Shown here: in pieces, positions 1-64,000 of the stretch
How the letters are laid out: every line of letters starts with the position of its first letter
How positions within the stretch are numbered: the first letter of the stretch is position 1
NCBI RefSeq assembly: GCF_041431135.1
Contig: NZ_CP107799.1
Coordinates: 806,001 to 870,000, forward strand
Length of the DNA: 64,000 bases
Direction: 5' to 3'
Source of the DNA: Streptomyces sp. NBC_00554
Lineage (GTDB): Bacteria > Actinomycetota > Actinomycetes > Streptomycetales > Streptomycetaceae
Notes under the pieces: generated by a model
Databases searched by the model: none
What the model was told of the DNA's origin: nothing
What the model saw: only the letters and a program-made list of their open reading frames with translations
Position numbers and translations under genes: made by a program

Positions 1-2
1 AC

Positions 3-512
3 GCGCAGGGCGAGCTCGTCGTCGACGGCGACTGGGACGAGGTGCTGCTCGACATCCGCACACCGGCCAAGCGCAAGCGCGTTGCCGCGCGGGTCGACCA
101 GTGGATCGACGGCTGCGCCGACAAGGGCTTCGACGCGGTCGAGCCGGACAACTACGACAGCTACACCCGCTCCCAAGACCTGCTGACCGCTGACGACGCC
201 ACCGCGTTCATCACCCTGCTCTCGGCCCACGCGCATACGCGCGATCTCGCCATCGCACAGAAGAACACTGTGGAGTTGGCGGGACTCAGGGCCAAGACCG
301 GGCTCGACTTCGCGGTGGCGGAAGAGTGTGGCGAGTACGACGAGTGCGGGGCGTACGCGAAGGCCTTCGACGACCGGGTGGTCGTGATCGAGTACACCGA
401 CAGCGGTCTGCGCAAGGCCCGTTCGGGGTTCGGTGACCGGCTGAGCATCGTGCGCCGGGATGTGATGGTGTCGACGCCCGGAGACGAGGAGTACGTCCGC
501 AAGACCCGCTGA
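3..512 (+). CDS. GH114 family glycosidase (endo-alpha-1,4-polygalactosaminidase-like), 5' partial
   Basis: C-terminal part of a glycoside hydrolase family 114 TIM-barrel protein. The reading frame is open from the first in-frame base at position 3, so the true start lies upstream of the window; the ATG at 42 is internal. The visible 169 residues contain the family signatures GFDAVEPDNYDSY and EECGEYDECGAYAK, with the acidic residues expected in the active-site cleft, and LAIAQKN on the next strand. Members act on alpha-1,4-linked galactosaminoglycans and are usually secreted; the signal peptide would be in the missing part. The gene ends 150-200 bases before the glycosyltransferase on the same strand. 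Confidence 0.82.
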   Translation, partial: AQGELVVDGDWDEVLLDIRTPAKRKRVAARVDQWIDGCADKGFDAVEPDNYDSYTRSQDLLTADDATAFITLLSAHAHTRDLAIAQKNTVELAGLRAKTGLDFAVAEECGEYDECGAYAKAFDDRVVVIEYTDSGLRKARSGFGDRLSIVRRDVMVSTPGDEEYVRKTR

Positions 513-716
513 CGCCCGGTACCGCCTCGCTCCGCTCCAACGGCACGCCATGCGCGACCCGGAAGGTCATGTGACGGTGCATACTCGGCATCCCGGTCGT
601 GGCTCCTGCTGGATGACCACGACCGGTCGGCGGGCCGACTGGCGCGCAAAGAAAGCCGCCCTCGATGAGTGGGCGCGTACGGAGCGGACGTACCAACAGG
701 CATGCTGACATTCCCC

Positions 717-2375
717 ATGGGCAGGCAGGAGGAACACCTGTCGGAGAACAGCGGGAGGCCGCCGAGACGTTTCCACGTGCCCCGGCGGTGGCTGTTCGTG
801 CTCGCTGCGGTCGCACTGCTGGCCCAGATGGCGTTCGCGATGGTCACGACGGCCGTGCGGCAGACGCCGACCATCGACGAACCCGTGTACGTGGGCACGG
901 CGGTGGTCTACGTCCAGCAGCACAGCCTGCGTTACAACCCGGAACATCCGCCGCTGGGCAAACTGATCATCGGTAGCGGGCTGGTGTTCGCCCACCCGCA
1001 CCTGGACGCCGACTTCAAGGGTGATCAGACGGCCCTGGGAAAGCGTCTGCTGTACGAGTCGGGCAACGACCCCTGGCGGCTGATGCTGTGGGCACGACTG
1101 CCGGTGATCGCGCTGACGCTGCTGTTCGGTCTGGTCGTCCTGTCGTTCGCCCGTGAACTCGTGGGCCGTGCGGGCGGGTTGGTGGCACTCGCCCTGTACG
1201 CCCTCTCGCCCGACATCATCACGCACGGTTCGCTCGCCACCCTCGACGTGCCGGCCTGCGGATTTCTCCTGACGTCGGTGTGGCTGCTGTGGCGGGCGCG
1301 TCGGCGTCCACTGCTGTATCTCCCGCTCGCCGGGGCGGCGCTCGGCGCGGCGATCGCCACGAAGATGAGCGTGCTGGCCGCCGTTCCGTTGCTGCTGCTC
1401 CTGGCTGTCGTGTCCGTCTGGCGGGTGCCTGACCTCGGCACGGCCGCGAAGGTGCGTCGAGGCGTGGCTGCGGCGTCCGGTGTGGCCCTTGTGGCCCTGG
1501 CCGTGGTGTGGGCCACGTACCTCGTCGTCGATCCGCAGCTGCGCTGGACGGCTCCCGGGGACCTGCCGGTCATCCGTGGAACGCGTGGGCTCCTCGTCGA
1601 CTGGCTGCCCTTCCCGCAGCCGTTCCGGGACGGCATGCGCATCCAGTTCAACTACGAGTACCAGGAGTGGGGCGGCTTCCTGTTCGGCCGTCACTATCAC
1701 GGTGCGCTCTGGTACTACTTGCCGACCGCGCTGCTGGTGAAGACTCCGCTCGGCATGCTGGTGCTCTGGTCGGCCGGTGCGGTGGCGATGTTCGCCGTTC
1801 GCCGGCTGCGGCCCGCGGCCCCGTACGTGCTGATCCCGCCGGCGCTGCTGCTGGCCGTGGCGATGGGCGGCTCCCGCGACCTCGGCGTCCGCTACGCCCT
1901 CTTCGTTCCGATGTTCCTCGCGGTGGCGGTGGCAGCGGTCGTCGCGGTCCGGCAGCGCTGGGCCTACGTCGTCACGGCGGCCCTGGTCCTGTTCGTGGCC
2001 GTCAGCTCGCTGCGCACGTACCCGTACTACCTGCCCTACTCGAACGAGGCGTTCGGCGGACCGTCGAAGACCCATCTGCGGCTGCACGACTCGAACGTGG
2101 ACTGGGGCCAGGACCTGGGCCGGCTGGCCGACCGTCTGGACGAGCGTTACCCGCACGAGCAGGTCTGGCTCGTCTACAAGGGCGCGGGGGTGCCCTCGTA
2201 CTACGGCATCGAGGCGGCCGACCCGCGCGAGGTGCCGCCGGACGACGTGCACGGTCTGCTCGTCGTGTCGGACTCCTCAATCGCCACGGCCGAGGGACGG
2301 CTGGCCGCGCTGCTCGAGGGCAGCACACCGGTCGACGAGGTCGGTCACTCCATCACGATCTTCCGCAGGCCGTAG
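717..2375 (+). CDS. GT39/ArnT-like integral membrane glycosyltransferase
   Basis: About 550-residue polytopic membrane protein of the dolichyl-phosphate-mannose-protein mannosyltransferase/ArnT superfamily, which transfers sugars from polyprenyl-phosphate donors on the outer face of the membrane. After a basic N-terminus there is a membrane segment near residue 30, then the first-loop motif TIDEPVYVG with the DE pair typical of GT-C enzymes, HPPLGKLI, and roughly ten further hydrophobic segments; the C-terminal loop has NVDWGQDLGRLA. The start is uncertain: ATGs at 702 and 717 lack a ribosome site, while a perfect AGGAGG at 727-732 sits five bases before an in-frame CTG at 738; an in-frame GTG at 669 is also open. 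Acceptor unknown. Confidence 0.85.
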   Translation: MGRQEEHLSENSGRPPRRFHVPRRWLFVLAAVALLAQMAFAMVTTAVRQTPTIDEPVYVGTAVVYVQQHSLRYNPEHPPLGKLIIGSGLVFAHPHLDADFKGDQTALGKRLLYESGNDPWRLMLWARLPVIALTLLFGLVVLSFARELVGRAGGLVALALYALSPDIITHGSLATLDVPACGFLLTSVWLLWRARRRPLLYLPLAGAALGAAIATKMSVLAAVPLLLLLAVVSVWRVPDLGTAAKVRRGVAAASGVALVALAVVWATYLVVDPQLRWTAPGDLPVIRGTRGLLVDWLPFPQPFRDGMRIQFNYEYQEWGGFLFGRHYHGALWYYLPTALLVKTPLGMLVLWSAGAVAMFAVRRLRPAAPYVLIPPALLLAVAMGGSRDLGVRYALFVPMFLAVAVAAVVAVRQRWAYVVTAALVLFVAVSSLRTYPYYLPYSNEAFGGPSKTHLRLHDSNVDWGQDLGRLADRLDERYPHEQVWLVYKGAGVPSYYGIEAADPREVPPDDVHGLLVVSDSSIATAEGRLAALLEGSTPVDEVGHSITIFRRP

Positions 2376-2521
2376 GACAGGGACCGAAGCCCCGGACACC
2401 CGTGAGGTTCCTGCCCTCAGGTGACGGTCCGGCGTGGGAGCCTCACGGCGGTCGGCCGGTCGCGCATCGTCAACTGCGCATGACCGGCACCGGGCCGGTC
2501 GCGGCCGTGCAGGAGGAACCG

Positions 2522-3427
2522 GTGCTCACACGCTCCACGCCTCGTAGGACGTCCAGGACACTCGGCGTGGTGGCGGTGCTGGCCGCCGCCTTCGGGTGGG
2601 CCGCCTGGGGGCCGCCGCCCGCGGAAGCCGTGCTCAGGTCCGAGGCTCCCTCGGCGACCGCCCCGGCACCTGTCCCGGCGCCCACTCCGGCAACGCTCTG
2701 CGCGCACGCGGGGACCCTCAAGGGCGAGGGCGGGCAGCGCGCGTCGGTCAGTCTGTGCGTGGGCACCGGCGGTCCGAACATGTCCGTGTCGGCTCCGGCC
2801 CATTGCGGGCGGCGCGGGTCCGTGCGGTACGCCTGCCTCACCTCGGGCACCTGGACCGTACGGCGGGACGGGCAGACCGTGGGGACGGGCCCGCTCCCCA
2901 GCGGCAAGGAGTACCCCGGCCCCGGCACCTACGAGGTCAGCGGCAGCGTGCACGTGACCTCGTCGCCCGCCGGTGTCGATCTGCGCGGAGAGGTCCACGC
3001 CACGCTGATCCTGACCGAGCCGAAGGCGCCGCCCACGCACCGCATCGAGGTCGACCGGAGCGTGCTGCGCCCGAACACCGTGGCCACCCTGACGTACACG
3101 GTCGCGCGCGACAGCGACCGCGGGGACGGCAGCGCACGACTCGGAATCATCGCCGAGGAGTCGTCCGGCGTGGAGCTGACCACGTCCGACGCCCGTTGCG
3201 TGAATCCGCTGACCGGCAGCTACCCGTCGACGACGAGAAGCGGCCACGCGCTGGACTGCGCGCTCACCGATCTCCAGCCGGGCAGGCCCTCCACCGTCGT
3301 CGTCCGTGTGTCGGTGAAGGACACCTGCTCCACCGTCGTCTCCAAAGCGGGTTACTGGATGCCGCAGGGCCAGGCCGTGTTCACCGGGGGCATGCTCGTC
3401 GGCCCCACCGTCACCTGCCAGGAGTAA
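2522..3427 (+). CDS. Secreted protein of unknown function
   Basis: 301-residue exported protein that I do not recognise. The GTG at 2522 is chosen because AGGAGG lies five bases upstream and gives a clean signal peptide: basic TRSTPRRTSRT, a hydrophobic stretch (LGVVAVLAAAFGWAAWG) and an Ala-x-Ala-type site near PPPAEA. The mature part is rich in Thr, Ser and Val and has several Cys residues (TLCAHAG, VSLCVG, AHCGRR, YACLTS) that suggest disulfides and an all-beta, Ig-like fold, followed by a second beta-rich domain starting at HRIEVDRSVL. It follows the glycosyltransferase by 146 bases on the same strand and could be co-transcribed. An upstream in-frame ATG at 2480 lacks a ribosome site. Confidence 0.75.
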   Translation: MLTRSTPRRTSRTLGVVAVLAAAFGWAAWGPPPAEAVLRSEAPSATAPAPVPAPTPATLCAHAGTLKGEGGQRASVSLCVGTGGPNMSVSAPAHCGRRGSVRYACLTSGTWTVRRDGQTVGTGPLPSGKEYPGPGTYEVSGSVHVTSSPAGVDLRGEVHATLILTEPKAPPTHRIEVDRSVLRPNTVATLTYTVARDSDRGDGSARLGIIAEESSGVELTTSDARCVNPLTGSYPSTTRSGHALDCALTDLQPGRPSTVVVRVSVKDTCSTVVSKAGYWMPQGQAVFTGGMLVGPTVTCQE

Positions 3428-3945
3428 GCAGGTCAAGGACCCGCTCCCAGCGGAACTCCGGGCGCCCGCCGTCCTGTTGAGGCTCTCCGGAGTACGGCTC
3501 CCCGAACCGGACCCCCATCCCGCCCAGCCGGTCGACACTCGCCCGGTAGGCGGGGTGGGCCGCCAACGCCTCGCTCACACAGGGCAGTACGGCGATCGGG
3601 ACACCAAGTCCGTAACGCTTCGCAGAGAGTTCCGAGTGCGAGGGTGTCGGAGATTCCGGCAGCCCACTTGTTGACGGTGTTGAAGGTGGCGGGTGCCACG
3701 GCCACCGCGTCGGGGGCCGGGAAGGGGCGCGGGTCGCCGGGAGACCGCCAGGCGGACCGGATCGGGCGGCCGGTCTGTTCTTCGAGGGCCGTCGCGTCGA
3801 TGAAGCCGAGGCCCTGCGGGGTCGCGATGACGCCGACCTCCCAGTCCCGCTCCTGTGCCGCGGTGATCAGTTCAGGGACCCCCACCGCGATACCGGCCGC
3901 GCAGACGACGACGTAGAGGAAGGGTTTTCCGGCGTGTTCGCTCAC
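3411..3945 (-). pseudogene. Frameshifted flavoprotein (phosphopantothenoylcysteine decarboxylase-like)
   Basis: Flavoprotein-family gene with an apparent frameshift. From a GTG at 3945 the frame reads LYVVVCAAGIAVGVPELI, then the FMN-site-like PDAVAVAPATFNTVNKWAAGISDTLAL, typical of Dfp/PPC-decarboxylase proteins. After CEALR (about 3606-3612) this frame turns to unlikely Arg/Gly-rich sequence and stops at 3433. A plus-one shift there restores LGVPIAVLPCVSEALAAHPA and a sensible C-terminus ending at a TGA at 3411-3413. The lesion equals one inserted or two deleted bases. The repaired end overlaps the stop of the convergent secreted-protein gene by 17 bases. Either a recent pseudogene or a sequencing error; the intact C-terminal coding pattern favours error or very recent loss. 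Confidence 0.75.
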
Positions 3946-3955
3946 CTGGGAAACC

Positions 3956-4414
3956 CTAGTGAAGCGGGAAGGTGTCCCCACGTTCGGCCTCGGGGCGCGG
4001 GCCTAGGATCCGGCGTTCCTTCTCCTCGATCCGTACGTCGTTGATGCTCGCCTCGCGCCGGGTCATCAGGCCGTGCTCGTCGAACTCCCACAGCTCATTG
4101 CCGTAACTGCGCCACCACTGGCCTTCGGCGTCGCGGCACTCGTACTGGAACCGGACGGCGATTCGGTTGCCGTCGAAGGCCCAGAGGTCCTTGCGCAGGG
4201 CGTACTCCAGCTCGTGCGCCCACTTGGCCGTCAGGAGTTCGACGATCTCGGCGCGGCCCGTCACGAAGGTGTCGCGGTTGCGCCAGACGGAGTCCTCGGA
4301 GTAGGCGAGCGAGACCTTGTGGGGATCGCGGGTGTTCCAGGCGTCCTCGGCGGCCTGGACCTTCTGGGCGGCGGTCTCACGGGTGAACGGCGGGAGGGGC
4401 GGGCGGTCGGCCAT
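3956..4414 (-). CDS. DUF1348/NTF2-like protein
   Basis: 152-residue cytoplasmic protein of the DUF1348 branch of the NTF2-like (SnoaL-like) cone-fold family. Motifs include [20 protein letters not shown] near residue 25, [31 protein letters not shown] and [14 protein letters not shown], which are characteristic of this family; the reaction is unknown. The ATG at 4414 has GAGGAG five bases upstream, so longer upstream frames are rejected. It is divergent from the TetR gene at 4507, and two near-identical 16-base palindromes lie between them, so it is probably the main target of that repressor. The flavoprotein gene starts 11 bases after its stop and is likely in the same transcript. Confidence 0.88.
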
Positions 4415-4434
4415 GGAGTCTCCTCGGACAGCGG

Positions 4435-4485
4435 GAGAACCATCGTTCTCCTCGATGGCTGCTAACGTAGAGAACGATCGTTCTC
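4435..4485. promoter_or_regulatory. Paired TetR operator between DUF1348 and TetR genes
   Basis: Two 16-base sites are visible: GAGAACGATCGTTCTC at 4470-4485 is a perfect palindrome, and GAGAACCATCGTTCTC at 4435-4450 differs from it at one base. Their starts are 35 bases apart in the 92-base divergent gap. Repeated palindromes between a TetR gene and a divergent enzyme gene normally are the autoregulatory operators. Confidence 0.8.
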
Positions 4486-4506
4486 CCGTCAAGGAATGGC
4501 CCGTAC

Positions 4507-5118
4507 ATGGACAGCACAGCCGCCCGCGGCCAGGCACCGGACCCCTCCCGCGAACAGGCGCTGAACCTCGCCCGCGAGCAGGCGCTGGACGCCGCCGAGG
4601 AGTTGTTCTACGGCCGCGGCATCCAGACCGTCGGCATGGATGACATCCGCGGCGCTTCGGGGGTCTCCCTCAAGCGCCTCTACCAACTGTTCCCCGCCAA
4701 GGAGCAGCTGGTGGAGGCGTACTTGGAGCGGCGTGACATCCGCTGGCGGCAGCGGCTGGCGGAGCACGTCGACCGGCAGCGGGAGCCCGAGCGGCGCGTC
4801 CTCGCGGTGTTCGACTGGCTGGGGCTGTGGTTCGCGGAGCCCGGCTTCCGCGGGTGCGCCTGGATCAACTCCTACGGTGAACTCGGCGCCACCTCGCCGC
4901 GCGTCACCGCCCAAGTCCACGCCCACAAACAAGCGTTCAAGAGCTACCTGGGCGGCCTGGTGACCGACGCGGGACTCCCCGCCGCACTCACCGGCCAGCT
5001 GTACCTGCTCGCCGAGGGAGCCATGGTCACCGCGGGCATCACGGGGAGCGCGGATCCGGCCGGGCAGGCGAGTGCGGCGGCGCGGCTGCTGGTGGAGGCG
5101 CAGCACCGGGAGAACTAG
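4507..5118 (+). CDS. TetR family transcriptional regulator
   Basis: 203-residue TetR repressor. The N-terminal helix-turn-helix covers about residues 20-65: [22 protein letters not shown], then [24 protein letters not shown]. The C-terminal ligand domain includes [19 protein letters not shown], common in TetR proteins that control DUF1348/NTF2-like and oxidoreductase genes. It is divergent from the DUF1348 gene with two GAGAACG-type palindromes between them, so autoregulation is likely. Its stop is 10 bases from the stop of the convergent ferredoxin gene. Ligand unknown. Confidence 0.9.
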
Positions 5119-5127
5119 GGCTCGTGG

Positions 5128-5328
5128 TCAGGCGCCGGACACCGTGATCGCGCCGACCGGGCAGGCCCGGGCCGCCTCTCGCAGCATCGGGTCGCCCGCG
5201 CCGGCCTCGCGGCCCGGCAGGAGCTCGCTGAAACCGTCGTCGTCCTGCGTGAAAACGCTCGGGGCGGCGAGTGCGCACTGCCCGGCGCCGATGCAGGCGT
5301 CCTTGTCGATGGAGATGTCGTTGCTCAT
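5128..5328 (-). CDS. P450-type 3Fe-4S ferredoxin
   Basis: 66-residue ferredoxin of the small actinobacterial type that feeds electrons to cytochromes P450. Three cluster cysteines are visible: CIGAGQC gives Cys-12 and Cys-18, and RACPVGAI gives the third; the position of the usual fourth cysteine is Ala (the middle of CIGAGQC), which predicts a 3Fe-4S rather than 4Fe-4S cluster. The end (CPVGAITVSGA) is typical. No P450 gene adjoins it; the nearest P450 in the window is over 7 kb away, so its partner is unknown. The ATG at 5328 has no strong ribosome site. Confidence 0.88.
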   Translation of the reverse strand: MSNDISIDKDACIGAGQCALAAPSVFTQDDDGFSELLPGREAGAGDPMLREAARACPVGAITVSGA

Positions 5329-5357
5329 GACCGCAGCTTCTTACCAGGTGGCGGGGT

Positions 5358-5672
5358 GTGCCAGCCGGGAGCGCCGGTGGGCGGCGCGGCCGGAAGGCGG
5401 GCCTGAGCGATGAGCGCCTGTGGGCGGTGGCCGCCTGGCGTGAGGCGCCGTACTACTCGGACGCGGAGCGGGCGGCGCCGGCGCTCGCCGAGGAGATGAC
5501 CCGGCTCGGCGACCGTTCGGGCGATGCGGTGTCCGACGAGCTGTGGGACGAGGTCGCCGACCACTACGACGCGCAGCAGCTCGCCGCGCTCATCCTGTGG
5601 ATCGCGACGACGAACCTCTTCAACCGGCCCAACGCGACGATCAAGGAGCCGGCGGGTGCCACCTGGGGATGA
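5358..5672 (+). pseudogene. N-terminally truncated AhpD/carboxymuconolactone decarboxylase-like gene
   Basis: The frame encodes only the C-terminal part of an AhpD-like peroxidase/CMD protein: KAGLSDERLWAVAAWREAPYYSDAERAA, then a helix with LWDEVADHYDAQQLAALILWIATTNLFNRPN. Complete family members are about 150 residues and carry a redox CxxC with a nearby His in the N-terminal half; that half is absent here. Upstream sequence is the 5' end of the ferredoxin gene on the other strand, so the missing part is not simply out of frame. The nominal GTG at 5358 has no ribosome site. Most likely a decaying remnant cut by a past rearrangement. Confidence 0.7.
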
Positions 5673-5796
5673 CCGGCCCGGCGTCGGCCCCGGGCGGCGA
5701 TTACCCGCCATCCAGCGGTGGGGATGACTTGCGCCGGTGCGGTTGTTGAACTGTGCTGAGACAGAACCCGCACGACGCGACGATGGGACGGAAGTC

Positions 5797-6240
5797 ATGC
5801 CTCTTGAGGGCGAGTACGAACCCAGCCCGACGAAATGGGTACGCGACCAGGTGGAGCTGTACGAGAGTTCCGGTGGCACCAAGGGGACGACACTGATGGA
5901 AACGGGGCTGCCCGTCATCATTCTCACCACCCTCGGCGCCAAGAGCGGCAAGATCCGCAAGACCCCGCTGATGCGCGTCGAGCACGAGGGACGCTACGCG
6001 GCGGTCGCCTCACTGGGCGGTGCCCCCAAGCACCCGGTCTGGTACCACAACGTCAAGTCCGATCCCCGCCTGGAGCTGCAGGACGGCGCCGCGCGCCGGG
6101 AGTTCACGGCCCGTGAGGTCACCGGCGAGGAGAAGGCCCTGTGGTGGGAGCGCGCGGTCGCGGCGTATCCCCCGTACGCCGACTACCAGAAGAAGACCGA
6201 GCGGGAGATCCCGGTCTTCGTGCTGGAGCCGACCGACTGA
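5797..6240 (+). CDS. F420-dependent nitroreductase (DDN-like) family protein
   Basis: 147-residue member of the deazaflavin (F420)-dependent nitroreductase family related to mycobacterial Ddn. Signatures are [30 protein letters not shown], the F420-binding region with GxKSGKxRxTPLM, followed by [19 protein letters not shown] and a C-terminal VFVLEPTD. Such enzymes use reduced F420 to reduce quinones or nitro compounds. The ATG at 5797 matches family starts; an in-frame GTG at 5737 adds twenty unconserved residues. A GC-rich hairpin plus TTT at 6315-6346 follows. Confidence 0.88.
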
Positions 6241-6314
6241 CCGTAGGGGTCGGGCGATAATTCGCGGGATTCAGTACGCATGACCCCGCGTCCACCGGGC
6301 ACCCGACGCTCAGG

Positions 6315-6346
6315 CCCCGCCGCGTCCCCCCGTCGCGGCGGGGTTT
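6315..6346. terminator. Intrinsic terminator between convergent genes
   Basis: CCCCGCCGCG at 6315-6324 pairs perfectly with CGCGGCGGGG at 6334-6343 around a nine-base loop and is followed by TTT. A second GC-rich hairpin (about 6355-6380) faces the VOC gene on the minus strand. Confidence 0.75.
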
Positions 6347-6397
6347 CCCCTGCCAGGGCCCCCGCGCCGCGGGGGCGCCCCTGCCCCTTCCCTGCTG

Positions 6398-6790
6398 TCA
6401 GTCCTGCTTCGGCGCGGTCGCCGCCGCGTAGCGCAACGTGAAGGAGTGGCCGGCCGGGTCCGAGTAACCCCGTTCCTCGAAAGGCCCGGACGGGTCCTTC
6501 GTTTCGAGGGCGCGCCCGCCGAGGCCGATGATCCTGCGCTCCGCCTCGTCGAGGTCCTCCACGTGGAAGTCCAGGTGCACCTGGAAGGAGTTCTCGGGAC
6601 GCGGCCAGCTCGGCGGCGTCGCCGACACATCCCGGCGGAACGCCATCCGGATGCCGTCGGTGCCCCTGATCTCCACACGGTTCGCGTTCGTGTCGGTCTC
6701 CTCGGCTTCCAGCAGCTCTTTGTAGAAGGCGGCGAGCTTCTCGGGCTCGGCGCAGTCCAGCACCACAACGCCTGCCGTGACCAGTGTCAT
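6398..6790 (-). CDS. VOC superfamily (glyoxalase/bleomycin resistance-like) protein
   Basis: 130-residue vicinal-oxygen-chelate domain protein. It begins with TAGVVVLDCAEPEKLAAFYKELL, the usual first beta-alpha unit, then RMAFRRDV and PRPENSFQVHLDFHVEDLDEAERRI with the metal-ligand-type H-x-D-x-H pattern, and ends with GYSDPAGHSFTLRYA. The ATG at 6790 has GGAGGA just upstream. Substrate unknown. It lies 84 bases downstream of the FMN-split-barrel gene on the same strand and may be its operon partner. Confidence 0.87.
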   Translation of the reverse strand: MTLVTAGVVVLDCAEPEKLAAFYKELLEAEETDTNANRVEIRGTDGIRMAFRRDVSATPPSWPRPENSFQVHLDFHVEDLDEAERRIIGLGGRALETKDPSGPFEERGYSDPAGHSFTLRYAAATAPKQD

Positions 6791-6873
6791 GCTTCCTCCG
6801 TACGGATTCCCGGGCGCCGACGGCTCCTCGGCCACCTGCTGCCACGCCTCCCCGGGTACCCCGTCCGGCGAAT

Positions 6874-7338
6874 TCAGTCGGCCACGAGCCATTCGCCGTC
6901 CCGCATGAGATCGCGTCCGGCGATCTCGTTGGCCTCGCGCCAGGCCTGTACGCGCTGCGGCGTGACGCTGAAGTAGAGGTAGGCAGTGGTGAGTTGGCGC
7001 GGGTCGAAACCGGTCTTGAAGGCGAAGGCGTCGCCGACCCCGTCCGCCAGCTCGACGGGTTCCAGCGACCGCACCGTGCCCTCGATCATGACCACGTCGC
7101 GGGTCGGGCCGATGCCCAGACGCACCTTGCCGGTCGCCCGCAGGTTGCGTCCCGTCGGACTTTCAGCGGGCGTGGCCAGCAGCAAGGTCTCGCCGTCCCA
7201 GAGGAAGGACAGGGGGACCAAGTACGGCGTTCCCCCGTCGCCGTCGGCCGTGGCCACCCAGGTGTCCTCGTCGTGCTCCAGCCGGTTGAGCGTGTCCTGC
7301 TTGCGTTGCTTCGGGGTGCGGGCGGGCGGGTTCGTCAT
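6874..7338 (-). CDS. Pyridoxamine-5'-phosphate oxidase-fold (FMN/F420) family protein
   Basis: 154-residue split-barrel flavin-binding protein. Motifs are LEHDEDTWVATADGDGGTPYLVPLSFLWDGETLLLAT, NLRATGKVRLGIGPTRDVVMIEGTVRSLEP and VQAWREANEIAGRDLMRDGEWLV, which match actinobacterial PNPOx-like F420/FMN proteins of unknown substrate. The ATG at 7338 has AGGAGG upstream. The TetR gene upstream is on the same strand with a 49-base gap, so it could share that transcript, though the TetR operator lies beyond that gene. Confidence 0.85.
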   Translation of the reverse strand: MTNPPARTPKQRKQDTLNRLEHDEDTWVATADGDGGTPYLVPLSFLWDGETLLLATPAESPTGRNLRATGKVRLGIGPTRDVVMIEGTVRSLEPVELADGVGDAFAFKTGFDPRQLTTAYLYFSVTPQRVQAWREANEIAGRDLMRDGEWLVAD

Positions 7339-7387
7339 CGAGCAGCCTCCTGGTGGACGTCGTACATGATTGACGGCTGAGCGGCCC

Positions 7388-8119
7388 TCATTGTGACGGG
7401 CGGGCATCCCCCGCCGCGGTGATCTCTCCCAGTCGGGCCGCCGCCGCGGTCAGCAGCATGTCGAGCGCCACCGGGTAGGCGCTGCGCCGCATGTCGGCGA
7501 CCAGATGGCGGGCCGTGGCGGCGATGTGCGGGTGTGTGTCGGCGGGCAGCCGTGCGTACGTCGCCCGCCACACGCCGGCCTCCGCCTCGCGCGCGGCCCG
7601 CGGGAGGGCCACGCTCGCCGCGTCGAGGGCCGCGAAGGCCAGGGCCTGGTCGACGAAGGCGTGGTAGATCCGGACGGCCTCGGGGTCGGGGAAGCCCGCG
7701 CCGCGCAGGACGCCGATGATCGTCTCGACGGCCTGGATCTCGTGGATCCGGCCCGTGACGCGGTAGGAGCTCAGCACGGCGGCCTGGGGATGCGCCAGGG
7801 ACCCCGAGTGCACCCGCATGCCGAGGTCGCGGAGGTCGGCGCGCCAGTCGCCGGTGGGGTGCCAGGTGCGCAGCGTACGGCCGATGAGCTCGTCGGCGAT
7901 GGCGAGGAGCAGGTCGTCGGTGTCGTGGAAGTACCGGTACAGGGCACTGGGGTCGGCGCCCAGGGCGAGGCCGAGCCGGCGGACCGTGAGGGCGTCGGCG
8001 CCATGCTCCTTGAGCAGCCTCAGCGCCGTCTCGACGATCAGCTCCTCGGAGAGCACGACACCCGTCTTGGTGGGGCGCCGGCGCCTTCGGGCGGCGGGCG
8101 GGACGACTCGGTCGTTCAT
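7388..8119 (-). CDS. TetR/AcrR family regulator with TetR_C-type ligand domain
   Basis: 243-residue repressor. The helix-turn-helix spans about residues 25-75 (LIVETALRLLKEHGADALTV, then LALGADPSALYRYFHDTDDL). The longer C-terminal half (YRVTGRIHEIQAVETIIGVLRGAGF, then AVRIYHAFVDQALAF) resembles the class that controls transport and catabolic genes. It is divergent from the permease-amidohydrolase operon; the perfect 15-base palindrome at 8153-8167 is the probable operator for both directions. Inducer unknown but probably a substrate of that operon. Confidence 0.88.
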   Translation of the reverse strand: MNDRVVPPAARRRRRPTKTGVVLSEELIVETALRLLKEHGADALTVRRLGLALGADPSALYRYFHDTDDLLLAIADELIGRTLRTWHPTGDWRADLRDLGMRVHSGSLAHPQAAVLSSYRVTGRIHEIQAVETIIGVLRGAGFPDPEAVRIYHAFVDQALAFAALDAASVALPRAAREAEAGVWRATYARLPADTHPHIAATARHLVADMRRSAYPVALDMLLTAAAARLGEITAAGDARPSQ

Positions 8120-8152
8120 GGTCTCTCCCTGGGTGCTTGCGGGGCACCTTAT

Positions 8153-8167
8153 GTCAACGGCGTTGAC
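8153..8167. promoter_or_regulatory. Candidate TetR operator
   Basis: GTCAACGGCGTTGAC is a perfect inverted repeat with seven-base arms around one central base, located in the gap between the TetR gene and the divergent permease gene. Confidence 0.7.
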
Positions 8168-8246
8168 CTGTTAAGGCCCCGGGCAGTTTCATTTCCGGTC
8201 ACCGGGCCGGTATCGGGCCCGCCTCCTGGTGCGATCGGAGCAGGTC

Positions 8247-9743
8247 ATGACGGAGAAGCCGTACGGTGTGGACCCCCCGACCCTGCGCAAGTCCCTCGGC
8301 GTCGTGGACGGCGTCGCCATCGCCGCGTCCAGCACGGCGGCGACCACGAGCATCGGCATCGGTCTCGGGGTGACCGCCGGGGTCGTCGGGCTGCATCTGC
8401 CCGCCATCATGCTGCTGGCGTTCCTGCCCATCCTCGGGATCGCGGGCGCCTACACCCGGCTGAACCGCGTCGAGCCGAACGCGGGCAACGGCTATGTGTG
8501 GGTGGGCCGTTCGCTCAATCCCTGGCTCGGTTTCCTGGTCGGCTGGGTGAGCATCGTGGCCACGGTGGCGTTCCTCGCGTACACCACGGCCGTGACCGGC
8601 TCGGCGATGCTCCAACTGGCCGGGCAGGCAGGCGTGCATGAGGTGGCGGGGCTCGCGCTCGACCCGGGCTCCACGGCCCAGACCACCGCGGTGGGCATCG
8701 GGGTCCTCGTCGCGGTCACGTTCACCGCGGTCACCGGGATCAGGACCGCCACGCGGCTGCAGAGCGGGCTGCTCGTCTTCGAGTACGTCGTCCTCCTCGG
8801 CTTCTGCGGATACGGCATCGTCACCGGACCGCACCCCTTCAGCCTGAGCTGGTTCGACCCGTTCGCGATCCCCTCGGCGACGGCCCTGGCGCAGGGACTG
8901 CTGCTGTCGGTGTTCTGTTACTGGGGCTTCGAGGCGGCGTTCACGGTGAACGAGGAGGTGCGCGATCCCCGGGACGCGTCACGCGCCGGGATCATCACGC
9001 TGGTGACCATGCTGGGGCTGTTCATGCTCGGCTCGCTCGCCTTCCAACGCGTGCTGTCGGAAGAGGAGTTGGCGGGGCACGGCGCCGAGGGGCTGGCGTT
9101 CTTCGGCGAGCGGCTCGCCTCGCAGCCGCTGGCCGCGCTGCCGCTGGTGGCCCTGATGTTCTCAGCCGTCGCCTCGCTCCAGGCCGGGGTGATCCCCACG
9201 GCCCGCGGGATGTTCGCGATGAGCCGGGACCGTACGCTCGGGCCCGTGTGGTCCAAGGTGAGCTCCCGGTACGGGACTCCGGCGGCCGGGACACTGCTGA
9301 TCGGTGCGCTGGCGACGGGCGTGGCCGCGCTCGCGCTGGTGATACCCCGGCTCGCCGACATGATCATGGCGACGGTCAACGCGGTCGGGATCGTCGTCGC
9401 CCTCTCGTACGCGCTCACCGCTCTCGCGGCCGCCGTGCGCTTCCGCGGGCTGCTGCGCGAGGACTGGCGGCAAGGGATCCGGGCGGTGGTGCTGCCCTCT
9501 CTCAGTGCCGCGGCGCTGCTCGGGCTCGGCGGCTACCTCGCCCACTCCTTCTACACCTCCACCGACCACCTCGAAGTCAGCGCGGACAACGGCTGGTTCC
9601 TGCTGCTCGCCCCCACGGTGATGATCGCCTCCGGTTTCGTGGCCGCCGCGTGGGCGAAGTGGGTGCGCAAGTCCCCGTACTTCCGCACCGGCCGGGGCAC
9701 CGACGCCGACGCGCCCCAACTGCTGGCGACCACCTCACGCTGA
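8247..9743 (+). CDS. APC family amino-acid/amine permease
   Basis: 498-residue transporter with about twelve hydrophobic segments. The first segment has the APC-family pattern GVVDGVAIAASSTAATTSIGIGLG, followed by NRVEPNAGNGYVWVGRSLNPWLGFLVGW, close to the conserved GG-x-Y-x-W region of amino acid-polyamine-organocation permeases. The ATG at 8247 is preceded by GGAG; a GTG at 8229 is possible but poorer. It is followed after 39 bases by the amidohydrolase, suggesting one transcript that imports and hydrolyses an amide or amine substrate, controlled by the divergent TetR protein. Confidence 0.9.
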   Translation: MTEKPYGVDPPTLRKSLGVVDGVAIAASSTAATTSIGIGLGVTAGVVGLHLPAIMLLAFLPILGIAGAYTRLNRVEPNAGNGYVWVGRSLNPWLGFLVGWVSIVATVAFLAYTTAVTGSAMLQLAGQAGVHEVAGLALDPGSTAQTTAVGIGVLVAVTFTAVTGIRTATRLQSGLLVFEYVVLLGFCGYGIVTGPHPFSLSWFDPFAIPSATALAQGLLLSVFCYWGFEAAFTVNEEVRDPRDASRAGIITLVTMLGLFMLGSLAFQRVLSEEELAGHGAEGLAFFGERLASQPLAALPLVALMFSAVASLQAGVIPTARGMFAMSRDRTLGPVWSKVSSRYGTPAAGTLLIGALATGVAALALVIPRLADMIMATVNAVGIVVALSYALTALAAAVRFRGLLREDWRQGIRAVVLPSLSAAALLGLGGYLAHSFYTSTDHLEVSADNGWFLLLAPTVMIASGFVAAAWAKWVRKSPYFRTGRGTDADAPQLLATTSR

Positions 9744-9782
9744 CCAGGACACACCGCACCCGCTCACCCAAGGAAACGGAAC

Positions 9783-11414
9783 ATGCACGCTGACCTCCTC
9801 TTCACCGGTGGCCCCGTCCTCACCCCCGACGGGCCGGCCACGACTTCCGTCGCCGTCACCGGCGACCGGATCACCGCCGTCGGACACGCCGAGGCGCACG
9901 AGCTGATCGGCCCGAGGACCGAAGTGGTCGACCTCGCCGGACGGCTGCTCCTGCCCGGGTTCCAGGACGCGCACATCCACCCGGTCCCGGCGGGCCTGGA
10001 GCTCTCCCAGTGCGACCTGACCGGGGCGAAGACGGCCAAGGACACCCTCGCCGCCGTCCGCGCGTACGCCGACGCGCATCCCGGGCGGGAGTGGATCACG
10101 GGCGGCGGCTGGTCCATGGAGGCCTTCGAGGGCGGTACGCCGACGAAGGAGCTGCTGGACACGGTCGTACCGGACCGGCCGGTGTATCTGCCCAACCGCG
10201 ACCACCATGGCGCCTGGGTGAACAGCCGCGCGCTGGAACTCGCCGGTGTCACCCGGGAGACGCCCGATCCGGCCGACGGCCGTTTCGAGCGGGACGCGTC
10301 GGGCGAGCCCACCGGGATGCTTCAGGAGGGGGCCATGCAGTACGTCGGCCGGCTCACGCCCCCGGCCACCGCGGCGGACCGGCTGGCCGCCCTGCTGTAC
10401 GCCCAGCGGCATCTGCACGCGCTCGGCATCACGGCCTGGCAGGACGCGCTGGTCGGCGACTTCCTCGGGATGGACGATCCGTCCGAGGCCTATCTGACGG
10501 CGGCCCGCGAGGGTTCGCTGACCGCGCGGGTCGTCGGCGCGCTGTGGTGGGACCGTGAGCGCGGGGCGGAGCAGATTCCCGAACTCGTCGAGAAACGAGC
10601 GGCGTTGAGCCACGGGCGGTTCCGCGCCACCAGCGTCAAGCTCATGCTGGACGGGGTCGCCGAGACCGGCACGGCCGCGCTGCTCGACCCCTATCTCGAC
10701 AAGTGCGGCTGCGCCACGGCCAATCGGGGCACCAGCTTCATCGACCGGGGGCAACTTCCCGCGTATGTGAGCGAGTTGGACGCGCTCGGCTTCCAGTGCC
10801 ATTTCCACGCGCTGGGCGACCGGGCCGTACGCGACGCCCTGGACGCCGTGGAGGCGGCGCGGAAGGCGAACGGGTCGAGCGACACGCGTCCCCACCTGGC
10901 CCATCTCCAGGTCGTGCACCCCGACGACGTACCCCGTTTCGCCCGCCTCGGCGCCACGGCCAACATCCAGCCGCTGTGGGCCGCGCACGAGCCGCAGATG
11001 GACGAGCTGACCATCCCCTTCCTCGGGCCCGAACGAGCCGCCTGGCAGTACCCGTTCGGGGCGCTCCTGCGGTCCGGGGCGAGGCTCGCGGCGGGCAGCG
11101 ACTGGCCGGTCAGCAGCCCCGACCCGCTCCAGGGCATCCATGTCGCCGTGAACCGCGTAGCCCCGGAGGAGCAGGGCCCGGTGTTCCTGCCCGCCGAGCG
11201 CATCGGTCTCACGGCCGCGCTGACGGCGTACACCGCGGGATCGGCGTACGCGAACCACCTCGACGGGACCGGGAGCGTACGGGTGGGAGCGCTGGCGGAT
11301 CTGGCCGTCCTCGACCGCGATCCGTTCGCCGGGCCGCCGGAGGCGATCGCGGAGACGAAGGTCGCGCTGACCTACGTGGGAGGCGAGCGCGTGTACGCGG
11401 CACCCGACGCGTGA
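9783..11414 (+). CDS. YtcJ-like metal-dependent amidohydrolase
   Basis: 543-residue cytosolic amidohydrolase of the YtcJ/N-substituted-formamide-deformylase group. It starts with the urease-type beta sandwich (LLFTGGPVLTPDG), then GRLLLPGFQDAHIHPVPAG with the HxH metal ligands near residue 65, PHLAHLQVVHPDD with a further His, and the C-terminal RLAAGSDWPVSSPDPL with the metal-binding Asp; TAYTAGSAYANHLDGTGSVRVGALADLAVLDRDPF is the family's closing sequence. The reaction is hydrolysis of a C-N bond in an unidentified amide. It lies 39 bases after the permease in the same operon. Confidence 0.9.
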   Translation: MHADLLFTGGPVLTPDGPATTSVAVTGDRITAVGHAEAHELIGPRTEVVDLAGRLLLPGFQDAHIHPVPAGLELSQCDLTGAKTAKDTLAAVRAYADAHPGREWITGGGWSMEAFEGGTPTKELLDTVVPDRPVYLPNRDHHGAWVNSRALELAGVTRETPDPADGRFERDASGEPTGMLQEGAMQYVGRLTPPATAADRLAALLYAQRHLHALGITAWQDALVGDFLGMDDPSEAYLTAAREGSLTARVVGALWWDRERGAEQIPELVEKRAALSHGRFRATSVKLMLDGVAETGTAALLDPYLDKCGCATANRGTSFIDRGQLPAYVSELDALGFQCHFHALGDRAVRDALDAVEAARKANGSSDTRPHLAHLQVVHPDDVPRFARLGATANIQPLWAAHEPQMDELTIPFLGPERAAWQYPFGALLRSGARLAAGSDWPVSSPDPLQGIHVAVNRVAPEEQGPVFLPAERIGLTAALTAYTAGSAYANHLDGTGSVRVGALADLAVLDRDPFAGPPEAIAETKVALTYVGGERVYAAPDA

Positions 11415-11643
11415 CACCCGACTCCACCGACTCCACCTGTGAGGGGGCGAGTTGATCGCAACCACACCTGCATCACGCGTTGCGGAGGTCACACCATAGA
11501 TCGTTTAGGCTCTGGGCAGTCTCGAAGCGGACTTGAGTCGTCAACTTTCGGCTCATCGAAGGCAGTTCGAGTCAGCGGGCCGACAACTCCGATCGCCCGC
11601 ACGCAGGGGCGGGGGCCTGTGAATGTCTCAAGAGAGGACGCGA

Positions 11644-12675
11644 ATGTCGCAGGACGTCAGGTTTGACCTCCCGTTCAAGACCCCCGTCAGTGAGCATCTT
11701 GAATACGCCCGGGAGCGCCACCTGCGGTGGGTGTGGGACATGGGCCTGGTGCGCAGCCAGGCCGGTTTCGAGGAGTATCAGTCCTGGGACCTCCCCCAAG
11801 CGGCCGCGCGCACCTACCCCCACGCCTCGGCCGACGACATGGTCGTCCTGATGAACTGGTTCTCCCTGGCCTTCCTCTTCGACGACCAGTTCGACACCGG
11901 CAAACCCGACCGCGCGGACCGGATAGCCGAGGTCGCGCGGGAGTTGATAACCACTCCGCTGCGGCCCGCCGGGACCCCGCCGCGGGTGGAGTGCCCGATC
12001 ACCGTCGCCTGGGCGGAGGTCTGGGCCCACCTCTCGGACGGCATGTCACTGACCTGGCGCACGCGGTTCGCGGCCTCCTGGGGGAGGTTCCTGGTGGCGC
12101 ACACCGAGGAGGTCGACCTGGCGGCCCGGGGCCTGGCGGGCACGCTCGGCATCGAGGAGTACGCCGAGTTCCGGCGCCGCACGGTGGGCATCCACCACAG
12201 CATCGACGCGGGTGAACGCAGTCGGGGCTTCGAGGTACCGGCACAGGTGCAGGCGCATCCCCTCATGGTCCGGATGCGGGATCTGGCCGCCGACACCATC
12301 GGGTTCATGAACGACATCCACTCCTTCGAGCGGGAGAAACGCCGAGGGGACGGCCACAACCTGATCGCCGTACTGCACCGGGAGCGCGGCTGCACCTGGG
12401 AGGAGGCCGCCGCGGAGGCGTACCGGATGACCACGGAGTGCCTCGACGAGTACCTCGAACTCGAGGGCCAGGTACCGCGCATGTGTGAGGAACTCGGTCT
12501 CACGGCCGAACAGCGGGTCCAGGTGCGGATGGGCGTGGAGGCGATCCAGCACTGGATCAACGGCAACTACGAATGGGCGCTGACCTCGGGGCGTTACGCC
12601 GCGGCCAAGGAAGGCCCGGCCGCCACGGCCGAGTTGGCGGGCAAGGGATCGCTGGACGATCTGCTGGCGGTGTGA
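11644..12675 (+). CDS. Class I terpene synthase (sesquiterpene cyclase type)
   Basis: 343-residue bacterial terpene cyclase, all-alpha cytosolic. Metal-binding motifs are complete: the aspartate-rich FDDQFD near residue 85, the NSE/DTE-type NDIHSFEREKRRG near residue 225, the pyrophosphate-sensing Arg region upstream, and a C-terminal WINGNYEWALTSGRY giving the conserved WxxxNxxW and RY. Length fits a sesquiterpene cyclase acting on farnesyl diphosphate; the product cannot be told from sequence. ATG 11644 has AGAGG seven bases upstream and is preferred over ATG 11623. It converges on the conservon P450, with a strong hairpin between. No dedicated P450 shares its strand immediately downstream. 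Confidence 0.92.
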   Translation: MSQDVRFDLPFKTPVSEHLEYARERHLRWVWDMGLVRSQAGFEEYQSWDLPQAAARTYPHASADDMVVLMNWFSLAFLFDDQFDTGKPDRADRIAEVARELITTPLRPAGTPPRVECPITVAWAEVWAHLSDGMSLTWRTRFAASWGRFLVAHTEEVDLAARGLAGTLGIEEYAEFRRRTVGIHHSIDAGERSRGFEVPAQVQAHPLMVRMRDLAADTIGFMNDIHSFEREKRRGDGHNLIAVLHRERGCTWEEAAAEAYRMTTECLDEYLELEGQVPRMCEELGLTAEQRVQVRMGVEAIQHWINGNYEWALTSGRYAAAKEGPAATAELAGKGSLDDLLAV

Positions 12676-12700
12676 CGCGGCGGTTCACGCCGTGAACGGC

Positions 12701-12733
12701 TTCTGCCCGGCCGGATGCACCGGCCGGGCAGAA
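12701..12733. terminator. Bidirectional hairpin between terpene synthase and conservon P450
   Basis: TTCTGCCCGGCCGG at 12701-12714 pairs perfectly with CCGGCCGGGCAGAA at 12720-12733 around a five-base loop. A second palindrome, GTTCACGCCGTGAAC, lies at about 12682-12696. The position between two convergent stops fits transcription termination in both directions. Confidence 0.75.
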
Positions 12734-12747
12734 GTGGTCACGAACGG

Positions 12748-14040
12748 TCAGACCCCGGCGGTCTGCGCCGTGAACTCGACGGGGAGCGAGTCGAGACGCG
12801 CTTCCCACGTCGAGGCGGTCGAGGTGAGTTCGTCGGCCGCCACTGCCAGGCGCAGGCCCGGCAGCCGGTGGAGCAGGACGTCGACGGCCGTCTCGATGAT
12901 GGCCTGGCCGATGTTCTGGCCCGGGCACTCGTGCGGGCCGCCGCTGAACGCGAGGTGCGACTGATTGCCGTACAGGGACACGCCCGCGTCGGGCCGGATC
13001 TCCGGGTCGAGGTTGCCCGCGGTGAGCCCGAGCACCAGCAGGTCGCCCTCCTTGATGTGCAGTCCGCCGAGTTCGAGATCGGCGGTGGCGAAGCGCCCCG
13101 GAAGGACGGCCAGCGGCGGGGTGTTCCACATGACGTCCTCGACGACCGAGGAGACGTTGAGCTGGCCGCTGACCAGACCCGCGAGCCGGGAGGTGTCGGT
13201 GAGGATCAGTTGCAGTACCCGGGCCAGCAGGTTGCTGGTGGTGGTGTGCGCGGTGATCAGCACCAGGCGCAGATGGTTGAGGATCTCGTCGTCGTCGAGG
13301 TCGGCGTGGTGTTCGAGGAGCCCGCTGGTGAAGTCGGAGCCGGGCTCGACGCGCTTGCGCTCGGTGAGTTCCGCGAGGATGCGCATGATGCGGTCGTTGT
13401 GGACGAGGGCGTCCTCACCGCCCTTGATCACATGGGCACAGGACACGGCCAGACTGCGTCCCTCTCCCTCGGCGAGTCCGAAGACCCTGGTCAGGACGAG
13501 CATCGGCAGGTACTCGGCGTACGCAACCACCAGGTCGGCGCTCCCCGCGTCCGCGAACGCGTCGATCTGCTTGTTCGCGAAGTGCGTGACATGACGGCGG
13601 ATGCCCCGCCCGGCCATGGCCTGCAGATTGTCGGTGACCGCGCCACGCAGTCTGCGGTGCGGTTCACCGTCCTGGGACACGCAGTCGGGGCGCCAGCCCA
13701 CCATCTGCATCAGCGGGGACGCGTTGTCCACGCGTCCTTCCTTCCAGTCCCGCCAGATACGCGAATCCCGGCTGAACTGGCGGGGGTTGTCGAGCACCCG
13801 CCGGTTCTCCCGGTAGCCGAGGACCAGCCACGCCGGGACGTCGCCCTCGAGCAGTATCGGAGCGACCGCGCCGTGCTCCTTGCGCAGCCGCGCGTAGATT
13901 CCGTGCGGGTCGATCGCCGCGTCCGGCCCGTAGAGCCGGGTGAGGTCGTCCGCGCCACCGGACGCGCCACCGTCCGCTCCGCCGTGCGCGACGGGGCAGC
14001 CGCGGGGAGCGTCGGGACCGTTTAAGGGCTGGTCGTTCAT
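12748..14040 (-). CDS. cvnE: Conservon cytochrome P450 (CYP157-like) lacking ExxR
   Basis: 430-residue P450 ending a conservon operon. The haem loop FSGGPHECPGQN has the Cys ligand, and the I-helix has ITAHTTTSN. The K-helix ExxR motif is missing: the expected place reads SSVVEDVMWNTPP, that is E-x-x-x-W. Streptomyces CYP157 enzymes are known to have EQSLW at this place instead of ExxR, so this is the same non-canonical type. Start ATG 14040 overlaps the stop of the GTPase gene (ATGA), showing translational coupling. Function is probably tied to the G-protein-like conservon module; a role with the convergent terpene cyclase is possible but unproven. Confidence 0.88.
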   Translation of the reverse strand: MNDQPLNGPDAPRGCPVAHGGADGGASGGADDLTRLYGPDAAIDPHGIYARLRKEHGAVAPILLEGDVPAWLVLGYRENRRVLDNPRQFSRDSRIWRDWKEGRVDNASPLMQMVGWRPDCVSQDGEPHRRLRGAVTDNLQAMAGRGIRRHVTHFANKQIDAFADAGSADLVVAYAEYLPMLVLTRVFGLAEGEGRSLAVSCAHVIKGGEDALVHNDRIMRILAELTERKRVEPGSDFTSGLLEHHADLDDDEILNHLRLVLITAHTTTSNLLARVLQLILTDTSRLAGLVSGQLNVSSVVEDVMWNTPPLAVLPGRFATADLELGGLHIKEGDLLVLGLTAGNLDPEIRPDAGVSLYGNQSHLAFSGGPHECPGQNIGQAIIETAVDVLLHRLPGLRLAVAADELTSTASTWEARLDSLPVEFTAQTAGV

Positions 14041-14642
14041 CGGGACTCCAGTGCGACTGCCGAGCGTTCCTTGAGGTGACGTATCAGCGCGATGAGCACG
14101 TCACGGCTGGATGCCCGGTCACGGGCGTCGCAGGCGACGACCGGGATGTGCGGTGAGATGTCCAGCGCGTCGCGGATCTCCTCGACCGGGTGGTCCTTGG
14201 AATCGGGGAAGACGTTCAGGGCGATGACGAAGGGGACGTCCTGCCGCTCCATCTCCTCGATCGCCCGGAAGCTGGAGGCCAGCCGTCGGGTGTCGACCAG
14301 GACCACCGCCCCGAGTGCGCCCTTGAACAGACCGTTCCACAGGAACCAGAACCGCTCCTGGCCCGGCGTCCCGAACAGGTACAGCACCAGTTCGTCGTTG
14401 ATGCCGATCTTGCCGAAGTCCAGGCTGACGGTGGTCTCCGTCTTGTCCGCGACGCCGATCAGGTTGTCGACGTCCGCGCTGGCCTGGGTCAGTGTCTCCT
14501 CGGTCGTCAGCGGCTTGATGTCGCTGACGGAGCGCACCATGGTCGTTTTTCCGGTGCCGAAGCCTCCGGCGATCATCACCTTCACCGAGCGGGTGCCGCC
14601 GTCCGACCCCCGGTCGGGATGGTCAAAGCCTTTGAAGTCCAC
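14037..14642 (-). CDS. cvnD: Conservon GTP-binding protein
   Basis: 201-residue Ras-like/ATP-GTP-binding protein of the conservon set. The P-loop is GGFGTGKTTMV (about residue 25), switch region SLDFGKIGINDELVLYLFGTPGQERFWF carries the G3-type DxxG equivalent (GTPGQ), and ALNVFPDSKD lies at the guanine-specificity position. The GTG at 14642 is preferred because AGGAGG lies six bases upstream; the TTG fifteen bases earlier overlaps that site. The gene overlaps the DUF742 gene at its 5' end and the P450 gene by four bases at its 3' end. It probably relays the signal from the CvnA/CvnB pair. Confidence 0.92.
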   Translation of the reverse strand: MDFKGFDHPDRGSDGGTRSVKVMIAGGFGTGKTTMVRSVSDIKPLTTEETLTQASADVDNLIGVADKTETTVSLDFGKIGINDELVLYLFGTPGQERFWFLWNGLFKGALGAVVLVDTRRLASSFRAIEEMERQDVPFVIALNVFPDSKDHPVEEIRDALDISPHIPVVACDARDRASSRDVLIALIRHLKERSAVALESR

Positions 14643-14994
14643 TGAGTACCTCCTCAAGGAGCGCGAGGTCGGGCCCGCTGCCGGCGCCTGACGCCGGGAT
14701 GGGATTACGGGCTTCGACGCCGCCTGCGTCCAGCAGATCGGTCAGGAGCACCGCGAGAATGTTGAAGGGCAGTCCGAGATGGGCGCCGAGTTCGGCGACC
14801 GACAGCGGCTCGCGGCAGCGCCGGACGATCTCCTCGTGCTCGTGCTGCATCCCCGGGGACGGGGCGGCGCGCGAGACGATCAGGGTCGCCACGTCAAGAC
14901 TCGACGCCGAACCGCCCGGTCCGCTGCGACCACCGGTGAGGACGTAGTAGCGCTCGAGACCGGACGGGTCCGTGGGCCGGCGGGGAGCACTCAT
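14623..14994 (-). CDS. cvnC: Conservon DUF742 protein
   Basis: 123-residue DUF742 protein with a winged-helix-like core: RYYVLTGGRSGPGGSASSLD near the start, HEHEEIVRRCREPLSVAELGAHLGLPFNILAVLLTDLLD in the middle, matching the family's helix pattern. It has no catalytic motif. Its ATG overlaps the stop of the roadblock gene (ATGA) and its 3' end overlaps the GTPase gene by about 20 bases. In conservons it binds the other Cvn proteins at the membrane. Confidence 0.92.
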   Translation of the reverse strand: MSAPRRPTDPSGLERYYVLTGGRSGPGGSASSLDVATLIVSRAAPSPGMQHEHEEIVRRCREPLSVAELGAHLGLPFNILAVLLTDLLDAGGVEARNPIPASGAGSGPDLALLEEVLSGLQRL

Positions 14995-15401
14995 CCAGAG
15001 TGCTCCTCCAGGCGCGGAGTGGTGCCGAGGAGCTCACCCATCCTGCGGGCCAGATCCCTCATCTGATGGCCGAGAAGACCCTGGTCGAGGCCTTCCTTGG
15101 CGAGCACTCCGAGGTACGTCTCCACGCCGGCCCGCACCACGAACAGGTGGCCGCCGTCCACCTCGATCATCGCGAGCCGCAGCTGCCCGGCGTACTTGGG
15201 GAACTGCTCGGCCACCGGCTGGGCGAGCGCCTGGAGGCCCGCCACGACGGCCGCGAAGCGGTCCACGTCGTCGGGGTCCTCGGCGCCGTAGGAGGTGATG
15301 GCCTTGCCGTCGCTCGATGCCACGAGGGCGAAGCGGATCTCCTGGATGCTCTCCGTCAGGTCGCGGAGCGCCCAGCTCACGTCGGTTCCCTGTTGCGTCA
15401 T
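14991..15401 (-). CDS. cvnB: Conservon roadblock/LC7 domain protein
   Basis: 136-residue roadblock/LC7 protein. The fold signature is seen in VSWALRDLTESIQEIRFALVASSDGKAITSYG and GQLRLAMIEVDGGHLFVVRAG. Roadblock proteins regulate small GTPases (GAP/longin-type), matching the adjacent GTPase gene. It starts five bases after the CvnA stop and ends in a four-base overlap with the DUF742 gene. Confidence 0.93.
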   Translation of the reverse strand: MTQQGTDVSWALRDLTESIQEIRFALVASSDGKAITSYGAEDPDDVDRFAAVVAGLQALAQPVAEQFPKYAGQLRLAMIEVDGGHLFVVRAGVETYLGVLAKEGLDQGLLGHQMRDLARRMGELLGTTPRLEEHSG

Positions 15402-15406
15402 GTGGA

Positions 15407-17275
15407 CTAGTCGCTCTCTTCAGTGCGGTGCTCGTTGAACTCGCGCCCGGCAGTCGTCTCGCCGGAGCCGGTCCGTTCGCGGTCCGCGGTGGTGTCGCCG
15501 AGTGCTGCCGGTTCGCGGTCCGCGGTGTTCTCGCCGACGGCTGCCGGTTCGCGGTCCGTGGTCGTCGCGTGCGGCGGTCCGCTCTCGCGGCCGGCCGTGG
15601 CGAAGGCGGCGAGGCCGGTGAAGGACGCGTCCGGCGGTACGGCGGCCACGGTCTCCTCCCGCTCGGCGGCGGCAGGGCGCGCCGACGGTGTCGCCGGATC
15701 GTTCCGCCGGCTCCTGCGCCTGGGCAGTCCGCCGGGCGTGGTGTCCACGGCTTCCTCGGCGGACGCCTCGGGCTCGGCCTCGACCGGCTCGCGGGTCACC
15801 GCGGCGGCCAGGGCCGGTTCGGTGACGGCGGCGGGCAGCTGGCTGAAGTACTTGTGCGGGACCACGACGACCACCGAGGTGCCGAGCCAGGGCGAGTCCG
15901 CGAAGGTGACCCGGATTCCGTAACGGCGGGCGAGTGAACCCACCACGCGCAGACCGAGGTTGGCGTCCTCCGACACACCGCCGAGGCCGGGGCCCGCCGC
16001 GGTGCCTTCGAGCGCCTGGGCGGCCTCCTGCTTCTTCTCCTCGCTGAGGCCCTTGCCCGCGTCCTGGATCTCGATGCCGACGCCGTTGGGGACCTCCTTG
16101 CCGGAGACGACCACGGGTTCGGTGGGCGGTGAATAGCGCGCCGCGTTGTCCAGGAGGTGGGCGAAGATCAGCGTGAGGTGGTCCACCAGACCGCCGTCGA
16201 CGCCGAGTTCGGGGAGGTGGCGCACCTGGACACGGTCGAAGTCCTTGATACGGCCGATACCACCGCGGACCACGCTGAGCAGCCGCTGCGGCTCCTGCCA
16301 CTGGCGTCCGGGGCGGTCGGAGCCGCCGAGCACGCCGATGCTGGCGGCGAGCCGGTCGGCGGGGCCGATCTCCTGGTCGAGCTCCATGAGGCCCTGGGCG
16401 ACCGCGGGCAACCGCCCGTGTTCGCCCTGCATCTCGTGCAGACGCCCGCGCAGCTTGCTGGTCAGCACATGGATACGGCTGCCGATGCTGATCACGGCCT
16501 GTTCGGCCGAGGTGGAACGGTCGAACTCCCGCTCCACGCCGATCAGCGCAGTCCTGAGCACCTTGCGCAGCTCGGCCTGCAGATCGGGACCGACCTCCGC
16601 GCACTGTGTGACGGACGGCAGGAGGTCGTCGATCGCGTCTCCGGCCCGCAGCCGCTTCAGTGCTTCGGGCAGCTGTTCGTCGGCGAGAAGGGCGACCGCC
16701 GCCCGCTGCCCGGCCAGTTGTTCCTGCCAGACCTCGGTCTGCGCGGCGAGCGTGGACTCGGAGGCCGCGGTCTGCTCGGCGATCCGGGCCTCGTAGGCCT
16801 CCATCTGCTGGGCGAGCCGGGCCTCGTAGGTGTGCGCCTCCTCCGCGAGCCGTGCCTCGTAGGTGTGCGTATCCTCCGCGAGCCGGGCCTCAAGGGCGTG
16901 CGTCTCCTCGGCGAGCCGCGCCTCATAGGTCTGGGCCTGCTCGGTCAGCTGGGCTTCCCAAGCGGAGTGTTCCGCCGCGAACTTCCGCTCCAGGCCTGAC
17001 GCGTGCTGCTGCCACTGCTGGGTGAGCTCGGACTGCGAGGCACGGAAGTCGCCCGAGTTCCGGCGCAGTTGGAGCTGGGCGCGGACGAGGAGCCGTACGC
17101 AGACGGCACTTGCCGCGGTGGCCGCGGCGCCGGCGAAGGTCGCGGGTATCTGGGTCTGGTCGGGTCCCACGACCACGGCCGTGACGGTTCCGGCACCTAA
17201 GGCCAGCGGCATCAGCCACCAGCTGTACCAGGCGACCGGTGCCCGCGCCGCCGGGGGCGGAGTGGCGAGTTCCAT
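15407..17275 (-). CDS. cvnA: Conservon sensor histidine-kinase-like ATPase
   Basis: 622-residue membrane sensor. Two membrane segments (WYSWWLMPLALGAGTVTAVVV and the next, ATFAGAAATAASAVCVRLLV) lie in the first 65 residues. A long coiled coil follows, built from about seven 11-residue repeats of the form YEARLAEETHA. The HATPase domain has the N-box HLLDNAARYSPP, then IEIQDAGKGLSEE (G1) and NLGLRVVGSLARRYGI (G2). No clear phospho-acceptor H-box is visible, as in other CvnA proteins. The C-terminal tail is disordered with repeated TTADREPAAxG units. ATG 17275 has GAAGG six bases upstream; ATG 17281 is an alternative. Confidence 0.92.
   Translation of the reverse strand: MELATPPPAARAPVAWYSWWLMPLALGAGTVTAVVVGPDQTQIPATFAGAAATAASAVCVRLLVRAQLQLRRNSGDFRASQSELTQQWQQHASGLERKFAAEHSAWEAQLTEQAQTYEARLAEETHALEARLAEDTHTYEARLAEEAHTYEARLAQQMEAYEARIAEQTAASESTLAAQTEVWQEQLAGQRAAVALLADEQLPEALKRLRAGDAIDDLLPSVTQCAEVGPDLQAELRKVLRTALIGVEREFDRSTSAEQAVISIGSRIHVLTSKLRGRLHEMQGEHGRLPAVAQGLMELDQEIGPADRLAASIGVLGGSDRPGRQWQEPQRLLSVVRGGIGRIKDFDRVQVRHLPELGVDGGLVDHLTLIFAHLLDNAARYSPPTEPVVVSGKEVPNGVGIEIQDAGKGLSEEKKQEAAQALEGTAAGPGLGGVSEDANLGLRVVGSLARRYGIRVTFADSPWLGTSVVVVVPHKYFSQLPAAVTEPALAAAVTREPVEAEPEASAEEAVDTTPGGLPRRRSRRNDPATPSARPAAAEREETVAAVPPDASFTGLAAFATAGRESGPPHATTTDREPAAVGENTADREPAALGDTTADRERTGSGETTAGREFNEHRTEESD
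15470..15570. repeat. 36-base tandem repeat in the cvnA tail
   Basis: The block starting GTTCGCGGTCC recurs at 15475, 15511 and 15547, exactly 36 bases apart. It encodes a twelve-residue repeat (ADREPAAxGxxT type) in the disordered C-terminal tail of CvnA. Confidence 0.8.
16710..16955. repeat. 33-base repeats encoding the CvnA coiled coil
   Basis: Seven or so 33-base units encode 11-residue (hendecad) repeats such as TYEARLAEEAH. The DNA copies are close in sequence, which suggests recent unit duplication; copy number probably varies among strains. Confidence 0.75.
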
Positions 17276-17392
17276 CTGCATCCTTCGAAAGCAACACGAT
17301 CGAACAGGGGGGTATGCAGGCGCGATACGTGCCGAGCACGCAGCGCTGGGCGACCGAGTGTGTTCGCTTCAACTCGCAACGCCGCAGGGGAG

Positions 17393-17443
17393 CTTATCTG
17401 GTCCGAGATCAAAACGATCAACTCCCCTTCTCACATCGGTGAG
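17393..17443 (-). promoter_or_regulatory. Candidate conservon promoter and operator
   Basis: On the minus strand TTGATC (17421-17416) and GATAAG (17398-17393) are separated by 17 bases, a plausible -35/-10 pair about 120 bases before cvnA. Directly upstream lies the palindrome CTCACATCGGTGAG (17430-17443), a possible regulator site. Assigned by eye only. Confidence 0.4.
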
Positions 17444-17520
17444 TATTCGGTCACTCTCCGACAGGAATGCGCAGAGTCTCCCCATCTGATCGGCGGCCGT
17501 GCTGCCAGGCCCCGGTGAGG

Positions 17521-19113
17521 TCAAGATCTGCGGAGCATGCGGTTGGCGCCGGCGGCGGCCGTCGTCGCGAGCAGCCAGCCCAGGCAGACCAGCACGACGG
17601 TCGCCCATTGCAGCCCGCCACGGGGGCTGAACGCCTCCTCCTGCCCGAAGTCGACGAGCGGGATCACCAGGTCGAAGGTGTAGATGGCGGCCTGGAAGTG
17701 GGGAGGTTTGCCCGGGTCGAGCGCCTGCGGAGGCCATCGCGTGAACAGCAGGATTCCGCTGAGCATGATCGCGCACAGCCACCACACGGCACGCATCGGC
17801 CGATAGCCGTATCCGACGGTGACGTCCTGGAGCCCGCTCCACACCCGCCCCGGCCACGGCAGTGTGCCGCGCAACCGCCGCTGCTTGGCGAGCAGCACCG
17901 TGCGCGCGTCGGCGTCGTGGCCGTGCAGGCCGTACGCTGCCGCGAGCTGCTCGTACGGCTGCGGGGTGAAGCCCTCCGGATCGCGGGTGAGCAGGGGAAG
18001 CCGCTGCACCGCCGGGAGTTGGGGCAACAGGCTGTCGTACAGGACACCTTCGAGGCGGACCGTGCTCGGCCAGCTCTCCGGTGCGCCGCGCAATATCGTC
18101 ACCCGGGTGTGACTGAGGTCGACGGTGCCGCGCACGGGTTCCCGGGGGCGCAGGGCGAGTTCGGAGGCCGTGGAGCGGCGGCAGGTCAGGGCGGGGGTCC
18201 CCGCCGGTACGTCGATGACCGCGTCGTGGAAGGAGACCCGGCTGCGCACGGTGATGCTGCTGAGCGTGACCCTGCCGCGCGCGGTGAACCCGTCACAGCA
18301 GTTGAACACCGCGCCCACGTCGATGCCGTGGGCGCGCAGGGCCGGTCCGTGATCCGCGGCGAGCGAGGCCCCTTCGAAGAGGGCGCCGCCGCCCACCCGG
18401 GCGTCGCACAGGTCGACGGTGCCTTCGGCGACGAGCCCGCCGCGGCAGTTCAAGTCCCCGCCTATGTGCAGCCTGTTGGCCTTGAGCGCGTTCCCCTCCG
18501 GGTTGATCAGCTCGGCGCGCTTGAGTACGACGCTGCCGCGCACCGAGGTGTCCCGCAGGTCCGTGCAGCCGTCGACGCGCAGCCCCCAGCCTGCCTGGAT
18601 GTCCCCGCCCACCGTGGCGCACACCAGTTGCAGGGCCCCTTCACCGCGGCGTTCACCGCGCCCGGTCAGATGGCTGTTCTCCACCTGCAGCGTGCCACCG
18701 ATCGAGGCGCCGTAGAAATCCATCGGCCCCTCGACCCGGCACCCGGCGATCTCGCACTTCCCGCCGATCGTCACTCCCACCGCGGACAGGGCGGGCAGTA
18801 CGCAGTCACGCATCTCCAGGGCGCCCAGCGAGGCGCCGTCCAGGCAAGGAGCGTGCTCGAAGCGGCAGTTGCGCAGCCGTAGGGTGCCCGCGACGACGGC
18901 CTCGGCCAGGTCGAGCCGCCCGGTGATCCGCACGTCCCTGAGCCTCAGTCGCGGCAGATGTCCCGGCTCGGGCGGCGGCGGGGCGAGCAGCAGCCTCCGT
19001 ACGACGGACGCCCTGACCTCGCCCCCGTCCGTGTACCACTCCCCCCTGCGGAAAGCGGCCCACATCCCCCGCTCACTCCCGCTCCACCCAGCAGGCGCGA
19101 GGCTGCCCGACAC
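17521..19113 (-). CDS. Membrane protein with beta-helix-like repeat region
   Basis: About 530-residue protein of a Streptomyces family sometimes called membrane-associated oxidoreductase, though I see no cofactor motif. After WAAFRRGEWYTDGG comes a long region of degenerate repeats with the pattern LRxxRxTGxLDLAxAxVxGxLxLxxC (for example VTIGGKCEIAGCRVEGPMDF and LHIGGDLNCRG), like a right-handed beta-helix or pentapeptide-type solenoid. Two hydrophobic segments near the C-terminus (AVWWLCAIMLSGILLF and VVLVCLGWLLATTAAAG) anchor it. The GTG at 19113 has GGGAG five bases upstream; the ATGs at 19065 and 19248 are alternatives. It is divergent from the P450 gene at 19291. Confidence 0.75.
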   Translation of the reverse strand: MSGSLAPAGWSGSERGMWAAFRRGEWYTDGGEVRASVVRRLLLAPPPPEPGHLPRLRLRDVRITGRLDLAEAVVAGTLRLRNCRFEHAPCLDGASLGALEMRDCVLPALSAVGVTIGGKCEIAGCRVEGPMDFYGASIGGTLQVENSHLTGRGERRGEGALQLVCATVGGDIQAGWGLRVDGCTDLRDTSVRGSVVLKRAELINPEGNALKANRLHIGGDLNCRGGLVAEGTVDLCDARVGGGALFEGASLAADHGPALRAHGIDVGAVFNCCDGFTARGRVTLSSITVRSRVSFHDAVIDVPAGTPALTCRRSTASELALRPREPVRGTVDLSHTRVTILRGAPESWPSTVRLEGVLYDSLLPQLPAVQRLPLLTRDPEGFTPQPYEQLAAAYGLHGHDADARTVLLAKQRRLRGTLPWPGRVWSGLQDVTVGYGYRPMRAVWWLCAIMLSGILLFTRWPPQALDPGKPPHFQAAIYTFDLVIPLVDFGQEEAFSPRGGLQWATVVLVCLGWLLATTAAAGANRMLRRS

Positions 19114-19290
19114 GTCAACTCCCTCTCCGGCTACAGAAGACGGCTGCATCGCTACCCGGCAGGCGCACACGGCAACCCGGGCCGCGCCGGCCCCGGCGGC
19201 AGAGTGGCCAACAACACGTATGGCGCCGGGGGCAGGTAGGGAAGTCATGTGAGCGCCATGATCACTGCGAAGAGGAGTCACTGAGCCGTC

Positions 19291-20640
19291 GTGACAATCA
19301 CTGCGCCTCCCCCCATACCCAGGGCGGCGGGTTCGCTCCCGCTGCTGGGTCACGCGACCCCCCTCATGCGCGACAACCTCGCTTTCATCGCCTCGCTGCG
19401 AAGCTATGGCCGCCTGGTCGAGATCCGTATCCCCAAGCCGATGATCGTCGTCAACGACCCCGTGCTCATCCGCACCATGCTGGTGGACCTCGGACCGACC
19501 CTCGACAAGGGCCGGTTCTTCGAGAAGATGGGCCAGTTGCTGGGTGACAGTGTGGTCACCGCAGCGGGCTCCGAACACGTCCGCAAGCGCCGCCAGTTGC
19601 AGCCCGCCTTCCGGCACGCCGAGATCACCCGGTACGTCGACCTGATGCGTGAGCAGGTGACCGCCACGACGGCCGGCTGGAAGCCGGGCGAGGTGCTCGA
19701 CGTGCGCGAGGTGATGGTCAAGCTGTCCCTGGACATGCTCGCCGCGACCGTCTTCTCCTCCAGCATCGACAAGGAGGCGTTCGACCAGCTGCGCCGCGAC
19801 CTGTCCGTCGTCATGAACGGCGTCGGCACCAGGATCATGCTGCCGGACTGGGCGGAACGTCTGCCGCTGCCCGCCAACCGGCGCTTCACCGCGGCCCGCG
19901 ACGCCGTCCGGGCCACCATCGGCGGCGCGGTGGACAAGCTGCGCGACTCCGGCCGCGACACCGGCGACATGCTGTCCCTGCTGCTGAACGCCGAGGACGA
20001 GGAGACCGGTGAAACGCTGACCGGCCATCAGATCTGTTCGGAGATCCTGACGTTGGCGGTGGCCGGCACGGAGACCACGGCCTCCGTCCTGTCCTGGGTG
20101 CTGTACGAACTCGCCCGCAATCCCGGGGTCGGGGAGAAGGTCCACGCCGAATTGGACGGGGTCCTCGGGGACCGTCCGGTGACCTTCGAGGACCTCACGC
20201 GGCTCCCCTACCTGGGCCGGGTGATCATGGAGGCCCTCCGCCTGCACCACACCGGCTGGCTCGTGACCCGCCGGACCCTGGACGTGACCCGCATCGGCGA
20301 GTGGGAGATCCCGGCCGGAACCGAACTGGCGTACTGCCAGCACGCCCTGCACCGGGACCCCGAACTCTTCCCGGATCCACTCAAGTTCGACCCCGACCGG
20401 TGGCTGGACGAGAACCAGGCACGACTCGCGGAGGGGGCGTTCCTGCCCTTCGGCGCGGGCAAGCACAAGTGCATCGGAGACCGCTTCGCCCAGTCCGAAC
20501 TGACCACGGCGATCGCGACGATCGTCCGGGACTGGCGTCTGGAGCTCACCCCGGGCCAGACCGTCCGTCCCGTGGCCCGGGCCACCGTACGACCGAGCAC
20601 CCTGCTGATGACGGCAAGTCCTCGCGTGGCAGCCGCGTGA
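19291..20640 (+). CDS. Cytochrome P450 monooxygenase
   Basis: 449-residue soluble P450 with every canonical motif: I-helix AVAGTETTAS, K-helix EALR (ExxR), PDPLKFDPDRW (PERF-type region) and haem loop FLPFGAGKHKCIGDRFA. The overall form (proline-rich start PPPIPRAAGSLPLLGH, FFEKMGQLLGDSVVTAAGSEHVRKRRQLQPAF) is that of class-IV-like bacterial P450s such as terpene oxidases. It sits 6.6 kb from the terpene cyclase with the conservon between, so action on the terpene product is possible but inferred. GTG 19291 is used, with AGAGGAG about 13 bases upstream. The DUF1304 operator begins five bases after its stop. Confidence 0.9.
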   Translation: MTITAPPPIPRAAGSLPLLGHATPLMRDNLAFIASLRSYGRLVEIRIPKPMIVVNDPVLIRTMLVDLGPTLDKGRFFEKMGQLLGDSVVTAAGSEHVRKRRQLQPAFRHAEITRYVDLMREQVTATTAGWKPGEVLDVREVMVKLSLDMLAATVFSSSIDKEAFDQLRRDLSVVMNGVGTRIMLPDWAERLPLPANRRFTAARDAVRATIGGAVDKLRDSGRDTGDMLSLLLNAEDEETGETLTGHQICSEILTLAVAGTETTASVLSWVLYELARNPGVGEKVHAELDGVLGDRPVTFEDLTRLPYLGRVIMEALRLHHTGWLVTRRTLDVTRIGEWEIPAGTELAYCQHALHRDPELFPDPLKFDPDRWLDENQARLAEGAFLPFGAGKHKCIGDRFAQSELTTAIATIVRDWRLELTPGQTVRPVARATVRPSTLLMTASPRVAAA

Positions 20641-20644
20641 TTTT

Positions 20645-20681
20645 TTGGACAGGTGTCCAGCTATAGTGGACACCTGTCCAA
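20645..20681. promoter_or_regulatory. Double palindromic TetR operator overlapping a -10 element
   Basis: Arms TTGGACAGGTGTCCA (20645-20659) and TGGACACCTGTCCAA (20667-20681) are exact reverse complements, and each is itself a GGACA/TGTCC palindrome. TATAGT (20662-20667) lies between them as a likely -10. Bound repressor would block the DUF1304-TetR operon promoter. Confidence 0.8.
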
Positions 20682-20715
20682 GATTTGCCTGACTGAGCAG
20701 TGGGGATTGCCGACG

Positions 20716-21078
20716 ATGGAAACGGTCGCGAACGTACTGGTGGGCCTGGTGGCCGCGCTGCACGCGTACATCCTGGTCCTGGAGATGTTCCTGTGGGAGC
20801 GCAAGCCGGGGCGCGGTCTGCACGGCTTCGACGCCGAGATGGCGCGGGCGACGGCGCCGCTGGCCGCCAACCAGGGCCTCTACAACGGGTTTCTCGCAGC
20901 GGGCCTGGTGTGGGGGCTGATCGCCGCGGATCCGACCGGCTTCCGCGTGCAGGTCTTCTTCCTGGTGTGCGTGGTCGTCGCCGGTGTGTACGGATCGGTG
21001 ACCGCGAACCGGCGCATCCTCTTCGCGCAGGCGCTGCCGGGCGCGCTCGCCCTGGCCGCCGTCCTCGTCGCGCGGTGA
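20716..21078 (+). CDS. DUF1304 membrane protein
   Basis: 120-residue protein with about four membrane segments. It has the DUF1304 start VANVLVGLVAALHAYILVLEMFLWERK, then ANQGLYNGFLAAGLVWGL and VAGVYGSVTANRRILFAQALPGALAL. The family's function is unknown. ATG 20716 matches family starts. Its stop overlaps the GTG of the TetR gene (GTGA), and the operator at 20645-20681 lies upstream, so the pair is a self-repressed operon. Confidence 0.9.
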   Translation: METVANVLVGLVAALHAYILVLEMFLWERKPGRGLHGFDAEMARATAPLAANQGLYNGFLAAGLVWGLIAADPTGFRVQVFFLVCVVVAGVYGSVTANRRILFAQALPGALALAAVLVAR

Positions 21079-21629
21079 CCCCGCAGGACCCGCGGGCCGC
21101 CCGCACCCGGGCGAAACTGCGGCAGGCGCTCCTGGAGGAGTGTGCCGAGCACCCGCTGGAGGAGGTCGGCGTCGCCGCCCTGGTGCGGCGGGCCGGGGTC
21201 GGCCGGGCCACCTTCTACGTGCACTACGCCGACCTGGAAGCGCTGGCCGTCGACGCCTGCGCCGATGTCGTACGGGAGGCCGTGGACGCGCTGCACGCGT
21301 GGCGCGGCCGGCCCGATCCGGTGTCCGCGCCGCCCGCCCTGCTCGCGTTCTTCGCCGGGCTCCCCCCGCACGCCACCCTCTACCGCGCCCTGTTGAGCCC
21401 GGGCGGCGGCGGCCCGCTCGGCCGCGTACTGCACCGGGATCTGCGCGCCCGCAGCCTCGCCGAGCGCACCCTCGTGGGTGCGCCCGACGCCCCGCTCGTC
21501 GCCTCCGCCGTCGCCGCCACCTTCGCCGGGGTCCTGGCGGACTGGCTGCACGGGTTGCTCGACGCCACTCCGGACGAAGTCGCCCACCAGGTATGGCAGC
21601 TGCTCGTCGCACTGCACCGGAGCCGATGA
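21075..21629 (+). CDS. TetR family regulator of the DUF1304 operon
   Basis: 184-residue TetR protein. The DNA-binding part is RTRAKLRQALLEECAEHPLEEVGVAALVRRAGVGRATFYVHYADLEAL; the recognition helix is GRATFYVHY. The C-terminal domain is Ala/Leu-rich with ADWLHGLLDATPDEVAHQVWQLL. Its GTG overlaps the DUF1304 stop, so expression is coupled, and it most likely binds the paired GGACA palindromes upstream of the operon. Confidence 0.9.
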   Translation: MTPQDPRAARTRAKLRQALLEECAEHPLEEVGVAALVRRAGVGRATFYVHYADLEALAVDACADVVREAVDALHAWRGRPDPVSAPPALLAFFAGLPPHATLYRALLSPGGGGPLGRVLHRDLRARSLAERTLVGAPDAPLVASAVAATFAGVLADWLHGLLDATPDEVAHQVWQLLVALHRSR

Positions 21630-21636
21630 CGCCGGC

Positions 21637-22500
21637 CTACTTGCAGGCCACGAAGTCCTTCGCCTCGGGCCACGCCTCCACCCCGTCCGATGTACGCATG
21701 TACGCCGTCGCCTTGTCGTCCGTCAGCCAGAGCTGCCAGTCGTCGTAGCGGTATCCGGTGTCGTGCGCGCCGGCGGGCATGCGGACGTCACCGTCGTACG
21801 GGGCGGTGAGCATCTCGCCCTCCATCACCCCCTGCGGATCCCGCACGTACTGCCTGCTGTCCTTGTCCCGGCCCATCCCCAGGAAGTGCGCGCTCTCCCA
21901 GCCGCAGTGCTCGGCACCCTCGTAACTGGACAGCACGGTGGTGGCCACCCGGTGGCCGCCGCGGTCGGTCCAGATCTCCTCCGACGTCGAGTCGGTGAAG
22001 CTCGCGGGCAGTTCGGCGGGGTCGCAGGAAGCGTTCGTCTCAGGTCCCCAACCGGGGCGGTCCGGCTGGTCCTTGGCCACGACGACGGCCACCTTGGTCC
22101 TGCCTCCGACGTCGTACGAGAACAGGACACGGTCTCCCTGCTCGCTCTCGATCCGGTAGCCGTGGTCCGGCAGTTCGGGCTGCACCATGTCGAAGTACGC
22201 GTTGAGACCCTCCTCCGGCGTCGAGCCGCCCTCCCCCTTGCCCCAGCCATCGCCGCCACTCCCCCAGTAGATCTCACCGTCGCACTCCAGAGCCCGGCCG
22301 GCCGCGCCCAAACCCTCCTCGGCCTCCCGCTCGCTGCCGTCGGCGCTCTCCCGGAACGGCAGGTCCAAGCGCCCGGCGTACGGCGTGGCCGGCGGCGTTC
22401 CGGTGACCACTAGGTCGTCACGTATCCCCTCGTCGCCGCACCCCACGACTGTCAGCCCCAGCAGCATCACCGTCGCCGCGATTCGATTACGCATCCCCAC
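21637..22500 (-). CDS. Lipoprotein of unknown function
   Basis: 287-residue exported lipoprotein. A short basic start (RNRIAATVMLL) is followed by the lipobox LTVVGC at about residue 21, so the mature protein is anchored by a diacylglyceryl Cys. The rest is acidic and soluble, with RVLFSYDVGGRTKVAVVVAKDQPD and DDWQLWLTDDKATAYMRTSDG, and several Cys that may pair. I do not recognise a family. It stands alone between the convergent TetR operon and the GlxA-type regulator. Confidence 0.78.
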   Translation of the reverse strand: MGMRNRIAATVMLLGLTVVGCGDEGIRDDLVVTGTPPATPYAGRLDLPFRESADGSEREAEEGLGAAGRALECDGEIYWGSGGDGWGKGEGGSTPEEGLNAYFDMVQPELPDHGYRIESEQGDRVLFSYDVGGRTKVAVVVAKDQPDRPGWGPETNASCDPAELPASFTDSTSEEIWTDRGGHRVATTVLSSYEGAEHCGWESAHFLGMGRDKDSRQYVRDPQGVMEGEMLTAPYDGDVRMPAGAHDTGYRYDDWQLWLTDDKATAYMRTSDGVEAWPEAKDFVACK

Positions 22501-22561
22501 CCCTGTCTGCCCGACTGCCGTTCCCTCCTCCGACGCCGGAGCAGCCGTGATCGTTCAGTGC

Positions 22562-23509
22562 CTAGCGGGCCGCTTGGAACGTACGCCGGTACGCCTGCGG
22601 GGAGACGCCTATCGAGGCGTGCAGGTGCTGGCGCAGGGAGGCACCCGTCGCGAAGCCGACCCGGCCGGCGATCTGGTCCACGGACAGGTCGCTCGACTCC
22701 AGCAGGTGCCGGGCCCGGACGACACGCTGCTGGATCAGCCAGCGGCCGGGGCTCAGGCCCACCTCGTCGTTGAAGCGGCGGGCGAAGGTGCGCGGGCTCA
22801 TCCGGGCGTGCCCTGCGAGGTCGGCCAGGGCGAGGGGCTCGCCGAGCCGGGTCAGCGCCCAGTCGCGGGTGGCGGCCGTGCTCGTGGCCCCGGCCTCGGG
22901 TACCGGCTGCTCGATGTACTGGGCCTGGCCGCCGTCCCGGAACGGCGGGACGACGCAGCGGCGGGCGACCGTGTTGGCGAGTTCGCTGCCGTGGTCGGTG
23001 CGCACGATGTGCAGGCAGACGTCGACTCCGGAGGCCGCGCCGGCGGAGGTGAGGATCCGGCCGTCGTGGACGAAGAGCACGTCCGGGTCGAGGTCGACCT
23101 GCGGATACTCGGCCCTGAAGCGGTCGACGACCTGCCAGTGGGTGGTGGCGCGGCGGCCGTCGAGGAGACCGGCGGCGGCGAGGACGAAGGCGGCCGTGCA
23201 GATCGAGACGATGCGCGCGTCCGGACGTATACGGGCGAGGGCGTCGGCGATATCGGCCGGGAGCCCCGTCGGGATGTCCGGGGTCGACATGGAGGCGACC
23301 ACGACCGTGTCCGCCGTTTCGAGAATCTCAGGTCCATGGTCCACGGCGACCGAGAAGTCGGCGTTGGTGCGCACAGGACGGCCGTCGACGGTGCAGGTCA
23401 GCACCTCGTAGCGACCGTCGGCCGCGCCGAAGATCCGGCTGGGGATGCCCAGCTCGAAGGGATAGACGCCGTCCAGCGCCAGGACCACCACTCGTTCCAC
23501 ATGCCGCAT
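22562..23509 (-). CDS. GlxA-type AraC family transcriptional regulator (DJ-1/PfpI domain)
   Basis: 315-residue regulator with an N-terminal DJ-1/PfpI-like amidotransferase domain (about 1-180; nucleophile-elbow region IVSICTAAFVLAAAGLLDG) and a C-terminal AraC DNA-binding domain (HARMSPRTFARRFNDEVGLSPGRWL, DQIAGRVGFATGASLRQHLHASIGVSPQAYRR). Such proteins usually activate or repress a neighbouring oxidoreductase. The gene is divergent from the quinone oxidoreductase; a perfect palindrome lies 16-30 bases upstream of its start codon. Confidence 0.92.
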   Translation of the reverse strand: MRHVERVVVLALDGVYPFELGIPSRIFGAADGRYEVLTCTVDGRPVRTNADFSVAVDHGPEILETADTVVVASMSTPDIPTGLPADIADALARIRPDARIVSICTAAFVLAAAGLLDGRRATTHWQVVDRFRAEYPQVDLDPDVLFVHDGRILTSAGAASGVDVCLHIVRTDHGSELANTVARRCVVPPFRDGGQAQYIEQPVPEAGATSTAATRDWALTRLGEPLALADLAGHARMSPRTFARRFNDEVGLSPGRWLIQQRVVRARHLLESSDLSVDQIAGRVGFATGASLRQHLHASIGVSPQAYRRTFQAAR

Positions 23510-23524
23510 GGCACGATCTTATCG

Positions 23525-23539
23525 AAGATTGGCAATCTT
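23525..23539. promoter_or_regulatory. Candidate operator between GlxA-type regulator and oxidoreductase
   Basis: AAGATTGGCAATCTT is a perfect seven-base inverted repeat around one G, AT-rich in a GC-rich gap of 70 bases between divergent genes. Confidence 0.6.
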
Positions 23540-23579
23540 GCCATTTTCCTGTCGGGCGGCACCGGGCAGGCTGAACGCC

Positions 23580-24530
23580 ATGAGCACTGTGAACACCATG
23601 CGAGTCATCAGCCAGCACGTCCTCGGCGAGCCCGAGGTCCTCGAAGTGATCGAGGTGGAACGGCCCGAGCCGAGGGCCAACGAGATCCTGATCAAGGTGC
23701 ATGCCGCCGGGGTCAACCCGACCGACTGGAAGCACCGCTCCACCGGTGGCTTCCTCGGCGAGCCGCCGTTCGTCCTCGGGTGGGACGTCTCCGGCGTGGT
23801 CGAGGCCGTCGGCGTCGGCGTCGCCCGCTTCAAGGCCGGCGACGAGGTCTTCGGGATGCTGTCCTACCCGTGGGGCCACGGCTCGCACGCCGAGTACGTC
23901 GCCGCCCCGGCCCGCGCCTTCGTCCTCAAGCCGGCCGGAGTCGACCACATCCAGGCGGGCGCGCTGCCGCTGGTCTCGCTGACGGCGTGGCAGTCGCTGG
24001 TCGAGACGGCGGACGTCCAGCCGGGCCAGCGCGTGCTGATCCACGCGGCGGCCGGCGGCGTCGGGCATGTGGCCGTGCAGATCGCCAAGGCGCGGGGCGC
24101 GTACGTGATCGGTACGGCGAGCGCGGGCAAGCACGACTTCCTGCGCGAGATCGGCGTGGACGAGGCGATCGACTACCGGGACACCGACTTCACCGAGGCG
24201 GTGAAGGACGTGGACGTCGTCCTGGACACGATCGGCGGCGACAACTCGGTCCGCTCCCTGCACGTCCTGCGGCCGGGCGGGATCGTGGTCTCGATCCTGC
24301 CGGTCGGCTCGGACGACTTCTACGAGGAGGCCGAGCGGCTCGGCGTTCGGGCCGTCCGCCTGCTCGTCGACGCCGACCGCGCGGGTATGCAGGCGATCGC
24401 GGAACTCGTCGACGCGGGGAAGCTGCGCGCGGCGATCGCCGGGACGTTCCCGCTGGCCGATGCCGCCAAGGCGCACGCGCTCGGCGACACCGGCCGGACC
24501 GCGGGGAAGCTGGTGCTCGTCGTCAGCTGA
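23580..24530 (+). CDS. NADP-dependent quinone oxidoreductase-like MDR protein
   Basis: 316-residue medium-chain dehydrogenase/reductase without the catalytic zinc ligands. It has IKVHAAGVNPTDWKHRS near residue 45, PFVLGWDVSGVVEAVG, and the Rossmann motif VLIHAAAGGVGHVAVQIAKARG near residue 150, typical of NADP-dependent quinone oxidoreductases. ATG 23580 is selected by family alignment; ATG 23598 is also in frame. Divergent from the GlxA-type regulator. Substrate unknown. A 27-base tandem repeat fills the gap to the convergent alcohol dehydrogenase. Confidence 0.9.
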   Translation: MSTVNTMRVISQHVLGEPEVLEVIEVERPEPRANEILIKVHAAGVNPTDWKHRSTGGFLGEPPFVLGWDVSGVVEAVGVGVARFKAGDEVFGMLSYPWGHGSHAEYVAAPARAFVLKPAGVDHIQAGALPLVSLTAWQSLVETADVQPGQRVLIHAAAGGVGHVAVQIAKARGAYVIGTASAGKHDFLREIGVDEAIDYRDTDFTEAVKDVDVVLDTIGGDNSVRSLHVLRPGGIVVSILPVGSDDFYEEAERLGVRAVRLLVDADRAGMQAIAELVDAGKLRAAIAGTFPLADAAKAHALGDTGRTAGKLVLVVS

Positions 24531-24534
24531 CGGC

Positions 24535-24633
24535 GTTCGCCGGAAGTCGACGGCTGAGATCGTTCGCCGGAAGTCGTCGACTGAGATCGTTCGTCAGTAG
24601 TCGTCGGCTGAGGGCGTTCGCTAGAAGGTCAGC
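24535..24633. repeat. 27-base tandem repeat between convergent dehydrogenase genes
   Basis: Units beginning GTTCGCCGGAAGTCG start at 24535, 24562 and 24589, with a partial fourth at 24616 that runs into the alcohol dehydrogenase stop. Copies 1 and 2 differ at two bases and copy 3 is more diverged. It fills the whole 90-base convergent gap. Confidence 0.85.
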
Positions 24634-25727
24634 ACGGGCTTGATGGTCTTGCCCGCGCTCATGTCCCGCACCGCCTGATCGATGTCCGCGAACGGATAGG
24701 TGCTGATCAGGCGGTGCAGCGGCAGCCGGCCTTCCTTGACCAGCTGGACCAGGGCCGGGATGACCGTCTGCGTCTCGCTGTCGCCGAGGGTGAGGCCCAC
24801 GATCCGCTTGCCCGAGAGCAACCCGTTGACGTCCAGGGCGACTTCGGTGCCGAAGGGCGGGGCCCCTACGACGACGAGGGTGCCGCGTGCGGCGAGCGCG
24901 TCGACGCCCTTGCGCAGGACGGCGACGCTGCCGGTGGTCTCGATGACGCCGTCCGCTCCCTGGCCGTCCGTCAGCTGCGCGATCGCGTCGTCGACGTCGG
25001 CCTCGCCCGCGTTGACGGTGTGGGTGGCGCCCAACTCCTTGGCCAGCGAGAGGCGTTCGCCGACCCTGTCGACGGCGATGACCCTGGCCGCCGGGGTCAT
25101 CGCCGCGGCCATCACCGCCGAAAGGCCGACGGCTCCGGCACCGAGGACGACGAGCGTGCTGCCCGCTCGCGGCTTCAGTACGTTCCAGACGGCACCCACA
25201 CCGGTCTGCACCCCGCAACCCAGCGGGGCGATCGACTCCAGCGGCACGTCCGGGTCGACCTTGACGAGGCTGCGCTCGTCCACCAACGCCCGTTCCGCGA
25301 AGGACGACTGCCCGAAGAAGTGACCGCCGAGCGGCGCCCCGTCGCGGCTGATCGTGCTGGTGCCGTCGGCGCGCCGGCCGCCGATGAGGTTCAGCGGCAG
25401 CCATGTCGCGCAGTAAGCGGGGTGCCCGTCACGGCAGTTGTGACAGCCGCCGCAGGAGGTGAAGGACAGGACGACATGGTCGCCGGGTGCGACACCGGTG
25501 ACGTTCGGGCCGACGGCTTCGACGACTCCCGCGCCCTCGTGGCCGAGGACGCCGGGGAGCGGGAAGGGCAGACCGCCGCTCGCCACGCCGAGATCGGTGT
25601 GGCACAGGCCGGTTGCGACCATGCGGACAAGGGCTTCGCCGGGACCGGGCTCGTCCAGCTCGACGTCGGCGAGCGTGAACGGCGCTCCCCCGGATTCGAC
25701 CACGGCCGCGCGGGTTGTGGTGGACAT
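24621..25727 (-). CDS. Zinc-dependent NAD alcohol dehydrogenase (class III/aryl type)
   Basis: 368-residue medium-chain alcohol dehydrogenase. The catalytic zinc ligands are visible: GLCHTDLGV (Cys), GVLGHEGAGVVEAVG (His-Glu) and GCGVQTGVGAVWNVL (Cys). The structural zinc lobe CGGCHNCRDGHPAYC has four Cys. NAD is bound at VVLGAGAVGLSAVMAA. It oxidises or reduces a primary, perhaps aryl, alcohol. ATG 25727 has AGGAG eight bases upstream. It follows the aldehyde dehydrogenase on the same strand with a 67-base gap holding a 12-base tandem repeat, so alcohol and aldehyde oxidation are coupled in one operon under the MarR protein. Confidence 0.92.
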   Translation of the reverse strand: MSTTTRAAVVESGGAPFTLADVELDEPGPGEALVRMVATGLCHTDLGVASGGLPFPLPGVLGHEGAGVVEAVGPNVTGVAPGDHVVLSFTSCGGCHNCRDGHPAYCATWLPLNLIGGRRADGTSTISRDGAPLGGHFFGQSSFAERALVDERSLVKVDPDVPLESIAPLGCGVQTGVGAVWNVLKPRAGSTLVVLGAGAVGLSAVMAAAMTPAARVIAVDRVGERLSLAKELGATHTVNAGEADVDDAIAQLTDGQGADGVIETTGSVAVLRKGVDALAARGTLVVVGAPPFGTEVALDVNGLLSGKRIVGLTLGDSETQTVIPALVQLVKEGRLPLHRLISTYPFADIDQAVRDMSAGKTIKPVLTF

Positions 25728-25741
25728 CGCGTGAACTCCTC

Positions 25742-25789
25742 TTCTTGCCTGTGTTCTTGCTTGCGTTCTTGCTTGCGTTCTTGCCTGCG
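25742..25789. repeat. Four 12-base tandem repeats between ALDH and ADH genes
   Basis: TTCTTGCCTGTG, TTCTTGCTTGCG, TTCTTGCTTGCG and TTCTTGCCTGCG occur in direct succession at 25742-25789. They lie just upstream of the ADH ribosome site on the transcribed strand (reads CAAGAACGCAAG repeatedly). Confidence 0.85.
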
Positions 25790-25794
25790 CGCGC

Positions 25795-27252
25795 TCAGTC
25801 GAGCGAGACGACGACGGACTTGACCTTGGTGTAGGCGGCGAGCGCCTCGGGCCCGTACTCCCGGCCGAAGCCGGAGTCCTTGACGCCGCCGAACGGGACC
25901 GCGGGGTCGAGCATCGCCCAGTCGTTGATCCACACGATGCCCGCCTGGAGCCGGTCCGCGACGCGGTGGGCGCGGGCGAGATCGGTGGTCTGGATGCCCG
26001 AGGCCAGGCCGTACGGAGTGGAGTTGGCCAGCTCGACGGCCTCGTCCTCGGAGTCGAAGGGCTGCACCGTGAGGACCGGGCCGAAGATCTCCTCCTGGAT
26101 GACGCGGGAGTCGTTCGCGAGGCCCGCGACGACGGTGGGCCTGTAGTAGTAGCCGCCGTCCAGGTCGAGACGCTCGCCTCCGCAGACGATGCGGGCGCCC
26201 TCCTTGCGTGCCAGCGCGACGTACTCCTCGACCTTCTGGAGGTGCTTCTCCCCCGCCATGGGTCCGACGACGGTCTCCGGGTTCCGCGGGTCGCCGACCG
26301 GTACGCCGGGTACCGCGTCGGCGAGGATGCCGAGGACCGTGTCGTACAGCGGGCGCGCGACCAGCAGCCGCGGGCCGCCCATGCAGAACTGCCCCGTGTT
26401 GAAGACGAAGCCCTTGATGACCGCGCCGATCGCCTTGTCCAGGTCGGCGTCCTCGAAGACGAGGTGTGCCGCGTTGCCGCCCAGTTCCATCGTGACGGGC
26501 TTGAGCGCCTCACCGGCGACACTCGCGGCGTACCGGCCGACGGCGGTGGACCCGGTGAAGGCGACCTTGTCGATCCCGGGGTTGCGCAGCAGCGCCTCGC
26601 CGGCGACCGGTCCGCTGCCGGTGACGACGTTCAGGACGCCGTCCGGGACACCGGCCCGCTGGAGCAGGCGGGCCATGTACAGGGCGCTCAGCGGGGTCTC
26701 GTCGGCGGGTTTGTGCACCACGACGTTGCCGGCCGCGAGGGCCGGGGCGATCTTGGAGCTGGACAGGATCAGCGGGAAGTTGAAGGGCGTGATCGCGGCA
26801 ACCACGCCAAGCGGGCCGCGGCGTGTGTAGGCGAAGGCGTTGAGCGGGGTGTCGCGGGTGGCGCCGTCCAGGGTCTGGGCGAGGGCGGCGCAGTACTCGT
26901 ACTCGTCGGCGGCGGTGAGGACGTCGACGGGGCGGCACAGGGAGAGGGGCTTGCCGACGTCCAGGCTCTCCAGCGCCGCGAGCTCGTCGGCGTTCTCACG
27001 GATCAGCTCGGAGACGCGGTGCAGCACCCGGCCGCGCTCTCGACCGCTCAGGGCGGCCCAGGGCCCGTTGTCGAAGGCATCCCGCGCCGCCCGTACGGCC
27101 GCGTCCACGTCGGCCGCGCCCGCCTCCGCGACGGTCGTGAACACCCCTCCCGTGGACGGATCGATCACGTCCGTACGCGCCCCGTCGGCCGCCTCGCGCC
27201 ACTGGCCGCCGATGAACAGCAGCCCAGGGCTGCTCTCGAAGGTGGTCGTCAT
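25795..27252 (-). CDS. NAD(P)-dependent aldehyde dehydrogenase
   Basis: 485-residue aldehyde dehydrogenase. Cofactor region: VVAAITPFNFPLILSSSKIAPALAAGN and KVAFTGSTAVGRYAA; catalytic Glu in MELGGNAAHLVFEDAD; catalytic Cys in NTGQFCMGG; C-terminal EEIFGPVLTVQPF and PFGGVKDSGFGREYG. ATG 27252 has GAGGAG upstream, so the longer frame to 27321 is rejected. First gene of the ALDH-ADH operon and divergent from the MarR gene, with two ACAGG/CCTGT palindromes in the gap. Substrate probably an aromatic or aliphatic aldehyde made by the ADH. Confidence 0.93.
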   Translation of the reverse strand: MTTTFESSPGLLFIGGQWREAADGARTDVIDPSTGGVFTTVAEAGAADVDAAVRAARDAFDNGPWAALSGRERGRVLHRVSELIRENADELAALESLDVGKPLSLCRPVDVLTAADEYEYCAALAQTLDGATRDTPLNAFAYTRRGPLGVVAAITPFNFPLILSSSKIAPALAAGNVVVHKPADETPLSALYMARLLQRAGVPDGVLNVVTGSGPVAGEALLRNPGIDKVAFTGSTAVGRYAASVAGEALKPVTMELGGNAAHLVFEDADLDKAIGAVIKGFVFNTGQFCMGGPRLLVARPLYDTVLGILADAVPGVPVGDPRNPETVVGPMAGEKHLQKVEEYVALARKEGARIVCGGERLDLDGGYYYRPTVVAGLANDSRVIQEEIFGPVLTVQPFDSEDEAVELANSTPYGLASGIQTTDLARAHRVADRLQAGIVWINDWAMLDPAVPFGGVKDSGFGREYGPEALAAYTKVKSVVVSLD

Positions 27253-27317
27253 TGCCCACTCCTCAGCCTTGATCGCCTCGGCGCCAGTCGCCCCAGCATT
27301 GATCGCCAAGATTTCAA

Positions 27318-27380
27318 CCAACAGGATTCCTGTTGGTCCACCGTCTGGTTCGCAGTCTCTTTACAGACAGGTTTCCTGTC
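27318..27380. promoter_or_regulatory. Two MarR-type operators in the ALDH-marR gap
   Basis: CCAACAGGATTCCTGTTGG (27318-27336) is a perfect inverted repeat with nine-base arms; GACAGGTTTCCTGTC (27366-27380) has six-base arms and shares the ACAGG/CCTGT core. Centres are 46 bases apart, one near each divergent start codon. Confidence 0.78.
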
Positions 27381-27399
27381 AATGCCTTAGGCTGAACCC

Positions 27400-27837
27400 A
27401 TGGTCGTCACCCAGGCAACGAAGGCACCCCCGTCGCTGCTCTACATGGTCAAGCAGGTGGAGCTCGTCGTCCGCTCACACCTCGACGAGCTCGTGAAACC
27501 GGCGGGGATCACTGCACTGCAGTACACCTCGCTCACCGTCCTGGAGCGGCACGACGGGCTGTCGGCGGCGCAGCTCGCGCGGGACTCGTTCGTGACGGCC
27601 CAGTCCGTGGCCGATGTGGTGCGGTCACTGGAGAACCGCGGACTCGTGCGCCGCGAGCGGAACCCCGGCAACCGGCGCGAACTCCTGATCCTGCTGACCG
27701 ACCAGGGGCGCGAACTGCTCGCGCGGTACGCGGGGCCCGTCCGGGAACTGGAGGAACGCATGGTCCGGGACCTCACGACACACCAGACCGACCAGTTCCG
27801 CCAAGCGCTGTCCAAGGCCTGGCACGCGCTGTCGTAA
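27400..27837 (+). CDS. MarR family transcriptional regulator
   Basis: 145-residue winged-helix repressor: VVRSHLDELVKPAGITALQYTSLTVLERHDGLSAAQLARDSFVTAQSVADVVRSLENRGLVRRERNP is the HTH and wing (about residues 25-95), with the family's NRRELLILLTDQGRELL. It is divergent from the ALDH-ADH operon and probably represses both itself and that operon through the two palindromes. Ligand likely an aromatic acid or aldehyde (inference). Confidence 0.92.
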   Translation: MVVTQATKAPPSLLYMVKQVELVVRSHLDELVKPAGITALQYTSLTVLERHDGLSAAQLARDSFVTAQSVADVVRSLENRGLVRRERNPGNRRELLILLTDQGRELLARYAGPVRELEERMVRDLTTHQTDQFRQALSKAWHALS

Positions 27838-28090
27838 CTCAGGTACCGCAACTTGGAGGACACCGGCACTCAACCGGTAGGGCGACGCGCCGCGCAAATC
27901 GAAGACATATGTCAATCGAACATGCTGAAATTCACTCCACCGGGGGTAACTTGCAGGGCAAGGAACGGTTTTGCAACCACCAGTACCCCCGTGTCGCGTC
28001 TAGGATCACGGGCGCCGTCACCCCGGCCCCTGGTGACTTCGGACCCTGCGACGAGGAGTGGTTCTGCAGCCGGTTGGAGGTGATGCCGTC

Positions 28091-28451
28091 GTGGTGTACG
28101 ACCCCGCGACACCCACCCGGCATCTGCGTGTCCACCGGCACCAGGGTCACACCGTGCTGGAACTGCACGGGGAGATCGACATCCTCGCGGCGGTGGAGAT
28201 CACCCCGCTCCTGGACTCCGCGACGAGCGGCCCGGCACCGCAGATCGTGATCGATCTGCGGCCGGTCGAGTTCTTCGACTGCTCAGGGCTGCGCCTGCTG
28301 TACCGGGCCAGGCGACGCGTGCTCGCCCGGGACGGCCGGCTGCACCTCGTCTGCACCCAGCCGCTGATCCTGCGGATCCTCAAGGTGACCGGCCTCGTAC
28401 ACCTGCTGCCCCCGTCCGCGTCCCTCGACGAGGCACTCGGCCAGCCGGAGG

Positions 28452-28471
<20 letters not shown>
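28091..28471 (+). CDS. STAS domain anti-sigma factor antagonist-like protein
   Basis: 126-residue single STAS domain protein. [26 protein letters not shown] forms the first strands, then [39 protein letters not shown] carries the DCSGL phospho-site motif, where the Ser is the likely kinase target. Such proteins bind anti-sigma kinases and free stress sigma factors; no partner gene adjoins. GTG 28091 has GGAGG ten bases upstream; GTG 28058 is an alternative with the site too close. The stop overlaps the end of the convergent EF-Tu gene by 20 bases. Confidence 0.88.
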
Positions 28472-29645
<1,174 letters not shown>

Positions 29646-29738
29646 TGCAAGCCCTCCTGATCACCTGGGTGACGCCGAGCGTTGCTGTGCGTTGCTCCCT
29701 GGCTGAGCGACAGCAGGAAGTCTCGCTACTACTCCGGT

Positions 29739-30692
29739 CTATTCGTTCTCAGGCGTGTCGAACAGGGCGCTGACGGACTCACCGTTGTGAATGCGCCGCA
29801 CGGCCTCGGCGAGCGCCGGGGCGATGGACAGGATCCGCAGCTTCTCGGTGTGCTCCTCGGCCGGGATCGGCACGGTGTTCGTACAGACGATCTCAAGGAC
29901 GTCGGGCTGGTCGCTGAGCCGCTTGAGCGCGCCCGCCGCGAACAGACCGTGGGTGCAGGCGACCCGGATGGAGCGCGGACCCAGCTCCCGGAGCCGCTCG
30001 AGGAGTTCGAGAACGGTGCTGCCCTTGGCGATCTCGTCGTCCAGCACGATGACATCCCGGTCGGTGACCTCACCGATGACGGAGCTGATGCTGACCCGGT
30101 CGTCGGCGAACCGCTGCTTGGCACCGGCGGCCACCTGGGCACCGATCAGCCGCGCGAAGTGGGCGGCCTCCTTGGCGTTGCCCAGGTCAGGCGAGACGAC
30201 CGTCGTACGCGACAGGTCGTAGTGGCGGAAGTGCGCGGCCAGCTCCCGCAGCGCGTGCAGATGGTCGACCGGGACGGAGAAGAACCCGTGCACCTGCGGG
30301 GAGTGCAGCGTCATGGCCAGGACCCGGCTCGCCCCAGCGGCCACCAGCAGATCCGCGACCAGCCGCCCGCCGAGCGAGATCCTCGGCATGTCCTTCTTGT
30401 CCGAGCGGGCGTAGGAGTAGTGCGGCATGACCACGGTGATCCGCCCCGCGGACGCGCCGCGCGCCGCGTCGCACATCATCAGCAGCTCGACGAGGTTCTC
30501 CTGCACCGGCTTGACCAGCGGCTGCACCAGGAAGACATCGCGCTCCCGGCAATTGGACTGGAGCTGCACTTCCAGGCAGTCGTTGGCGAACCGGCTGGTC
30601 CGGCTCGGGCTGAGGGGCACACCGAGATGGGCGCAGACCTCAGCGGCCAGTTCGGGATGGGCACTACCGCTGAACACGGCGATGTCACGCAC
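29739..30692 (-). CDS. Ribose-phosphate pyrophosphokinase (divergent PRPP synthetase)
   Basis: 317-residue PRPP synthetase homologue. Motifs are YSYARSDKKDMPRISLGGRLVADLLVAAGASRVLAMTLHSPQVHGFF, where housekeeping enzymes have ARQDRK and DLHAGQ, then VVSPDLGNAKEA and the ribose-phosphate loop VIVLDDEIAKGSTVLELL. These changes mark it as a paralogue, not the housekeeping prs. GTG 30692 has GAGGAG five bases upstream. It reads toward EF-Tu (93-base gap, possible operon) and is divergent from the ribosomal-protection gene. Product would be PRPP for nucleotide or secondary metabolism. Confidence 0.88.
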   Translation of the reverse strand: MRDIAVFSGSAHPELAAEVCAHLGVPLSPSRTSRFANDCLEVQLQSNCRERDVFLVQPLVKPVQENLVELLMMCDAARGASAGRITVVMPHYSYARSDKKDMPRISLGGRLVADLLVAAGASRVLAMTLHSPQVHGFFSVPVDHLHALRELAAHFRHYDLSRTTVVSPDLGNAKEAAHFARLIGAQVAAGAKQRFADDRVSISSVIGEVTDRDVIVLDDEIAKGSTVLELLERLRELGPRSIRVACTHGLFAAGALKRLSDQPDVLEIVCTNTVPIPAEEHTEKLRILSIAPALAEAVRRIHNGESVSALFDTPENE

Positions 30693-30885
30693 GGACGCTC
30701 CTCGCATGATCGAACAGGATGCGCCGCCGGTCGGCATGATCGATCCGGGATGCGTGCCTCATGCTACTGGCCCGCGCCGGGTGTCCCCACCGGGAGAAAA
30801 CCGGTTGCGGAGGGTCACCGGGGACCCGCCATGATGATGGCGGCACCAGCACCCCTGCGAGCCCCTCGAACACAGGAGAGACGGA

Positions 30886-30999
30886 ATGCGCCGATTCCTC
30901 GGAACTTCTCAGCGCCCCTACCGGACGACTGTTCTCGAGGACTCGACCACGCATGCACACCTTGAACATCGGAATTCTGGCCCACGTCGACGCGGGTAA
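30886..30999 (+). CDS. Candidate leader peptide overlapping the ribosomal-protection gene start
   Basis: A 37-codon frame opens at ATG 30886 behind an excellent ribosome site (GGAGAG six bases upstream) and ends with TAA at 30997-30999, overlapping the first 16 codons of the downstream gene in another frame. The peptide is basic (begins MRRFLGTSQRPYRTT and ends GPRRRG). The main gene's own ATG at 30953 has only a distant GAGGA. This arrangement fits translational attenuation or coupling, as used by drug-inducible ribosome-protection and methylase genes. Whether it is translated is inference. Confidence 0.5.
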   Translation: MRRFLGTSQRPYRTTVLEDSTTHAHLEHRNSGPRRRG

Positions 31000-32812
31000 G
31001 ACCAGCCTCACCGAGCGGCTGCTCTTCGACGGCGGCGCGATCGACCGGCTCGGCAGTGTGGACGCCGGTGACACCCGGACGGACGACGGGGAGATCGAGC
31101 GGCAGCGCGGCATCACCATCCGCTCGGCCGTCGCCGCGTTCACCGTCGGGGACGTACAGGTCAATCTGATCGACACCCCCGGGCACTCCGACTTCATCGC
31201 CGAGGTCGAACGTGCCCTGAAGGTCCTGGACGGCGCGGTGCTGCTGCTCTCCGCCGTCGAGGGAGTCCAGGCGCAGACGCGTGTCCTGATGAGGACCCTG
31301 CGAAGGCTGCGGCTGCCCACGCTCGTCTTCGTCAACAAGATCGACCGGGCGGGGGCGCGGGAGGAGGAGCTGCTCGCCGACATCCGGCGCCGCCTCACGC
31401 CGTACGTCGTGCCCCTCACGGGGGTGCGGGACATCGGCACCCCCCGCGCCCGGGTCGTGCCGCGCCCGCTGGACGACACGGCGTCCGGCACCCTCGCCGA
31501 GGTCGACACGGGCGTGCTGGCCGCGGTCGTGGACGGGCCCGCGCCGACCGAGGACGAACTGCGCGCCGCGCTCGCCGCGCGGACCGCCGACGGGTCCCTG
31601 CACCCTGTCTTCTTCGGGTCCGCGGTGGGCGGGCAGGGAGTCGCCGAACTGGTCGGGGGTCTTGTCCGGCTGATTCCGCGCCCGGTGTACCCCGGCGCCG
31701 GCGAACCGCGCGGCACGGTCTTCGCCGTACGGCCGGGACCCGGCGGCGAGCGCACGGCTTATCTCCGGTTGTACGGGGGTGAGGTGACGCGTCGTCAGCA
31801 GTTGACGTTCCTGCGCCGTGAGGCCGACGGGCGGACGGCGCAGGTGTCCGGACGGGCACTGGGCCTGGAGGTGGTCGGCCGACCCGGCGCGGTGCCGCTC
31901 ACACCGGGCAACATCGCCGCGCTCCGGGGCGTCGGAGGCATCCGCGTCGGCGACCGGCTCGGCGAAGTCACCGAGAGGGCCCCGCAGTTCGCGGCCCCGA
32001 CGCTGGAGACGACGGTACGGGCGAGACACCCCGAGCAGGCGGCCGCGTTGCGCACCGCCCTCCTCGCCCTCGCCGATCAGGACCCGCTGACGCATGCCAG
32101 GCCCGCCGAGTCCGGCAGTACCGCGCTGCTGCTCTACGGCGAGGTGCAGAAGGAGGTGCTCTCGGCCACGCTGGCCCAGGACTTCGGCATCGAGGCCGAG
32201 TTCGAGCCGAGCCGGGTGCGGTTCCTGGAACGGCCGGAAGGCACCGGCGAGGCATACGAGGAGATTCAGCGGCACGGCGACAACCGGTTCTGGGCGACGG
32301 TCGGGCTGCGCGTCGAGCCCGGGCCGCACGGCTCCGGCGGCGTCTTCACGTACGAGACCGAACTCGGCGCCCTCCCCCGGGCCTTCCACCAGGCGATCGA
32401 GGACACCGTTCACGCGACCCTGCTCACCGGTCGGCAGGGCCGGCCGGTGACGGACTACCGGGTCACGCTGGTCCGTTCGGGATTCGCCGCGCCCATCAGC
32501 ACGGCCGCCGACTTCCGCGGACTGACCCCGGTCGTACTGCGCCGCGCTCTGGAGCGGGCGGGGACCCGGGTGTACGAGCCTTACCACTCCTTCGAGGTGG
32601 AACTCCCGCTGGACGCACTGGCCCCGGTGACAGCTCGACTGGCCGCGTACGGAGCGGAGTTCAAGGAGACCACCGGAGGACGTACCGCCTGGCTGGTCAC
32701 CGGTGAGCTGCCGGCCCGGCATGTGCGGGACGTCGAGCTGCGGCTGCCCGGGCTGACGCGGGGCGAAGGCGTGTGGTGGTCCCGTGCTTCGGGGGACCGG
32801 GTGGTCCGCTGA
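30953..32812 (+). CDS. TetM/OtrA-like ribosomal protection protein (EF-G family GTPase)
   Basis: 619-residue translational GTPase of the tetracycline ribosomal-protection class. G-domain: NIGILAHVDAGKTSLTERLL, RQRGITIRSAVAAF, IDTPGHSDFIAEVERALKVLDGAVLLLSAVEGVQ, VNKIDRAG. Domain IV has the family loop region AAPISTAADFRGLTPVVLRRALERAG and the closing PYHSFEVELP. Length is near that of Tet(M) and OtrA. It would bind the ribosome and displace tetracycline-like drugs, or may serve another antibiotic or a stalled ribosome state. It is divergent from the PRPP synthetase and preceded by an overlapping short frame. Confidence 0.9.
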   Translation: MHTLNIGILAHVDAGKTSLTERLLFDGGAIDRLGSVDAGDTRTDDGEIERQRGITIRSAVAAFTVGDVQVNLIDTPGHSDFIAEVERALKVLDGAVLLLSAVEGVQAQTRVLMRTLRRLRLPTLVFVNKIDRAGAREEELLADIRRRLTPYVVPLTGVRDIGTPRARVVPRPLDDTASGTLAEVDTGVLAAVVDGPAPTEDELRAALAARTADGSLHPVFFGSAVGGQGVAELVGGLVRLIPRPVYPGAGEPRGTVFAVRPGPGGERTAYLRLYGGEVTRRQQLTFLRREADGRTAQVSGRALGLEVVGRPGAVPLTPGNIAALRGVGGIRVGDRLGEVTERAPQFAAPTLETTVRARHPEQAAALRTALLALADQDPLTHARPAESGSTALLLYGEVQKEVLSATLAQDFGIEAEFEPSRVRFLERPEGTGEAYEEIQRHGDNRFWATVGLRVEPGPHGSGGVFTYETELGALPRAFHQAIEDTVHATLLTGRQGRPVTDYRVTLVRSGFAAPISTAADFRGLTPVVLRRALERAGTRVYEPYHSFEVELPLDALAPVTARLAAYGAEFKETTGGRTAWLVTGELPARHVRDVELRLPGLTRGEGVWWSRASGDRVVR

Positions 32813-33127
32813 GGTGAGGGCCGGTGGCGCACGAGTGGCGTCCAGCTGATCCGGTCCGCGAGTAGACGCGGTGCGTCCTCGGTGTACGGCGAACCGCGGG
32901 GTGACCGGGTGCGCGCCGGGGTGCGGCCGGCCCGGGCCGGTCGCCTCACGCAGGGGCAAAAGAGGCCGGTAAGTGCCGTCCCGGGGCATGCGGTTCCCGA
33001 CGCGCCGGTGCGTACACCCGCGCCGGACGCACCCCGCACCCCGGTCATCATCACCGGTTCTCCAACAGGTCGGCCTACCAAGGGATTTGGGGGGCATTCG
33101 GTTACCAGGGAAAGGAGGACCGTCGAC
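32813..33127. other. GC-rich intergenic stretch
   Basis: No convincing gene. A frame reading into the next gene from 32882 is Arg/Pro-rich and lacks a ribosome site. A GGCCGGCCCGGGCCGG-like run near 32928-32943 could fold. AAGGAGG just before 33128 is the ribosome site of the DUF4230 gene. Confidence 0.6.
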
Positions 33128-33778
33128 ATGACGACGTCCATCAAGCGCTTGCCCGGGTGGGCGAAAGTGCTCAGTGCGTTCGTGCTGGTGCTCGTGGTGC
33201 TGTTCGCCGGCCTGCGGCTCGCCGTACTGCCGGGGCTGCGCGATGTGTTCGGCACGGAGACCAACGACCGGACGGGCCCCGCGCTCCTCAAATCGATCCA
33301 GGACATGAGCCGTTACGACGCCGCGTCAGGCAACTTCCAGGTGGTCGTGGACCTGGAGAAGGACGCCAAGTACCTGCCCGACGCGCTCCGCGGCACCCGC
33401 ACGCTGTACGTGGGGGCCGGCACCGTCGACGCATATGTCGACCTCGGCAAACTCGCCGACAAGGACGTGACGGTCAACGAGGACCGCACGTCGGCCACGC
33501 TCCGGCTGCCGCACGCCGCGCTGGGCAAGCCCGCGCTCGACCCCGATCGTTCGTACGCCGTCTCCAAGCAACGTGGTCTCCTCGACCGGATCGGCGACAT
33601 CTTCTCGGACAACCCGAACGGCGAGCAGGCCGTGCAGAAGCTCGCGGTGAAGCACATCAGTGATGCCGCGAAGGACAGCCGCCTCACCGCGCGCGCCGAG
33701 GAGAACACCACCGGCATGCTCGAAGGCCTGCTGAGCTCGCTCGGCTTCAAGGAGGTGAACGTCACGTACGGCAAGTGA
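33128..33778 (+). CDS. DUF4230 domain protein, membrane-anchored
   Basis: 216-residue protein with one N-terminal membrane segment (WAKVLSAFVLVLVVLFAGLRLAVL) and an extracytoplasmic DUF4230 domain: SRYDAASGNFQVVVDLEKDAKYLPDALRGTRTLYVGAGTVDAYVDLGKL is the family hallmark. Function unknown. ATG 33128 follows AAGGAGG by nine bases. The VanZ-like gene follows on the same strand. Confidence 0.87.
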   Translation: MTTSIKRLPGWAKVLSAFVLVLVVLFAGLRLAVLPGLRDVFGTETNDRTGPALLKSIQDMSRYDAASGNFQVVVDLEKDAKYLPDALRGTRTLYVGAGTVDAYVDLGKLADKDVTVNEDRTSATLRLPHAALGKPALDPDRSYAVSKQRGLLDRIGDIFSDNPNGEQAVQKLAVKHISDAAKDSRLTARAEENTTGMLEGLLSSLGFKEVNVTYGK

Positions 33779-33886
33779 GCCGCGCCCTGGCGCAAAGCTC
33801 ACCCGGCCGCCGTGCCGTTCGACATCGATTCCCCCAACACGGGTAGTCACCTTTATCCATCGGGCAGTTGAAACTTGGAGGATCGC

Positions 33887-34453
33887 ATGCTCCGTACGGC
33901 GTTGCGCGCTCGTACCGCGAAGTCGGGTCGCAAGGCGCCGGCACCGGCACCGGAGAAGGGGCGGAAGCGGGGGCGGAGGTCGCTCCCCCTTCCCGTGCGG
34001 CTGTTCTTCATGCTGCTGGCCCTCGGGGGGATGGTGGCGTTCGCGGTCGTGCTGGCCCGGCTGACGCTGGAACCGTCCCCGGCGTCGGAGGCACTGATCC
34101 ACACCAATCTGCACCCCGGCCGTTCCCTGAACGCGTATCTCAACCAGCCGGAAATGCGCGACGCCTTCAGGCAGATCGGCGGGAACATTCTGCTCGGGGT
34201 GCCCTTCGGACTGCTGCTCCCCGTGCTGTGGCCGAAGGCCCGGGGAGTCCTGCGGGTCCTCCTGCTGACCGCGGTGGTCATGCTGCTGGTCGAGCTGATC
34301 CAGGGAGCGGTCATCACCGGGCGGGCCTTCGACATCGACGACGTCATCCTCAACACGAGCGGGGCACTGCTGGGTTACCTGCTCCTCGGGCGCAGGCTCG
34401 GCAGGGCTGTGCACGGCGGTCGGCGCAAGCGAAACACTTCCACGAGCGACTGA
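33887..34453 (+). CDS. VanZ family membrane protein
   Basis: 188-residue VanZ-like protein. A basic cytoplasmic start (RRKRGRRSLPLPVR type) is followed by four membrane segments; conserved parts are RQIGGNILLGVPFGLLLPVLW, MLLVELIQGAVITGRAFDIDDVILNTSGALLGYLLL, in which the E-Q and D-D-x-x-x-N-T-x-G residues are characteristic. VanZ in Enterococcus gives low teicoplanin resistance; the cellular role here is unknown. ATG 33887 has GGAGG five bases upstream. No van cluster is nearby. Confidence 0.9.
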   Translation: MLRTALRARTAKSGRKAPAPAPEKGRKRGRRSLPLPVRLFFMLLALGGMVAFAVVLARLTLEPSPASEALIHTNLHPGRSLNAYLNQPEMRDAFRQIGGNILLGVPFGLLLPVLWPKARGVLRVLLLTAVVMLLVELIQGAVITGRAFDIDDVILNTSGALLGYLLLGRRLGRAVHGGRRKRNTSTSD

Positions 34454-34471
34454 CGCGGCACTGTGAATAAT

Positions 34472-34483
34472 TGGTCCGGACCA
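34472..34483. promoter_or_regulatory. TGGTCCGGACCA palindrome upstream of the GH16 gene
   Basis: Perfect 12-base palindrome a few bases upstream of the -35. It resembles the TGGTCTAGACCA core bound by DasR (GntR/HutC family) and the repeated element of Streptomyces chitinase promoters, differing in the central two bases. Confidence 0.6.
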
Positions 34484-34488
34484 GAACC

Positions 34489-34521
34489 TTGACACCCCCT
34501 TACCTCACTTCTTAAATCAAG
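34489..34521 (+). promoter_or_regulatory. GH16 promoter with ROK-like element over the -10
   Basis: TTGACA at 34489-34494 and TTAAAT at 34512-34517 are separated by 17 bases, a good housekeeping-type promoter about 75 bases before the GH16 start. CTCACTTCTTAAATCAAG (34504-34521) covers the -10 and matches 15 of 18 bases at 43120-43137, upstream of the ABC/GH1 operon. Confidence 0.65.
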
Positions 34522-34592
34522 AGGCAAAGCATGTACCCCCCACCTCAGTCGGCCCGCCCCTCTCCCCGGGTCGCAATACGGAAGGGAGAGTC

Positions 34593-35843
34593 GTGGCTTC
34601 CCCACGCCTGCTCCGAAGATGCCTCTTTGCCGCTCTCTCCGCATTACTCGTCGCGTCTGCCGCCATCGCTCCCGCTCAGGCGGGTCCCGCGGCCGCCGAT
34701 GACGTGACCGCCGCGGCCGTGGTGTTCCAGGACACCTTCGACGGCTCCGGCGGATGGGCCGTGGATCCCAACAAGTGGCAGATCGAGACCGGCGACAACG
34801 TCAACAACCACGAGCGGCAGATGTACACGGCCGGCGCCAACAACGCGGCGCTGGACGGCCAGGGCCACCTGGTCATCACCGCTCGTAAGGACAATCCGGC
34901 CAACTACCAGTGCTGGTACGGAAGGTGCGAGTACACCTCGGCCCGGCTGAACACCGCCGGCAAGTTCACCGCCCAGTACGGCCGTGTCGAGGCCACCCTG
35001 AAGGTTCCGCGCGGGCAGGGCATGTGGCCCGCGTTCTGGATGCTCGGCAACGACATCGGTTCGGTCGGCTGGCCCGCGTCGGGTGAGATCGACGTCATGG
35101 AGAACGTCGGCTACGAGCCGTCGACCATCCACGGCACGATCCACGGACCGGGATACTCCGGCTCGGCCGGCATCGGCGCCGGGTACACCCTGCCGAACGG
35201 CCAGCAGTTCGCGGACGGTTTCCACACCTTCGCGGTCGACTGGGCGCCGAACTCAATCAAGTGGTCGGTCGACGGCATCGTCTACCAGACGCGCACGCCC
35301 GCCGATGTGGGCGGCAACGCATGGGTGTTCAACAAGCCGTTCTACCTGATCCTCAACCTCGCGGTCGGCGGCTACTGGCCCGGCGACCCGAACAGCTCCA
35401 CCGTCTTCCCGCAGTACCTCGTCGTCGATGAGGTGAAGGTGACGACGGGCACCACCTCGGGCACCGGGGTCCCGATCAGGGGCCTCGCGGGCAAGTGCGT
35501 GGACGTGGCCGGGGCCAGCTCGGCCAACGGCGCCGCCGTACAGCTCTACGACTGCAACTCGAGCGCCGCCCAGCAGTGGACGGTCGGCTCGGACGGCACG
35601 ATCCGCGCCCTCGGCAAGTGCCTCGATGTCACGAGCGGCGGCACCGCGGACGGCTCGACCGTGCAGCTCTACGACTGCAACGGGAGTGCCGCCCAGCAAT
35701 GGGTCGTCAGTTCGGCCAATGACATCGTGAACCCCCAGGCCAACAAGTGCCTGGACGTCACGGGCAGCAACTCGGCCAATGCCACACGTCTGCAGATCTG
35801 GACGTGCACCGGTGCGGCCAACCAGAAGTGGACGGTTGGCTGA
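34593..35843 (+). CDS. Secreted GH16 beta-glucanase with ricin-type lectin domain
   Basis: 416-residue exported enzyme. Signal peptide: RRCLFAALSALLVASAAIAPAQA. The GH16 catalytic domain (about 45-285) has the nucleophile/acid-base motif SGEIDVMENVG (ExDxxE) and GQGMWPAFWMLG, typical of endo-beta-1,3-glucanases (laminarinases). A C-terminal ricin-B/CBM13 trefoil (about 290-416) has three QxW-type repeats (CNSSAAQQWTVG, CNGSAAQQWVV, CTGAANQKWTVG) for polysaccharide binding. GTG 34593 has GGGAG upstream. Regulation: a TGGTCCGGACCA palindrome and a ROK-like element lie at the promoter. A 17-base-pair terminator follows. Confidence 0.93.
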   Translation: MASPRLLRRCLFAALSALLVASAAIAPAQAGPAAADDVTAAAVVFQDTFDGSGGWAVDPNKWQIETGDNVNNHERQMYTAGANNAALDGQGHLVITARKDNPANYQCWYGRCEYTSARLNTAGKFTAQYGRVEATLKVPRGQGMWPAFWMLGNDIGSVGWPASGEIDVMENVGYEPSTIHGTIHGPGYSGSAGIGAGYTLPNGQQFADGFHTFAVDWAPNSIKWSVDGIVYQTRTPADVGGNAWVFNKPFYLILNLAVGGYWPGDPNSSTVFPQYLVVDEVKVTTGTTSGTGVPIRGLAGKCVDVAGASSANGAAVQLYDCNSSAAQQWTVGSDGTIRALGKCLDVTSGGTADGSTVQLYDCNGSAAQQWVVSSANDIVNPQANKCLDVTGSNSANATRLQIWTCTGAANQKWTVG

Positions 35844-35865
35844 CAGACCGCCCCGGGCGGGCAGG

Positions 35866-35908
35866 CGGAGGGTCCGGCAGGGTTGCCCCTGCCGGACCCT
35901 CCGTGTTT
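35866..35908. terminator. Strong intrinsic terminator after the GH16 gene
   Basis: CGGAGGGTCCGGCAGGG (35866-35882) pairs perfectly with CCCTGCCGGACCCTCCG (35887-35903) around TTGC and is followed by TGTTT. It lies between convergent genes. Confidence 0.85.
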
Positions 35909-35918
35909 CACCCCTCCC

Positions 35919-36296
35919 TCAGCAGCTCATGGCCCATGTGTGCGAGTCGCCGCGGTCGTTGGCGACGCCGTTGTAGCCGACCTCCTCGCCCGGGGTGAGG
36001 CAGATGGTCATGGCACCGCCCTGGTAGGCGTCTTCGTAGACCTTGACGTGATCCTTGACGCCCGGTCCCGAGATGCCGTGGTTGGCCCACGAGGAGTCCG
36101 TGTCGGCGATCCAGCTCTCCCACCAGCCGTCGTCCCCGGACCAGTTGGCTCGCTGACCGTCGAAGTTGGCGTTCTCCCAGACGCAGAAGTTGCCGCTGGG
36201 ACAGTCCGCCGCGCCGGAGGGTGTGGCAAGGGCCAGTCCGCCCCCGAGGGCGAGGAGGGCGGCTGCTGCTGCGGTGGCGAGACGCTTGGCGATCAT
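35919..36296 (-). CDS. Secreted peptidase inhibitor I36-like protein
   Basis: 125-residue exported protein, third gene of an operon. The signal peptide is AKRLATAAAAALLALGGGLALATPSGAA. The mature part (CPSGNFCVWENANFDGQRANWSG, GVKDHVKVYEDAYQGGAMTICLTPGEEVG) has the Cys and aromatic pattern of the streptomycete I36/SMPI-type beta-gamma-crystallin-like inhibitors. Its ATG overlaps the stop of the lipoprotein gene (ATGA). Target protease unknown; a structural or signalling role is possible. Confidence 0.82.
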   Translation of the reverse strand: MIAKRLATAAAAALLALGGGLALATPSGAADCPSGNFCVWENANFDGQRANWSGDDGWWESWIADTDSSWANHGISGPGVKDHVKVYEDAYQGGAMTICLTPGEEVGYNGVANDRGDSHTWAMSC

Positions 36297-37024
36297 GAAG
36301 AGGTGTTGCCTTTCTTTTCGGTTACCCGGACGGTCCGCTCGGCGTACAGGGCCGCCGCGCGGTGCAGCGCGCGGGTGCGCAACTGCGTGTAGGTGGTCAA
36401 CTGCTCGCGCCGTTCGGCGCGTACCTGGGCCAGCAGGGCCGGTTCCAGGCGGGCACGGAGCCGGGCGAGGCCGCTCTCGCGGGCGCAGCGCGCGGAGACG
36501 GCGGTGTCGGGGCGCTTGGGCCGGGGCCCGTTCGCCGGGGTGACGCAGCGGGTCCAACGGGCCGACGCGGCACCGTAGTCGGGGTCGCGTTTCATACGCT
36601 GCTGGGCCTCGGCGCGCAGGTTGTTCACCACGACCCTGGTGCGGAACCAGCGGCGCTGGTCCCCGTACAGCTCACGTTGCGCGGCGGCGAGGCAGCCGTC
36701 GGTGTGGGCGGTGACGGTGTAGCCGGTGGCGAGGGTGACGGAGAGTTCGGGGCGGCCGCGGCCGAAGAGGGCGTCCTGGAGTCGGCGGTCCTCCTGGCCG
36801 GACGGGCGCTCGTGGGCCGAGGCGTGCCGTACGGACAGCCCCTGGCGGGCCAGACACTCGTCCACGAGCACCCGTTGGGCCGTGTCGATGAGGTCGTCCT
36901 GGGCGCGTTCGGTGGTGGGCAGCGCGGGGGTGCCTCGCTCGGCGGACGGCGTGGCGCACCCGGCGAGCGCCAGCGTCGCCAGCACCGCGAGTGCGGTGGC
37001 GCGCAGCGTGCTGTGCGGTCGCAC
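36293..37024 (-). CDS. Lipoprotein between two I36-like genes
   Basis: 243-residue predicted lipoprotein: signal TLRATALAVLATLALAGC with lipobox LALAGC near residue 23. The mature part is helical and Arg-rich (ARLRARLEPALLAQVRAERREQLTTYTQLRTRALHRAAALY), with LVDECLARQGLSV and DGCLAAAQRELYGD. I do not recognise a family. It begins with GTG three bases after the stop of the upstream I36-like gene and overlaps the downstream one, so the three are translated together and may act as a surface complex. Confidence 0.75.
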   Translation of the reverse strand: MRPHSTLRATALAVLATLALAGCATPSAERGTPALPTTERAQDDLIDTAQRVLVDECLARQGLSVRHASAHERPSGQEDRRLQDALFGRGRPELSVTLATGYTVTAHTDGCLAAAQRELYGDQRRWFRTRVVVNNLRAEAQQRMKRDPDYGAASARWTRCVTPANGPRPKRPDTAVSARCARESGLARLRARLEPALLAQVRAERREQLTTYTQLRTRALHRAAALYAERTVRVTEKKGNTSS

Positions 37025-37027
37025 GGG

Positions 37028-37441
37028 TCAGCCGACCTCGCAGTTCATCGTGGTGTCGGCGACGCCGTCGAGCCGGGCGCCCCAGGGCCAGTTGTCGGCG
37101 AGGTCGTGGGCGCGGATCAGCCGGTAGTAGCAGGTGCCGCGGCCCCAGTCGATGGCGTACACGGCGGAATCCGCGCTGGAGCGGAAGGAGGCGGCCTTGT
37201 CGTGGAGGAACTCCGGGACGTCCATATAGCCGGGCGGTGTGTAGCACCAGGACGATCCGTGTTGCCCCGCGCCGGTCCAGAAGCAGACGTCCCCGGCCTG
37301 CGGAGCGCCGAGGGCGGTCACGGGTGCGGCTCCGGCGGCTGTCGAGGGGACGGCACCGGCCGCGGTCGCCGTGGCGGCGCCGCCCAGCAGAGCGGTGGCG
37401 GCGAGGGCGGCGGCTGCGGGCATGGCGAAGCCACGGAACAT
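37028..37441 (-). CDS. Secreted I36-like small protein
   Basis: 137-residue exported protein, first in the three-gene operon. Signal peptide: FRGFAMPAAAALAATALLGGAATATA. Mature region: GDVCFWTGAGQHGSSWCYTPPGYMDVPEFLHDKAASFRSSADSAVYAIDWGRGTCYYRLI, with four Cys and the fold pattern of I36/beta-gamma-crystallin proteins. It is distinct in sequence from the third gene's product, so they are not a recent duplication. ATG 37441 has AGGAG five bases upstream. Confidence 0.8.
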   Translation of the reverse strand: MFRGFAMPAAAALAATALLGGAATATAAGAVPSTAAGAAPVTALGAPQAGDVCFWTGAGQHGSSWCYTPPGYMDVPEFLHDKAASFRSSADSAVYAIDWGRGTCYYRLIRAHDLADNWPWGARLDGVADTTMNCEVG

Positions 37442-37654
37442 GGAGACTCCTGGTGGGAGGAAGCGACGCCGGGGCGGGTCCTGACCACCGGCAGGATCAA
37501 CGTGCCCTCGTGAGAACGGGCGCATGCGCGGTTCCCGCCGAATGATGATCTTTGGTGGAGTGCGGGGTCATTCGTCCCATTCGCAGCTCACACCGGCGCG
37601 AAACCCGCAGGTCCGCGCGCTCCCCGGACGCCGGCCCGGACGCCCCGGCCGGTC

Positions 37655-37891
37655 CTAGTGCGGCATCCAAGTCAGCTTGTCGCCGCCCACCCAGCGCACC
37701 ACGTCCGGGTCGTCGAGATCGTGCACCGTGATGCCGTAGGCCGCGGCCGTTGTCAGTACGTCGGTGAGCGCCCTCGCCTGGCCCACCACTTCGCCGTCGA
37801 TCTCCATGATCCGGAACGGCGGCGTCCCCGGCTGTACCCCGAGCACCATGATCCGCGGGTAGGACAGGTGTGGGCTCGCGATTTCGGTCAT
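37655..37891 (-). CDS. Small hypothetical protein
   Basis: 78-residue soluble protein with SHLSYPRI-type start (ASPHLSYPRIMVLGVQPGTPPFRIMEIDGEVVG) and ARALTDVLTTAAAYGITVHDLDDPDVVRWVGGDKLTWM. The pattern, a beta hairpin and then a helix, recurs in short Streptomyces proteins of unknown role. No strong ribosome site precedes ATG 37891. Divergent from the PHP gene. Confidence 0.65.
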   Translation of the reverse strand: MTEIASPHLSYPRIMVLGVQPGTPPFRIMEIDGEVVGQARALTDVLTTAAAYGITVHDLDDPDVVRWVGGDKLTWMPH

Positions 37892-38004
37892 GAGTCGAGC
37901 GTAGAACGGTTCCCCCCGGTCAGCGCTCCCGCTTCCCGGCGGCGGTGACCATCCGCCGTGCGGGGCGGCGGCGGCTGGGCAAGGCTTGGAGGAGGGAGGT
38001 GCCC

Positions 38005-39042
38005 ATGGATCCCGTCGAGGCGCTGGACCGGATCGCGTTCCTGCTGGAGCGGGACCAGGCCCCCACCTATCGCGTACGTGCCTTCCGCACCGCCGAGGCC
38101 GTGCTGGCCGCGCTGCCCGAGGGCGAGGTGGAAGAGCGCGTGGCCGCCGGGTCACTGGAGTCGCTCAAGGGCGTCGGACCCAAGACGGCGCAGGTCGTGC
38201 GGGAGGCGCTGGCCGGTCAGGTGCCCGGCTATCTGGAGAAGCTCGAGCAGGCGGCCGGGGCGCCGCTCGCCCAGGGGGGTGAGGGGCTGCGGGCGCTGCT
38301 GCGTGGCGACTGCCATCTGCACTCCGACTGGTCGGACGGCGGCAGCCCGATCGAGGAGATGGGCAGGACCGCGGCGCGGCTCGGGCACGACTGGGCGGTG
38401 CTCACGGACCACTCGCCGCGGCTGACCGTGGCGCGCGGGCTGTCTCCGGACCGTCTGCGCGAGCAGTTGGCGGTGGTCGCGGAACTCAACCGGCGGTGGG
38501 CGCCGTTCCGGCTGCTCACCGGCATCGAGTGCGACATCCTCGACGACGGGTCGCTCGATCAGGAGCCGGAGTTGCTGGAGCGGCTCGATGTCGTGGTGGT
38601 GTCCGTGCACTCCAAGCTGCGCATGGACGCGAGGCCGATGACCCGCCGTATGGTCGCCGCCGTACGCAATCCGCTGGCGGACGTGCTCGGGCACTGCACG
38701 GGCCGCCTGATCACCGGGCGCGGACGGCCCGAGTCGGAGTTCGACGCGGACGCGGTCTTCGGGGCCTGCGCGGAGTCCGGCACCGCCGTGGAGATCAACA
38801 GCCGCCCCGAACGGCTCGACCCGCCGCGCCGGCTGCTGCGCCGGGCGGTCGACGCGGGCGTGCTGTTCTCCGTGGACACCGACGCGCACGCTCCGGGCCA
38901 GCTCGACTGGCAGATCCACGGCTGCGCGCGGGCCGAGGAGTGCGGGGTGCCGGCGGAGCGAGTGATCACCACGTGGACGGCGGACGAGCTGCTGTCCTGG
39001 ACCAGGGACCGGACGACCCCGGCTCGCGTGAGCGGTGCCTGA
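38005..39042 (+). CDS. PHP domain phosphoesterase with helix-hairpin-helix (PolX C-terminal-like)
   Basis: 345-residue protein: N-terminal helix-hairpin-helix (LESLKGVGPKTAQVVREAL, residues 52-75) and a C-terminal PHP domain with metal ligands in GDCHLHSDWSDG (about 115), VLTDHSPR, GIECDIL, VSVHSKL, LGHCTGR, and VDTDAHAPGQLD. It matches the exonuclease part of PolX without the polymerase; likely a metal-dependent phosphoesterase acting on DNA ends or phosphate esters. ATG 38005 has GGAGGGAGG upstream. Stand-alone gene. Confidence 0.9.
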   Translation: MDPVEALDRIAFLLERDQAPTYRVRAFRTAEAVLAALPEGEVEERVAAGSLESLKGVGPKTAQVVREALAGQVPGYLEKLEQAAGAPLAQGGEGLRALLRGDCHLHSDWSDGGSPIEEMGRTAARLGHDWAVLTDHSPRLTVARGLSPDRLREQLAVVAELNRRWAPFRLLTGIECDILDDGSLDQEPELLERLDVVVVSVHSKLRMDARPMTRRMVAAVRNPLADVLGHCTGRLITGRGRPESEFDADAVFGACAESGTAVEINSRPERLDPPRRLLRRAVDAGVLFSVDTDAHAPGQLDWQIHGCARAEECGVPAERVITTWTADELLSWTRDRTTPARVSGA

Positions 39043-39385
39043 CGTCCGCCACCGCACGCCCACTCCCCGCATGACCACGGTGTACCCGCCGTGACACACG
39101 TCACCGGGTCCGTCCCCCTCCCCGGGAACACCTACCGGTAGTTCCCCGTTGAACAAACTGTGGGTGCGGATGGAACAGTGTCCCCGGGCCTAACCCTTCG
39201 CCCACAGGGAAGATCGTTCGGCTGAAGCCCTGTGGAGCCCCCGCCGAGAGGCGACCGCCGTCCGTGCCCACCACTGACGACCCCGACCGTGATTCCCCCG
39301 TCCGGTCGGGGTCTTTCCCATGCCCTCACCCGGGGGCGAGTGTCCCCTTGACTTCGAGTGCTCTCCAATTCGTAGCGTTCCGGGC
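39043..39385. other. Intergenic region with an intrinsic terminator
   Basis: No gene supported. GACCCCGACCG (39279-39289) pairs with CGGTCGGGGTC (39303-39313) and is followed by TTT, a good plus-strand terminator that lies 240 bases after the PHP stop, unusually far. CTACCGGTAG near 39131 is a short palindrome. Confidence 0.6.
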
Positions 39386-40345
39386 ATGACCACTGCACAG
39401 CACAAGATCGGTTCCGGTTTCGGCGCCCGGAGCACCGCCGACGAAGTCCTTCAGGGCATCGACCTCTCCGGAAAGCTCGCGATCGTCACGGGCGGGTACT
39501 CGGGCCTGGGCCTGGAGACGACGCGCGCACTCACCAAGGCGGGCGCCCGTGTCGTCGTTCCCGCGCGGCGCCCCGACGCCGCCCGTGCGGCGGTGGACGG
39601 CATCGAGGGTGTCGAGGTGGACGAGCTCGACCTCGGCGACCTCGACAGCGTCCGCGCCTTCGCCGAGCGCTTCCTCGCCTCTGGCCGCACCGTCGACATC
39701 GTCATCAACAACGCCGGGATCATGGCGTGCCCCGAGACCCGTGTCGGACCCGGCTGGGAAGCCCAGTTCGCCACCAACCACCTCGGCCACTACGCGCTCG
39801 TCAACCGGCTCTGGCCGGCGATCGCACCCGGCGGGGCGCGCGTCGTCTCCGTGTCCTCGGGCGGCCACCACAACTCGGCGATCCGCTGGGACGACCCGCA
39901 CTGGAAGACCGGCTACGACAAGTGGCAGGCGTACGGGCAGGCGAAGACGGCGAACGTGCTGTTCGCCGTCCAGCTCGACCGCCTCGGTCAGGAGTCCGGC
40001 GTACGGGCCTTCTCCCTGCATCCCGGCGGTATCCTCACGCCGCTCCAGCGTCACCTTGCCAAGGAGGAGATGGTGGAGCGCGGCTGGATCGACGAGGACG
40101 GCAAGCTGGTGAACCCCGACGCCTTCAAAACGCCGGAGCAGGGCGCGGCCACTCAGGTGTGGGCCGCGACCTCGCCTCAACTGGCCGGTATGGGCGGGGT
40201 GTACTGCGAGGACTGCGACATCGCCGAGCCCGCTCCGGCGGACGGCGAGCGGACCGGCGTACAGGCCTATGCGATCGACCCCGAGCAGGCCGCACGACTG
40301 TGGGAGCTGTCGGCGGAGCTGACCGGGGTGAACGCGTTCGCGTGA
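39386..40345 (+). CDS. Short-chain dehydrogenase/reductase
   Basis: 319-residue SDR of the retinol-dehydrogenase/WWOX-like type. Cofactor site LAIVTGGYSGLGLET, structural IVINNAGIMACPE, catalytic Ser in VSVSSGGHHNS and catalytic YGQAK. An extra C-terminal region (AATQVWAATSPQLAGMGGVYCEDCDIAEP) is common in this subgroup. ATG 39386 matches homologue starts; there is no strong ribosome site and the transcript may be near-leaderless. Substrate unknown. Confidence 0.9.
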   Translation: MTTAQHKIGSGFGARSTADEVLQGIDLSGKLAIVTGGYSGLGLETTRALTKAGARVVVPARRPDAARAAVDGIEGVEVDELDLGDLDSVRAFAERFLASGRTVDIVINNAGIMACPETRVGPGWEAQFATNHLGHYALVNRLWPAIAPGGARVVSVSSGGHHNSAIRWDDPHWKTGYDKWQAYGQAKTANVLFAVQLDRLGQESGVRAFSLHPGGILTPLQRHLAKEEMVERGWIDEDGKLVNPDAFKTPEQGAATQVWAATSPQLAGMGGVYCEDCDIAEPAPADGERTGVQAYAIDPEQAARLWELSAELTGVNAFA

Positions 40346-40389
40346 CGTTCGTACGGCGTCAGCCGAACGCCTGTCGCCTGCGTACGGCG

Positions 40390-41223
40390 TCAGGCGCGGG
40401 CCATGAACTCCCTCAGGTCCGCGGTCAGTTGCCCGGCGTGCGTGGCGAACAGGCCGTGGCCCGCGTTCTCGTAGACCTTGAGCGTGCTGTCGGGCAGCAG
40501 CTCCGCCGCCCGGCGGCCGGTCAGTTCCAGGGGCGCCGAGGTGTCGTGCGTGCCGTGCACGACGAGGACGGGCAGGCCGAGTTTGGGCAGTTCGGGGGCC
40601 ACGTCCAGGGTGGCCACCAGGTTGCCCAGGGCTGCACAGGCGCGCGCGGTCGCTCCGAGGCAACGGTCGACCATCGACCGCACGTACGCGGCGGAGAGTT
40701 CGTTGCCGGGGAGGTCCAGGGCGAAGAAGGCGCGGGCGCCGTCCGCGAAGAAAGCGGCCCGGTCGCGCCGGAAGGTCTCGTTGCCCGCCCTGATGAGGTC
40801 CGGGTCGACGCCGCCCGGGTGGTCCGCCGACCGGACGATCCCCGGCACCATGCCGGCGACCAGCATCACCCCGGCCACCCGGTCGACGCCGTGCCGGGTC
40901 AGGCAGCGCACGACTTCGGCGGTGCCCAGGGAATGGCCGACCAGCGTCACGTCGCGGAGGTCGAGGTGCCGCAGCAGCCCGTCGAGATCGTCGGCCAGGC
41001 TGTCGAGGCCGAAGCCGCCCCAGACGTCGTCGGACCGCCCGTGCCCCCGCCGGTCGAGCCCGACGCACCGGTACCCCTCCTCGGCGAGCGGCAGCATCTG
41101 GTACTCCCACATCTCCGTGCCGAAGTACGAGCTGTTGACGAACACGACCACCGGTCCCCCGGCCGGACCGTAGTCGACGAAGTGCAGCCGGGCGCCATCG
41201 ACGGGGCTCTCGAAGTACGGCAT
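40390..41223 (-). CDS. Alpha/beta hydrolase
   Basis: 277-residue alpha/beta-hydrolase of the haloperoxidase/esterase type. Features: VVVFVNSSYFGTEMW (oxyanion side), nucleophile elbow LVGHSLGTAEVV, acid in VHGTHDTSAPLE and the final His in YENAGHGLFATHA. ATG 41223 has GGGAGG upstream. Convergent with the SDR. No specific substrate can be assigned. Confidence 0.9.
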   Translation of the reverse strand: MPYFESPVDGARLHFVDYGPAGGPVVVFVNSSYFGTEMWEYQMLPLAEEGYRCVGLDRRGHGRSDDVWGGFGLDSLADDLDGLLRHLDLRDVTLVGHSLGTAEVVRCLTRHGVDRVAGVMLVAGMVPGIVRSADHPGGVDPDLIRAGNETFRRDRAAFFADGARAFFALDLPGNELSAAYVRSMVDRCLGATARACAALGNLVATLDVAPELPKLGLPVLVVHGTHDTSAPLELTGRRAAELLPDSTLKVYENAGHGLFATHAGQLTADLREFMARA

Positions 41224-41346
41224 GGGAAACCTCCCGGAATCCGGTGTCGGGCGAGTCGAGTGGGTACGCCCTTCATGGTTCCGGGAGCTCCCGGCCGGGT
41301 CGATTACCTCTCGGGTCATGCCGCCCGTGAGAGCTCCCCGTCGAGG

Positions 41347-41589
41347 TCAGCCCGAGGACTCGCCGGGCTCGGGATCCTCGGGGTGGACGGTGTCCGAGCG
41401 CGGAGCGCCGCTTCTGCCCGTGCCCGCCTCGTCCGTGTCGGGGACGTCCGTGCCGGGCCCGGCGTCGCCGGGATCCGCCGAGGGAGCCGGGTCCCAGGGG
41501 TCCTCGCCATCCTGGACCTGCTGGTCCGGCATGTCCCGCGGGACCGGGTCGGTGTTCTCGCCGGGGCTCTCCGGCCGGTATGCAGTCAT
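41347..41589 (-). CDS. Small acidic disordered protein
   Basis: 80-residue, strongly acidic, Pro/Gly/Asp-rich protein (DPVPRDMPDQQVQDGEDPWDPAPSAD and similar), with no predicted fold or membrane segment. Codon bias supports coding. ATG 41589 is used; ATG 41604 is in frame. Function unknown. Confidence 0.55.
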   Translation of the reverse strand: MTAYRPESPGENTDPVPRDMPDQQVQDGEDPWDPAPSADPGDAGPGTDVPDTDEAGTGRSGAPRSDTVHPEDPEPGESSG

Positions 41590-41734
41590 GTCGCACCCAA
41601 TCATCAGCAGGTCGGCGCGGCCGGCACGCCCGGGCCGGGCCGTTGCCGACACGGCCCGCACACACCGCCGCCGGGCCGTTTCCGGCCCGGCGCGAGTACC
41701 TCGGCAGTGGGTGGCGAAACCGTTCTGCAGAGGA

Positions 41735-43042
41735 TCAGTGCGGTGCGCGGTCCTCCAGCGCCGTGCGCCAGGCCGGAGAGGGGCCCTCGCCGACCGGTTC
41801 GGCCCGTCGGCCGCCGCGGGCGAAGAAGTCGGCGAGGGGCAGGATCGCGGCACCGACGGTGACCGCGTCCGGGCCCAGCTTGCCCAGGTCGATGGAGACA
41901 CGCTCGGCCGGATAGCGCAGGGCGTACGAGGACGCGTACCGGCGTACGGCGGGCAGGAAGCGGGAGCCGAGCTGGAGGCCCGCCCAGCCGCCGATGAGGA
42001 TGCGCTCGGGCTGGAAGAGGTTGATCAGGTCGGACAGGCCTGCGCCCAGGTACTCGGCGGTCTCCTCAAGAACGGCGAGCGCCACGGCGTCGGGCTCGGT
42101 GTGCGGGGCACCCTGGGCGTCCTCGGGCGGGTAGGCGGCCGCGAGCATCGCGGTCAGCGCCGTCTCCTCGTCGACGCCCTCCGGCGGGCGCCCGCCCTCC
42201 TCGCGCCAGCGTTCCAGGAGCGCCTCCGCCCCCGCGTACGCCTCCAGGCAGCCCAGGGCGCCGCAACGGCAGCGGCGCCCCCTGACCCGTACGGTCAGAT
42301 GCCCCCATTCGACGGCCCTGCCGTACTCCACGTCCTCCGTGACGAGGCACGCGCCGACGCCGGAGCCGAAGAGGACCACGACCGCGTTGGTGGCGCCGCG
42401 GCCGGCGCCGAACCACATCTCGGCCTGGCCGAGGGTGCGGGCGCCATTGTCGGCGAAGAACGGGACGGTGGCGGGGAGTTCGCAGGTCTGGCGGAGCAGG
42501 GATTCGAGCGGGACGGCGTCCCAGCCGATCGTCTGGCCGTGCACCACCGCGCCGAGTCCGGGGGTACGGGCCACTATGCCGGGGACTCCGATGCCGACGC
42601 CGAGGAGCTGCTCCGGGGCGATGTCCGTCTCCGCCAGGACCTCGGCGATGCCGTCGCGGATGTGGCCGACGATGACCTCGACGTCGTAGCCCTGCTGCTC
42701 CAACGGGCGTTCGGTGCGGGCGAGTTCGGTGAGTGTGAGGTCGAAGAGCTCGACGCGCACGCGGGTTTCACCGACGTCCACGCCGATCATGTGGCCGCTG
42801 GCGGGCGCCACCCGCAGCAGGGTGCGCGGGCGGCCGCCGTCGGAGTCGACGCTGCCGGCCTCCTCGACCAGACCGTCGGCGACCAGTTCCGCGACCACGT
42901 TGCTGATGGAACCGGAACTCAGTCCGGTGGCCGGACCCAGTTCGTAGCGGCTCATCGGCCCGTCGAAATACAACCGTTGCAGTACAGCGGTTCGATTGCC
43001 CCGCCGCAGGTCACGGACTGTCCGCCCGTTCCGCCCCGTCAT
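41735..43042 (-). CDS. ROK family transcriptional regulator
   Basis: 435-residue ROK repressor: N-terminal winged helix (residues 10-75, YELGPATGLSSGSISNVVAELVADGLVEEAG) and a sugar-kinase-like domain with GHMIGVDVGETRVRVELFD, GIGVPGIV, the zinc motif CRCGALGCLEAYAG and PERILIGGWAG. ROK repressors are usually released by sugars or sugar phosphates. It is divergent from the ABC sugar transporter-GH1 operon and probably controls it, binding the AT-rich CTTAAC...TTAAG region near 43115-43137. That element recurs at the GH16 promoter. Confidence 0.92.
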   Translation of the reverse strand: MTGRNGRTVRDLRRGNRTAVLQRLYFDGPMSRYELGPATGLSSGSISNVVAELVADGLVEEAGSVDSDGGRPRTLLRVAPASGHMIGVDVGETRVRVELFDLTLTELARTERPLEQQGYDVEVIVGHIRDGIAEVLAETDIAPEQLLGVGIGVPGIVARTPGLGAVVHGQTIGWDAVPLESLLRQTCELPATVPFFADNGARTLGQAEMWFGAGRGATNAVVVLFGSGVGACLVTEDVEYGRAVEWGHLTVRVRGRRCRCGALGCLEAYAGAEALLERWREEGGRPPEGVDEETALTAMLAAAYPPEDAQGAPHTEPDAVALAVLEETAEYLGAGLSDLINLFQPERILIGGWAGLQLGSRFLPAVRRYASSYALRYPAERVSIDLGKLGPDAVTVGAAILPLADFFARGGRRAEPVGEGPSPAWRTALEDRAPH

Positions 43043-43092
43043 GTGGCTCCCCTCCGGTTCGCCCGACTTGAAAGATACAGCTGTGCGATCCC

Positions 43093-43140
43093 TTGACGCG
43101 ACTTTCTTCCGAGTCTTAACTCACATCCTAAATTAAGTCG
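43093..43140 (+). promoter_or_regulatory. ABC/GH1 operon promoter with ROK-like element
   Basis: TTGACG (43093-43098) and TTAACT (43116-43121) are 17 bases apart. The downstream element CTCACATCCTAAATTAAG (43120-43137), with flanking CTTAA and TTAAG half-sites, matches the GH16 promoter element at 15 of 18 bases and is the likely ROK operator. Confidence 0.6.
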
Positions 43141-43244
43141 TGAGGGGCGTTCGAGAAGTGAACACTCGCAAGGGACGTACGCGGGGTGCCTGTACATGCC
43201 GCGGACGCCGTCATGACTCTCCTTCGGAAAGGGACGCCTGAGCC

Positions 43245-44561
43245 ATGCGCAGAATCCGAGCCGCGGCCGCCGGTGCGGTCACTGTCTCCATGCTGACCGC
43301 CGTGACCGCCTGTGGTGGCGGCTCGTCGACGGACGGTGGATCCAATGACTCGCCGAAGACGCTGACCTACTGGGCCTCCAACCAGGGCGCCAGCGTCGAG
43401 ATCGACAAGAAGGTCCTCCAGCCCGAACTCGACAAGTTCGAGAAGGACACCGGCATCAAGGTGGAACTGGAGGTCGTGCCCTGGTCGGATCTGCTCAACC
43501 GGATCCTCACCGCGACCACCTCGGGCCAGGGCCCCGACGTCCTGAACATAGGCAACACCTGGAGCGCTTCGCTGCAGGCCACCGGGGCGCTGCTGCCCTG
43601 GGACACGAAGAACTTCGACAAGATCGGCGGCAAGGACCGCTTCGTCGACTCGGCGCTCGGCTCCACGGGCGCGCAGGGCCAGGACCCGGCCGCGGTGCCG
43701 CTGTACTCGATGTCGTACGCGCTCTACTACAACAAGAAGATGTTCGCCGACGCCGGCATCGCCAAGCCGCCGACCACCTGGGACGAGTTCGTCGCCGACG
43801 GCAAGAAGCTTTCCAAGGGCGGCAAGTGGGGAACGGCCTTCGAAGGCTCGAACCCCGCGGAGAACATCCACCATGCCGTCGTCTTCGCCAAGCAGCACGG
43901 GGGCGACTTCTTCACCGCCGACGGCAAGCCGGACTTCACCAACGACGGCGCGGTCGAGGGGGTCAAGCAATTCGTCGACCTGATGGCGACGGACAAGATC
44001 GTCGCGCCGGGCAACGCCGAGTACGCGCAGAACCAGTCCGTGAGCGACTTCGCCACGGGCAAGACGGGGATGCTGCTCTGGCAGTCCGCGTCCGCCAACC
44101 TGGAGTCGCAGGGCATGAGCGCGGACGACTTCGGCATCGCTCCGGTGCCCGTGCAGTCCGGCGCCCCGGGGACCGGCGACAACGTCAACTCGATGGTCAT
44201 GGGCATCAACCTGTCCGTCTTCAAGAACACCGACAACCTCGACGGCTCGACCAAGTTCGTGAAGTTCATGACCAGCGACGCCGAGCAGAAGATCCTCAAC
44301 ACGGCGTACAGCTCCATCCCGCCGGTCAAGACCGCCCAGACGGACGCCGCCTTCAACACCCCGGCTACCGCCGTGCTCAAGGACACGCTCGCCAAGAGCG
44401 CCGTCGCGGCTCCGCAGGTCGCTGACGAGTCCCAGTTCGAGACGGCCGTCGGTACGGCCATCAAGAACCTGTTCGCCGACGCCGCCGCCGGAAAGCCGGT
44501 GACCACGGAGTCGGTGAAGGCCCAGCTCGAGAAGGCCCAGACGCAGATGCCGACGAAGTGA
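43245..44561 (+). CDS. ABC transporter sugar-binding lipoprotein
   Basis: 438-residue extracytoplasmic solute-binding protein (family 1). Lipobox LTAVTAC near residue 24 gives a lipid-anchored protein; the mature part has LTYWASNQGA, FEKDTGIKVELEVVPWSDLLNRILTATTSGQGPDVLNIGNTW and LYYNKKMFADAGIAKPPTTWDEF, the classic carbohydrate-binding pattern. First gene of the operon; the ROK gene is divergent. With the GH1 enzyme downstream, a beta-glucoside or glucan oligosaccharide is the likely ligand (inference). Confidence 0.93.
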   Translation: MRRIRAAAAGAVTVSMLTAVTACGGGSSTDGGSNDSPKTLTYWASNQGASVEIDKKVLQPELDKFEKDTGIKVELEVVPWSDLLNRILTATTSGQGPDVLNIGNTWSASLQATGALLPWDTKNFDKIGGKDRFVDSALGSTGAQGQDPAAVPLYSMSYALYYNKKMFADAGIAKPPTTWDEFVADGKKLSKGGKWGTAFEGSNPAENIHHAVVFAKQHGGDFFTADGKPDFTNDGAVEGVKQFVDLMATDKIVAPGNAEYAQNQSVSDFATGKTGMLLWQSASANLESQGMSADDFGIAPVPVQSGAPGTGDNVNSMVMGINLSVFKNTDNLDGSTKFVKFMTSDAEQKILNTAYSSIPPVKTAQTDAAFNTPATAVLKDTLAKSAVAAPQVADESQFETAVGTAIKNLFADAAAGKPVTTESVKAQLEKAQTQMPTK

Positions 44562-45574
44562 GCGCGAGCACAAACATGACCACCACGACCGCCTCCCAAG
44601 AGGCCGGCGATCGCACGGTGCGCAAGAACTCCCCCGGTGCGGCGCGCGGCCCGCGCCGCCCCGGGCGGATCAAACGCATCGGACTGCCCTACCTGTTCCT
44701 TCTGCCCGCCCTGCTTCTCGAACTCCTAGTCCATCTGGTGCCGATGGTGATCGGCATCGTGATGAGCTTCAAGGAGCTCACGCAGTTCTACATCCGCGAC
44801 TGGGGCACCGCGCCCTGGTCCGGCCTTGACAACTACAAGGTGACGGTGGACTTCGACGCGCCCGTCGGCAAGGCGCTGCTCGACTCGTTCTTCGCCACCG
44901 TCGGCTTCACCCTGCTCTCGGTCGGCCTGTGCTGGCTGATCGGCACGGCGGCCGCGCTCTGCATGCAGGACGCCTTCCGGGGCCGCGGTCTGCTGCGCGC
45001 CCTGTTCCTGGTGCCGTACGCGCTGCCCGTCTACGCGGCCGTCATCACCTGGGTGTTCATGTTCCAGCACGACAACGGCCTGGTGAACCACGTCCTGCAC
45101 GACCAGCTCGGCATCACCGACAAGCCGTCCTTCTGGCTCCTCGGCGACAACGCCTTCTACGCGCTGCTCACCGTGTCCGTGTGGAAGGGCTGGCCGTTCG
45201 CCTTCCTCATCGTCATGGCGGGCCTGCAGAACATCCCCAAGGACCTGTACGAGGCGGCCGCCCTCGACGGCGCCGGTGTGTGGCAGCAGATCCGCCGCAT
45301 CACCCTGCCCTCACTGCGGCCCGTCAACCAGGTACTGATCCTGGTCCTGTTCCTGTGGACGTTCAACGACTTCAACACGCCGTACGTCCTGTTCGGCAAA
45401 ACAGCTCCGCCGGCCGCGGACCTCATCTCGGTGCACATCTACCAGGCGTCGTTCGTGAACTGGAACTTCGGCTATGGCTCCGCCATGTCCGTCCTGCTGC
45501 TGCTCTTCCTGCTCGTCGTGACGGGCGTCTACCTCCTGCTGACCTCCCGAGGAAGGAAGACGTCCGATGTCTAG
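44558..45574 (+). CDS. ABC sugar transporter permease (MalF type)
   Basis: 338-residue inner membrane permease with six core segments. The cytoplasmic EAA loop is present: LYEAAALDGAGVWQQIRRITLPSLRP. GTG 44558 overlaps the binding-protein stop (GTGA); ATG 44576 is also possible. It pairs with the next permease. No ATPase gene is in the operon, as is usual in Streptomyces where the shared MsiK ATPase serves several sugar importers. Confidence 0.92.
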   Translation: MSASTNMTTTTASQEAGDRTVRKNSPGAARGPRRPGRIKRIGLPYLFLLPALLLELLVHLVPMVIGIVMSFKELTQFYIRDWGTAPWSGLDNYKVTVDFDAPVGKALLDSFFATVGFTLLSVGLCWLIGTAAALCMQDAFRGRGLLRALFLVPYALPVYAAVITWVFMFQHDNGLVNHVLHDQLGITDKPSFWLLGDNAFYALLTVSVWKGWPFAFLIVMAGLQNIPKDLYEAAALDGAGVWQQIRRITLPSLRPVNQVLILVLFLWTFNDFNTPYVLFGKTAPPAADLISVHIYQASFVNWNFGYGSAMSVLLLLFLLVVTGVYLLLTSRGRKTSDV

Positions 45575-46439
45575 TACCTCCACGAAGTTCCGCTCCCCGA
45601 TGGCCCAGCCGCAGTCCTTCCTCTGGACCCGGCGGATCTTCCTCACCCTGCTCACCGGCTTCGTCCTGGTGCCCGTCTACGTCATGGTCTCCAGCTCGCT
45701 GAAGCCCTTGCAGGACGTCCAGACGAAGTTCCAATGGGTGCCGAGCAGCCTGACCATCCGCCCGTACATCGACATCTGGACGACGATCCCGCTCGCCAGG
45801 TACTTCGTGAACTCGCTGATCGTGGCGGGCGCCGCGACGGCCTGCTCGGTGGTGATCGCGGTCTTCTCGGCCTACGCCGTCAGCCGCTACAACTTCCGCG
45901 GCAAGCGCGTCTTCACGGTCACCGTGCTGTCCACCCAGATGTTCCCCGGCATCCTCTTCCTGCTGCCGCTGTTCCTTCTCTACGTCAACATCGGCAACGC
46001 CACCGGCATCGCCCTGTTCGGATCCCGCGGCGGTCTGATCCTGACGTATCTCACCTTCTCCCTCCCGTTCTCGATCTGGATGCTGATCGGGTACTTCGAC
46101 TCCGTGCCGCGCGACCTGGACGAGGCGGCACTGGTGGACGGCTGCGGGCCGCTCGGCGCGCTGTTCCGGGTCGTCGTGCCGGCCGCGATCCCCGGCATCA
46201 TCGCGGTCGCCGTCTACGCCTTCATGACCGCCTGGGGCGAGGTGCTGTTCGCCTCGGTGATGACCAACGAGGAGACCCGCACACTCGCCGTCGGGCTCCA
46301 GGGCTACTCCACGCTCTACAACGTCTACTGGAACCAGATCATGGCCGCGTCGCTCGTCGTCAGCGTCCCCGTGGTCGCCGGCTTCCTGCTCCTCCAGCGC
46401 TTTCTGGTCACCGGGCTCACCGCGGGAGCCGTCAAGTGA
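45567..46439 (+). CDS. ABC sugar transporter permease (MalG type)
   Basis: 290-residue permease with six segments and the EAA loop [59 protein letters not shown] is typical of MalG-type partners. It overlaps the previous permease by eight bases, and its stop is followed at once by the GH1 gene. Confidence 0.92.
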
Positions 46440-46468
46440 CCAACTCTCCTCTCCCCGAAGGGACTTCC

Positions 46469-47827
46469 GTGACCATCGACCTTGCCGCCCTCCCCGAGGA
46501 CTTCCTGTGGGGCACGGCCACGTCGGCCTACCAGATCGAGGGCGCCGTCGCCGAGGACGGCCGCTCCCCCTCCATCTGGGACACCTTCTCGCACACCCCC
46601 GGCAAGATCGACAACGGCGACGACGGGGACCTCGCCTGCGATCACTACCACCGCTGGCGCGAGGACATCGGGGTCATGCGCCAACTGGGCACCAACGCCT
46701 ACCGGTTGTCCATCGCATGGCCACGCGTGATGCCGGGCGGCGACGGCCCGGTCAACGCCAAGGGTCTCGACTTCTACGACGGGCTGATCGACGCCCTCCT
46801 GGAGGCGGGCATCACCCCGTCCGTCACCCTCTACCACTGGGACCTGCCGCAGGTACTGCAGGACCGGGGCGGCTGGCCCGTCCGCGACACGGCCCACCAC
46901 TTCGCGTCGTACGCGGCGGTCGTCGCGGACCGCCTCGGTGACCGCGTCAAGCACTGGACCACGCTCAACGAGCCGCTGTGCTCGGCCTGGATCGGCCACC
47001 TGGAGGGCCTGATGGCCCCGGGCTGGACGGACCTCACGGCCGCGGTGCGGACCTCGTACCACCTCCTCCTCGGCCACGGCCTCGCCACCCAGGCGATCCG
47101 CGCGGCCGTCCCCGGCGCCCAGGTCGGCATCGTCAACAACCTCTCCTACATCGAGGCCGCCACCGACCGCCCCGAGGATGTGGCCGCGGCCCGTCGGCTC
47201 GACGGCCACACCAACCGCTGGTGGCTCGACCCGGTGCACGGCCGCGGCTTCCCGGCGGACATGCAGGAGGTCTACGGAGTCGAACTCCCCGAGCAGCAGG
47301 GCGACTTGGAGACCATCGCGGCGCCCCTGGACTGGCTGGGCCTCAACTACTACTTCCCGTCCACGGTCGCCGACGACCCCACCGGCCAGGCGCCCCGAGT
47401 CCGCACGGTCCGCCGTCTCGGCGTACCCCGCACCGCCATGGACTGGGAGGTCGACGCCGCCGGCATCGAGAACCTGCTGCTCCGCCTGACGAACGACTAC
47501 GGCGCGCGCAAGATCTACGTCACCGAGAACGGCTCCGCCTATCCCGACATCGTGCGTCCCGACGGGACCGTCGACGACCCCGAGCGCACCGAGTACCTGG
47601 AGCAGCACCTCGCGGCCTGCGCCTCGGCGGCCCGCCAGGGCGTTCCGCTCGCCGGCTACTTCGCGTGGTCGCTGCTCGACAACTTCGAGTGGGCGTACGG
47701 CTACGACAAGCGCTTCGGGCTCGTGCACGTGGACTACAAGACGCAGCGGCGCACGATCAAGGGGAGCGGGCACCGGTACGCGGACATCATCCGGGCGCAT
47801 GGGAGGAAGCGGCGGAACGCGGCCTGA
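46469..47827 (+). CDS. GH1 beta-glucosidase
   Basis: 452-residue cytosolic family 1 glycosidase. Acid/base Glu in [16 protein letters not shown], nucleophile Glu in [13 protein letters not shown], and the N-terminal [21 protein letters not shown] signature. No signal peptide, so it cleaves imported oligosaccharides. GTG 46469 has GAAGGGA five bases upstream; GTG 46436 overlapping the permease stop is an alternative. It completes an import-and-hydrolysis unit like the cellobiose ceb-bglC operon, but with a ROK rather than LacI regulator. Confidence 0.93.
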
Positions 47828-47921
47828 TTCCCGGCCGGTTCGGCTGATTTGAAAGACCTACGCTCGCGTGGGCGTTCCGGTGGGCCCTCTGTCTCAGGTG
47901 GGCCCACCGGTCCGTTCGGAC

Positions 47922-50900
47922 TCATCCGGCCGCGTAGACGTCCTCGACGTAACGCCCGGACGCGATCAGGTCGTTCAGCCAGCGCTCGGAGTCACCGCCC
48001 GGAGTGCGGTCGGCGTGGAGCGCACGGAAGGCCTCACGGACGCCGGGTGCCATCCGGGAGCCGTCGCCGCAGACGTAGACACGGGCTCCGGCGTTCAGCA
48101 GGTCCCAGACCTCGTCCGCCTCGGCGGCGATCCGGTGCTGTACGAAGGTGACTCCCCCGACAGGGGCCGCGCTGAAGGCCGGGCGCAGGGAGACCGCCCC
48201 GGCGGCCTCGGCGGCGCGGAGTTCATCGGCGTGGAGGAAGTCCGCGTCCGGGGCGTCACAGCCGAAATAGCAGACGGCCGGGGTGAGTTGGCCTCCCGTT
48301 TCGACTCCGCCCGCGATACGCGCGCGGCGGTCTGCGATGGCTCCGCGGAAGGGCGCGAGTCCCGTGCCCGCCGCGACCATGACGACCGGAGAGGAGTCGT
48401 CGACCCGGAACGCCTCGCGGCAGGGCTGGATACGGGCAAGCACGGTCTCGTCGGGCTTGACCGCGTTCAGGTAGGAGGAGCCCACTCCCCTGTACGTCCC
48501 GTTGCCGGAGCGGGCCGGGGCCTCCAGGAGCGAGACCATCAGGTCGACGCGGGCCGGGTCGGTCGCCGGGGACGAGGAGACCGAGTAGTGGCGCGGGCGC
48601 AGCGGCGTGAGCAGGTCTTGGAGGAGGGGCGGCCAGTCGAGCGCGCCGCGCAGGGCCGGGTGTGCCTCGATGACCTCGACCAGTGTCCGCGGGTCGTCCG
48701 CGAGCGCCGCGAGTTCCCGGCGCTCCGGTGGGCACGGATTGGCCGCGGCGAGGACGGACAGCTGGTCGGCTGTCGGACGCTCCTGCAACTCGACGTGGTG
48801 TGACAGGAGTTGACGTACCGTCAGTGGCCGGTCGACCGTGATTCCGTCGCGGCGAGGTCGGACGGCCCGGATGTCCAGAACCGTGTCCAGGTCGAGGCCG
48901 AGCGCGGTGGCGGTCCGCTCGACGAGGTCCGGGTCGTTGACGGGAAGCACCGTGAGGTGGTCGCCGGTGCGGTAGGTCACGCCGTCCGGCAGCGCCAGGC
49001 GGAGGAAGCGCTTGGCCCTCGGGTGGCCCGGCGCGGTGAGGTCGTACGCCTCGGTGACGGTCATGGGGACGAGGCCGTGCCGCTCTGCGAGCGCGTCGAG
49101 GGGGCCGCCGGTCACCGTGCGGACCTCGTACGCGGGCATCGGCTCCTCGGTGCCGTCCGTGGCGTCGGGGTCGCCGTGCCGCTCGAGGAGGGCGGCGCAC
49201 AGTCGGGCCGTGAAGGCGCGGACCGCGCCGCCGAGGTCGCCCGAGGCGTCGGCAGCCGTGCGCTCCAGGAACCGCGTGCCGCCCAGTTCCGCGAGGCGCT
49301 CGTCGATTCGGGTCGGGAAGTGCTGGTAGGTGGCGGCCCAGTTGCGGTCGCCGACACCCAGCACGGCGTAGGTGAGGTCGTCGGCCCGCTCGGTCCCGTC
49401 GAGCCGGGCGGCGAAGGCGGTGGCGTCGTCCGTGGGCTGTCCGTTGTAGGAGGCGGCGGTGATGACGACGAGGCGGTCGGTGGGCAGACCGGCGGCGTAG
49501 GCGTCGAGGGGTGCCACTTCCGTCTCGCAGCCGATCGCCATGGCCTCGTCAGCGAGGGAGGCGGCGAACTCGCGGCAGGTGCCGTAGTTGCTGCCGTGCA
49601 GGAAGAGGGCGCGGGTGCCGGGGCGTACGCGGGAGGGCAGGGCGGACCGCGGGTCGGACGATGCCTCCGACGGGATCTGGACCGCGCCCGGCATCGGGGC
49701 GTGGACGCGGTCGGCGGCCGTGCGCGGTGAGAGCGTGAGCGTGAACCCGTCGGGCTTGAGGGTGAGGGTCTCCTTGACCGTCAGCCGGTAGTCGGCGTGG
49801 TCGTGCAGGCGGTAGCGGTGGACGATCATCGCCAGGAGCATGGTCGCCTCGTGGAGCGCGAACTGCCGCCCGATGCAGGCGCGTTCACCGGTTCCGAAAG
49901 GCTTGAAGGCGTGCGGTGAGCGTGCGGCCTCCGCCTCCGGTGTGAAACGGGACGGGTCGAACAGCTCGGGGTTGTCGCCCCAGACCGGCTGCCTGTGCAG
50001 CATCGGCCCGAGCACGGTGACCGTCTCCCCGGCACGCAGCGGGATCCGGCCGCCGAGCACGGTGTCCTCGCGGGCGAGCCGGCTGAACGCGGCGGCGGTC
50101 GGGTAAAGCCGCAGCGCTTCGTTGAGCACCTGCCGGGTGTAGGTGAGCCGCCCGACCTCGTCGAACGTCGGCTCGAGGTCGGCCGTACCGCCCCACAGCG
50201 CGTCGACCTCGCGCTGCACAAGCTGGAGTACGACGGGGTGCTTGGCCAGGTAGTACAGCGCGAACGACATCGCTCCGGACGTCGTCTCATGGCCCGCGAT
50301 GAGGAAGGTGATCACCTGGTTGCGGATGTTGGCGGTGTCGAGCGTGCTGCCGTCGGCGGGGTGCTCGGCGGTGAGCATGAGCCCGAGGAGGTCGTCGGCC
50401 TGGTCCTGTTCCTCCCCCACGCGGGCAGCGATCACGTCGTCGACGACCCGCGCGAGATAGTCCGCGTCCGCCCGGAAGGCCGCATCCGCCGCCGCGTGGT
50501 CGCTGCCCGGCGTGCGGGCCAGCCGCGTCATGCTCCACTCCAGGCAGCGGACCATCGACTCGACGAAGGGATGCGGTTCGTCCCGCTCGAAGGAGCCGAA
50601 GTCGTAGCCGAATCCGGCGAGTCCGATGGTGTCGAGCGTCATCCGCGTCATGTCGTCGGGGACGTTCACGGGCTCACCGTCGCGAGCGCCGCGGTCCCAG
50701 GACTCGATCAGGCGGTTCGCCACGCGCAGCATCACGGGGTGGTATGTGCGCATGGAGCCCAGCGCGAACGCGGGCATCAGGATGTCGTGCGCCTTGGCCC
50801 AGTTGAGCTCGTCGTTGTACGCGGTGAACAGTCCGTCGGCGGCGAACTCACGGACGTTCTCGAGTGCGGGCCCGATCGCCTTCGCGAACCGGCTCTCGTC

Positions 50901-51206
50901 GGCCAGATCGGTGACCAGGTCAAGGTCGCTCACGAAGAGCGCGTCCCTGCCGTGCAGCCGTCGTACGAGCGCGGGTCCGTGCTCGCGCATCAGTCCCATC
51001 ACCTGCTGGAGCGGGGTGCGGCCGGGGCCGGTGGCGGAGATGTCGATCAGGGGGAGGCCGTGGGGGGACGGGCCCTGGCCGGGCAGGTCGTGGGGGGTGC
51101 CTGCTGCTTGGGGAGTGCCTACGGCTTGAGGGGTGCCTGCTGCTTGGGAAGTGCCTACGGCTTGGGGGGTATCTGCGGCTTGGGGGTGCGGCGCGGTGGG
51201 GGGCAT
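47922..51206 (-). CDS. Self-sufficient cytochrome P450/NADPH-P450 reductase (CYP102 type)
   Basis: 1,094-residue fusion of the P450-BM3 class. P450 part: I-helix FLIAGHETTSGAMSF, EALR, haem loop PFGTGERACIGRQFAL. Then flavodoxin (LFLHGSNYGTCREFAASLADEA), FAD domain with RHYSVSSSP and NADPH binding up to RYVEDVYAAG. It needs no separate redox partner and usually hydroxylates medium-chain fatty acids. The N-terminal 40 residues carry five copies of a QAAGTP-type hexapeptide, extra to the family. Start ATG 51206 has a poor ribosome site. Confidence 0.94.
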   Translation of the reverse strand: MPPTAPHPQAADTPQAVGTSQAAGTPQAVGTPQAAGTPHDLPGQGPSPHGLPLIDISATGPGRTPLQQVMGLMREHGPALVRRLHGRDALFVSDLDLVTDLADESRFAKAIGPALENVREFAADGLFTAYNDELNWAKAHDILMPAFALGSMRTYHPVMLRVANRLIESWDRGARDGEPVNVPDDMTRMTLDTIGLAGFGYDFGSFERDEPHPFVESMVRCLEWSMTRLARTPGSDHAAADAAFRADADYLARVVDDVIAARVGEEQDQADDLLGLMLTAEHPADGSTLDTANIRNQVITFLIAGHETTSGAMSFALYYLAKHPVVLQLVQREVDALWGGTADLEPTFDEVGRLTYTRQVLNEALRLYPTAAAFSRLAREDTVLGGRIPLRAGETVTVLGPMLHRQPVWGDNPELFDPSRFTPEAEAARSPHAFKPFGTGERACIGRQFALHEATMLLAMIVHRYRLHDHADYRLTVKETLTLKPDGFTLTLSPRTAADRVHAPMPGAVQIPSEASSDPRSALPSRVRPGTRALFLHGSNYGTCREFAASLADEAMAIGCETEVAPLDAYAAGLPTDRLVVITAASYNGQPTDDATAFAARLDGTERADDLTYAVLGVGDRNWAATYQHFPTRIDERLAELGGTRFLERTAADASGDLGGAVRAFTARLCAALLERHGDPDATDGTEEPMPAYEVRTVTGGPLDALAERHGLVPMTVTEAYDLTAPGHPRAKRFLRLALPDGVTYRTGDHLTVLPVNDPDLVERTATALGLDLDTVLDIRAVRPRRDGITVDRPLTVRQLLSHHVELQERPTADQLSVLAAANPCPPERRELAALADDPRTLVEVIEAHPALRGALDWPPLLQDLLTPLRPRHYSVSSSPATDPARVDLMVSLLEAPARSGNGTYRGVGSSYLNAVKPDETVLARIQPCREAFRVDDSSPVVMVAAGTGLAPFRGAIADRRARIAGGVETGGQLTPAVCYFGCDAPDADFLHADELRAAEAAGAVSLRPAFSAAPVGGVTFVQHRIAAEADEVWDLLNAGARVYVCGDGSRMAPGVREAFRALHADRTPGGDSERWLNDLIASGRYVEDVYAAG
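51097..51190. repeat. 18-base tandem repeats in the CYP102-type gene start
   Basis: GTGCCTGC-type units recur at 51097, 51115, 51133, 51151 and 51169, exactly 18 bases apart, encoding five hexapeptides (QAADTP, QAVGTS, QAAGTP, QAVGTP, QAAGTP) on the minus strand. Confidence 0.85.
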
Positions 51207-51521
51207 GGCGCTACAACTGCCTTTCGCGGTACGGGGAGTACTGCGATCCAGCTTGATCGCGTGGCATAGGCCGCCCGCGCCGTGGCACTACATGATTGTG
51301 CAGTCGAAAGTTTGCGACAGCACTTGCGGAGGCCGTGAGAAGCGGAATGCCCAAGTCCTCGGTCCGGACTCTGCACCCGGTCGGCGCCGACCGGCGGCGA
51401 CGCTTGTGGGGCTGCGGCGCCGCCCGTGCGGGAGCACGATGGAGTCAGCGGTACCGCGGCCGGCACAGGACCACGTGGACTGCGACCACGACGACCCGCG
51501 ACAACCCCGGGACGGCCACCG
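51207..51521. other. Divergent intergenic region between CYP102-type and VOC genes
   Basis: No gene supported; frames across it are low-complexity shadows. It must hold both promoters. I see no clear palindrome or consensus promoter. AT content rises near 51290-51325. Confidence 0.55.
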
Positions 51522-51890
51522 ATGACAGGCGAACCGACTTTCTTCGAACTCGGCGTGGCCGACCCCGAGCGCGGGCGCGTCTTCTACCAGGCCCTCTTCG
51601 GCTGGACCCTGGAACCCGGCCCCAGCGGGCGCGGCTTCGCCATCAGCACCGGCGGCGTCCCGGGCGGCCTGCACGGCGGCGACAAGAACGCCTCCCCCTA
51701 CCTGTTCTTCCGCGTCGACGACCTGGACACCGCCGTCGCCAAGGTCCGTGAACTGGGCGGCACCATCGAGGACATCGGTGAGGACGGCGACGAGGACGGC
51801 GAGTCGACCGCCCGCTTCGGCCGGTTCAAGCTGTGCCGCGACGACCAGGGCTCGGCCTTCGGACTGCATCAGCCGCCGGGGGGCCAGTGA
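51522..51890 (+). CDS. VOC family protein
   Basis: 122-residue vicinal-oxygen-chelate protein: TFFELGVADPERGRVFYQALFGWTLEPGPSGRGFAIST, then PYLFFRVDDLDTAVAKVRELGGTIED and a Gly/Asp-rich loop before FGLHQPP. It belongs to the group with one copy of the beta-alpha-beta3 module often annotated as hydroxylase/glyoxalase-like. ATG 51522 matches the domain start. Confidence 0.88.
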   Translation: MTGEPTFFELGVADPERGRVFYQALFGWTLEPGPSGRGFAISTGGVPGGLHGGDKNASPYLFFRVDDLDTAVAKVRELGGTIEDIGEDGDEDGESTARFGRFKLCRDDQGSAFGLHQPPGGQ

Positions 51891-52023
51891 GGGGTGGAGC
51901 TGCGGGGGAACCTCGGGCAGCCTCTCTTGACCTTGACGCAACGGCAGGGTTTCTACTGAGAGCCATGCGGATCTGAGCGATCACCTCGCTCGTCGGGGCG
52001 ATCCCACCAGAGAGGACACCGAG

Positions 52024-52467
52024 ATGGCTACCGAGATGGACACCACCGTGGACAAGAACCTGGCCCGGTTGCGCACTGCCTACGCGACGCTGGAACGCGG
52101 CGATCTCGACGCGTGTGTCGAGATGCTGACGGAGAACTTCATCGCCAACGTCCCCGGGGTACCCGACCCGCTGTACGGTCGGGAGACCTGGCGGCTCGGG
52201 GCTCAGGCCATGCTGGAAGGCTTCCCTGACCTGCAGATCAATGTCGAGGACATGTTCGGCGTCGACGACAATGTGGCGGTGCGGGTCCACTTCCGCGGAA
52301 CGCATCGGGGCGACTTTCAAGGGGTCGCGGCGACGGACCGACAGGTCAGTTTCCGCAGCATCGAGATCTACCGCATCGAGGGTGACAAAATCGCCGAGGA
52401 ATGGGTCGCCCCAGACATCATCAGCCTCATGCAGCAGATCTCGTCCCCGCCGGCCACTGACCAGTAA
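52024..52467 (+). CDS. SnoaL-like/ester cyclase family protein
   Basis: 147-residue NTF2-like protein with LRTAYATLERGDLDACVEMLTENFIANVPGVPDPLYGRE near the start, VAVRVHFRGTHRGDF in the core and a C-terminal EWVAPDIISLMQQ. It resembles the SnoaL polyketide-cyclase-like or ester-cyclase group; no polyketide genes adjoin, so a metabolic or unknown role is more likely. GAGAGGA lies upstream of ATG 52024. Confidence 0.87.
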   Translation: MATEMDTTVDKNLARLRTAYATLERGDLDACVEMLTENFIANVPGVPDPLYGRETWRLGAQAMLEGFPDLQINVEDMFGVDDNVAVRVHFRGTHRGDFQGVAATDRQVSFRSIEIYRIEGDKIAEEWVAPDIISLMQQISSPPATDQ

Positions 52468-52645
52468 CCTCAGGGTGAAATCAACTCAGTTGCCGTCCGC
52501 CGGTCGAAGCGGATGATGCGCAGACATCTGCCATAGCGGAACGCACCGCCCTGGCCCTGAACACCGTGAATGACGCCCGTAGATGAAGCGCCGCCGATAC
52601 GCTGGAGGGCGGCCATGAACCGGGGGCGGGGCTGGGGGCGGGGGC

Positions 52646-54295
52646 ATGGATCCGCGGATGCATTTGTCGGTGGGCGGATACGTTTGCGAGCGCGAGCTCG
52701 GCCGGGGCGGGCAAGGTGTGGTGTGGCTCGCCCGGGACCGGACGGGGCACCAAGTAGTGGTGAAGTTCCTGCTGCCGGGCAAGGAGTACGACGAGGTCGC
52801 GCTCGCCCGCGTACGGCGGGAGTTCGGCGCGGCGAGCCGGGTCGGTGAGCTGGCCACCGCACGGGTCCTCGACGCCGATCTGACCGGGCGACACCCGTAC
52901 ATCGTCAGCGAGTTCGTCCCGGGTCCGACGATCCAGCAGCATGTGGCCGACAACGGCCCGCTGTCCTCCGGGCGGCTCCAGTCCCTGGCGCTGGCCGTCG
53001 CTCACGCGTTGGCGCAGGTGCATCGGGCGAGTGTCGTACACCGGGACATCAAACCGTCCAACATCCTGCTCTCCCCGGACGGACCGCGGATCATCGACTT
53101 CGGTATCGCCCGCGACGACCGGTTGCCCGAGTCGCCGCTCACCACACCGGGCAGTGTGCTCGGTTCGCCCGCGTACATGTCACCCGAGCAGGTCAAGTCG
53201 CTCCGGGTCACCAGCGCCTCCGATGTGTTCTCCCTGGGCGGCACGCTGTACTTCGCCGCCACCGGGCGGCATCCCTTTGACGGGGAGGCCGGTTACGAAG
53301 CGTTCGTCGCCGTCTGCGAGCGCGACGCGGATCTCACGGCCGTGCCTGAGCCGATCCGTTCGGTCATCGCCGACTGCCTGCGCAAGGACCCGGCGGAACG
53401 TCCCACCGCTGCCCAGCTCGTCACTCGGCTCGCGGGGGTGGCGGAGGCGACGGCGAACGCGCAGACGGAGTCGGGTACGCATCCGCAACCGCGCGGACGC
53501 GTGAGCGGCGGCGCCGGTCACGGCACGAGCGCCAAGCAGCTGCGGCTGTGGGGGTTCGCGGCCGGTAGTGCCGCGGCGGCAGTGCTCCTTGCCGTCGTGC
53601 TCAGCACCAACTCGGGGGGATCACCCACGGACGGCGACCCGCAGGCCAATGGCTCGGGCTCCGCGTCGTCCGGGAGATCCACGAGCCCCCAACCCCTCTC
53701 GTACACGGATGACTTGACCGACTCGGGCGACTGGTCGTACAAGGATCCGGCCCTGGGGAAGGTCACGCACGAGGGTGGGACCATGCTGGTGGATCCCAAA
53801 ATCCAGCTGGAGGTGTGGCCGCAGGCACCCTTCGAGCCGTCCTCGTTCGCGGTACGGCTGAGCACCCAGACGACCTGGTACGGGGGCGACGGCGGGGTCG
53901 GGCTGTGGTGCAACGGCTCGGGGGACTACTGGAAGGGTTCCCGCTGGACGACCTACCTGACCACGGGTCAGGAAGCCCTGATCGTGCGCGAGTTCCGGTA
54001 CAAGGGAACCTTCCAGCACGACCGGGTCGTCGAGGTCGACCTCGCGGACGTGGGCCTCAAGGTGGCCAGCCAGCAGGAGATCGACATGTCGATGACCTGT
54101 TCCTCGGCCGGCGAGGGCCGGATCAAAGTGGAACTCGCCGTCGACGGCACCCGGGTGGCCTCGTACACCGGCGCCGCCTTCGCCGAGCGGGGCTGCGGTG
54201 TGGCGGCCTTCCACTACAACGCGACCGACCCGCAGGGCACGGCCTTCCACGCGGGTTTCGAGCGCTTCACCGCGTCCGAGCCGCTGGCACGCTGA
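52646..54295 (+). CDS. Membrane Ser/Thr protein kinase (Hanks type)
   Basis: 549-residue kinase. Kinase domain about 10-275: glycine loop RELGRGGQGVVWLARD, catalytic Lys in VVVKFLLPG, HRDIKPSN, IIDFGIARDD and SPAYMSPEQ. A membrane segment (AAGSAAAAVLLAVVLST, about 300) is followed by a Ser/Gly-rich linker and an extracytoplasmic beta-rich domain (DDLTDSGDWSYKDPALGKVTHEGG to FHAGFERF) of the kind that may sense a ligand. Target proteins unknown. Confidence 0.92.
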   Translation: MDPRMHLSVGGYVCERELGRGGQGVVWLARDRTGHQVVVKFLLPGKEYDEVALARVRREFGAASRVGELATARVLDADLTGRHPYIVSEFVPGPTIQQHVADNGPLSSGRLQSLALAVAHALAQVHRASVVHRDIKPSNILLSPDGPRIIDFGIARDDRLPESPLTTPGSVLGSPAYMSPEQVKSLRVTSASDVFSLGGTLYFAATGRHPFDGEAGYEAFVAVCERDADLTAVPEPIRSVIADCLRKDPAERPTAAQLVTRLAGVAEATANAQTESGTHPQPRGRVSGGAGHGTSAKQLRLWGFAAGSAAAAVLLAVVLSTNSGGSPTDGDPQANGSGSASSGRSTSPQPLSYTDDLTDSGDWSYKDPALGKVTHEGGTMLVDPKIQLEVWPQAPFEPSSFAVRLSTQTTWYGGDGGVGLWCNGSGDYWKGSRWTTYLTTGQEALIVREFRYKGTFQHDRVVEVDLADVGLKVASQQEIDMSMTCSSAGEGRIKVELAVDGTRVASYTGAAFAERGCGVAAFHYNATDPQGTAFHAGFERFTASEPLAR

Positions 54296-54386
54296 CGACG
54301 CGAGCCACTCCCCCGGTCTCCCACATCAGCGCCCTGCCTCAGCCGTTGGGACCGCTGCTCCCAAGCCCAGGTCGTGTTGGCCTTGT

Positions 54387-54527
54387 TCAGGGCGAGGGCG
54401 TGAAGCCGGCGGAAAGATCCAGGTGGAAAGGGAGCCCCTGGAAGTAGGTCGGCCTGCGCCGCAACCGCCAGCGGTACGCCGTACCGTCGACAACAATGCG
54501 TCGCGATCCCCTGCGGCCCAGCGCCAT
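54387..54527 (-). CDS. 46-residue protein, truncated relative to a known Streptomyces family
   Basis: Short frame with a very good ribosome site (GAGGAGGAG before ATG 54527). It reads MALGRRGSRRIVVDGTAYRW, then RLRRRPTYFQGLPFHLDLSAGFTPSP. The first half matches the start of a roughly 100-residue Streptomyces family (GRRGSRRI-DG-YRWRLRRRPTY), and the rest is lost. Likely a truncated gene, possibly still translated. Confidence 0.6.
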   Translation of the reverse strand: MALGRRGSRRIVVDGTAYRWRLRRRPTYFQGLPFHLDLSAGFTPSP

Positions 54528-54696
54528 GGCTCCTCCTCAACACGGAGGATGCTAGCCACTCCGACCCGCCCGGTCGCCTCAATTTCCGTCTCCTTCAGCC
54601 CCGTTCACGGCCGTTCATCGAGGATCAGTTGGAAAGCGTGTTGGGGGCAAGCCCTCTCAACCTTGAGCTCTAGTCCCCCAGTTGTAGTGCTGATCT

Positions 54697-55212
54697 TCAT
54701 TCCGGCTTGAGCACGCCCCGGGCGATGACCACCTCACGCAGACGCGCGGCCATCGAGGCCGCTTGCTCCGGCGACAGCGTCAGAACCCCGTTCTCCGTCA
54801 TCAGAGCGTGGAACTGCTGCTCAGGGTAGGGAACGCCAACCGGCAGGGCGGCGATGTGCCAGTGCAGATGCGCATTGCCCTGCTGGCTGCCGAGCGAGTA
54901 CAGGTACGTGCGCTCCGGCTCGCAGACGGCCTCGACGGCGAAGGCGATCTCCCGGACGAACAGCATGAGCCGGCTGTAGGCCACCTCGTCCAGATCGCGC
55001 ACGACGTGCTCGACGTGCACCTTCGGCGCGACCAGGACCTTGCCCGGCACCGTGGGCCACCTGTCCAGGAACGCCACGTGATCGGCATCCTCAAAAACCG
55101 TCGCATGCGGGTAGTCCGGGTTCCCGGTCAGGAACGCACAGACAAAGCACGGGCCGATCCGGGTCCGCTCCACGTACATCTCGAGATCCATCGGCTGTCG
55201 ACCCGTTGACAC
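54697..55212 (-). CDS. HIT family protein
   Basis: 171-residue histidine-triad protein. Motifs: GPCFVCAFLTGNP near residue 25 and the active-site HLHWHIAALP (about 118), with the nucleophilic central His. HIT proteins are nucleotide hydrolases or transferases (Ap4A, adenylate-type). GTG 55212 has GGAGAGG seven bases upstream; ATG 55191 is an alternative. Confidence 0.9.
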   Translation of the reverse strand: MSTGRQPMDLEMYVERTRIGPCFVCAFLTGNPDYPHATVFEDADHVAFLDRWPTVPGKVLVAPKVHVEHVVRDLDEVAYSRLMLFVREIAFAVEAVCEPERTYLYSLGSQQGNAHLHWHIAALPVGVPYPEQQFHALMTENGVLTLSPEQAASMAARLREVVIARGVLKPE

Positions 55213-55367
55213 CTGCGCACCTCTCCGTAGGGGGTGCACCAGTCTGCCGCAGCCCTACGACGCACACCGGCGCAAAGGGGGCCGACGGCTCAAGATCGGG
55301 ATCTGCTACTGGAGTATTTGCCGCGCAGCCGTGCCTGGGCCGTAGGGTCACCCCAAAGGGGGGAGAG

Positions 55368-55913
55368 ATGACGCCTCTGGCGATCACATGGACGTTGTTC
55401 AGCCACGGCTGGGCTTCCGTCAAGGTGGCCGACGATCGCGGCGAGGCAGAGGCCATCGCCTCTTACGTCTCTGACGGACCCGGGCAGTTCCTCTACGCCG
55501 TTACCAGGCTCGTCCTTGGCGACGCAGACACACGCGCCGAGTTGGAGGGAGAGCCACAGGTGTACCGGTGGTTCTTCCACCGAGATGGATCTGTGGTTGA
55601 TATTCGCCTGGTCCTGGCCGACGAGAACCGGGCGCCGGACCGTTCCGGAACGGTTCTCTGGTCGGGCAGCCACACCGTCACGGAGCTCGCACGGTCGGCC
55701 GTCCGGGCCTTCGACCGGATTGATCACGAGCACGGTGAAGTGTCCTACGAGTCCCAATGGGGCCGGCCGTTTCCCCGAACCGAACTTGAAGTCCTGCGAG
55801 CCGCGATGCGGGCGCACCGCCCTGACCCGCAAAGTCCCCGGGCCACCAAAACCGCCGACAAGTCCCAGGGCAATGAGAAGGCCGCAACTACAGCAACCAG
55901 CAGCGCTCGGTAG
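55368..55913 (+). CDS. Hypothetical protein
   Basis: 181-residue soluble protein of unknown function. Visible features: ITWTLFSHGWASVKVADDRGEAEAIASYVSDGPGQFLYAVTRLVLG, a repeated alpha-beta pattern, HTVTELARSAVRAFDRIDHEHGEVSYESQWGRPFP, and a disordered Lys/Thr-rich tail. It resembles immunity-like or regulatory Streptomyces proteins near SUKH genes (weak inference). ATG 55368 has GGGAGAG directly upstream. Confidence 0.7.
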   Translation: MTPLAITWTLFSHGWASVKVADDRGEAEAIASYVSDGPGQFLYAVTRLVLGDADTRAELEGEPQVYRWFFHRDGSVVDIRLVLADENRAPDRSGTVLWSGSHTVTELARSAVRAFDRIDHEHGEVSYESQWGRPFPRTELEVLRAAMRAHRPDPQSPRATKTADKSQGNEKAATTATSSAR

Positions 55914-56049
55914 CGTCCCTCAGTACCTCGGATGCGGCCGGTGCGACCGCAGCTGACCGTTGTGCAGAGCGACGGATCGGAAGGCGCTGTGCAAGGGTCT
56001 GCCCTTTGGGGCAGGCCCTTCGGTCGCACAGGCAGCCGCCGACCGAGAC

Positions 56050-56667
56050 CTACCCGTCGAGGTGCTCGGCCCACCATCCTCGGTCGGCTTGCCAATCCTG
56101 GAACCAGGTCACGAAGTCGGCCTCTGGCTCGCTTTCCTCCTCCGCGTCCATGTACGGAGCCACGCATCCGTCTCCCAGCCACCAGACTCGGCCGCGCTGA
56201 GGCCCTGTGACCACGAGTACCCAGAACTCGCAGTCACGGTTGCCGCCCAGGAGCACCGAGCCGTGCTGATAGATGCCGTGGAGTAGGGGTGAGTGCTCAT
56301 CGTGGTCGTAGTAGTCGTACTCCCACTGCCACTCCTCCTCCAGGGGGAATGGCTCAGTGAACTTGCGGACAGCCGTTCCGTCGAATGGTTCGGGGCTGAG
56401 CCAGCAATCGGCCTTCCAGTTCTGCCAGTTCTCAGGAAGTCTGCCCAGAGGAAGGAGCGCGTGCGCCATGGATGCCCCCTCCAACGAACCGTTGGAAACC
56501 TCCGCGACGAACGTACGGTAGGGCTCTGGTAGTTCGATGCCGTGAGCGGCTTCCCACGCCCGGACGCCTGCCCAGCCAAGGGGAGGCCGTCGAAGATCTC
56601 CGGGGACAGCATCGCGGAGGACGGCGATCGCACTTCTCAGGAGGTGCCGCTCTGAGCTACCTGTCAT
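56050..56667 (-). CDS. SMI1/KNR4 (SUKH) family protein
   Basis: 205-residue SUKH-type protein: IELPEPYRTFVAEVSNGSLEGASMAHALLPLGRLPENW, then LLHGIYQHGSVLLGGNRDCEFWVLVVTGPQRGRVWWLGDG and a C-terminal FVTWFQDWQADR. SUKH proteins act as immunity partners of polymorphic toxins or in regulation; no toxin gene is adjacent here. ATG 56667 chosen; a GTG at 56682 is in frame. Confidence 0.85.
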   Translation of the reverse strand: MTGSSERHLLRSAIAVLRDAVPGDLRRPPLGWAGVRAWEAAHGIELPEPYRTFVAEVSNGSLEGASMAHALLPLGRLPENWQNWKADCWLSPEPFDGTAVRKFTEPFPLEEEWQWEYDYYDHDEHSPLLHGIYQHGSVLLGGNRDCEFWVLVVTGPQRGRVWWLGDGCVAPYMDAEEESEPEADFVTWFQDWQADRGWWAEHLDG

Positions 56668-56777
56668 CTGCGTAGTGAACACCAGGCCGGACGGTGAAGG
56701 TCAGGAACCCCGGCCTCAGTTTTCGCTGCCGAATCGCCCCCTTGCTCACCGTGGGCCAGCGCGATTACCGCGGCCCT

Positions 56778-57161
56778 CTACGTACGACGCCGCCGGCGCA
56801 GGAAGCTCTCCCACCCCGGCTCACGCAGGTGGAAGTACGCCGTGTACCGATCCCAACTCCACCGACCGCTGGACGGATCGCGACGGATGCGTCCTTCGGC
56901 CAGGAGCCTGTTGAGACCCCCGCGGATGGACTCGGGGAGTGGGCCCGACAGCCAGCGGTGGCCTGGACAGGAAAGAATGTCGCGCCGGAAGAGGTCGTCC
57001 ATCAAGTTGTCGACAGCATCGATGACTTCGGCATCCGGACCGTCGAGCAGCGGCCAGGGCATTTGGTTCAGTACCCCGCAGATTTCGGCATGAAAGTGCT
57101 CGGCCTGCTCGGCCCTCGCGGCAGCGATGAAGGCATCCTCCATCCCCGGGAGGCTACCCAT
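56778..57161 (-). CDS. Hypothetical protein
   Basis: 127-residue soluble protein (MEDAFIAAARAEQAEHFHAE start, PWPLLDGPDAEVIDAVDNLMDDLFRRD, then an Arg-rich end). No recognised domain. ATG 57161 or 57143. It lies about 110 bases upstream of the SUKH gene on the same strand and may be co-expressed. Confidence 0.6.
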   Translation of the reverse strand: MGSLPGMEDAFIAAARAEQAEHFHAEICGVLNQMPWPLLDGPDAEVIDAVDNLMDDLFRRDILSCPGHRWLSGPLPESIRGGLNRLLAEGRIRRDPSSGRWSWDRYTAYFHLREPGWESFLRRRRRT

Positions 57162-57400
57162 CGCCACCGACGGAGCCCAGGCCCGGAACGTGCTTCTCAC
57201 GCGTCCGGGCCCGTGCCAACCATGTACGAGGTCTTCCTTCGTGGGGAAGTACGGTCGACCCGACGATCGGCAGGCTCGCGTACGCTCTCACTCAACCAGG
57301 GACACCAGGAGGCAGCCGGCTTCCCGGACACTCAAAATTGACGTGTTCCGTTCATGATTAATTCATCGGGGGTTCATTTCCTCCCTCGAATCTCCCGATC

Positions 57401-57916
57401 ATGACATCTCGAAGAACCTCGCTGAGGCTGGCCCTGTCCACGGGAATCGCCGCCTTGATGCTGATCATCGCCGGCACTCTGTCACCCGCCTCGGCGGCGA
57501 CGGGCACCTGGATGTACATGAACGACTTGGGGCAGCCCTGCCTCACCTCGTCGACCGCAAGCAGCAACATCTGGGTGCAGTACAGCTGTTCGGGTAATGG
57601 CGCTACGACCTGGCACTGGGGCTCGGAGACGAACTCCTGGCAGGGGCACACGATGCGCCGACTGGTCAGCAACGCCAGCGGCGACTGCCTCACGACGGAC
57701 TACGGGGCTGAAACGAACGACGTTTACGGGGCCCCCTGTGGAGGCGGCCGCACCGGACAGTTCTGGACCGCCGACGACGACCAGATCCAGAACCAGAACA
57801 CGAACTACCTCCGCACCTCCGACAGCGGCGACGGCGTCTTCACCAGCCCGAAAAGCGTGATCGCCGACTACGGCATCAACGAGACCCGGTTCGTCTGGTG
57901 GGGTTTCCTCCTCTGA
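57401..57916 (+). CDS. Secreted lectin-like (ricin-type) protein
   Basis: 171-residue exported protein. Signal: RLALSTGIAALMLIIAGTLSPASAA. The mature part has ricin-like repeats: YMNDLGQPCLTSSTAS, VSNASGDCLTTDYGA, and CGGGRTGQFWTADDD with a QxW-like turn, suggesting a beta-trefoil carbohydrate-binding module without an attached enzyme. Ribosome site is weak. Confidence 0.72.
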   Translation: MTSRRTSLRLALSTGIAALMLIIAGTLSPASAATGTWMYMNDLGQPCLTSSTASSNIWVQYSCSGNGATTWHWGSETNSWQGHTMRRLVSNASGDCLTTDYGAETNDVYGAPCGGGRTGQFWTADDDQIQNQNTNYLRTSDSGDGVFTSPKSVIADYGINETRFVWWGFLL

Positions 57917-58285
57917 CAAGTCCGGCTCCACCGACGGCCCGCGACCGCCGACGGCCTACGGCACCGTCCTCGCGGGCACGCAAGCCCGGCCACGCTGTGA
58001 ACGCGCCGCCCGATCGCACCGGCAGAGCACGGATCGTAAGGCTGTGAGGGGGGTGGGTGCCGAGCACCCGGAGTTCTGGGATCCACCAGGTCCGGGCGCT
58101 CGGCACCCACCTCCCTTTTGGCCGCCGCACCCCTCTCTCGACACGGCCGCCGACGAGCCTCGGTCCGGATGAGGCGGACGCATCGCCGATGAACCGCAAG
58201 ACGGAGCCCAGGGCCTGACCCGTAGCTCGTGGTCACGGGCAAGCAGGGGCCGGTCGGCCTGGGAGGAGTGCTCGGAGCGCGGCTC
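57917..58285. other. Intergenic region with a long hairpin
   Basis: No gene found. It contains the terminator at 58048-58119 described separately. Frames crossing it are Arg/Pro-rich shadows. Confidence 0.65.
58048..58119. terminator. Long GC-rich intrinsic terminator
   Basis: GGTGGGTGCCGAGC (58052-58065) pairs with GCTCGGCACCCACC (58098-58111); the stem extends below to about 18 pairs and upward after one mismatch by CCCGG/CCGGG. TTTT follows at 58116-58119. It serves the secreted lectin-like gene. Confidence 0.8.
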
Positions 58286-58921
58286 TCACGCGTCCGGGTC
58301 TGCGCCGACGATGTCATCGCCGAAGGCGGCAGTGAGCGCCTTCGCGATCAGGTCGGGCAGTTCGGTCCGGCCGTCGTCCTCGGCCCAGCGCACCAGTGCC
58401 GTGTGCATCGCGGCCAGGCAGGCGCTGGCAGCCGCCTGGGCTCGGAAAGCCGTGTCGGGATCGGTGCCGTCGTCCCCGAGGGCGTCGACAATCGCCTGCT
58501 GAAGGGCGTAGTTGTTGTCCAGGTGCCTGGCCCGCAAGGCCGGCGTCGAGATCATGAGCCGGAGGCGGGCCAACAGGAACTGCTTGTTCGCCGTCAGGTC
58601 GTCTCCGTTACCGCCGCTGGTCAGCGTCGTGGCCGCGTCGATGAGCGCGCCGCTGATGCGGCGGACCAAGGGCTGAGCGGAGGACGACGCGGCGATCCGC
58701 TCGGCGACGAGCCGACCGTTCTGGTCGACGAGCACGAGGTCTTCCTTCGTGGGGAAGTGCCGGTACACGGTCATGGGCGACACGCCCGCCGCTTCGGCGA
58801 CGTCCGTCACGGTCGTGGCGTCGTATCCGCGCTCGATGAACAGCCGTACCGCGTGCGCCTGAATCATGCGCTGCGTGTCGGCTCTCCGCTGTGCTCGCAG
58901 GGTTGAGTGCTGCTCGGGCAT
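58286..58921 (-). CDS. TetR family transcriptional regulator
   Basis: 211-residue repressor. HTH: MIQAHAVRLFIERGYDATTVTDVAEAAGVSPMTVYRHFPTKEDLVL (residues 18-63). The C-terminal half is Ala/Leu-rich (DTAFRAQAAASACLAAMHTALVRWAEDDG). Divergent from the SDR gene; TGGTAGTGACTACCA lies between, with GGTAGT half-sites repeated. Confidence 0.92.
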   Translation of the reverse strand: MPEQHSTLRAQRRADTQRMIQAHAVRLFIERGYDATTVTDVAEAAGVSPMTVYRHFPTKEDLVLVDQNGRLVAERIAASSSAQPLVRRISGALIDAATTLTSGGNGDDLTANKQFLLARLRLMISTPALRARHLDNNYALQQAIVDALGDDGTDPDTAFRAQAAASACLAAMHTALVRWAEDDGRTELPDLIAKALTAAFGDDIVGADPDA

Positions 58922-58940
58922 GTGATAGACCCTACCGCAA

Positions 58941-58955
58941 TGGTAGTGACTACCA
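58941..58955. promoter_or_regulatory. TetR operator in the tetR-SDR gap
   Basis: TGGTAGTGACTACCA is a perfect inverted repeat with seven-base arms around one G. Flanking CTACC and GGTAG half-sites at 58932 and 58959-58964 suggest cooperative binding. Confidence 0.72.
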
Positions 58956-58988
58956 GATAGGTAGTTACTCACAACCCGGGGCGGGGAC

Positions 58989-59753
58989 ATGGGTGATCTG
59001 ATCGGCAGGACGGCTCTCGTGACTGGAGCGTCGCGCGGCATCGGGCAGGCGATCGCGGTCCGGCTGGCAGCGAAGGGCGCCGTGGTCGTCGTGCACTTCG
59101 GCACGGACGAGGACGGCGCGAAGACGACGGTCGACGAGATCGAACGCAGTGGTGGAACCGCGCTCGCCGTCGGGGCGGAGCTGGGTGTGGACGACGACGT
59201 CGAGACGCTGTTCGCGGGAGTCGAGGCCGGCCTCGCCGGGCGGCCGCTCGACATCCTCGTGAACAACGCGGCGGCCGCGCCCGCCGGTCCGCTCGGAGCC
59301 ACGACGCGGACGGAGTTCGACCACCTCTTCGCGGTGAACGTGCGGGCGCCGTACTTCATCATCCAGCGGGCATTGCCACTGTTCCGCGACGGTGGCCGCA
59401 TCATCACGATCTCGTCCGTGGCAACCCGGATGGCCAACCCCACCCAGACGTCCTTCGCCATGACGAAGGGCGCGGTCGAGACGATGAGCATGACCTTGGC
59501 CAACGAACTCGGGGTCCGAGGGATCACGGTGAACGCGGTTGCTCCCGGCGCCACCCGGACGGCGACCAACGGATCAGCCTTCGAAGCGCCGGGTCTGGCC
59601 GAGTTCATCGCCGGATCGACGGCCCTCGACCGGCTGGGCGGACCCGACGACGTGGCCGAGGTGGTGGCGTTCCTCGCCTCCGACGCGGCGCGCTGGGTCA
59701 CCGGTCAGGTCGTCGACGCAAGTGGTGGCCTGTTCCTCGGTCCGCGCGCCTGA
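58989..59753 (+). CDS. SDR family oxidoreductase with Phe at the catalytic Tyr position
   Basis: 254-residue short-chain dehydrogenase. Cofactor motif ALVTGASRGIGQAIA, structural DILVNNAAAAP, Ser in ITISSVATRM. The usual YxxxK is FAMTK (TSFAMTKGAVETM), so the catalytic Tyr is replaced by Phe while Lys remains. The codon is TTC, a single change from TAC. C-terminal GLFLGPRA. Divergent from the TetR gene, which likely represses it. It may have lost reductase activity or use another acid. Confidence 0.88.
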   Translation: MGDLIGRTALVTGASRGIGQAIAVRLAAKGAVVVVHFGTDEDGAKTTVDEIERSGGTALAVGAELGVDDDVETLFAGVEAGLAGRPLDILVNNAAAAPAGPLGATTRTEFDHLFAVNVRAPYFIIQRALPLFRDGGRIITISSVATRMANPTQTSFAMTKGAVETMSMTLANELGVRGITVNAVAPGATRTATNGSAFEAPGLAEFIAGSTALDRLGGPDDVAEVVAFLASDAARWVTGQVVDASGGLFLGPRA

Positions 59754-59850
59754 TCACCTCACTGGGGCGAGCCACCCCGATCACCGGCAATGCCACCGGG
59801 CCCGTGAACAATGCCGGGAACGCCGATCAACGACCAGAGGCGGACAAGAG

Positions 59851-60519
59851 GTGGACCTGACGCGGGCGGACGCCGTGGTGTGGCGCAACCGTGCCCTGCT
59901 GCTGTTCGACCGGATTCCGATGCCGGTCGCGGTGTGCGACGTGTACGGGGTGATCGTCCTGGCGAATCCGGCGATGGCGACGGAGTGGGGCGAGACGCCG
60001 GGCAGACTGCGGGGCCGGAACGTGTTGGACCTGTTCCGCCCGCAGGAGGCGACGCAGGTGGAGCGGATCACGCAGGCGCTGCGGCTGCGGCACCGCTCCC
60101 GGTACCCGGTCTCGGTGCGCTGGGACGCGGCCGACGGGGTGCGGCGCCACGGCGAGTTGACCGCTGACCCCGTCAGCGACAGCGCCGAGACATCCACGGC
60201 CCTACTGGTCACACTCCGGGTGCTCGGGGAATGCCCCGACCCCGACCCCGGACGCACCGAGCCGTCCGCCCCACCCGCCGGCGCCACCGAGGCGCGCATT
60301 CTGGCCCTGCTCGCCGGAGGCGCGACCACGGCCCGGGCCGCGCGGGAGACGGGCCTGACCGTGGACGGCGTCAACTACCACCTACGGCGCCTGTCCGACC
60401 GCTGGGGCGCGTCCACCCGTACGGAACTGGTCGCCCGCGCCTACGCGCTGGGCGTACTCACTCCCGGCGTGTGGCCGCCCACGGCCGTTCCCGCCGTACC
60501 CGCCGCACCCGCCCCCTGA
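59851..60519 (+). CDS. PAS-LuxR family transcriptional regulator
   Basis: 222-residue regulator with an N-terminal PAS domain (residues 12-95: LLFDRIPMPVAVCDVYGVIVLANPAMATEWGETPGRLRGRNVLDLF) and a C-terminal LuxR-type HTH (EARILALLAGGATTARAARETGLTVDGVNYHLRRLSDRWGASTRTELVARAYALGVL). This two-domain form is that of PAS-LuxR activators such as PimM that control polyene clusters; here there is no cluster, so the regulon is unknown. Its last 79 bases overlap the 3' end of the DUF3626 gene on the other strand. GTG 59851 used. Confidence 0.88.
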   Translation: MDLTRADAVVWRNRALLLFDRIPMPVAVCDVYGVIVLANPAMATEWGETPGRLRGRNVLDLFRPQEATQVERITQALRLRHRSRYPVSVRWDAADGVRRHGELTADPVSDSAETSTALLVTLRVLGECPDPDPGRTEPSAPPAGATEARILALLAGGATTARAARETGLTVDGVNYHLRRLSDRWGASTRTELVARAYALGVLTPGVWPPTAVPAVPAAPAP

Positions 60520-61352
60520 GGCGCACCGAAGCGTGCGAGGCAGTGCCACACCCTCTTCAGGTCCTGCACCTCGTACCGGCCCGTGCGCGCCGCGTCCCCG
60601 ATGATCCGTGGGTCGAGGTACCCGAACTCGGCAATCCTGGCCCCGAGTTCGACAAACTCCGGGCCACGGAAATCCGGGTGAAGTCTCAGCTCCTCGACGG
60701 AGATCCGGTATCCGGGATGCCACTCGACCGGGCACGGCAGTCGCAGCGCCGCGGTCTCGACCGGCGTTCCGCGGTAGGACTCGTCGAGGACCAGGGCTTC
60801 CATGTCCCGCGCCAGTACAACCCTTCCGTGCACCTGCGCCTCGATGTAGTCGTCGAGGGCGTCCCGGTCGTCCGCCTCGGCCTGCTCGATGAGCGACATC
60901 CCGGCGGCGACCCCGAACCCGGACGGCTCGGCCGCGCTGTCGGGGTAGCAGAAGGTGGCCCGCCGGAGTGCCTCGCCGGTCAGCCGGAAGTGTGAGGATC
61001 CGAACCGGGGTGCGGCGCCGACCAGTTGGCGCCGGAAGTTCAGCCCGCCGTACACGGGGCGTTCGTGCGTGGGCGCCGTGTCGTACGCCGCCCCGAAGAT
61101 CCGGCTCTCCCAGCGCCAACGGTCGCCGCCGGGGTGGGCGGTCAGGCCGCCGTTGCTCGTGCCCGTGACGAACTGGGAGTGGTACGTGCCGTCCTGGGCC
61201 AGCGCCTCGAGGATCGGGAGTCCGCGGACAAGCCGGTCCGGGTGGAGGTTCAGGGTGACTCGGAGCGCGGGATCCAGTGCCGGGCCGGAGGAGTGGGCTG
61301 CGACGTGACGCACGGCCCGCTCCTGCGGTGTGCGGCCGTTCCCGAAATGCAT
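60441..61352 (-). CDS. DUF3626 domain protein
   Basis: 303-residue protein of the DUF3626 family: ERAVRHVAAHSSGPALDPALRVTLNLHPDR, FVTGTSNGGLTAHPGGDRWRWESRIFGAAYD, PVYGGLNFRRQLVGAAPRFGSSHFRL and ATFCYPDSAAEP. The His/Asp/Arg pattern suggests an enzyme but no reaction is known. ATG 61352 has GGAGAG six bases upstream. The low-complexity C-terminus overlaps the PAS-LuxR gene end. Confidence 0.87.
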   Translation of the reverse strand: MHFGNGRTPQERAVRHVAAHSSGPALDPALRVTLNLHPDRLVRGLPILEALAQDGTYHSQFVTGTSNGGLTAHPGGDRWRWESRIFGAAYDTAPTHERPVYGGLNFRRQLVGAAPRFGSSHFRLTGEALRRATFCYPDSAAEPSGFGVAAGMSLIEQAEADDRDALDDYIEAQVHGRVVLARDMEALVLDESYRGTPVETAALRLPCPVEWHPGYRISVEELRLHPDFRGPEFVELGARIAEFGYLDPRIIGDAARTGRYEVQDLKRVWHCLARFGAPQGAGAAGTAGTAVGGHTPGVSTPSA

Positions 61353-61440
61353 TGGAATCTCTCCGGTGGGTCTATGTAGCTTAGCCAACAACCTAGTACC
61401 CCTAGGTTTTGAGCCCGCCCGACCCCAGGAGCACTCCCCC

Positions 61441-61935
61441 ATGAGATCACTCACCGAGCAGGACATCCGCAGCTCATTCATCAACTGCTCCAAGGGCGAG
61501 GCCAAGCGCCTCCCGACACCTCGCGATCTCGCCGAACGCCCCTGGGACGACCTGGACTTCCTCGGCTGGCGGGATCCCGGGGCGCCCGATCGCAGCTATC
61601 TGGTCACCGAGCGGTCCGGCGATGTCGTCGGCGTCACCCTGCGCTTCCCCTCCTCCCAGCGCGGCTTCCTGCACCGCAGCATGTGCTCGCTGTGTCTGAC
61701 GACCCACCCGGGCAACGCCGTCTCGCTGATGACGGCCCGCAAGACGGGGGCGGCCGGCCGCGAGGGCAATTCGGTCGGCATCTACATGTGCGCCGACCTC
61801 GCCTGTTCGCTGTACGTACGCGGCAAGAAGTCCCTCGAATCCGGCAGCCGGTTCGAGGAGAGCCTCACGGTGGAGCAGCAGATCGCCCGGACGGTGGGCA
61901 ACCTGTCCGCGTTCCTGGAGAGGCTCCGCGTCTGA
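61441..61935 (+). CDS. FBP (EF-G-binding type) treble-clef zinc-finger protein
   Basis: 164-residue protein matching the FBP C-terminal zinc-finger family. The likely zinc Cys are in MCSLCLTTH and MCADLACSLY; N-terminal EQDIRSSFINCSKGEAKRLPTPRDL and PSSQRGFLHRSMC are typical. FusB-type members bind EF-G and protect ribosomes from fusidic acid; many actinobacterial ones have unknown roles. ATG 61441 has AGGAG nine bases upstream. Divergent from the DUF3626 gene. Confidence 0.88.
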   Translation: MRSLTEQDIRSSFINCSKGEAKRLPTPRDLAERPWDDLDFLGWRDPGAPDRSYLVTERSGDVVGVTLRFPSSQRGFLHRSMCSLCLTTHPGNAVSLMTARKTGAAGREGNSVGIYMCADLACSLYVRGKKSLESGSRFEESLTVEQQIARTVGNLSAFLERLRV

Positions 61936-62007
61936 CACCCCCTCGGGCGGACTTGTTAACGGTCGGGAAACCGGTGTGCGGGTCCACGGGAAACATGAGT
62001 GCCGCAT

Positions 62008-62035
62008 TTTTTCCTCTACGTACGTAGAAGAAAAA
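62008..62035. promoter_or_regulatory. AT-rich palindrome before the amine oxidase gene
   Basis: TCTACGTACGTAGA (62015-62028) is a perfect 14-base palindrome; flanking TTTTTC and GAAAAA extend the symmetry to 28 bases with one mismatch. It could be an operator for the amine oxidase gene or a terminator of the FBP gene. Confidence 0.6.
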
Positions 62036-62061
62036 CGTCGCGCCCTCACCCTGGAGATTCC

Positions 62062-64000
62062 ATGAGCGCTCCGTCCCATCCGCTCGACCCGCTCACCCCC
62101 GCGGAGATCTCCGCCGCGCGCGAGGTCCTCCTCGCGGCGGGCCTCGTGGCGGACACCACACGGTTCGCCTACCTCGGCCTCGATGAACCGGCCAAGCAGG
62201 AACTGCCCGGCCGTGTGCCGGACGCCCGGGCCGACCGCCGTGTGCGGGTCCTGTTGCAGGACACGGCCGGCGCGCCCGCCCATGACGTGGTCGTGTCGCT
62301 CTCCCGTACGTCGGTGGAGAGCGACCGCATCCTGGACCCGGTCACCGATGGACAACTCCCGGTTCTGGACGAGGAGTTCGGACTGGTCGAGGAGATCCTC
62401 GCCGGGGACTTGCGGTGGCTCGCCGCACTCAAGGCCCGGGATCTGGACGTGGCCCGGGTGCGGGTCGCTCCGCTGTCCGCAGGGGTGTACGCGGAGGAGT
62501 ACCCGCAGGAGTCCGGGCGCCGCATCCTGCGCGGGCTCGCCTTCGTCCAGGAACACGCCAAGGACCACGCCTGGGCCCACCCGGTCGACGGCCTCGTCGC
62601 CTATGTGGACGTCATCGGCCGCACCGTCGACCAGGTCATCGACCTCGGCCCCGTCGCCGTCCCCGCCGAATCCGGCAACTTCGACGACCCCGCCGTCACC
62701 GGCCCGCTCCGCACCACCCAGAAGCCCCTGGAGATCACCCAGCCCGAGGGCCCCAGCTTCACCCTGGACGGCAGTCTGCTGCGCTGGGAGAACTGGTCGC
62801 TGCGGATCGGCTTCGACGCCCGCGAGGGCCTGACCCTCCATCAGATCGCCTTCACCGACCGGGACAAGGGGCAGGAGCGCCCCCTCATCCACCGCGCGTC
62901 GATCGCCGAGATGGTCGTCCCGTACGCCGACCCCTCCCCCGTACGGTCCTGGCAGAACTACTTCGACACCGGCGAGTACTTGATCGGCCGCTACGCCAAC
63001 TCCCTTGAGCTGGGCTGCGACTGCCTCGGCGACATCACGTACATGGACGCCGTCATCGCCGACGAGTCGGGTGCCCCGCAGACCCTGACCAACGCGATCT
63101 GCCTGCACGAGGAGGACTACGGCATCCTCTGGAAGCACACCGACCTCTGGGCAGGCTCCGCCGAGACGCGCCGCCAGCGCCGCATGGTGCTCTCCTTCTT
63201 CACCACCGTCGGCAACTACGACTACGGCTTCTACTGGTACCTCTACCTCGACGGCACCATCGAGTTCGAGGCCAAGGCCACCGGCGTCGTCTTCACCTCC
63301 GCCCACCCCGGCGGCGACCACCCGTACGCCACCGAGATCGCGCCGGGCCTCGGAGCGCCGTACCACCAACACCTGTTCTGCGCGCGCCTGGACATGACAC
63401 TCGACGGGACCGCGAACCGCGTCGAGGAAGTGGACGCCGCCCGCGTGCCGATCGGTCCCGACAACCCGCGCGGCAACGCCTTCACCACCCGCCGCACCCC
63501 GCTGACCAGGGAGAGCGAGGCGCAACGCACCGCGGACGCGTCCGTGGACCGGGTCTGGCACATCTCCAACCCCGACTCGCTCAACCGCCTTGGCCATCCG
63601 GTCGGTTACGCCCTGTTGCCCGAGGGCAAGCCCGCCCTCCTCGCCGACCCGGCCTCCTCCATCGCCGCGCGCGCAGCCTTCGCCACCAAGCACCTGTGGG
63701 TCACCCGTTACGACCCCGCCGAGCGCTACCCGGCCGGTGACTTCGTCAACCAGCATCCGGGTGGCGCCGGGCTGCCCGCCTACACGGCCGCCGACCGTGA
63801 CATCGACGGCCAGGACATCGTCCTCTGGCACACCTTCGGCCTCACCCATGCCCCGCGCCCCGAGGACTGGCCGATCATGCCCGTCGACTACACCGGCTTC
63901 AAGCTCAAGCCGGTCGGCTTCTTCGACCGCAACCCCACGCTCGACGTGCCGCCCAACGCCTCTGCCCACACCGCCTGTTCCACGGGAAGCTGCCATGACT
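62062..64000 (+). CDS. Primary amine oxidase (copper/topaquinone), 3' partial
   Basis: At least 646 residues of a copper amine oxidase, cut by the window end; the reading is close to the usual C-terminus ([22 protein letters not shown]). The topaquinone Tyr lies in VGNYDYGF (T-x-x-N-Y-D), the copper His pair in [11 protein letters not shown] and the third His in [11 protein letters not shown]; the catalytic Asp is in [11 protein letters not shown]. It oxidises primary amines to aldehydes with hydrogen peroxide. ATG 62062; the AT-rich palindrome at 62008-62035 is just upstream. Confidence 0.93.

Follow-up and report, generated by a model that had tools for sequence, protein, structure and literature searches.

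The window analysed here (the whole stretch of DNA, 64,000 nucleotides, from Streptomyces sp. NBC_00554) encodes a secreted GH16 beta-1,3-glucanase and, further along, a ROK-family regulator divergent from an importer operon, with the associated promoter features listed in Table 1. The best match of the GH16 protein among solved structures was 2hyk, a beta-1,3-glucanase (5.6e-84). The sugar-binding lipoprotein (SBP), two permease and GH1 genes are tightly packed from 43245 to 47827, and positions 46472-47824 were used for the GH1 searches. The PF00480 score of the ROK protein lies above the curated cut-off of 22.9 bits; its N terminus matched the helix-turn-helix profile MarR_2 at residues 18-61 with 22.9 bits, under that profile's own cut-off of 27, and the protein could be aligned with the solved Lmo0178 and Mlc starting near residue 10. 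Among 163 distinct sequences of ROK orthologues, mean identity was 90.2% at residues 8-70 and 79.1% over the rest. The record of Streptomyces sp. NBC_00620 holds a ROK gene 100% identical to that of the window.

Table 1. Genes and predicted regulatory features at the GH16 and ROK/importer loci (positions within the window)
Feature	Position	Strand	Basis or remark
DasR-box-like palindrome TGGTCCGGACCA, upstream of GH16 -35	34472..34483	.	GGTC...ACC form
TTGACA, probable -35 of GH16 promoter	34489..34494	+	spacing to 18-mer conserved
Predicted ROK operator, GH16 gene	34499..34521	+	holds 18-mer 34504-34521; sequence CTTACCTCACTTCTTAAATCAAG
Secreted GH16 beta-1,3-glucanase with ricin-type (CBM13) lectin domain	34593..35843	+	Pfam; best solved relative 2hyk
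ROK-family transcriptional regulator, N-terminal helix-turn-helix	41735..43042	-	Pfam ROK, 140 bits
TTGACG, probable -35 of importer operon	43093..43098	+	spacing to 18-mer conserved
Predicted ROK operator, between ROK and importer operon	43115..43137	+	holds 18-mer 43120-43137; sequence CTTAACTCACATCCTAAATTAAG
ABC importer sugar-binding lipoprotein (SBP)	43245..44561	+	Pfam SBP_bac_1; best solved relative Lin1841, 3.2e-28
ABC importer permease 1	44558..45574	+	Pfam BPD_transp_1
ABC importer permease 2	45567..46439	+	Pfam BPD_transp_1
GH1 beta-glucosidase	46469..47827	+	GTG start predicted; Pfam GH1 7.1e-154; NCBIfam TIGR03356 over cut-off

The initial annotation had described an 18-base element shared by the GH16 promoter and the region beside the ROK gene with 15 of 18 positions matching, and this was borne out, as both 18-mers lie at the positions given in Table 1 and 3 of their 18 positions differ. 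With the ROK-side 18-mer as query and 3 mismatches at most, a search of the 10.08-Mb genome returned exactly these two sites and the reversed-pattern control gave 0, so that the idea survived the check for a random genome-wide frequency of the element. A looser degenerate 18-mer, also allowed 3 mismatches over the whole genome, returned the same two sites only; its reversed control gave 2 matches as well, and the loose form is therefore weak proof by itself. With the 18-mers extended 5 bp leftward, the full unit is a 23-bp near-palindrome, roughly CTTARYTCAC-NNN-GTGAAYTAAG, and both 23-mers are degenerate forms of a palindrome found elsewhere in almost perfect form, for example as CTTAGCTCACATCGTGAACTAAG upstream of the ROK gene at two loci (L009 and L013).

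Conservation of the element was followed in a sample of 150 genomes of the genus, this genome included. With up to 2 mismatches allowed, the degenerate 18-mer occurred at 144 places in 96 genomes (reversed control, 4), and 133 of the 144 sites adjoined orthologues of the GH16, ROK, SBP or GH1 genes: 58 lay between divergent ROK and SBP genes, 50 preceded a GH16 gene (in 50 genomes), 20 preceded an SBP gene with no ROK gene found opposite (one of these, G102:C618, near a contig end), 4 preceded a ROK gene without SBP, and a single site preceded GH1. The importer sites without a ROK gene opposite argue for control in trans. Among the 11 sites away from these genes, 4 stood ahead of secreted lectin-domain proteins and 7 were seemingly unrelated, comprising 3 beside genes judged by eye to be GH42-like and 4 that appeared chance-like, two of which are homologous stretches, within an open reading frame in G138. 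At 58 of 80 named loci the 320 bp upstream of the ROK gene held the palindrome itself with no more than 2 mismatches, as against no match better than 7 mismatches in 77 control stretches. In the order as a whole, 151 of 245 genomes, taken irrespective of ROK status, held a match, with 25 reversed-control matches indicating some background.

Placement of the element relative to the putative -35 was regular within each promoter class. In 49 of 50 GH16 promoters TTGAC began 15 nt ahead of the 18-mer; the distance was 27 nt in 69 of 82 SBP/ROK promoters (15 nt in 9 of 82). An earlier statement that the GH16 element covers the -10 is supported in part: the GH16 spacing would put the -10 inside the element, but a sigma-70 scan of the GH16 and importer promoter regions recognised no promoter in either.

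Presence of the operator was compared with that of the ROK gene, an orthologue being defined as a best match at least 64% identical. By this definition 101 of the 150 genomes carried ROK and 49 were without a detected intact orthologue, 16 of the latter having solely more distant matches that passed 1e-60. The 18-mer (up to 2 mismatches) was present in 92 of 101 ROK-carrying genomes, leaving 9 without a match, versus 4 of 49 ROK-less genomes; in 3 of the 92 (G047, G088 and G138) the sole match was unlabelled, and of the four ROK-less genomes two (G050 and G098) had unlabelled matches and two (G102 and G119) had regulon sites. The palindrome CTTARNTCACNNCNTGANYTAAG, likewise at up to 2 mismatches, was present in 49 of 50 ROK-carrying genomes that had been hand-picked, mainly for better assemblies (115 forward matches; control, 1 forward and 1 reverse), and in 2 of the 49 ROK-less genomes (control again 1 forward and 1 reverse). 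These two were once more G102 and G119, both drafts: G102 is in about 1420 contigs, and in G119 a ROK gene that reads as three pieces adjoins the site. Fisher's test for co-occurrence of operator and ROK gave p near 1e-24, a descriptive value only in that phylogeny is ignored. GH16 homologues, several of which may not be orthologues, were present in 17 of the 49 ROK-less genomes and formed a control set; among these copies only that of G102 scored within the range of the training sites of a sequence-only operator model (lowest, 26.9), with weak site-like sequence in G079 (23.7) and G127 (22.6), just below that range, and in G103 and G075, near 17.5. The regulon first proposed, joining the GH16 gene to the ROK/ABC/GH1 genes, is thus well supported, its sites being conserved by the same genes and present where ROK is.

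Of the likely target loci, at least four in number, the initial annotation had captured two; it had recognised the operator in part and had missed a second conserved element in the GH16 promoter that is described below. Elsewhere in this genome an operator at 2918158 lies between divergent genes for a GH3 protein (with CBM11) and a GH30 protein (with a lectin domain), and another at 615667 lies ahead of a lectin-domain GH18-like gene, followed by a GH55 gene and then a ThuA-lectin gene. The assignments of these proteins differ in strength: the GH18 match of the GH18-like protein was under its cut-off; the best NCBIfam matches of the GH30 and GH3 proteins, endo-1,6-beta-glucanase and exo-beta-1,3/1,6-glucosidase respectively, were both under cut-off; and the GH55 protein had no catalytic Pfam match and matched 4pew at 1.7e-223. 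The 4pew enzyme goes by the name SacteLam55A in the available part of PMC10637969, where it is a bacterial exo-beta-1,3-glucosidase. The operator model, built from 47 training sites with GH16 and GH3|GH30 variants among them, gave modest scores when this genome was scanned (E 0.13 for the GH16 site and 1.1 for the GH18-like/GH55 site) and returned one weak fifth site beyond the four loci, at 438871 (E 3.8).

The same gene families recurred in other genomes. Among the palindrome matches listed there were 54 further loci, some repeating ROK or GH loci already counted, and 52 of them adjoined ROK, SBP, GH16, GH55, GH18-like, GH30, GH3 or ThuA genes. Of these 52 labels, 51 denote a gene within 1.5 kb in the right orientation, and L267 was added with a GH3 gene that starts at the site; L251 and L261 carried no label, and the GH30 label of L283 corresponds to 28% identity only. 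Outside the genus the palindrome was found in 6 of 18 genomes. Six loci were inspected there: at three (L410, L411 and L414) a ROK relative (about 47-49%) is divergent from GH30, at L415 ROK is divergent from SBP, L412 has a partial GH55 match and L413 has none. As judged from these comparisons, it is well supported that the predicted regulon is larger than was earlier claimed and also includes the GH3|GH30 pair and the GH18-like/GH55/ThuA run.

We infer, with a probability of roughly 0.85, that the ROK protein, whose gene adjoins one of the two elements, uses both as operators and would repress the glucanase and importer genes until relieved by an imported sugar; this inference takes in its binding and repression, where the -10 lies in each promoter, and which sugar is the inducer. 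The sites themselves, their conservation, the genes that they adjoin and their co-occurrence with ROK are computed results. The case for a ROK regulon comes from the comparison across genomes, and relief of repression by an imported oligosaccharide is suggested by the site over the expected -10, the ROK-family neighbour and the precedent of CsnR. In the proposed mechanism, when inducer is absent the ROK protein would occupy the 23-bp near-palindrome, cover the expected -10 and block RNA polymerase. Secreted GH16, GH55, GH30, GH3 and GH18-like proteins would cut beta-1,3/1,6-glucan to short oligosaccharides, which the ABC importer would take up and the GH1 enzyme split, and the imported sugar would free the ROK protein from DNA. 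Contrary to a prediction of tight repression, a GH55 laminarinase was present in glucose-grown supernatant of Streptomyces SirexAA-E, according to the available text of PMC12772271.

By analogy, we read the system as a regulon for beta-1,3/1,6-glucan under a CsnR-like ROK repressor. CsnR of Streptomyces lividans/coelicolor is described, in the accessible portions of PMC3048496, PMC4856308 and PMC6097792, as the ROK repressor of the chitosan regulon, whose palindromic box marks both csnA, which codes for a secreted hydrolase, and the repressor's own importer operon, csnREFGHK; the feedback logic would be the same here, where palindromic boxes were likewise found both by the gene of a secreted hydrolase and by the ROK/importer operon. 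The two systems differ in that the operon here ends in GH1, whereas that of CsnR ends in GH4 and a kinase, and the secreted members here are beta-glucanases. The operator was judged not to be the CsnR box, since by eye the site printed in the available part of PMC4856308 is unlike both 23-mers. From the same portion of that paper, RokB (SCO6115) of Streptomyces coelicolor is also a ROK regulator, and the inverted repeat that forms its PnovH site has arms of 7 bp around a spacer of 11 bp, but the arms are different and the proposed role is in amino-acid metabolism. The Streptomyces griseus cluster SGR_2423-2426 for beta-1,2-glucan resembles the present operon in combining an ABC importer with a GH1 beta-glucosidase, but GH193 is among its genes, and neither 'ROK' nor 'regulator' occurs as a word in the main text of PMC12369401 as available. 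A literature search that covered published papers, with a minority of the subscription literature among them, found no account of a ROK regulator for laminarin or beta-glucan use. The present analysis would give beta-1,3/1,6-glucan use in Streptomyces a likely regulator with its operator and defines a conserved target set.

Other explanations of the shared element were weighed against this reading. Chance similarity of two AT-rich promoter stretches, to which the 2 reversed-control matches of the loose pattern at 3 mismatches lend something, is so improbable in the light of cross-species conservation, co-occurrence with ROK and restriction of the ROK-side 18-mer to two sites in the genome that we rejected it. 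That the element is a conserved core-promoter stretch and no operator would account for its overlap with the expected -10 and for a fixed TTGAC distance within each class; we regard this as very improbable, given that the distance differs between the classes, that the site is palindromic, and that among ROK-less genomes it was present only in the two drafts. The operators could instead belong to another regulator, with the ROK gene merely a travelling neighbour, as the importer sites with no ROK gene found beside them would allow, but operator presence tracks the ROK gene across genomes and several ROK genes located away from the importer have a palindromic site of their own, which makes this account distinctly unlikely.

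A further alternative concerns the sugar and leaves the regulon itself in place: the inducer may derive from something other than beta-1,3/1,6-glucan, for example beta-1,2- or beta-1,4-linked glucose. GH1 enzymes are broad, and that breadth would accommodate such a substrate. The closest solved relative of the SBP, Lin1841, is a binder of sophoro-oligosaccharides in the available text of PMC12369401, so that other beta-glucosides are possible as inducer. Against this stand the secreted members, namely GH16 (2hyk-like), GH55 (4pew-like), GH30 and GH3, with their beta-1,3/1,6-type matches, and we hold a different sugar to be unlikely, if a less distant prospect than a different regulator.

The second element of the GH16 promoter resembles the binding site of DasR, whose regulon concerns chitin and N-acetylglucosamine. 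A GGTC...ACC palindrome occurred in the 35 bp ahead of TTGAC in 41 of 50 GH16 promoters versus 1 of 78 SBP promoters, in its full TGGTC...ACCA form in 31 of the 50, and in 27 of 10000 shuffled GH16 windows; in 40 of the 41 promoters its core ended exactly 6 nt ahead of TTGAC. The genome encodes a DasR orthologue that matched the solved DasR across 254 of 254 residues (515.8 bits). By eye, the copy in the window agrees with the printed dre consensus A(G/C)TGGTCTAGACCA(G/C)T at 12 of 16 positions. The sequence TGGTCYRKACCA occurs at 10 places in this genome, with a reversed control of 5 forward and 5 reverse and so no enrichment by count; five places are at or just before Pfam-confirmed chitinases, one is at the GH16 gene, three are at others, and the remaining one lies ahead of a CBM/fn3 protein that is cut off but similar in layout. 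Two of the chitinase loci, L301 and L303, have a longest reading frame that overlaps the site.

Joint control of the GH16 promoter by DasR and the ROK protein, that is, by chitin and beta-glucan, is a reasonable prediction from these sequence patterns. Streptomyces are known for attacking fungi. More tentatively, and with the odds somewhat against it, several Streptomyces glucanase promoters may be two-input switches in which DasR upstream of the -35 would report chitin breakdown and the ROK protein over the -10 would report beta-glucan breakdown, full expression needing both signals, as from the fungal cell wall. The GH16 promoter would then be a compact test case for combined chitin and glucan signals in streptomycetes. 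At the other target loci the strict core was near 3 of 7 GH18-like/GH55 operators, 0 of 16 at GH30|GH3 and 0 of 14 at a second GH55 type, and looser forms of the core were near a few more GH18-like/GH55 operators, including the 615667 site of this genome.

Outside the genus, the operator form GTTCAATCACGTCTTGAACTAAG was found repeatedly, occurring in five genomes (G151, G154, G156, G160 and G166), and in all three such loci examined (L410, L411 and L414) it lay between a ROK relative and GH30. CTCAATTCTTAAATTACG was conserved in three genomes (loci L109, L141 and L080) at the start of a gene named by eye as a GH42-like beta-galactosidase, where it is perhaps the site of a different regulator.

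Two further loci were located in the strain's own genome. The gene downstream of the weak site L389 encodes a protein of >470 aa that is probably secreted; by eye, this protein is GH71/GH99-like. The L305 promoter carries the DasR-box-like palindrome TGGTCCATACCA and TTGACG, together with a degenerate version of the 18-mer seen at GH16 (4 mismatches, counted by eye), a combination of motifs that could possibly make it a hybrid promoter for chitin/glucan. Other genes of the window, named by eye, are included in the table.

Own-genome loci (G000:C1 positions) and other window genes (window positions)
Feature	Position	Description
L389	G000:C1:438871	fifth operator-like site, weak (E 3.8, score from the sequence-only model of 47 operator sites)
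L305	G000:C1:7407350	promoter of GH19 chitinase gene with lectin domain
Gene cluster	28452-32812	one EF-Tu-like gene, one PRPP-synthetase-like gene and one gene for a ribosomal-protection-type GTPase
P450-reductase fusion	47922-51206	CYP102-like cytochrome; immediately downstream of GH1 gene, on the opposite strand to it
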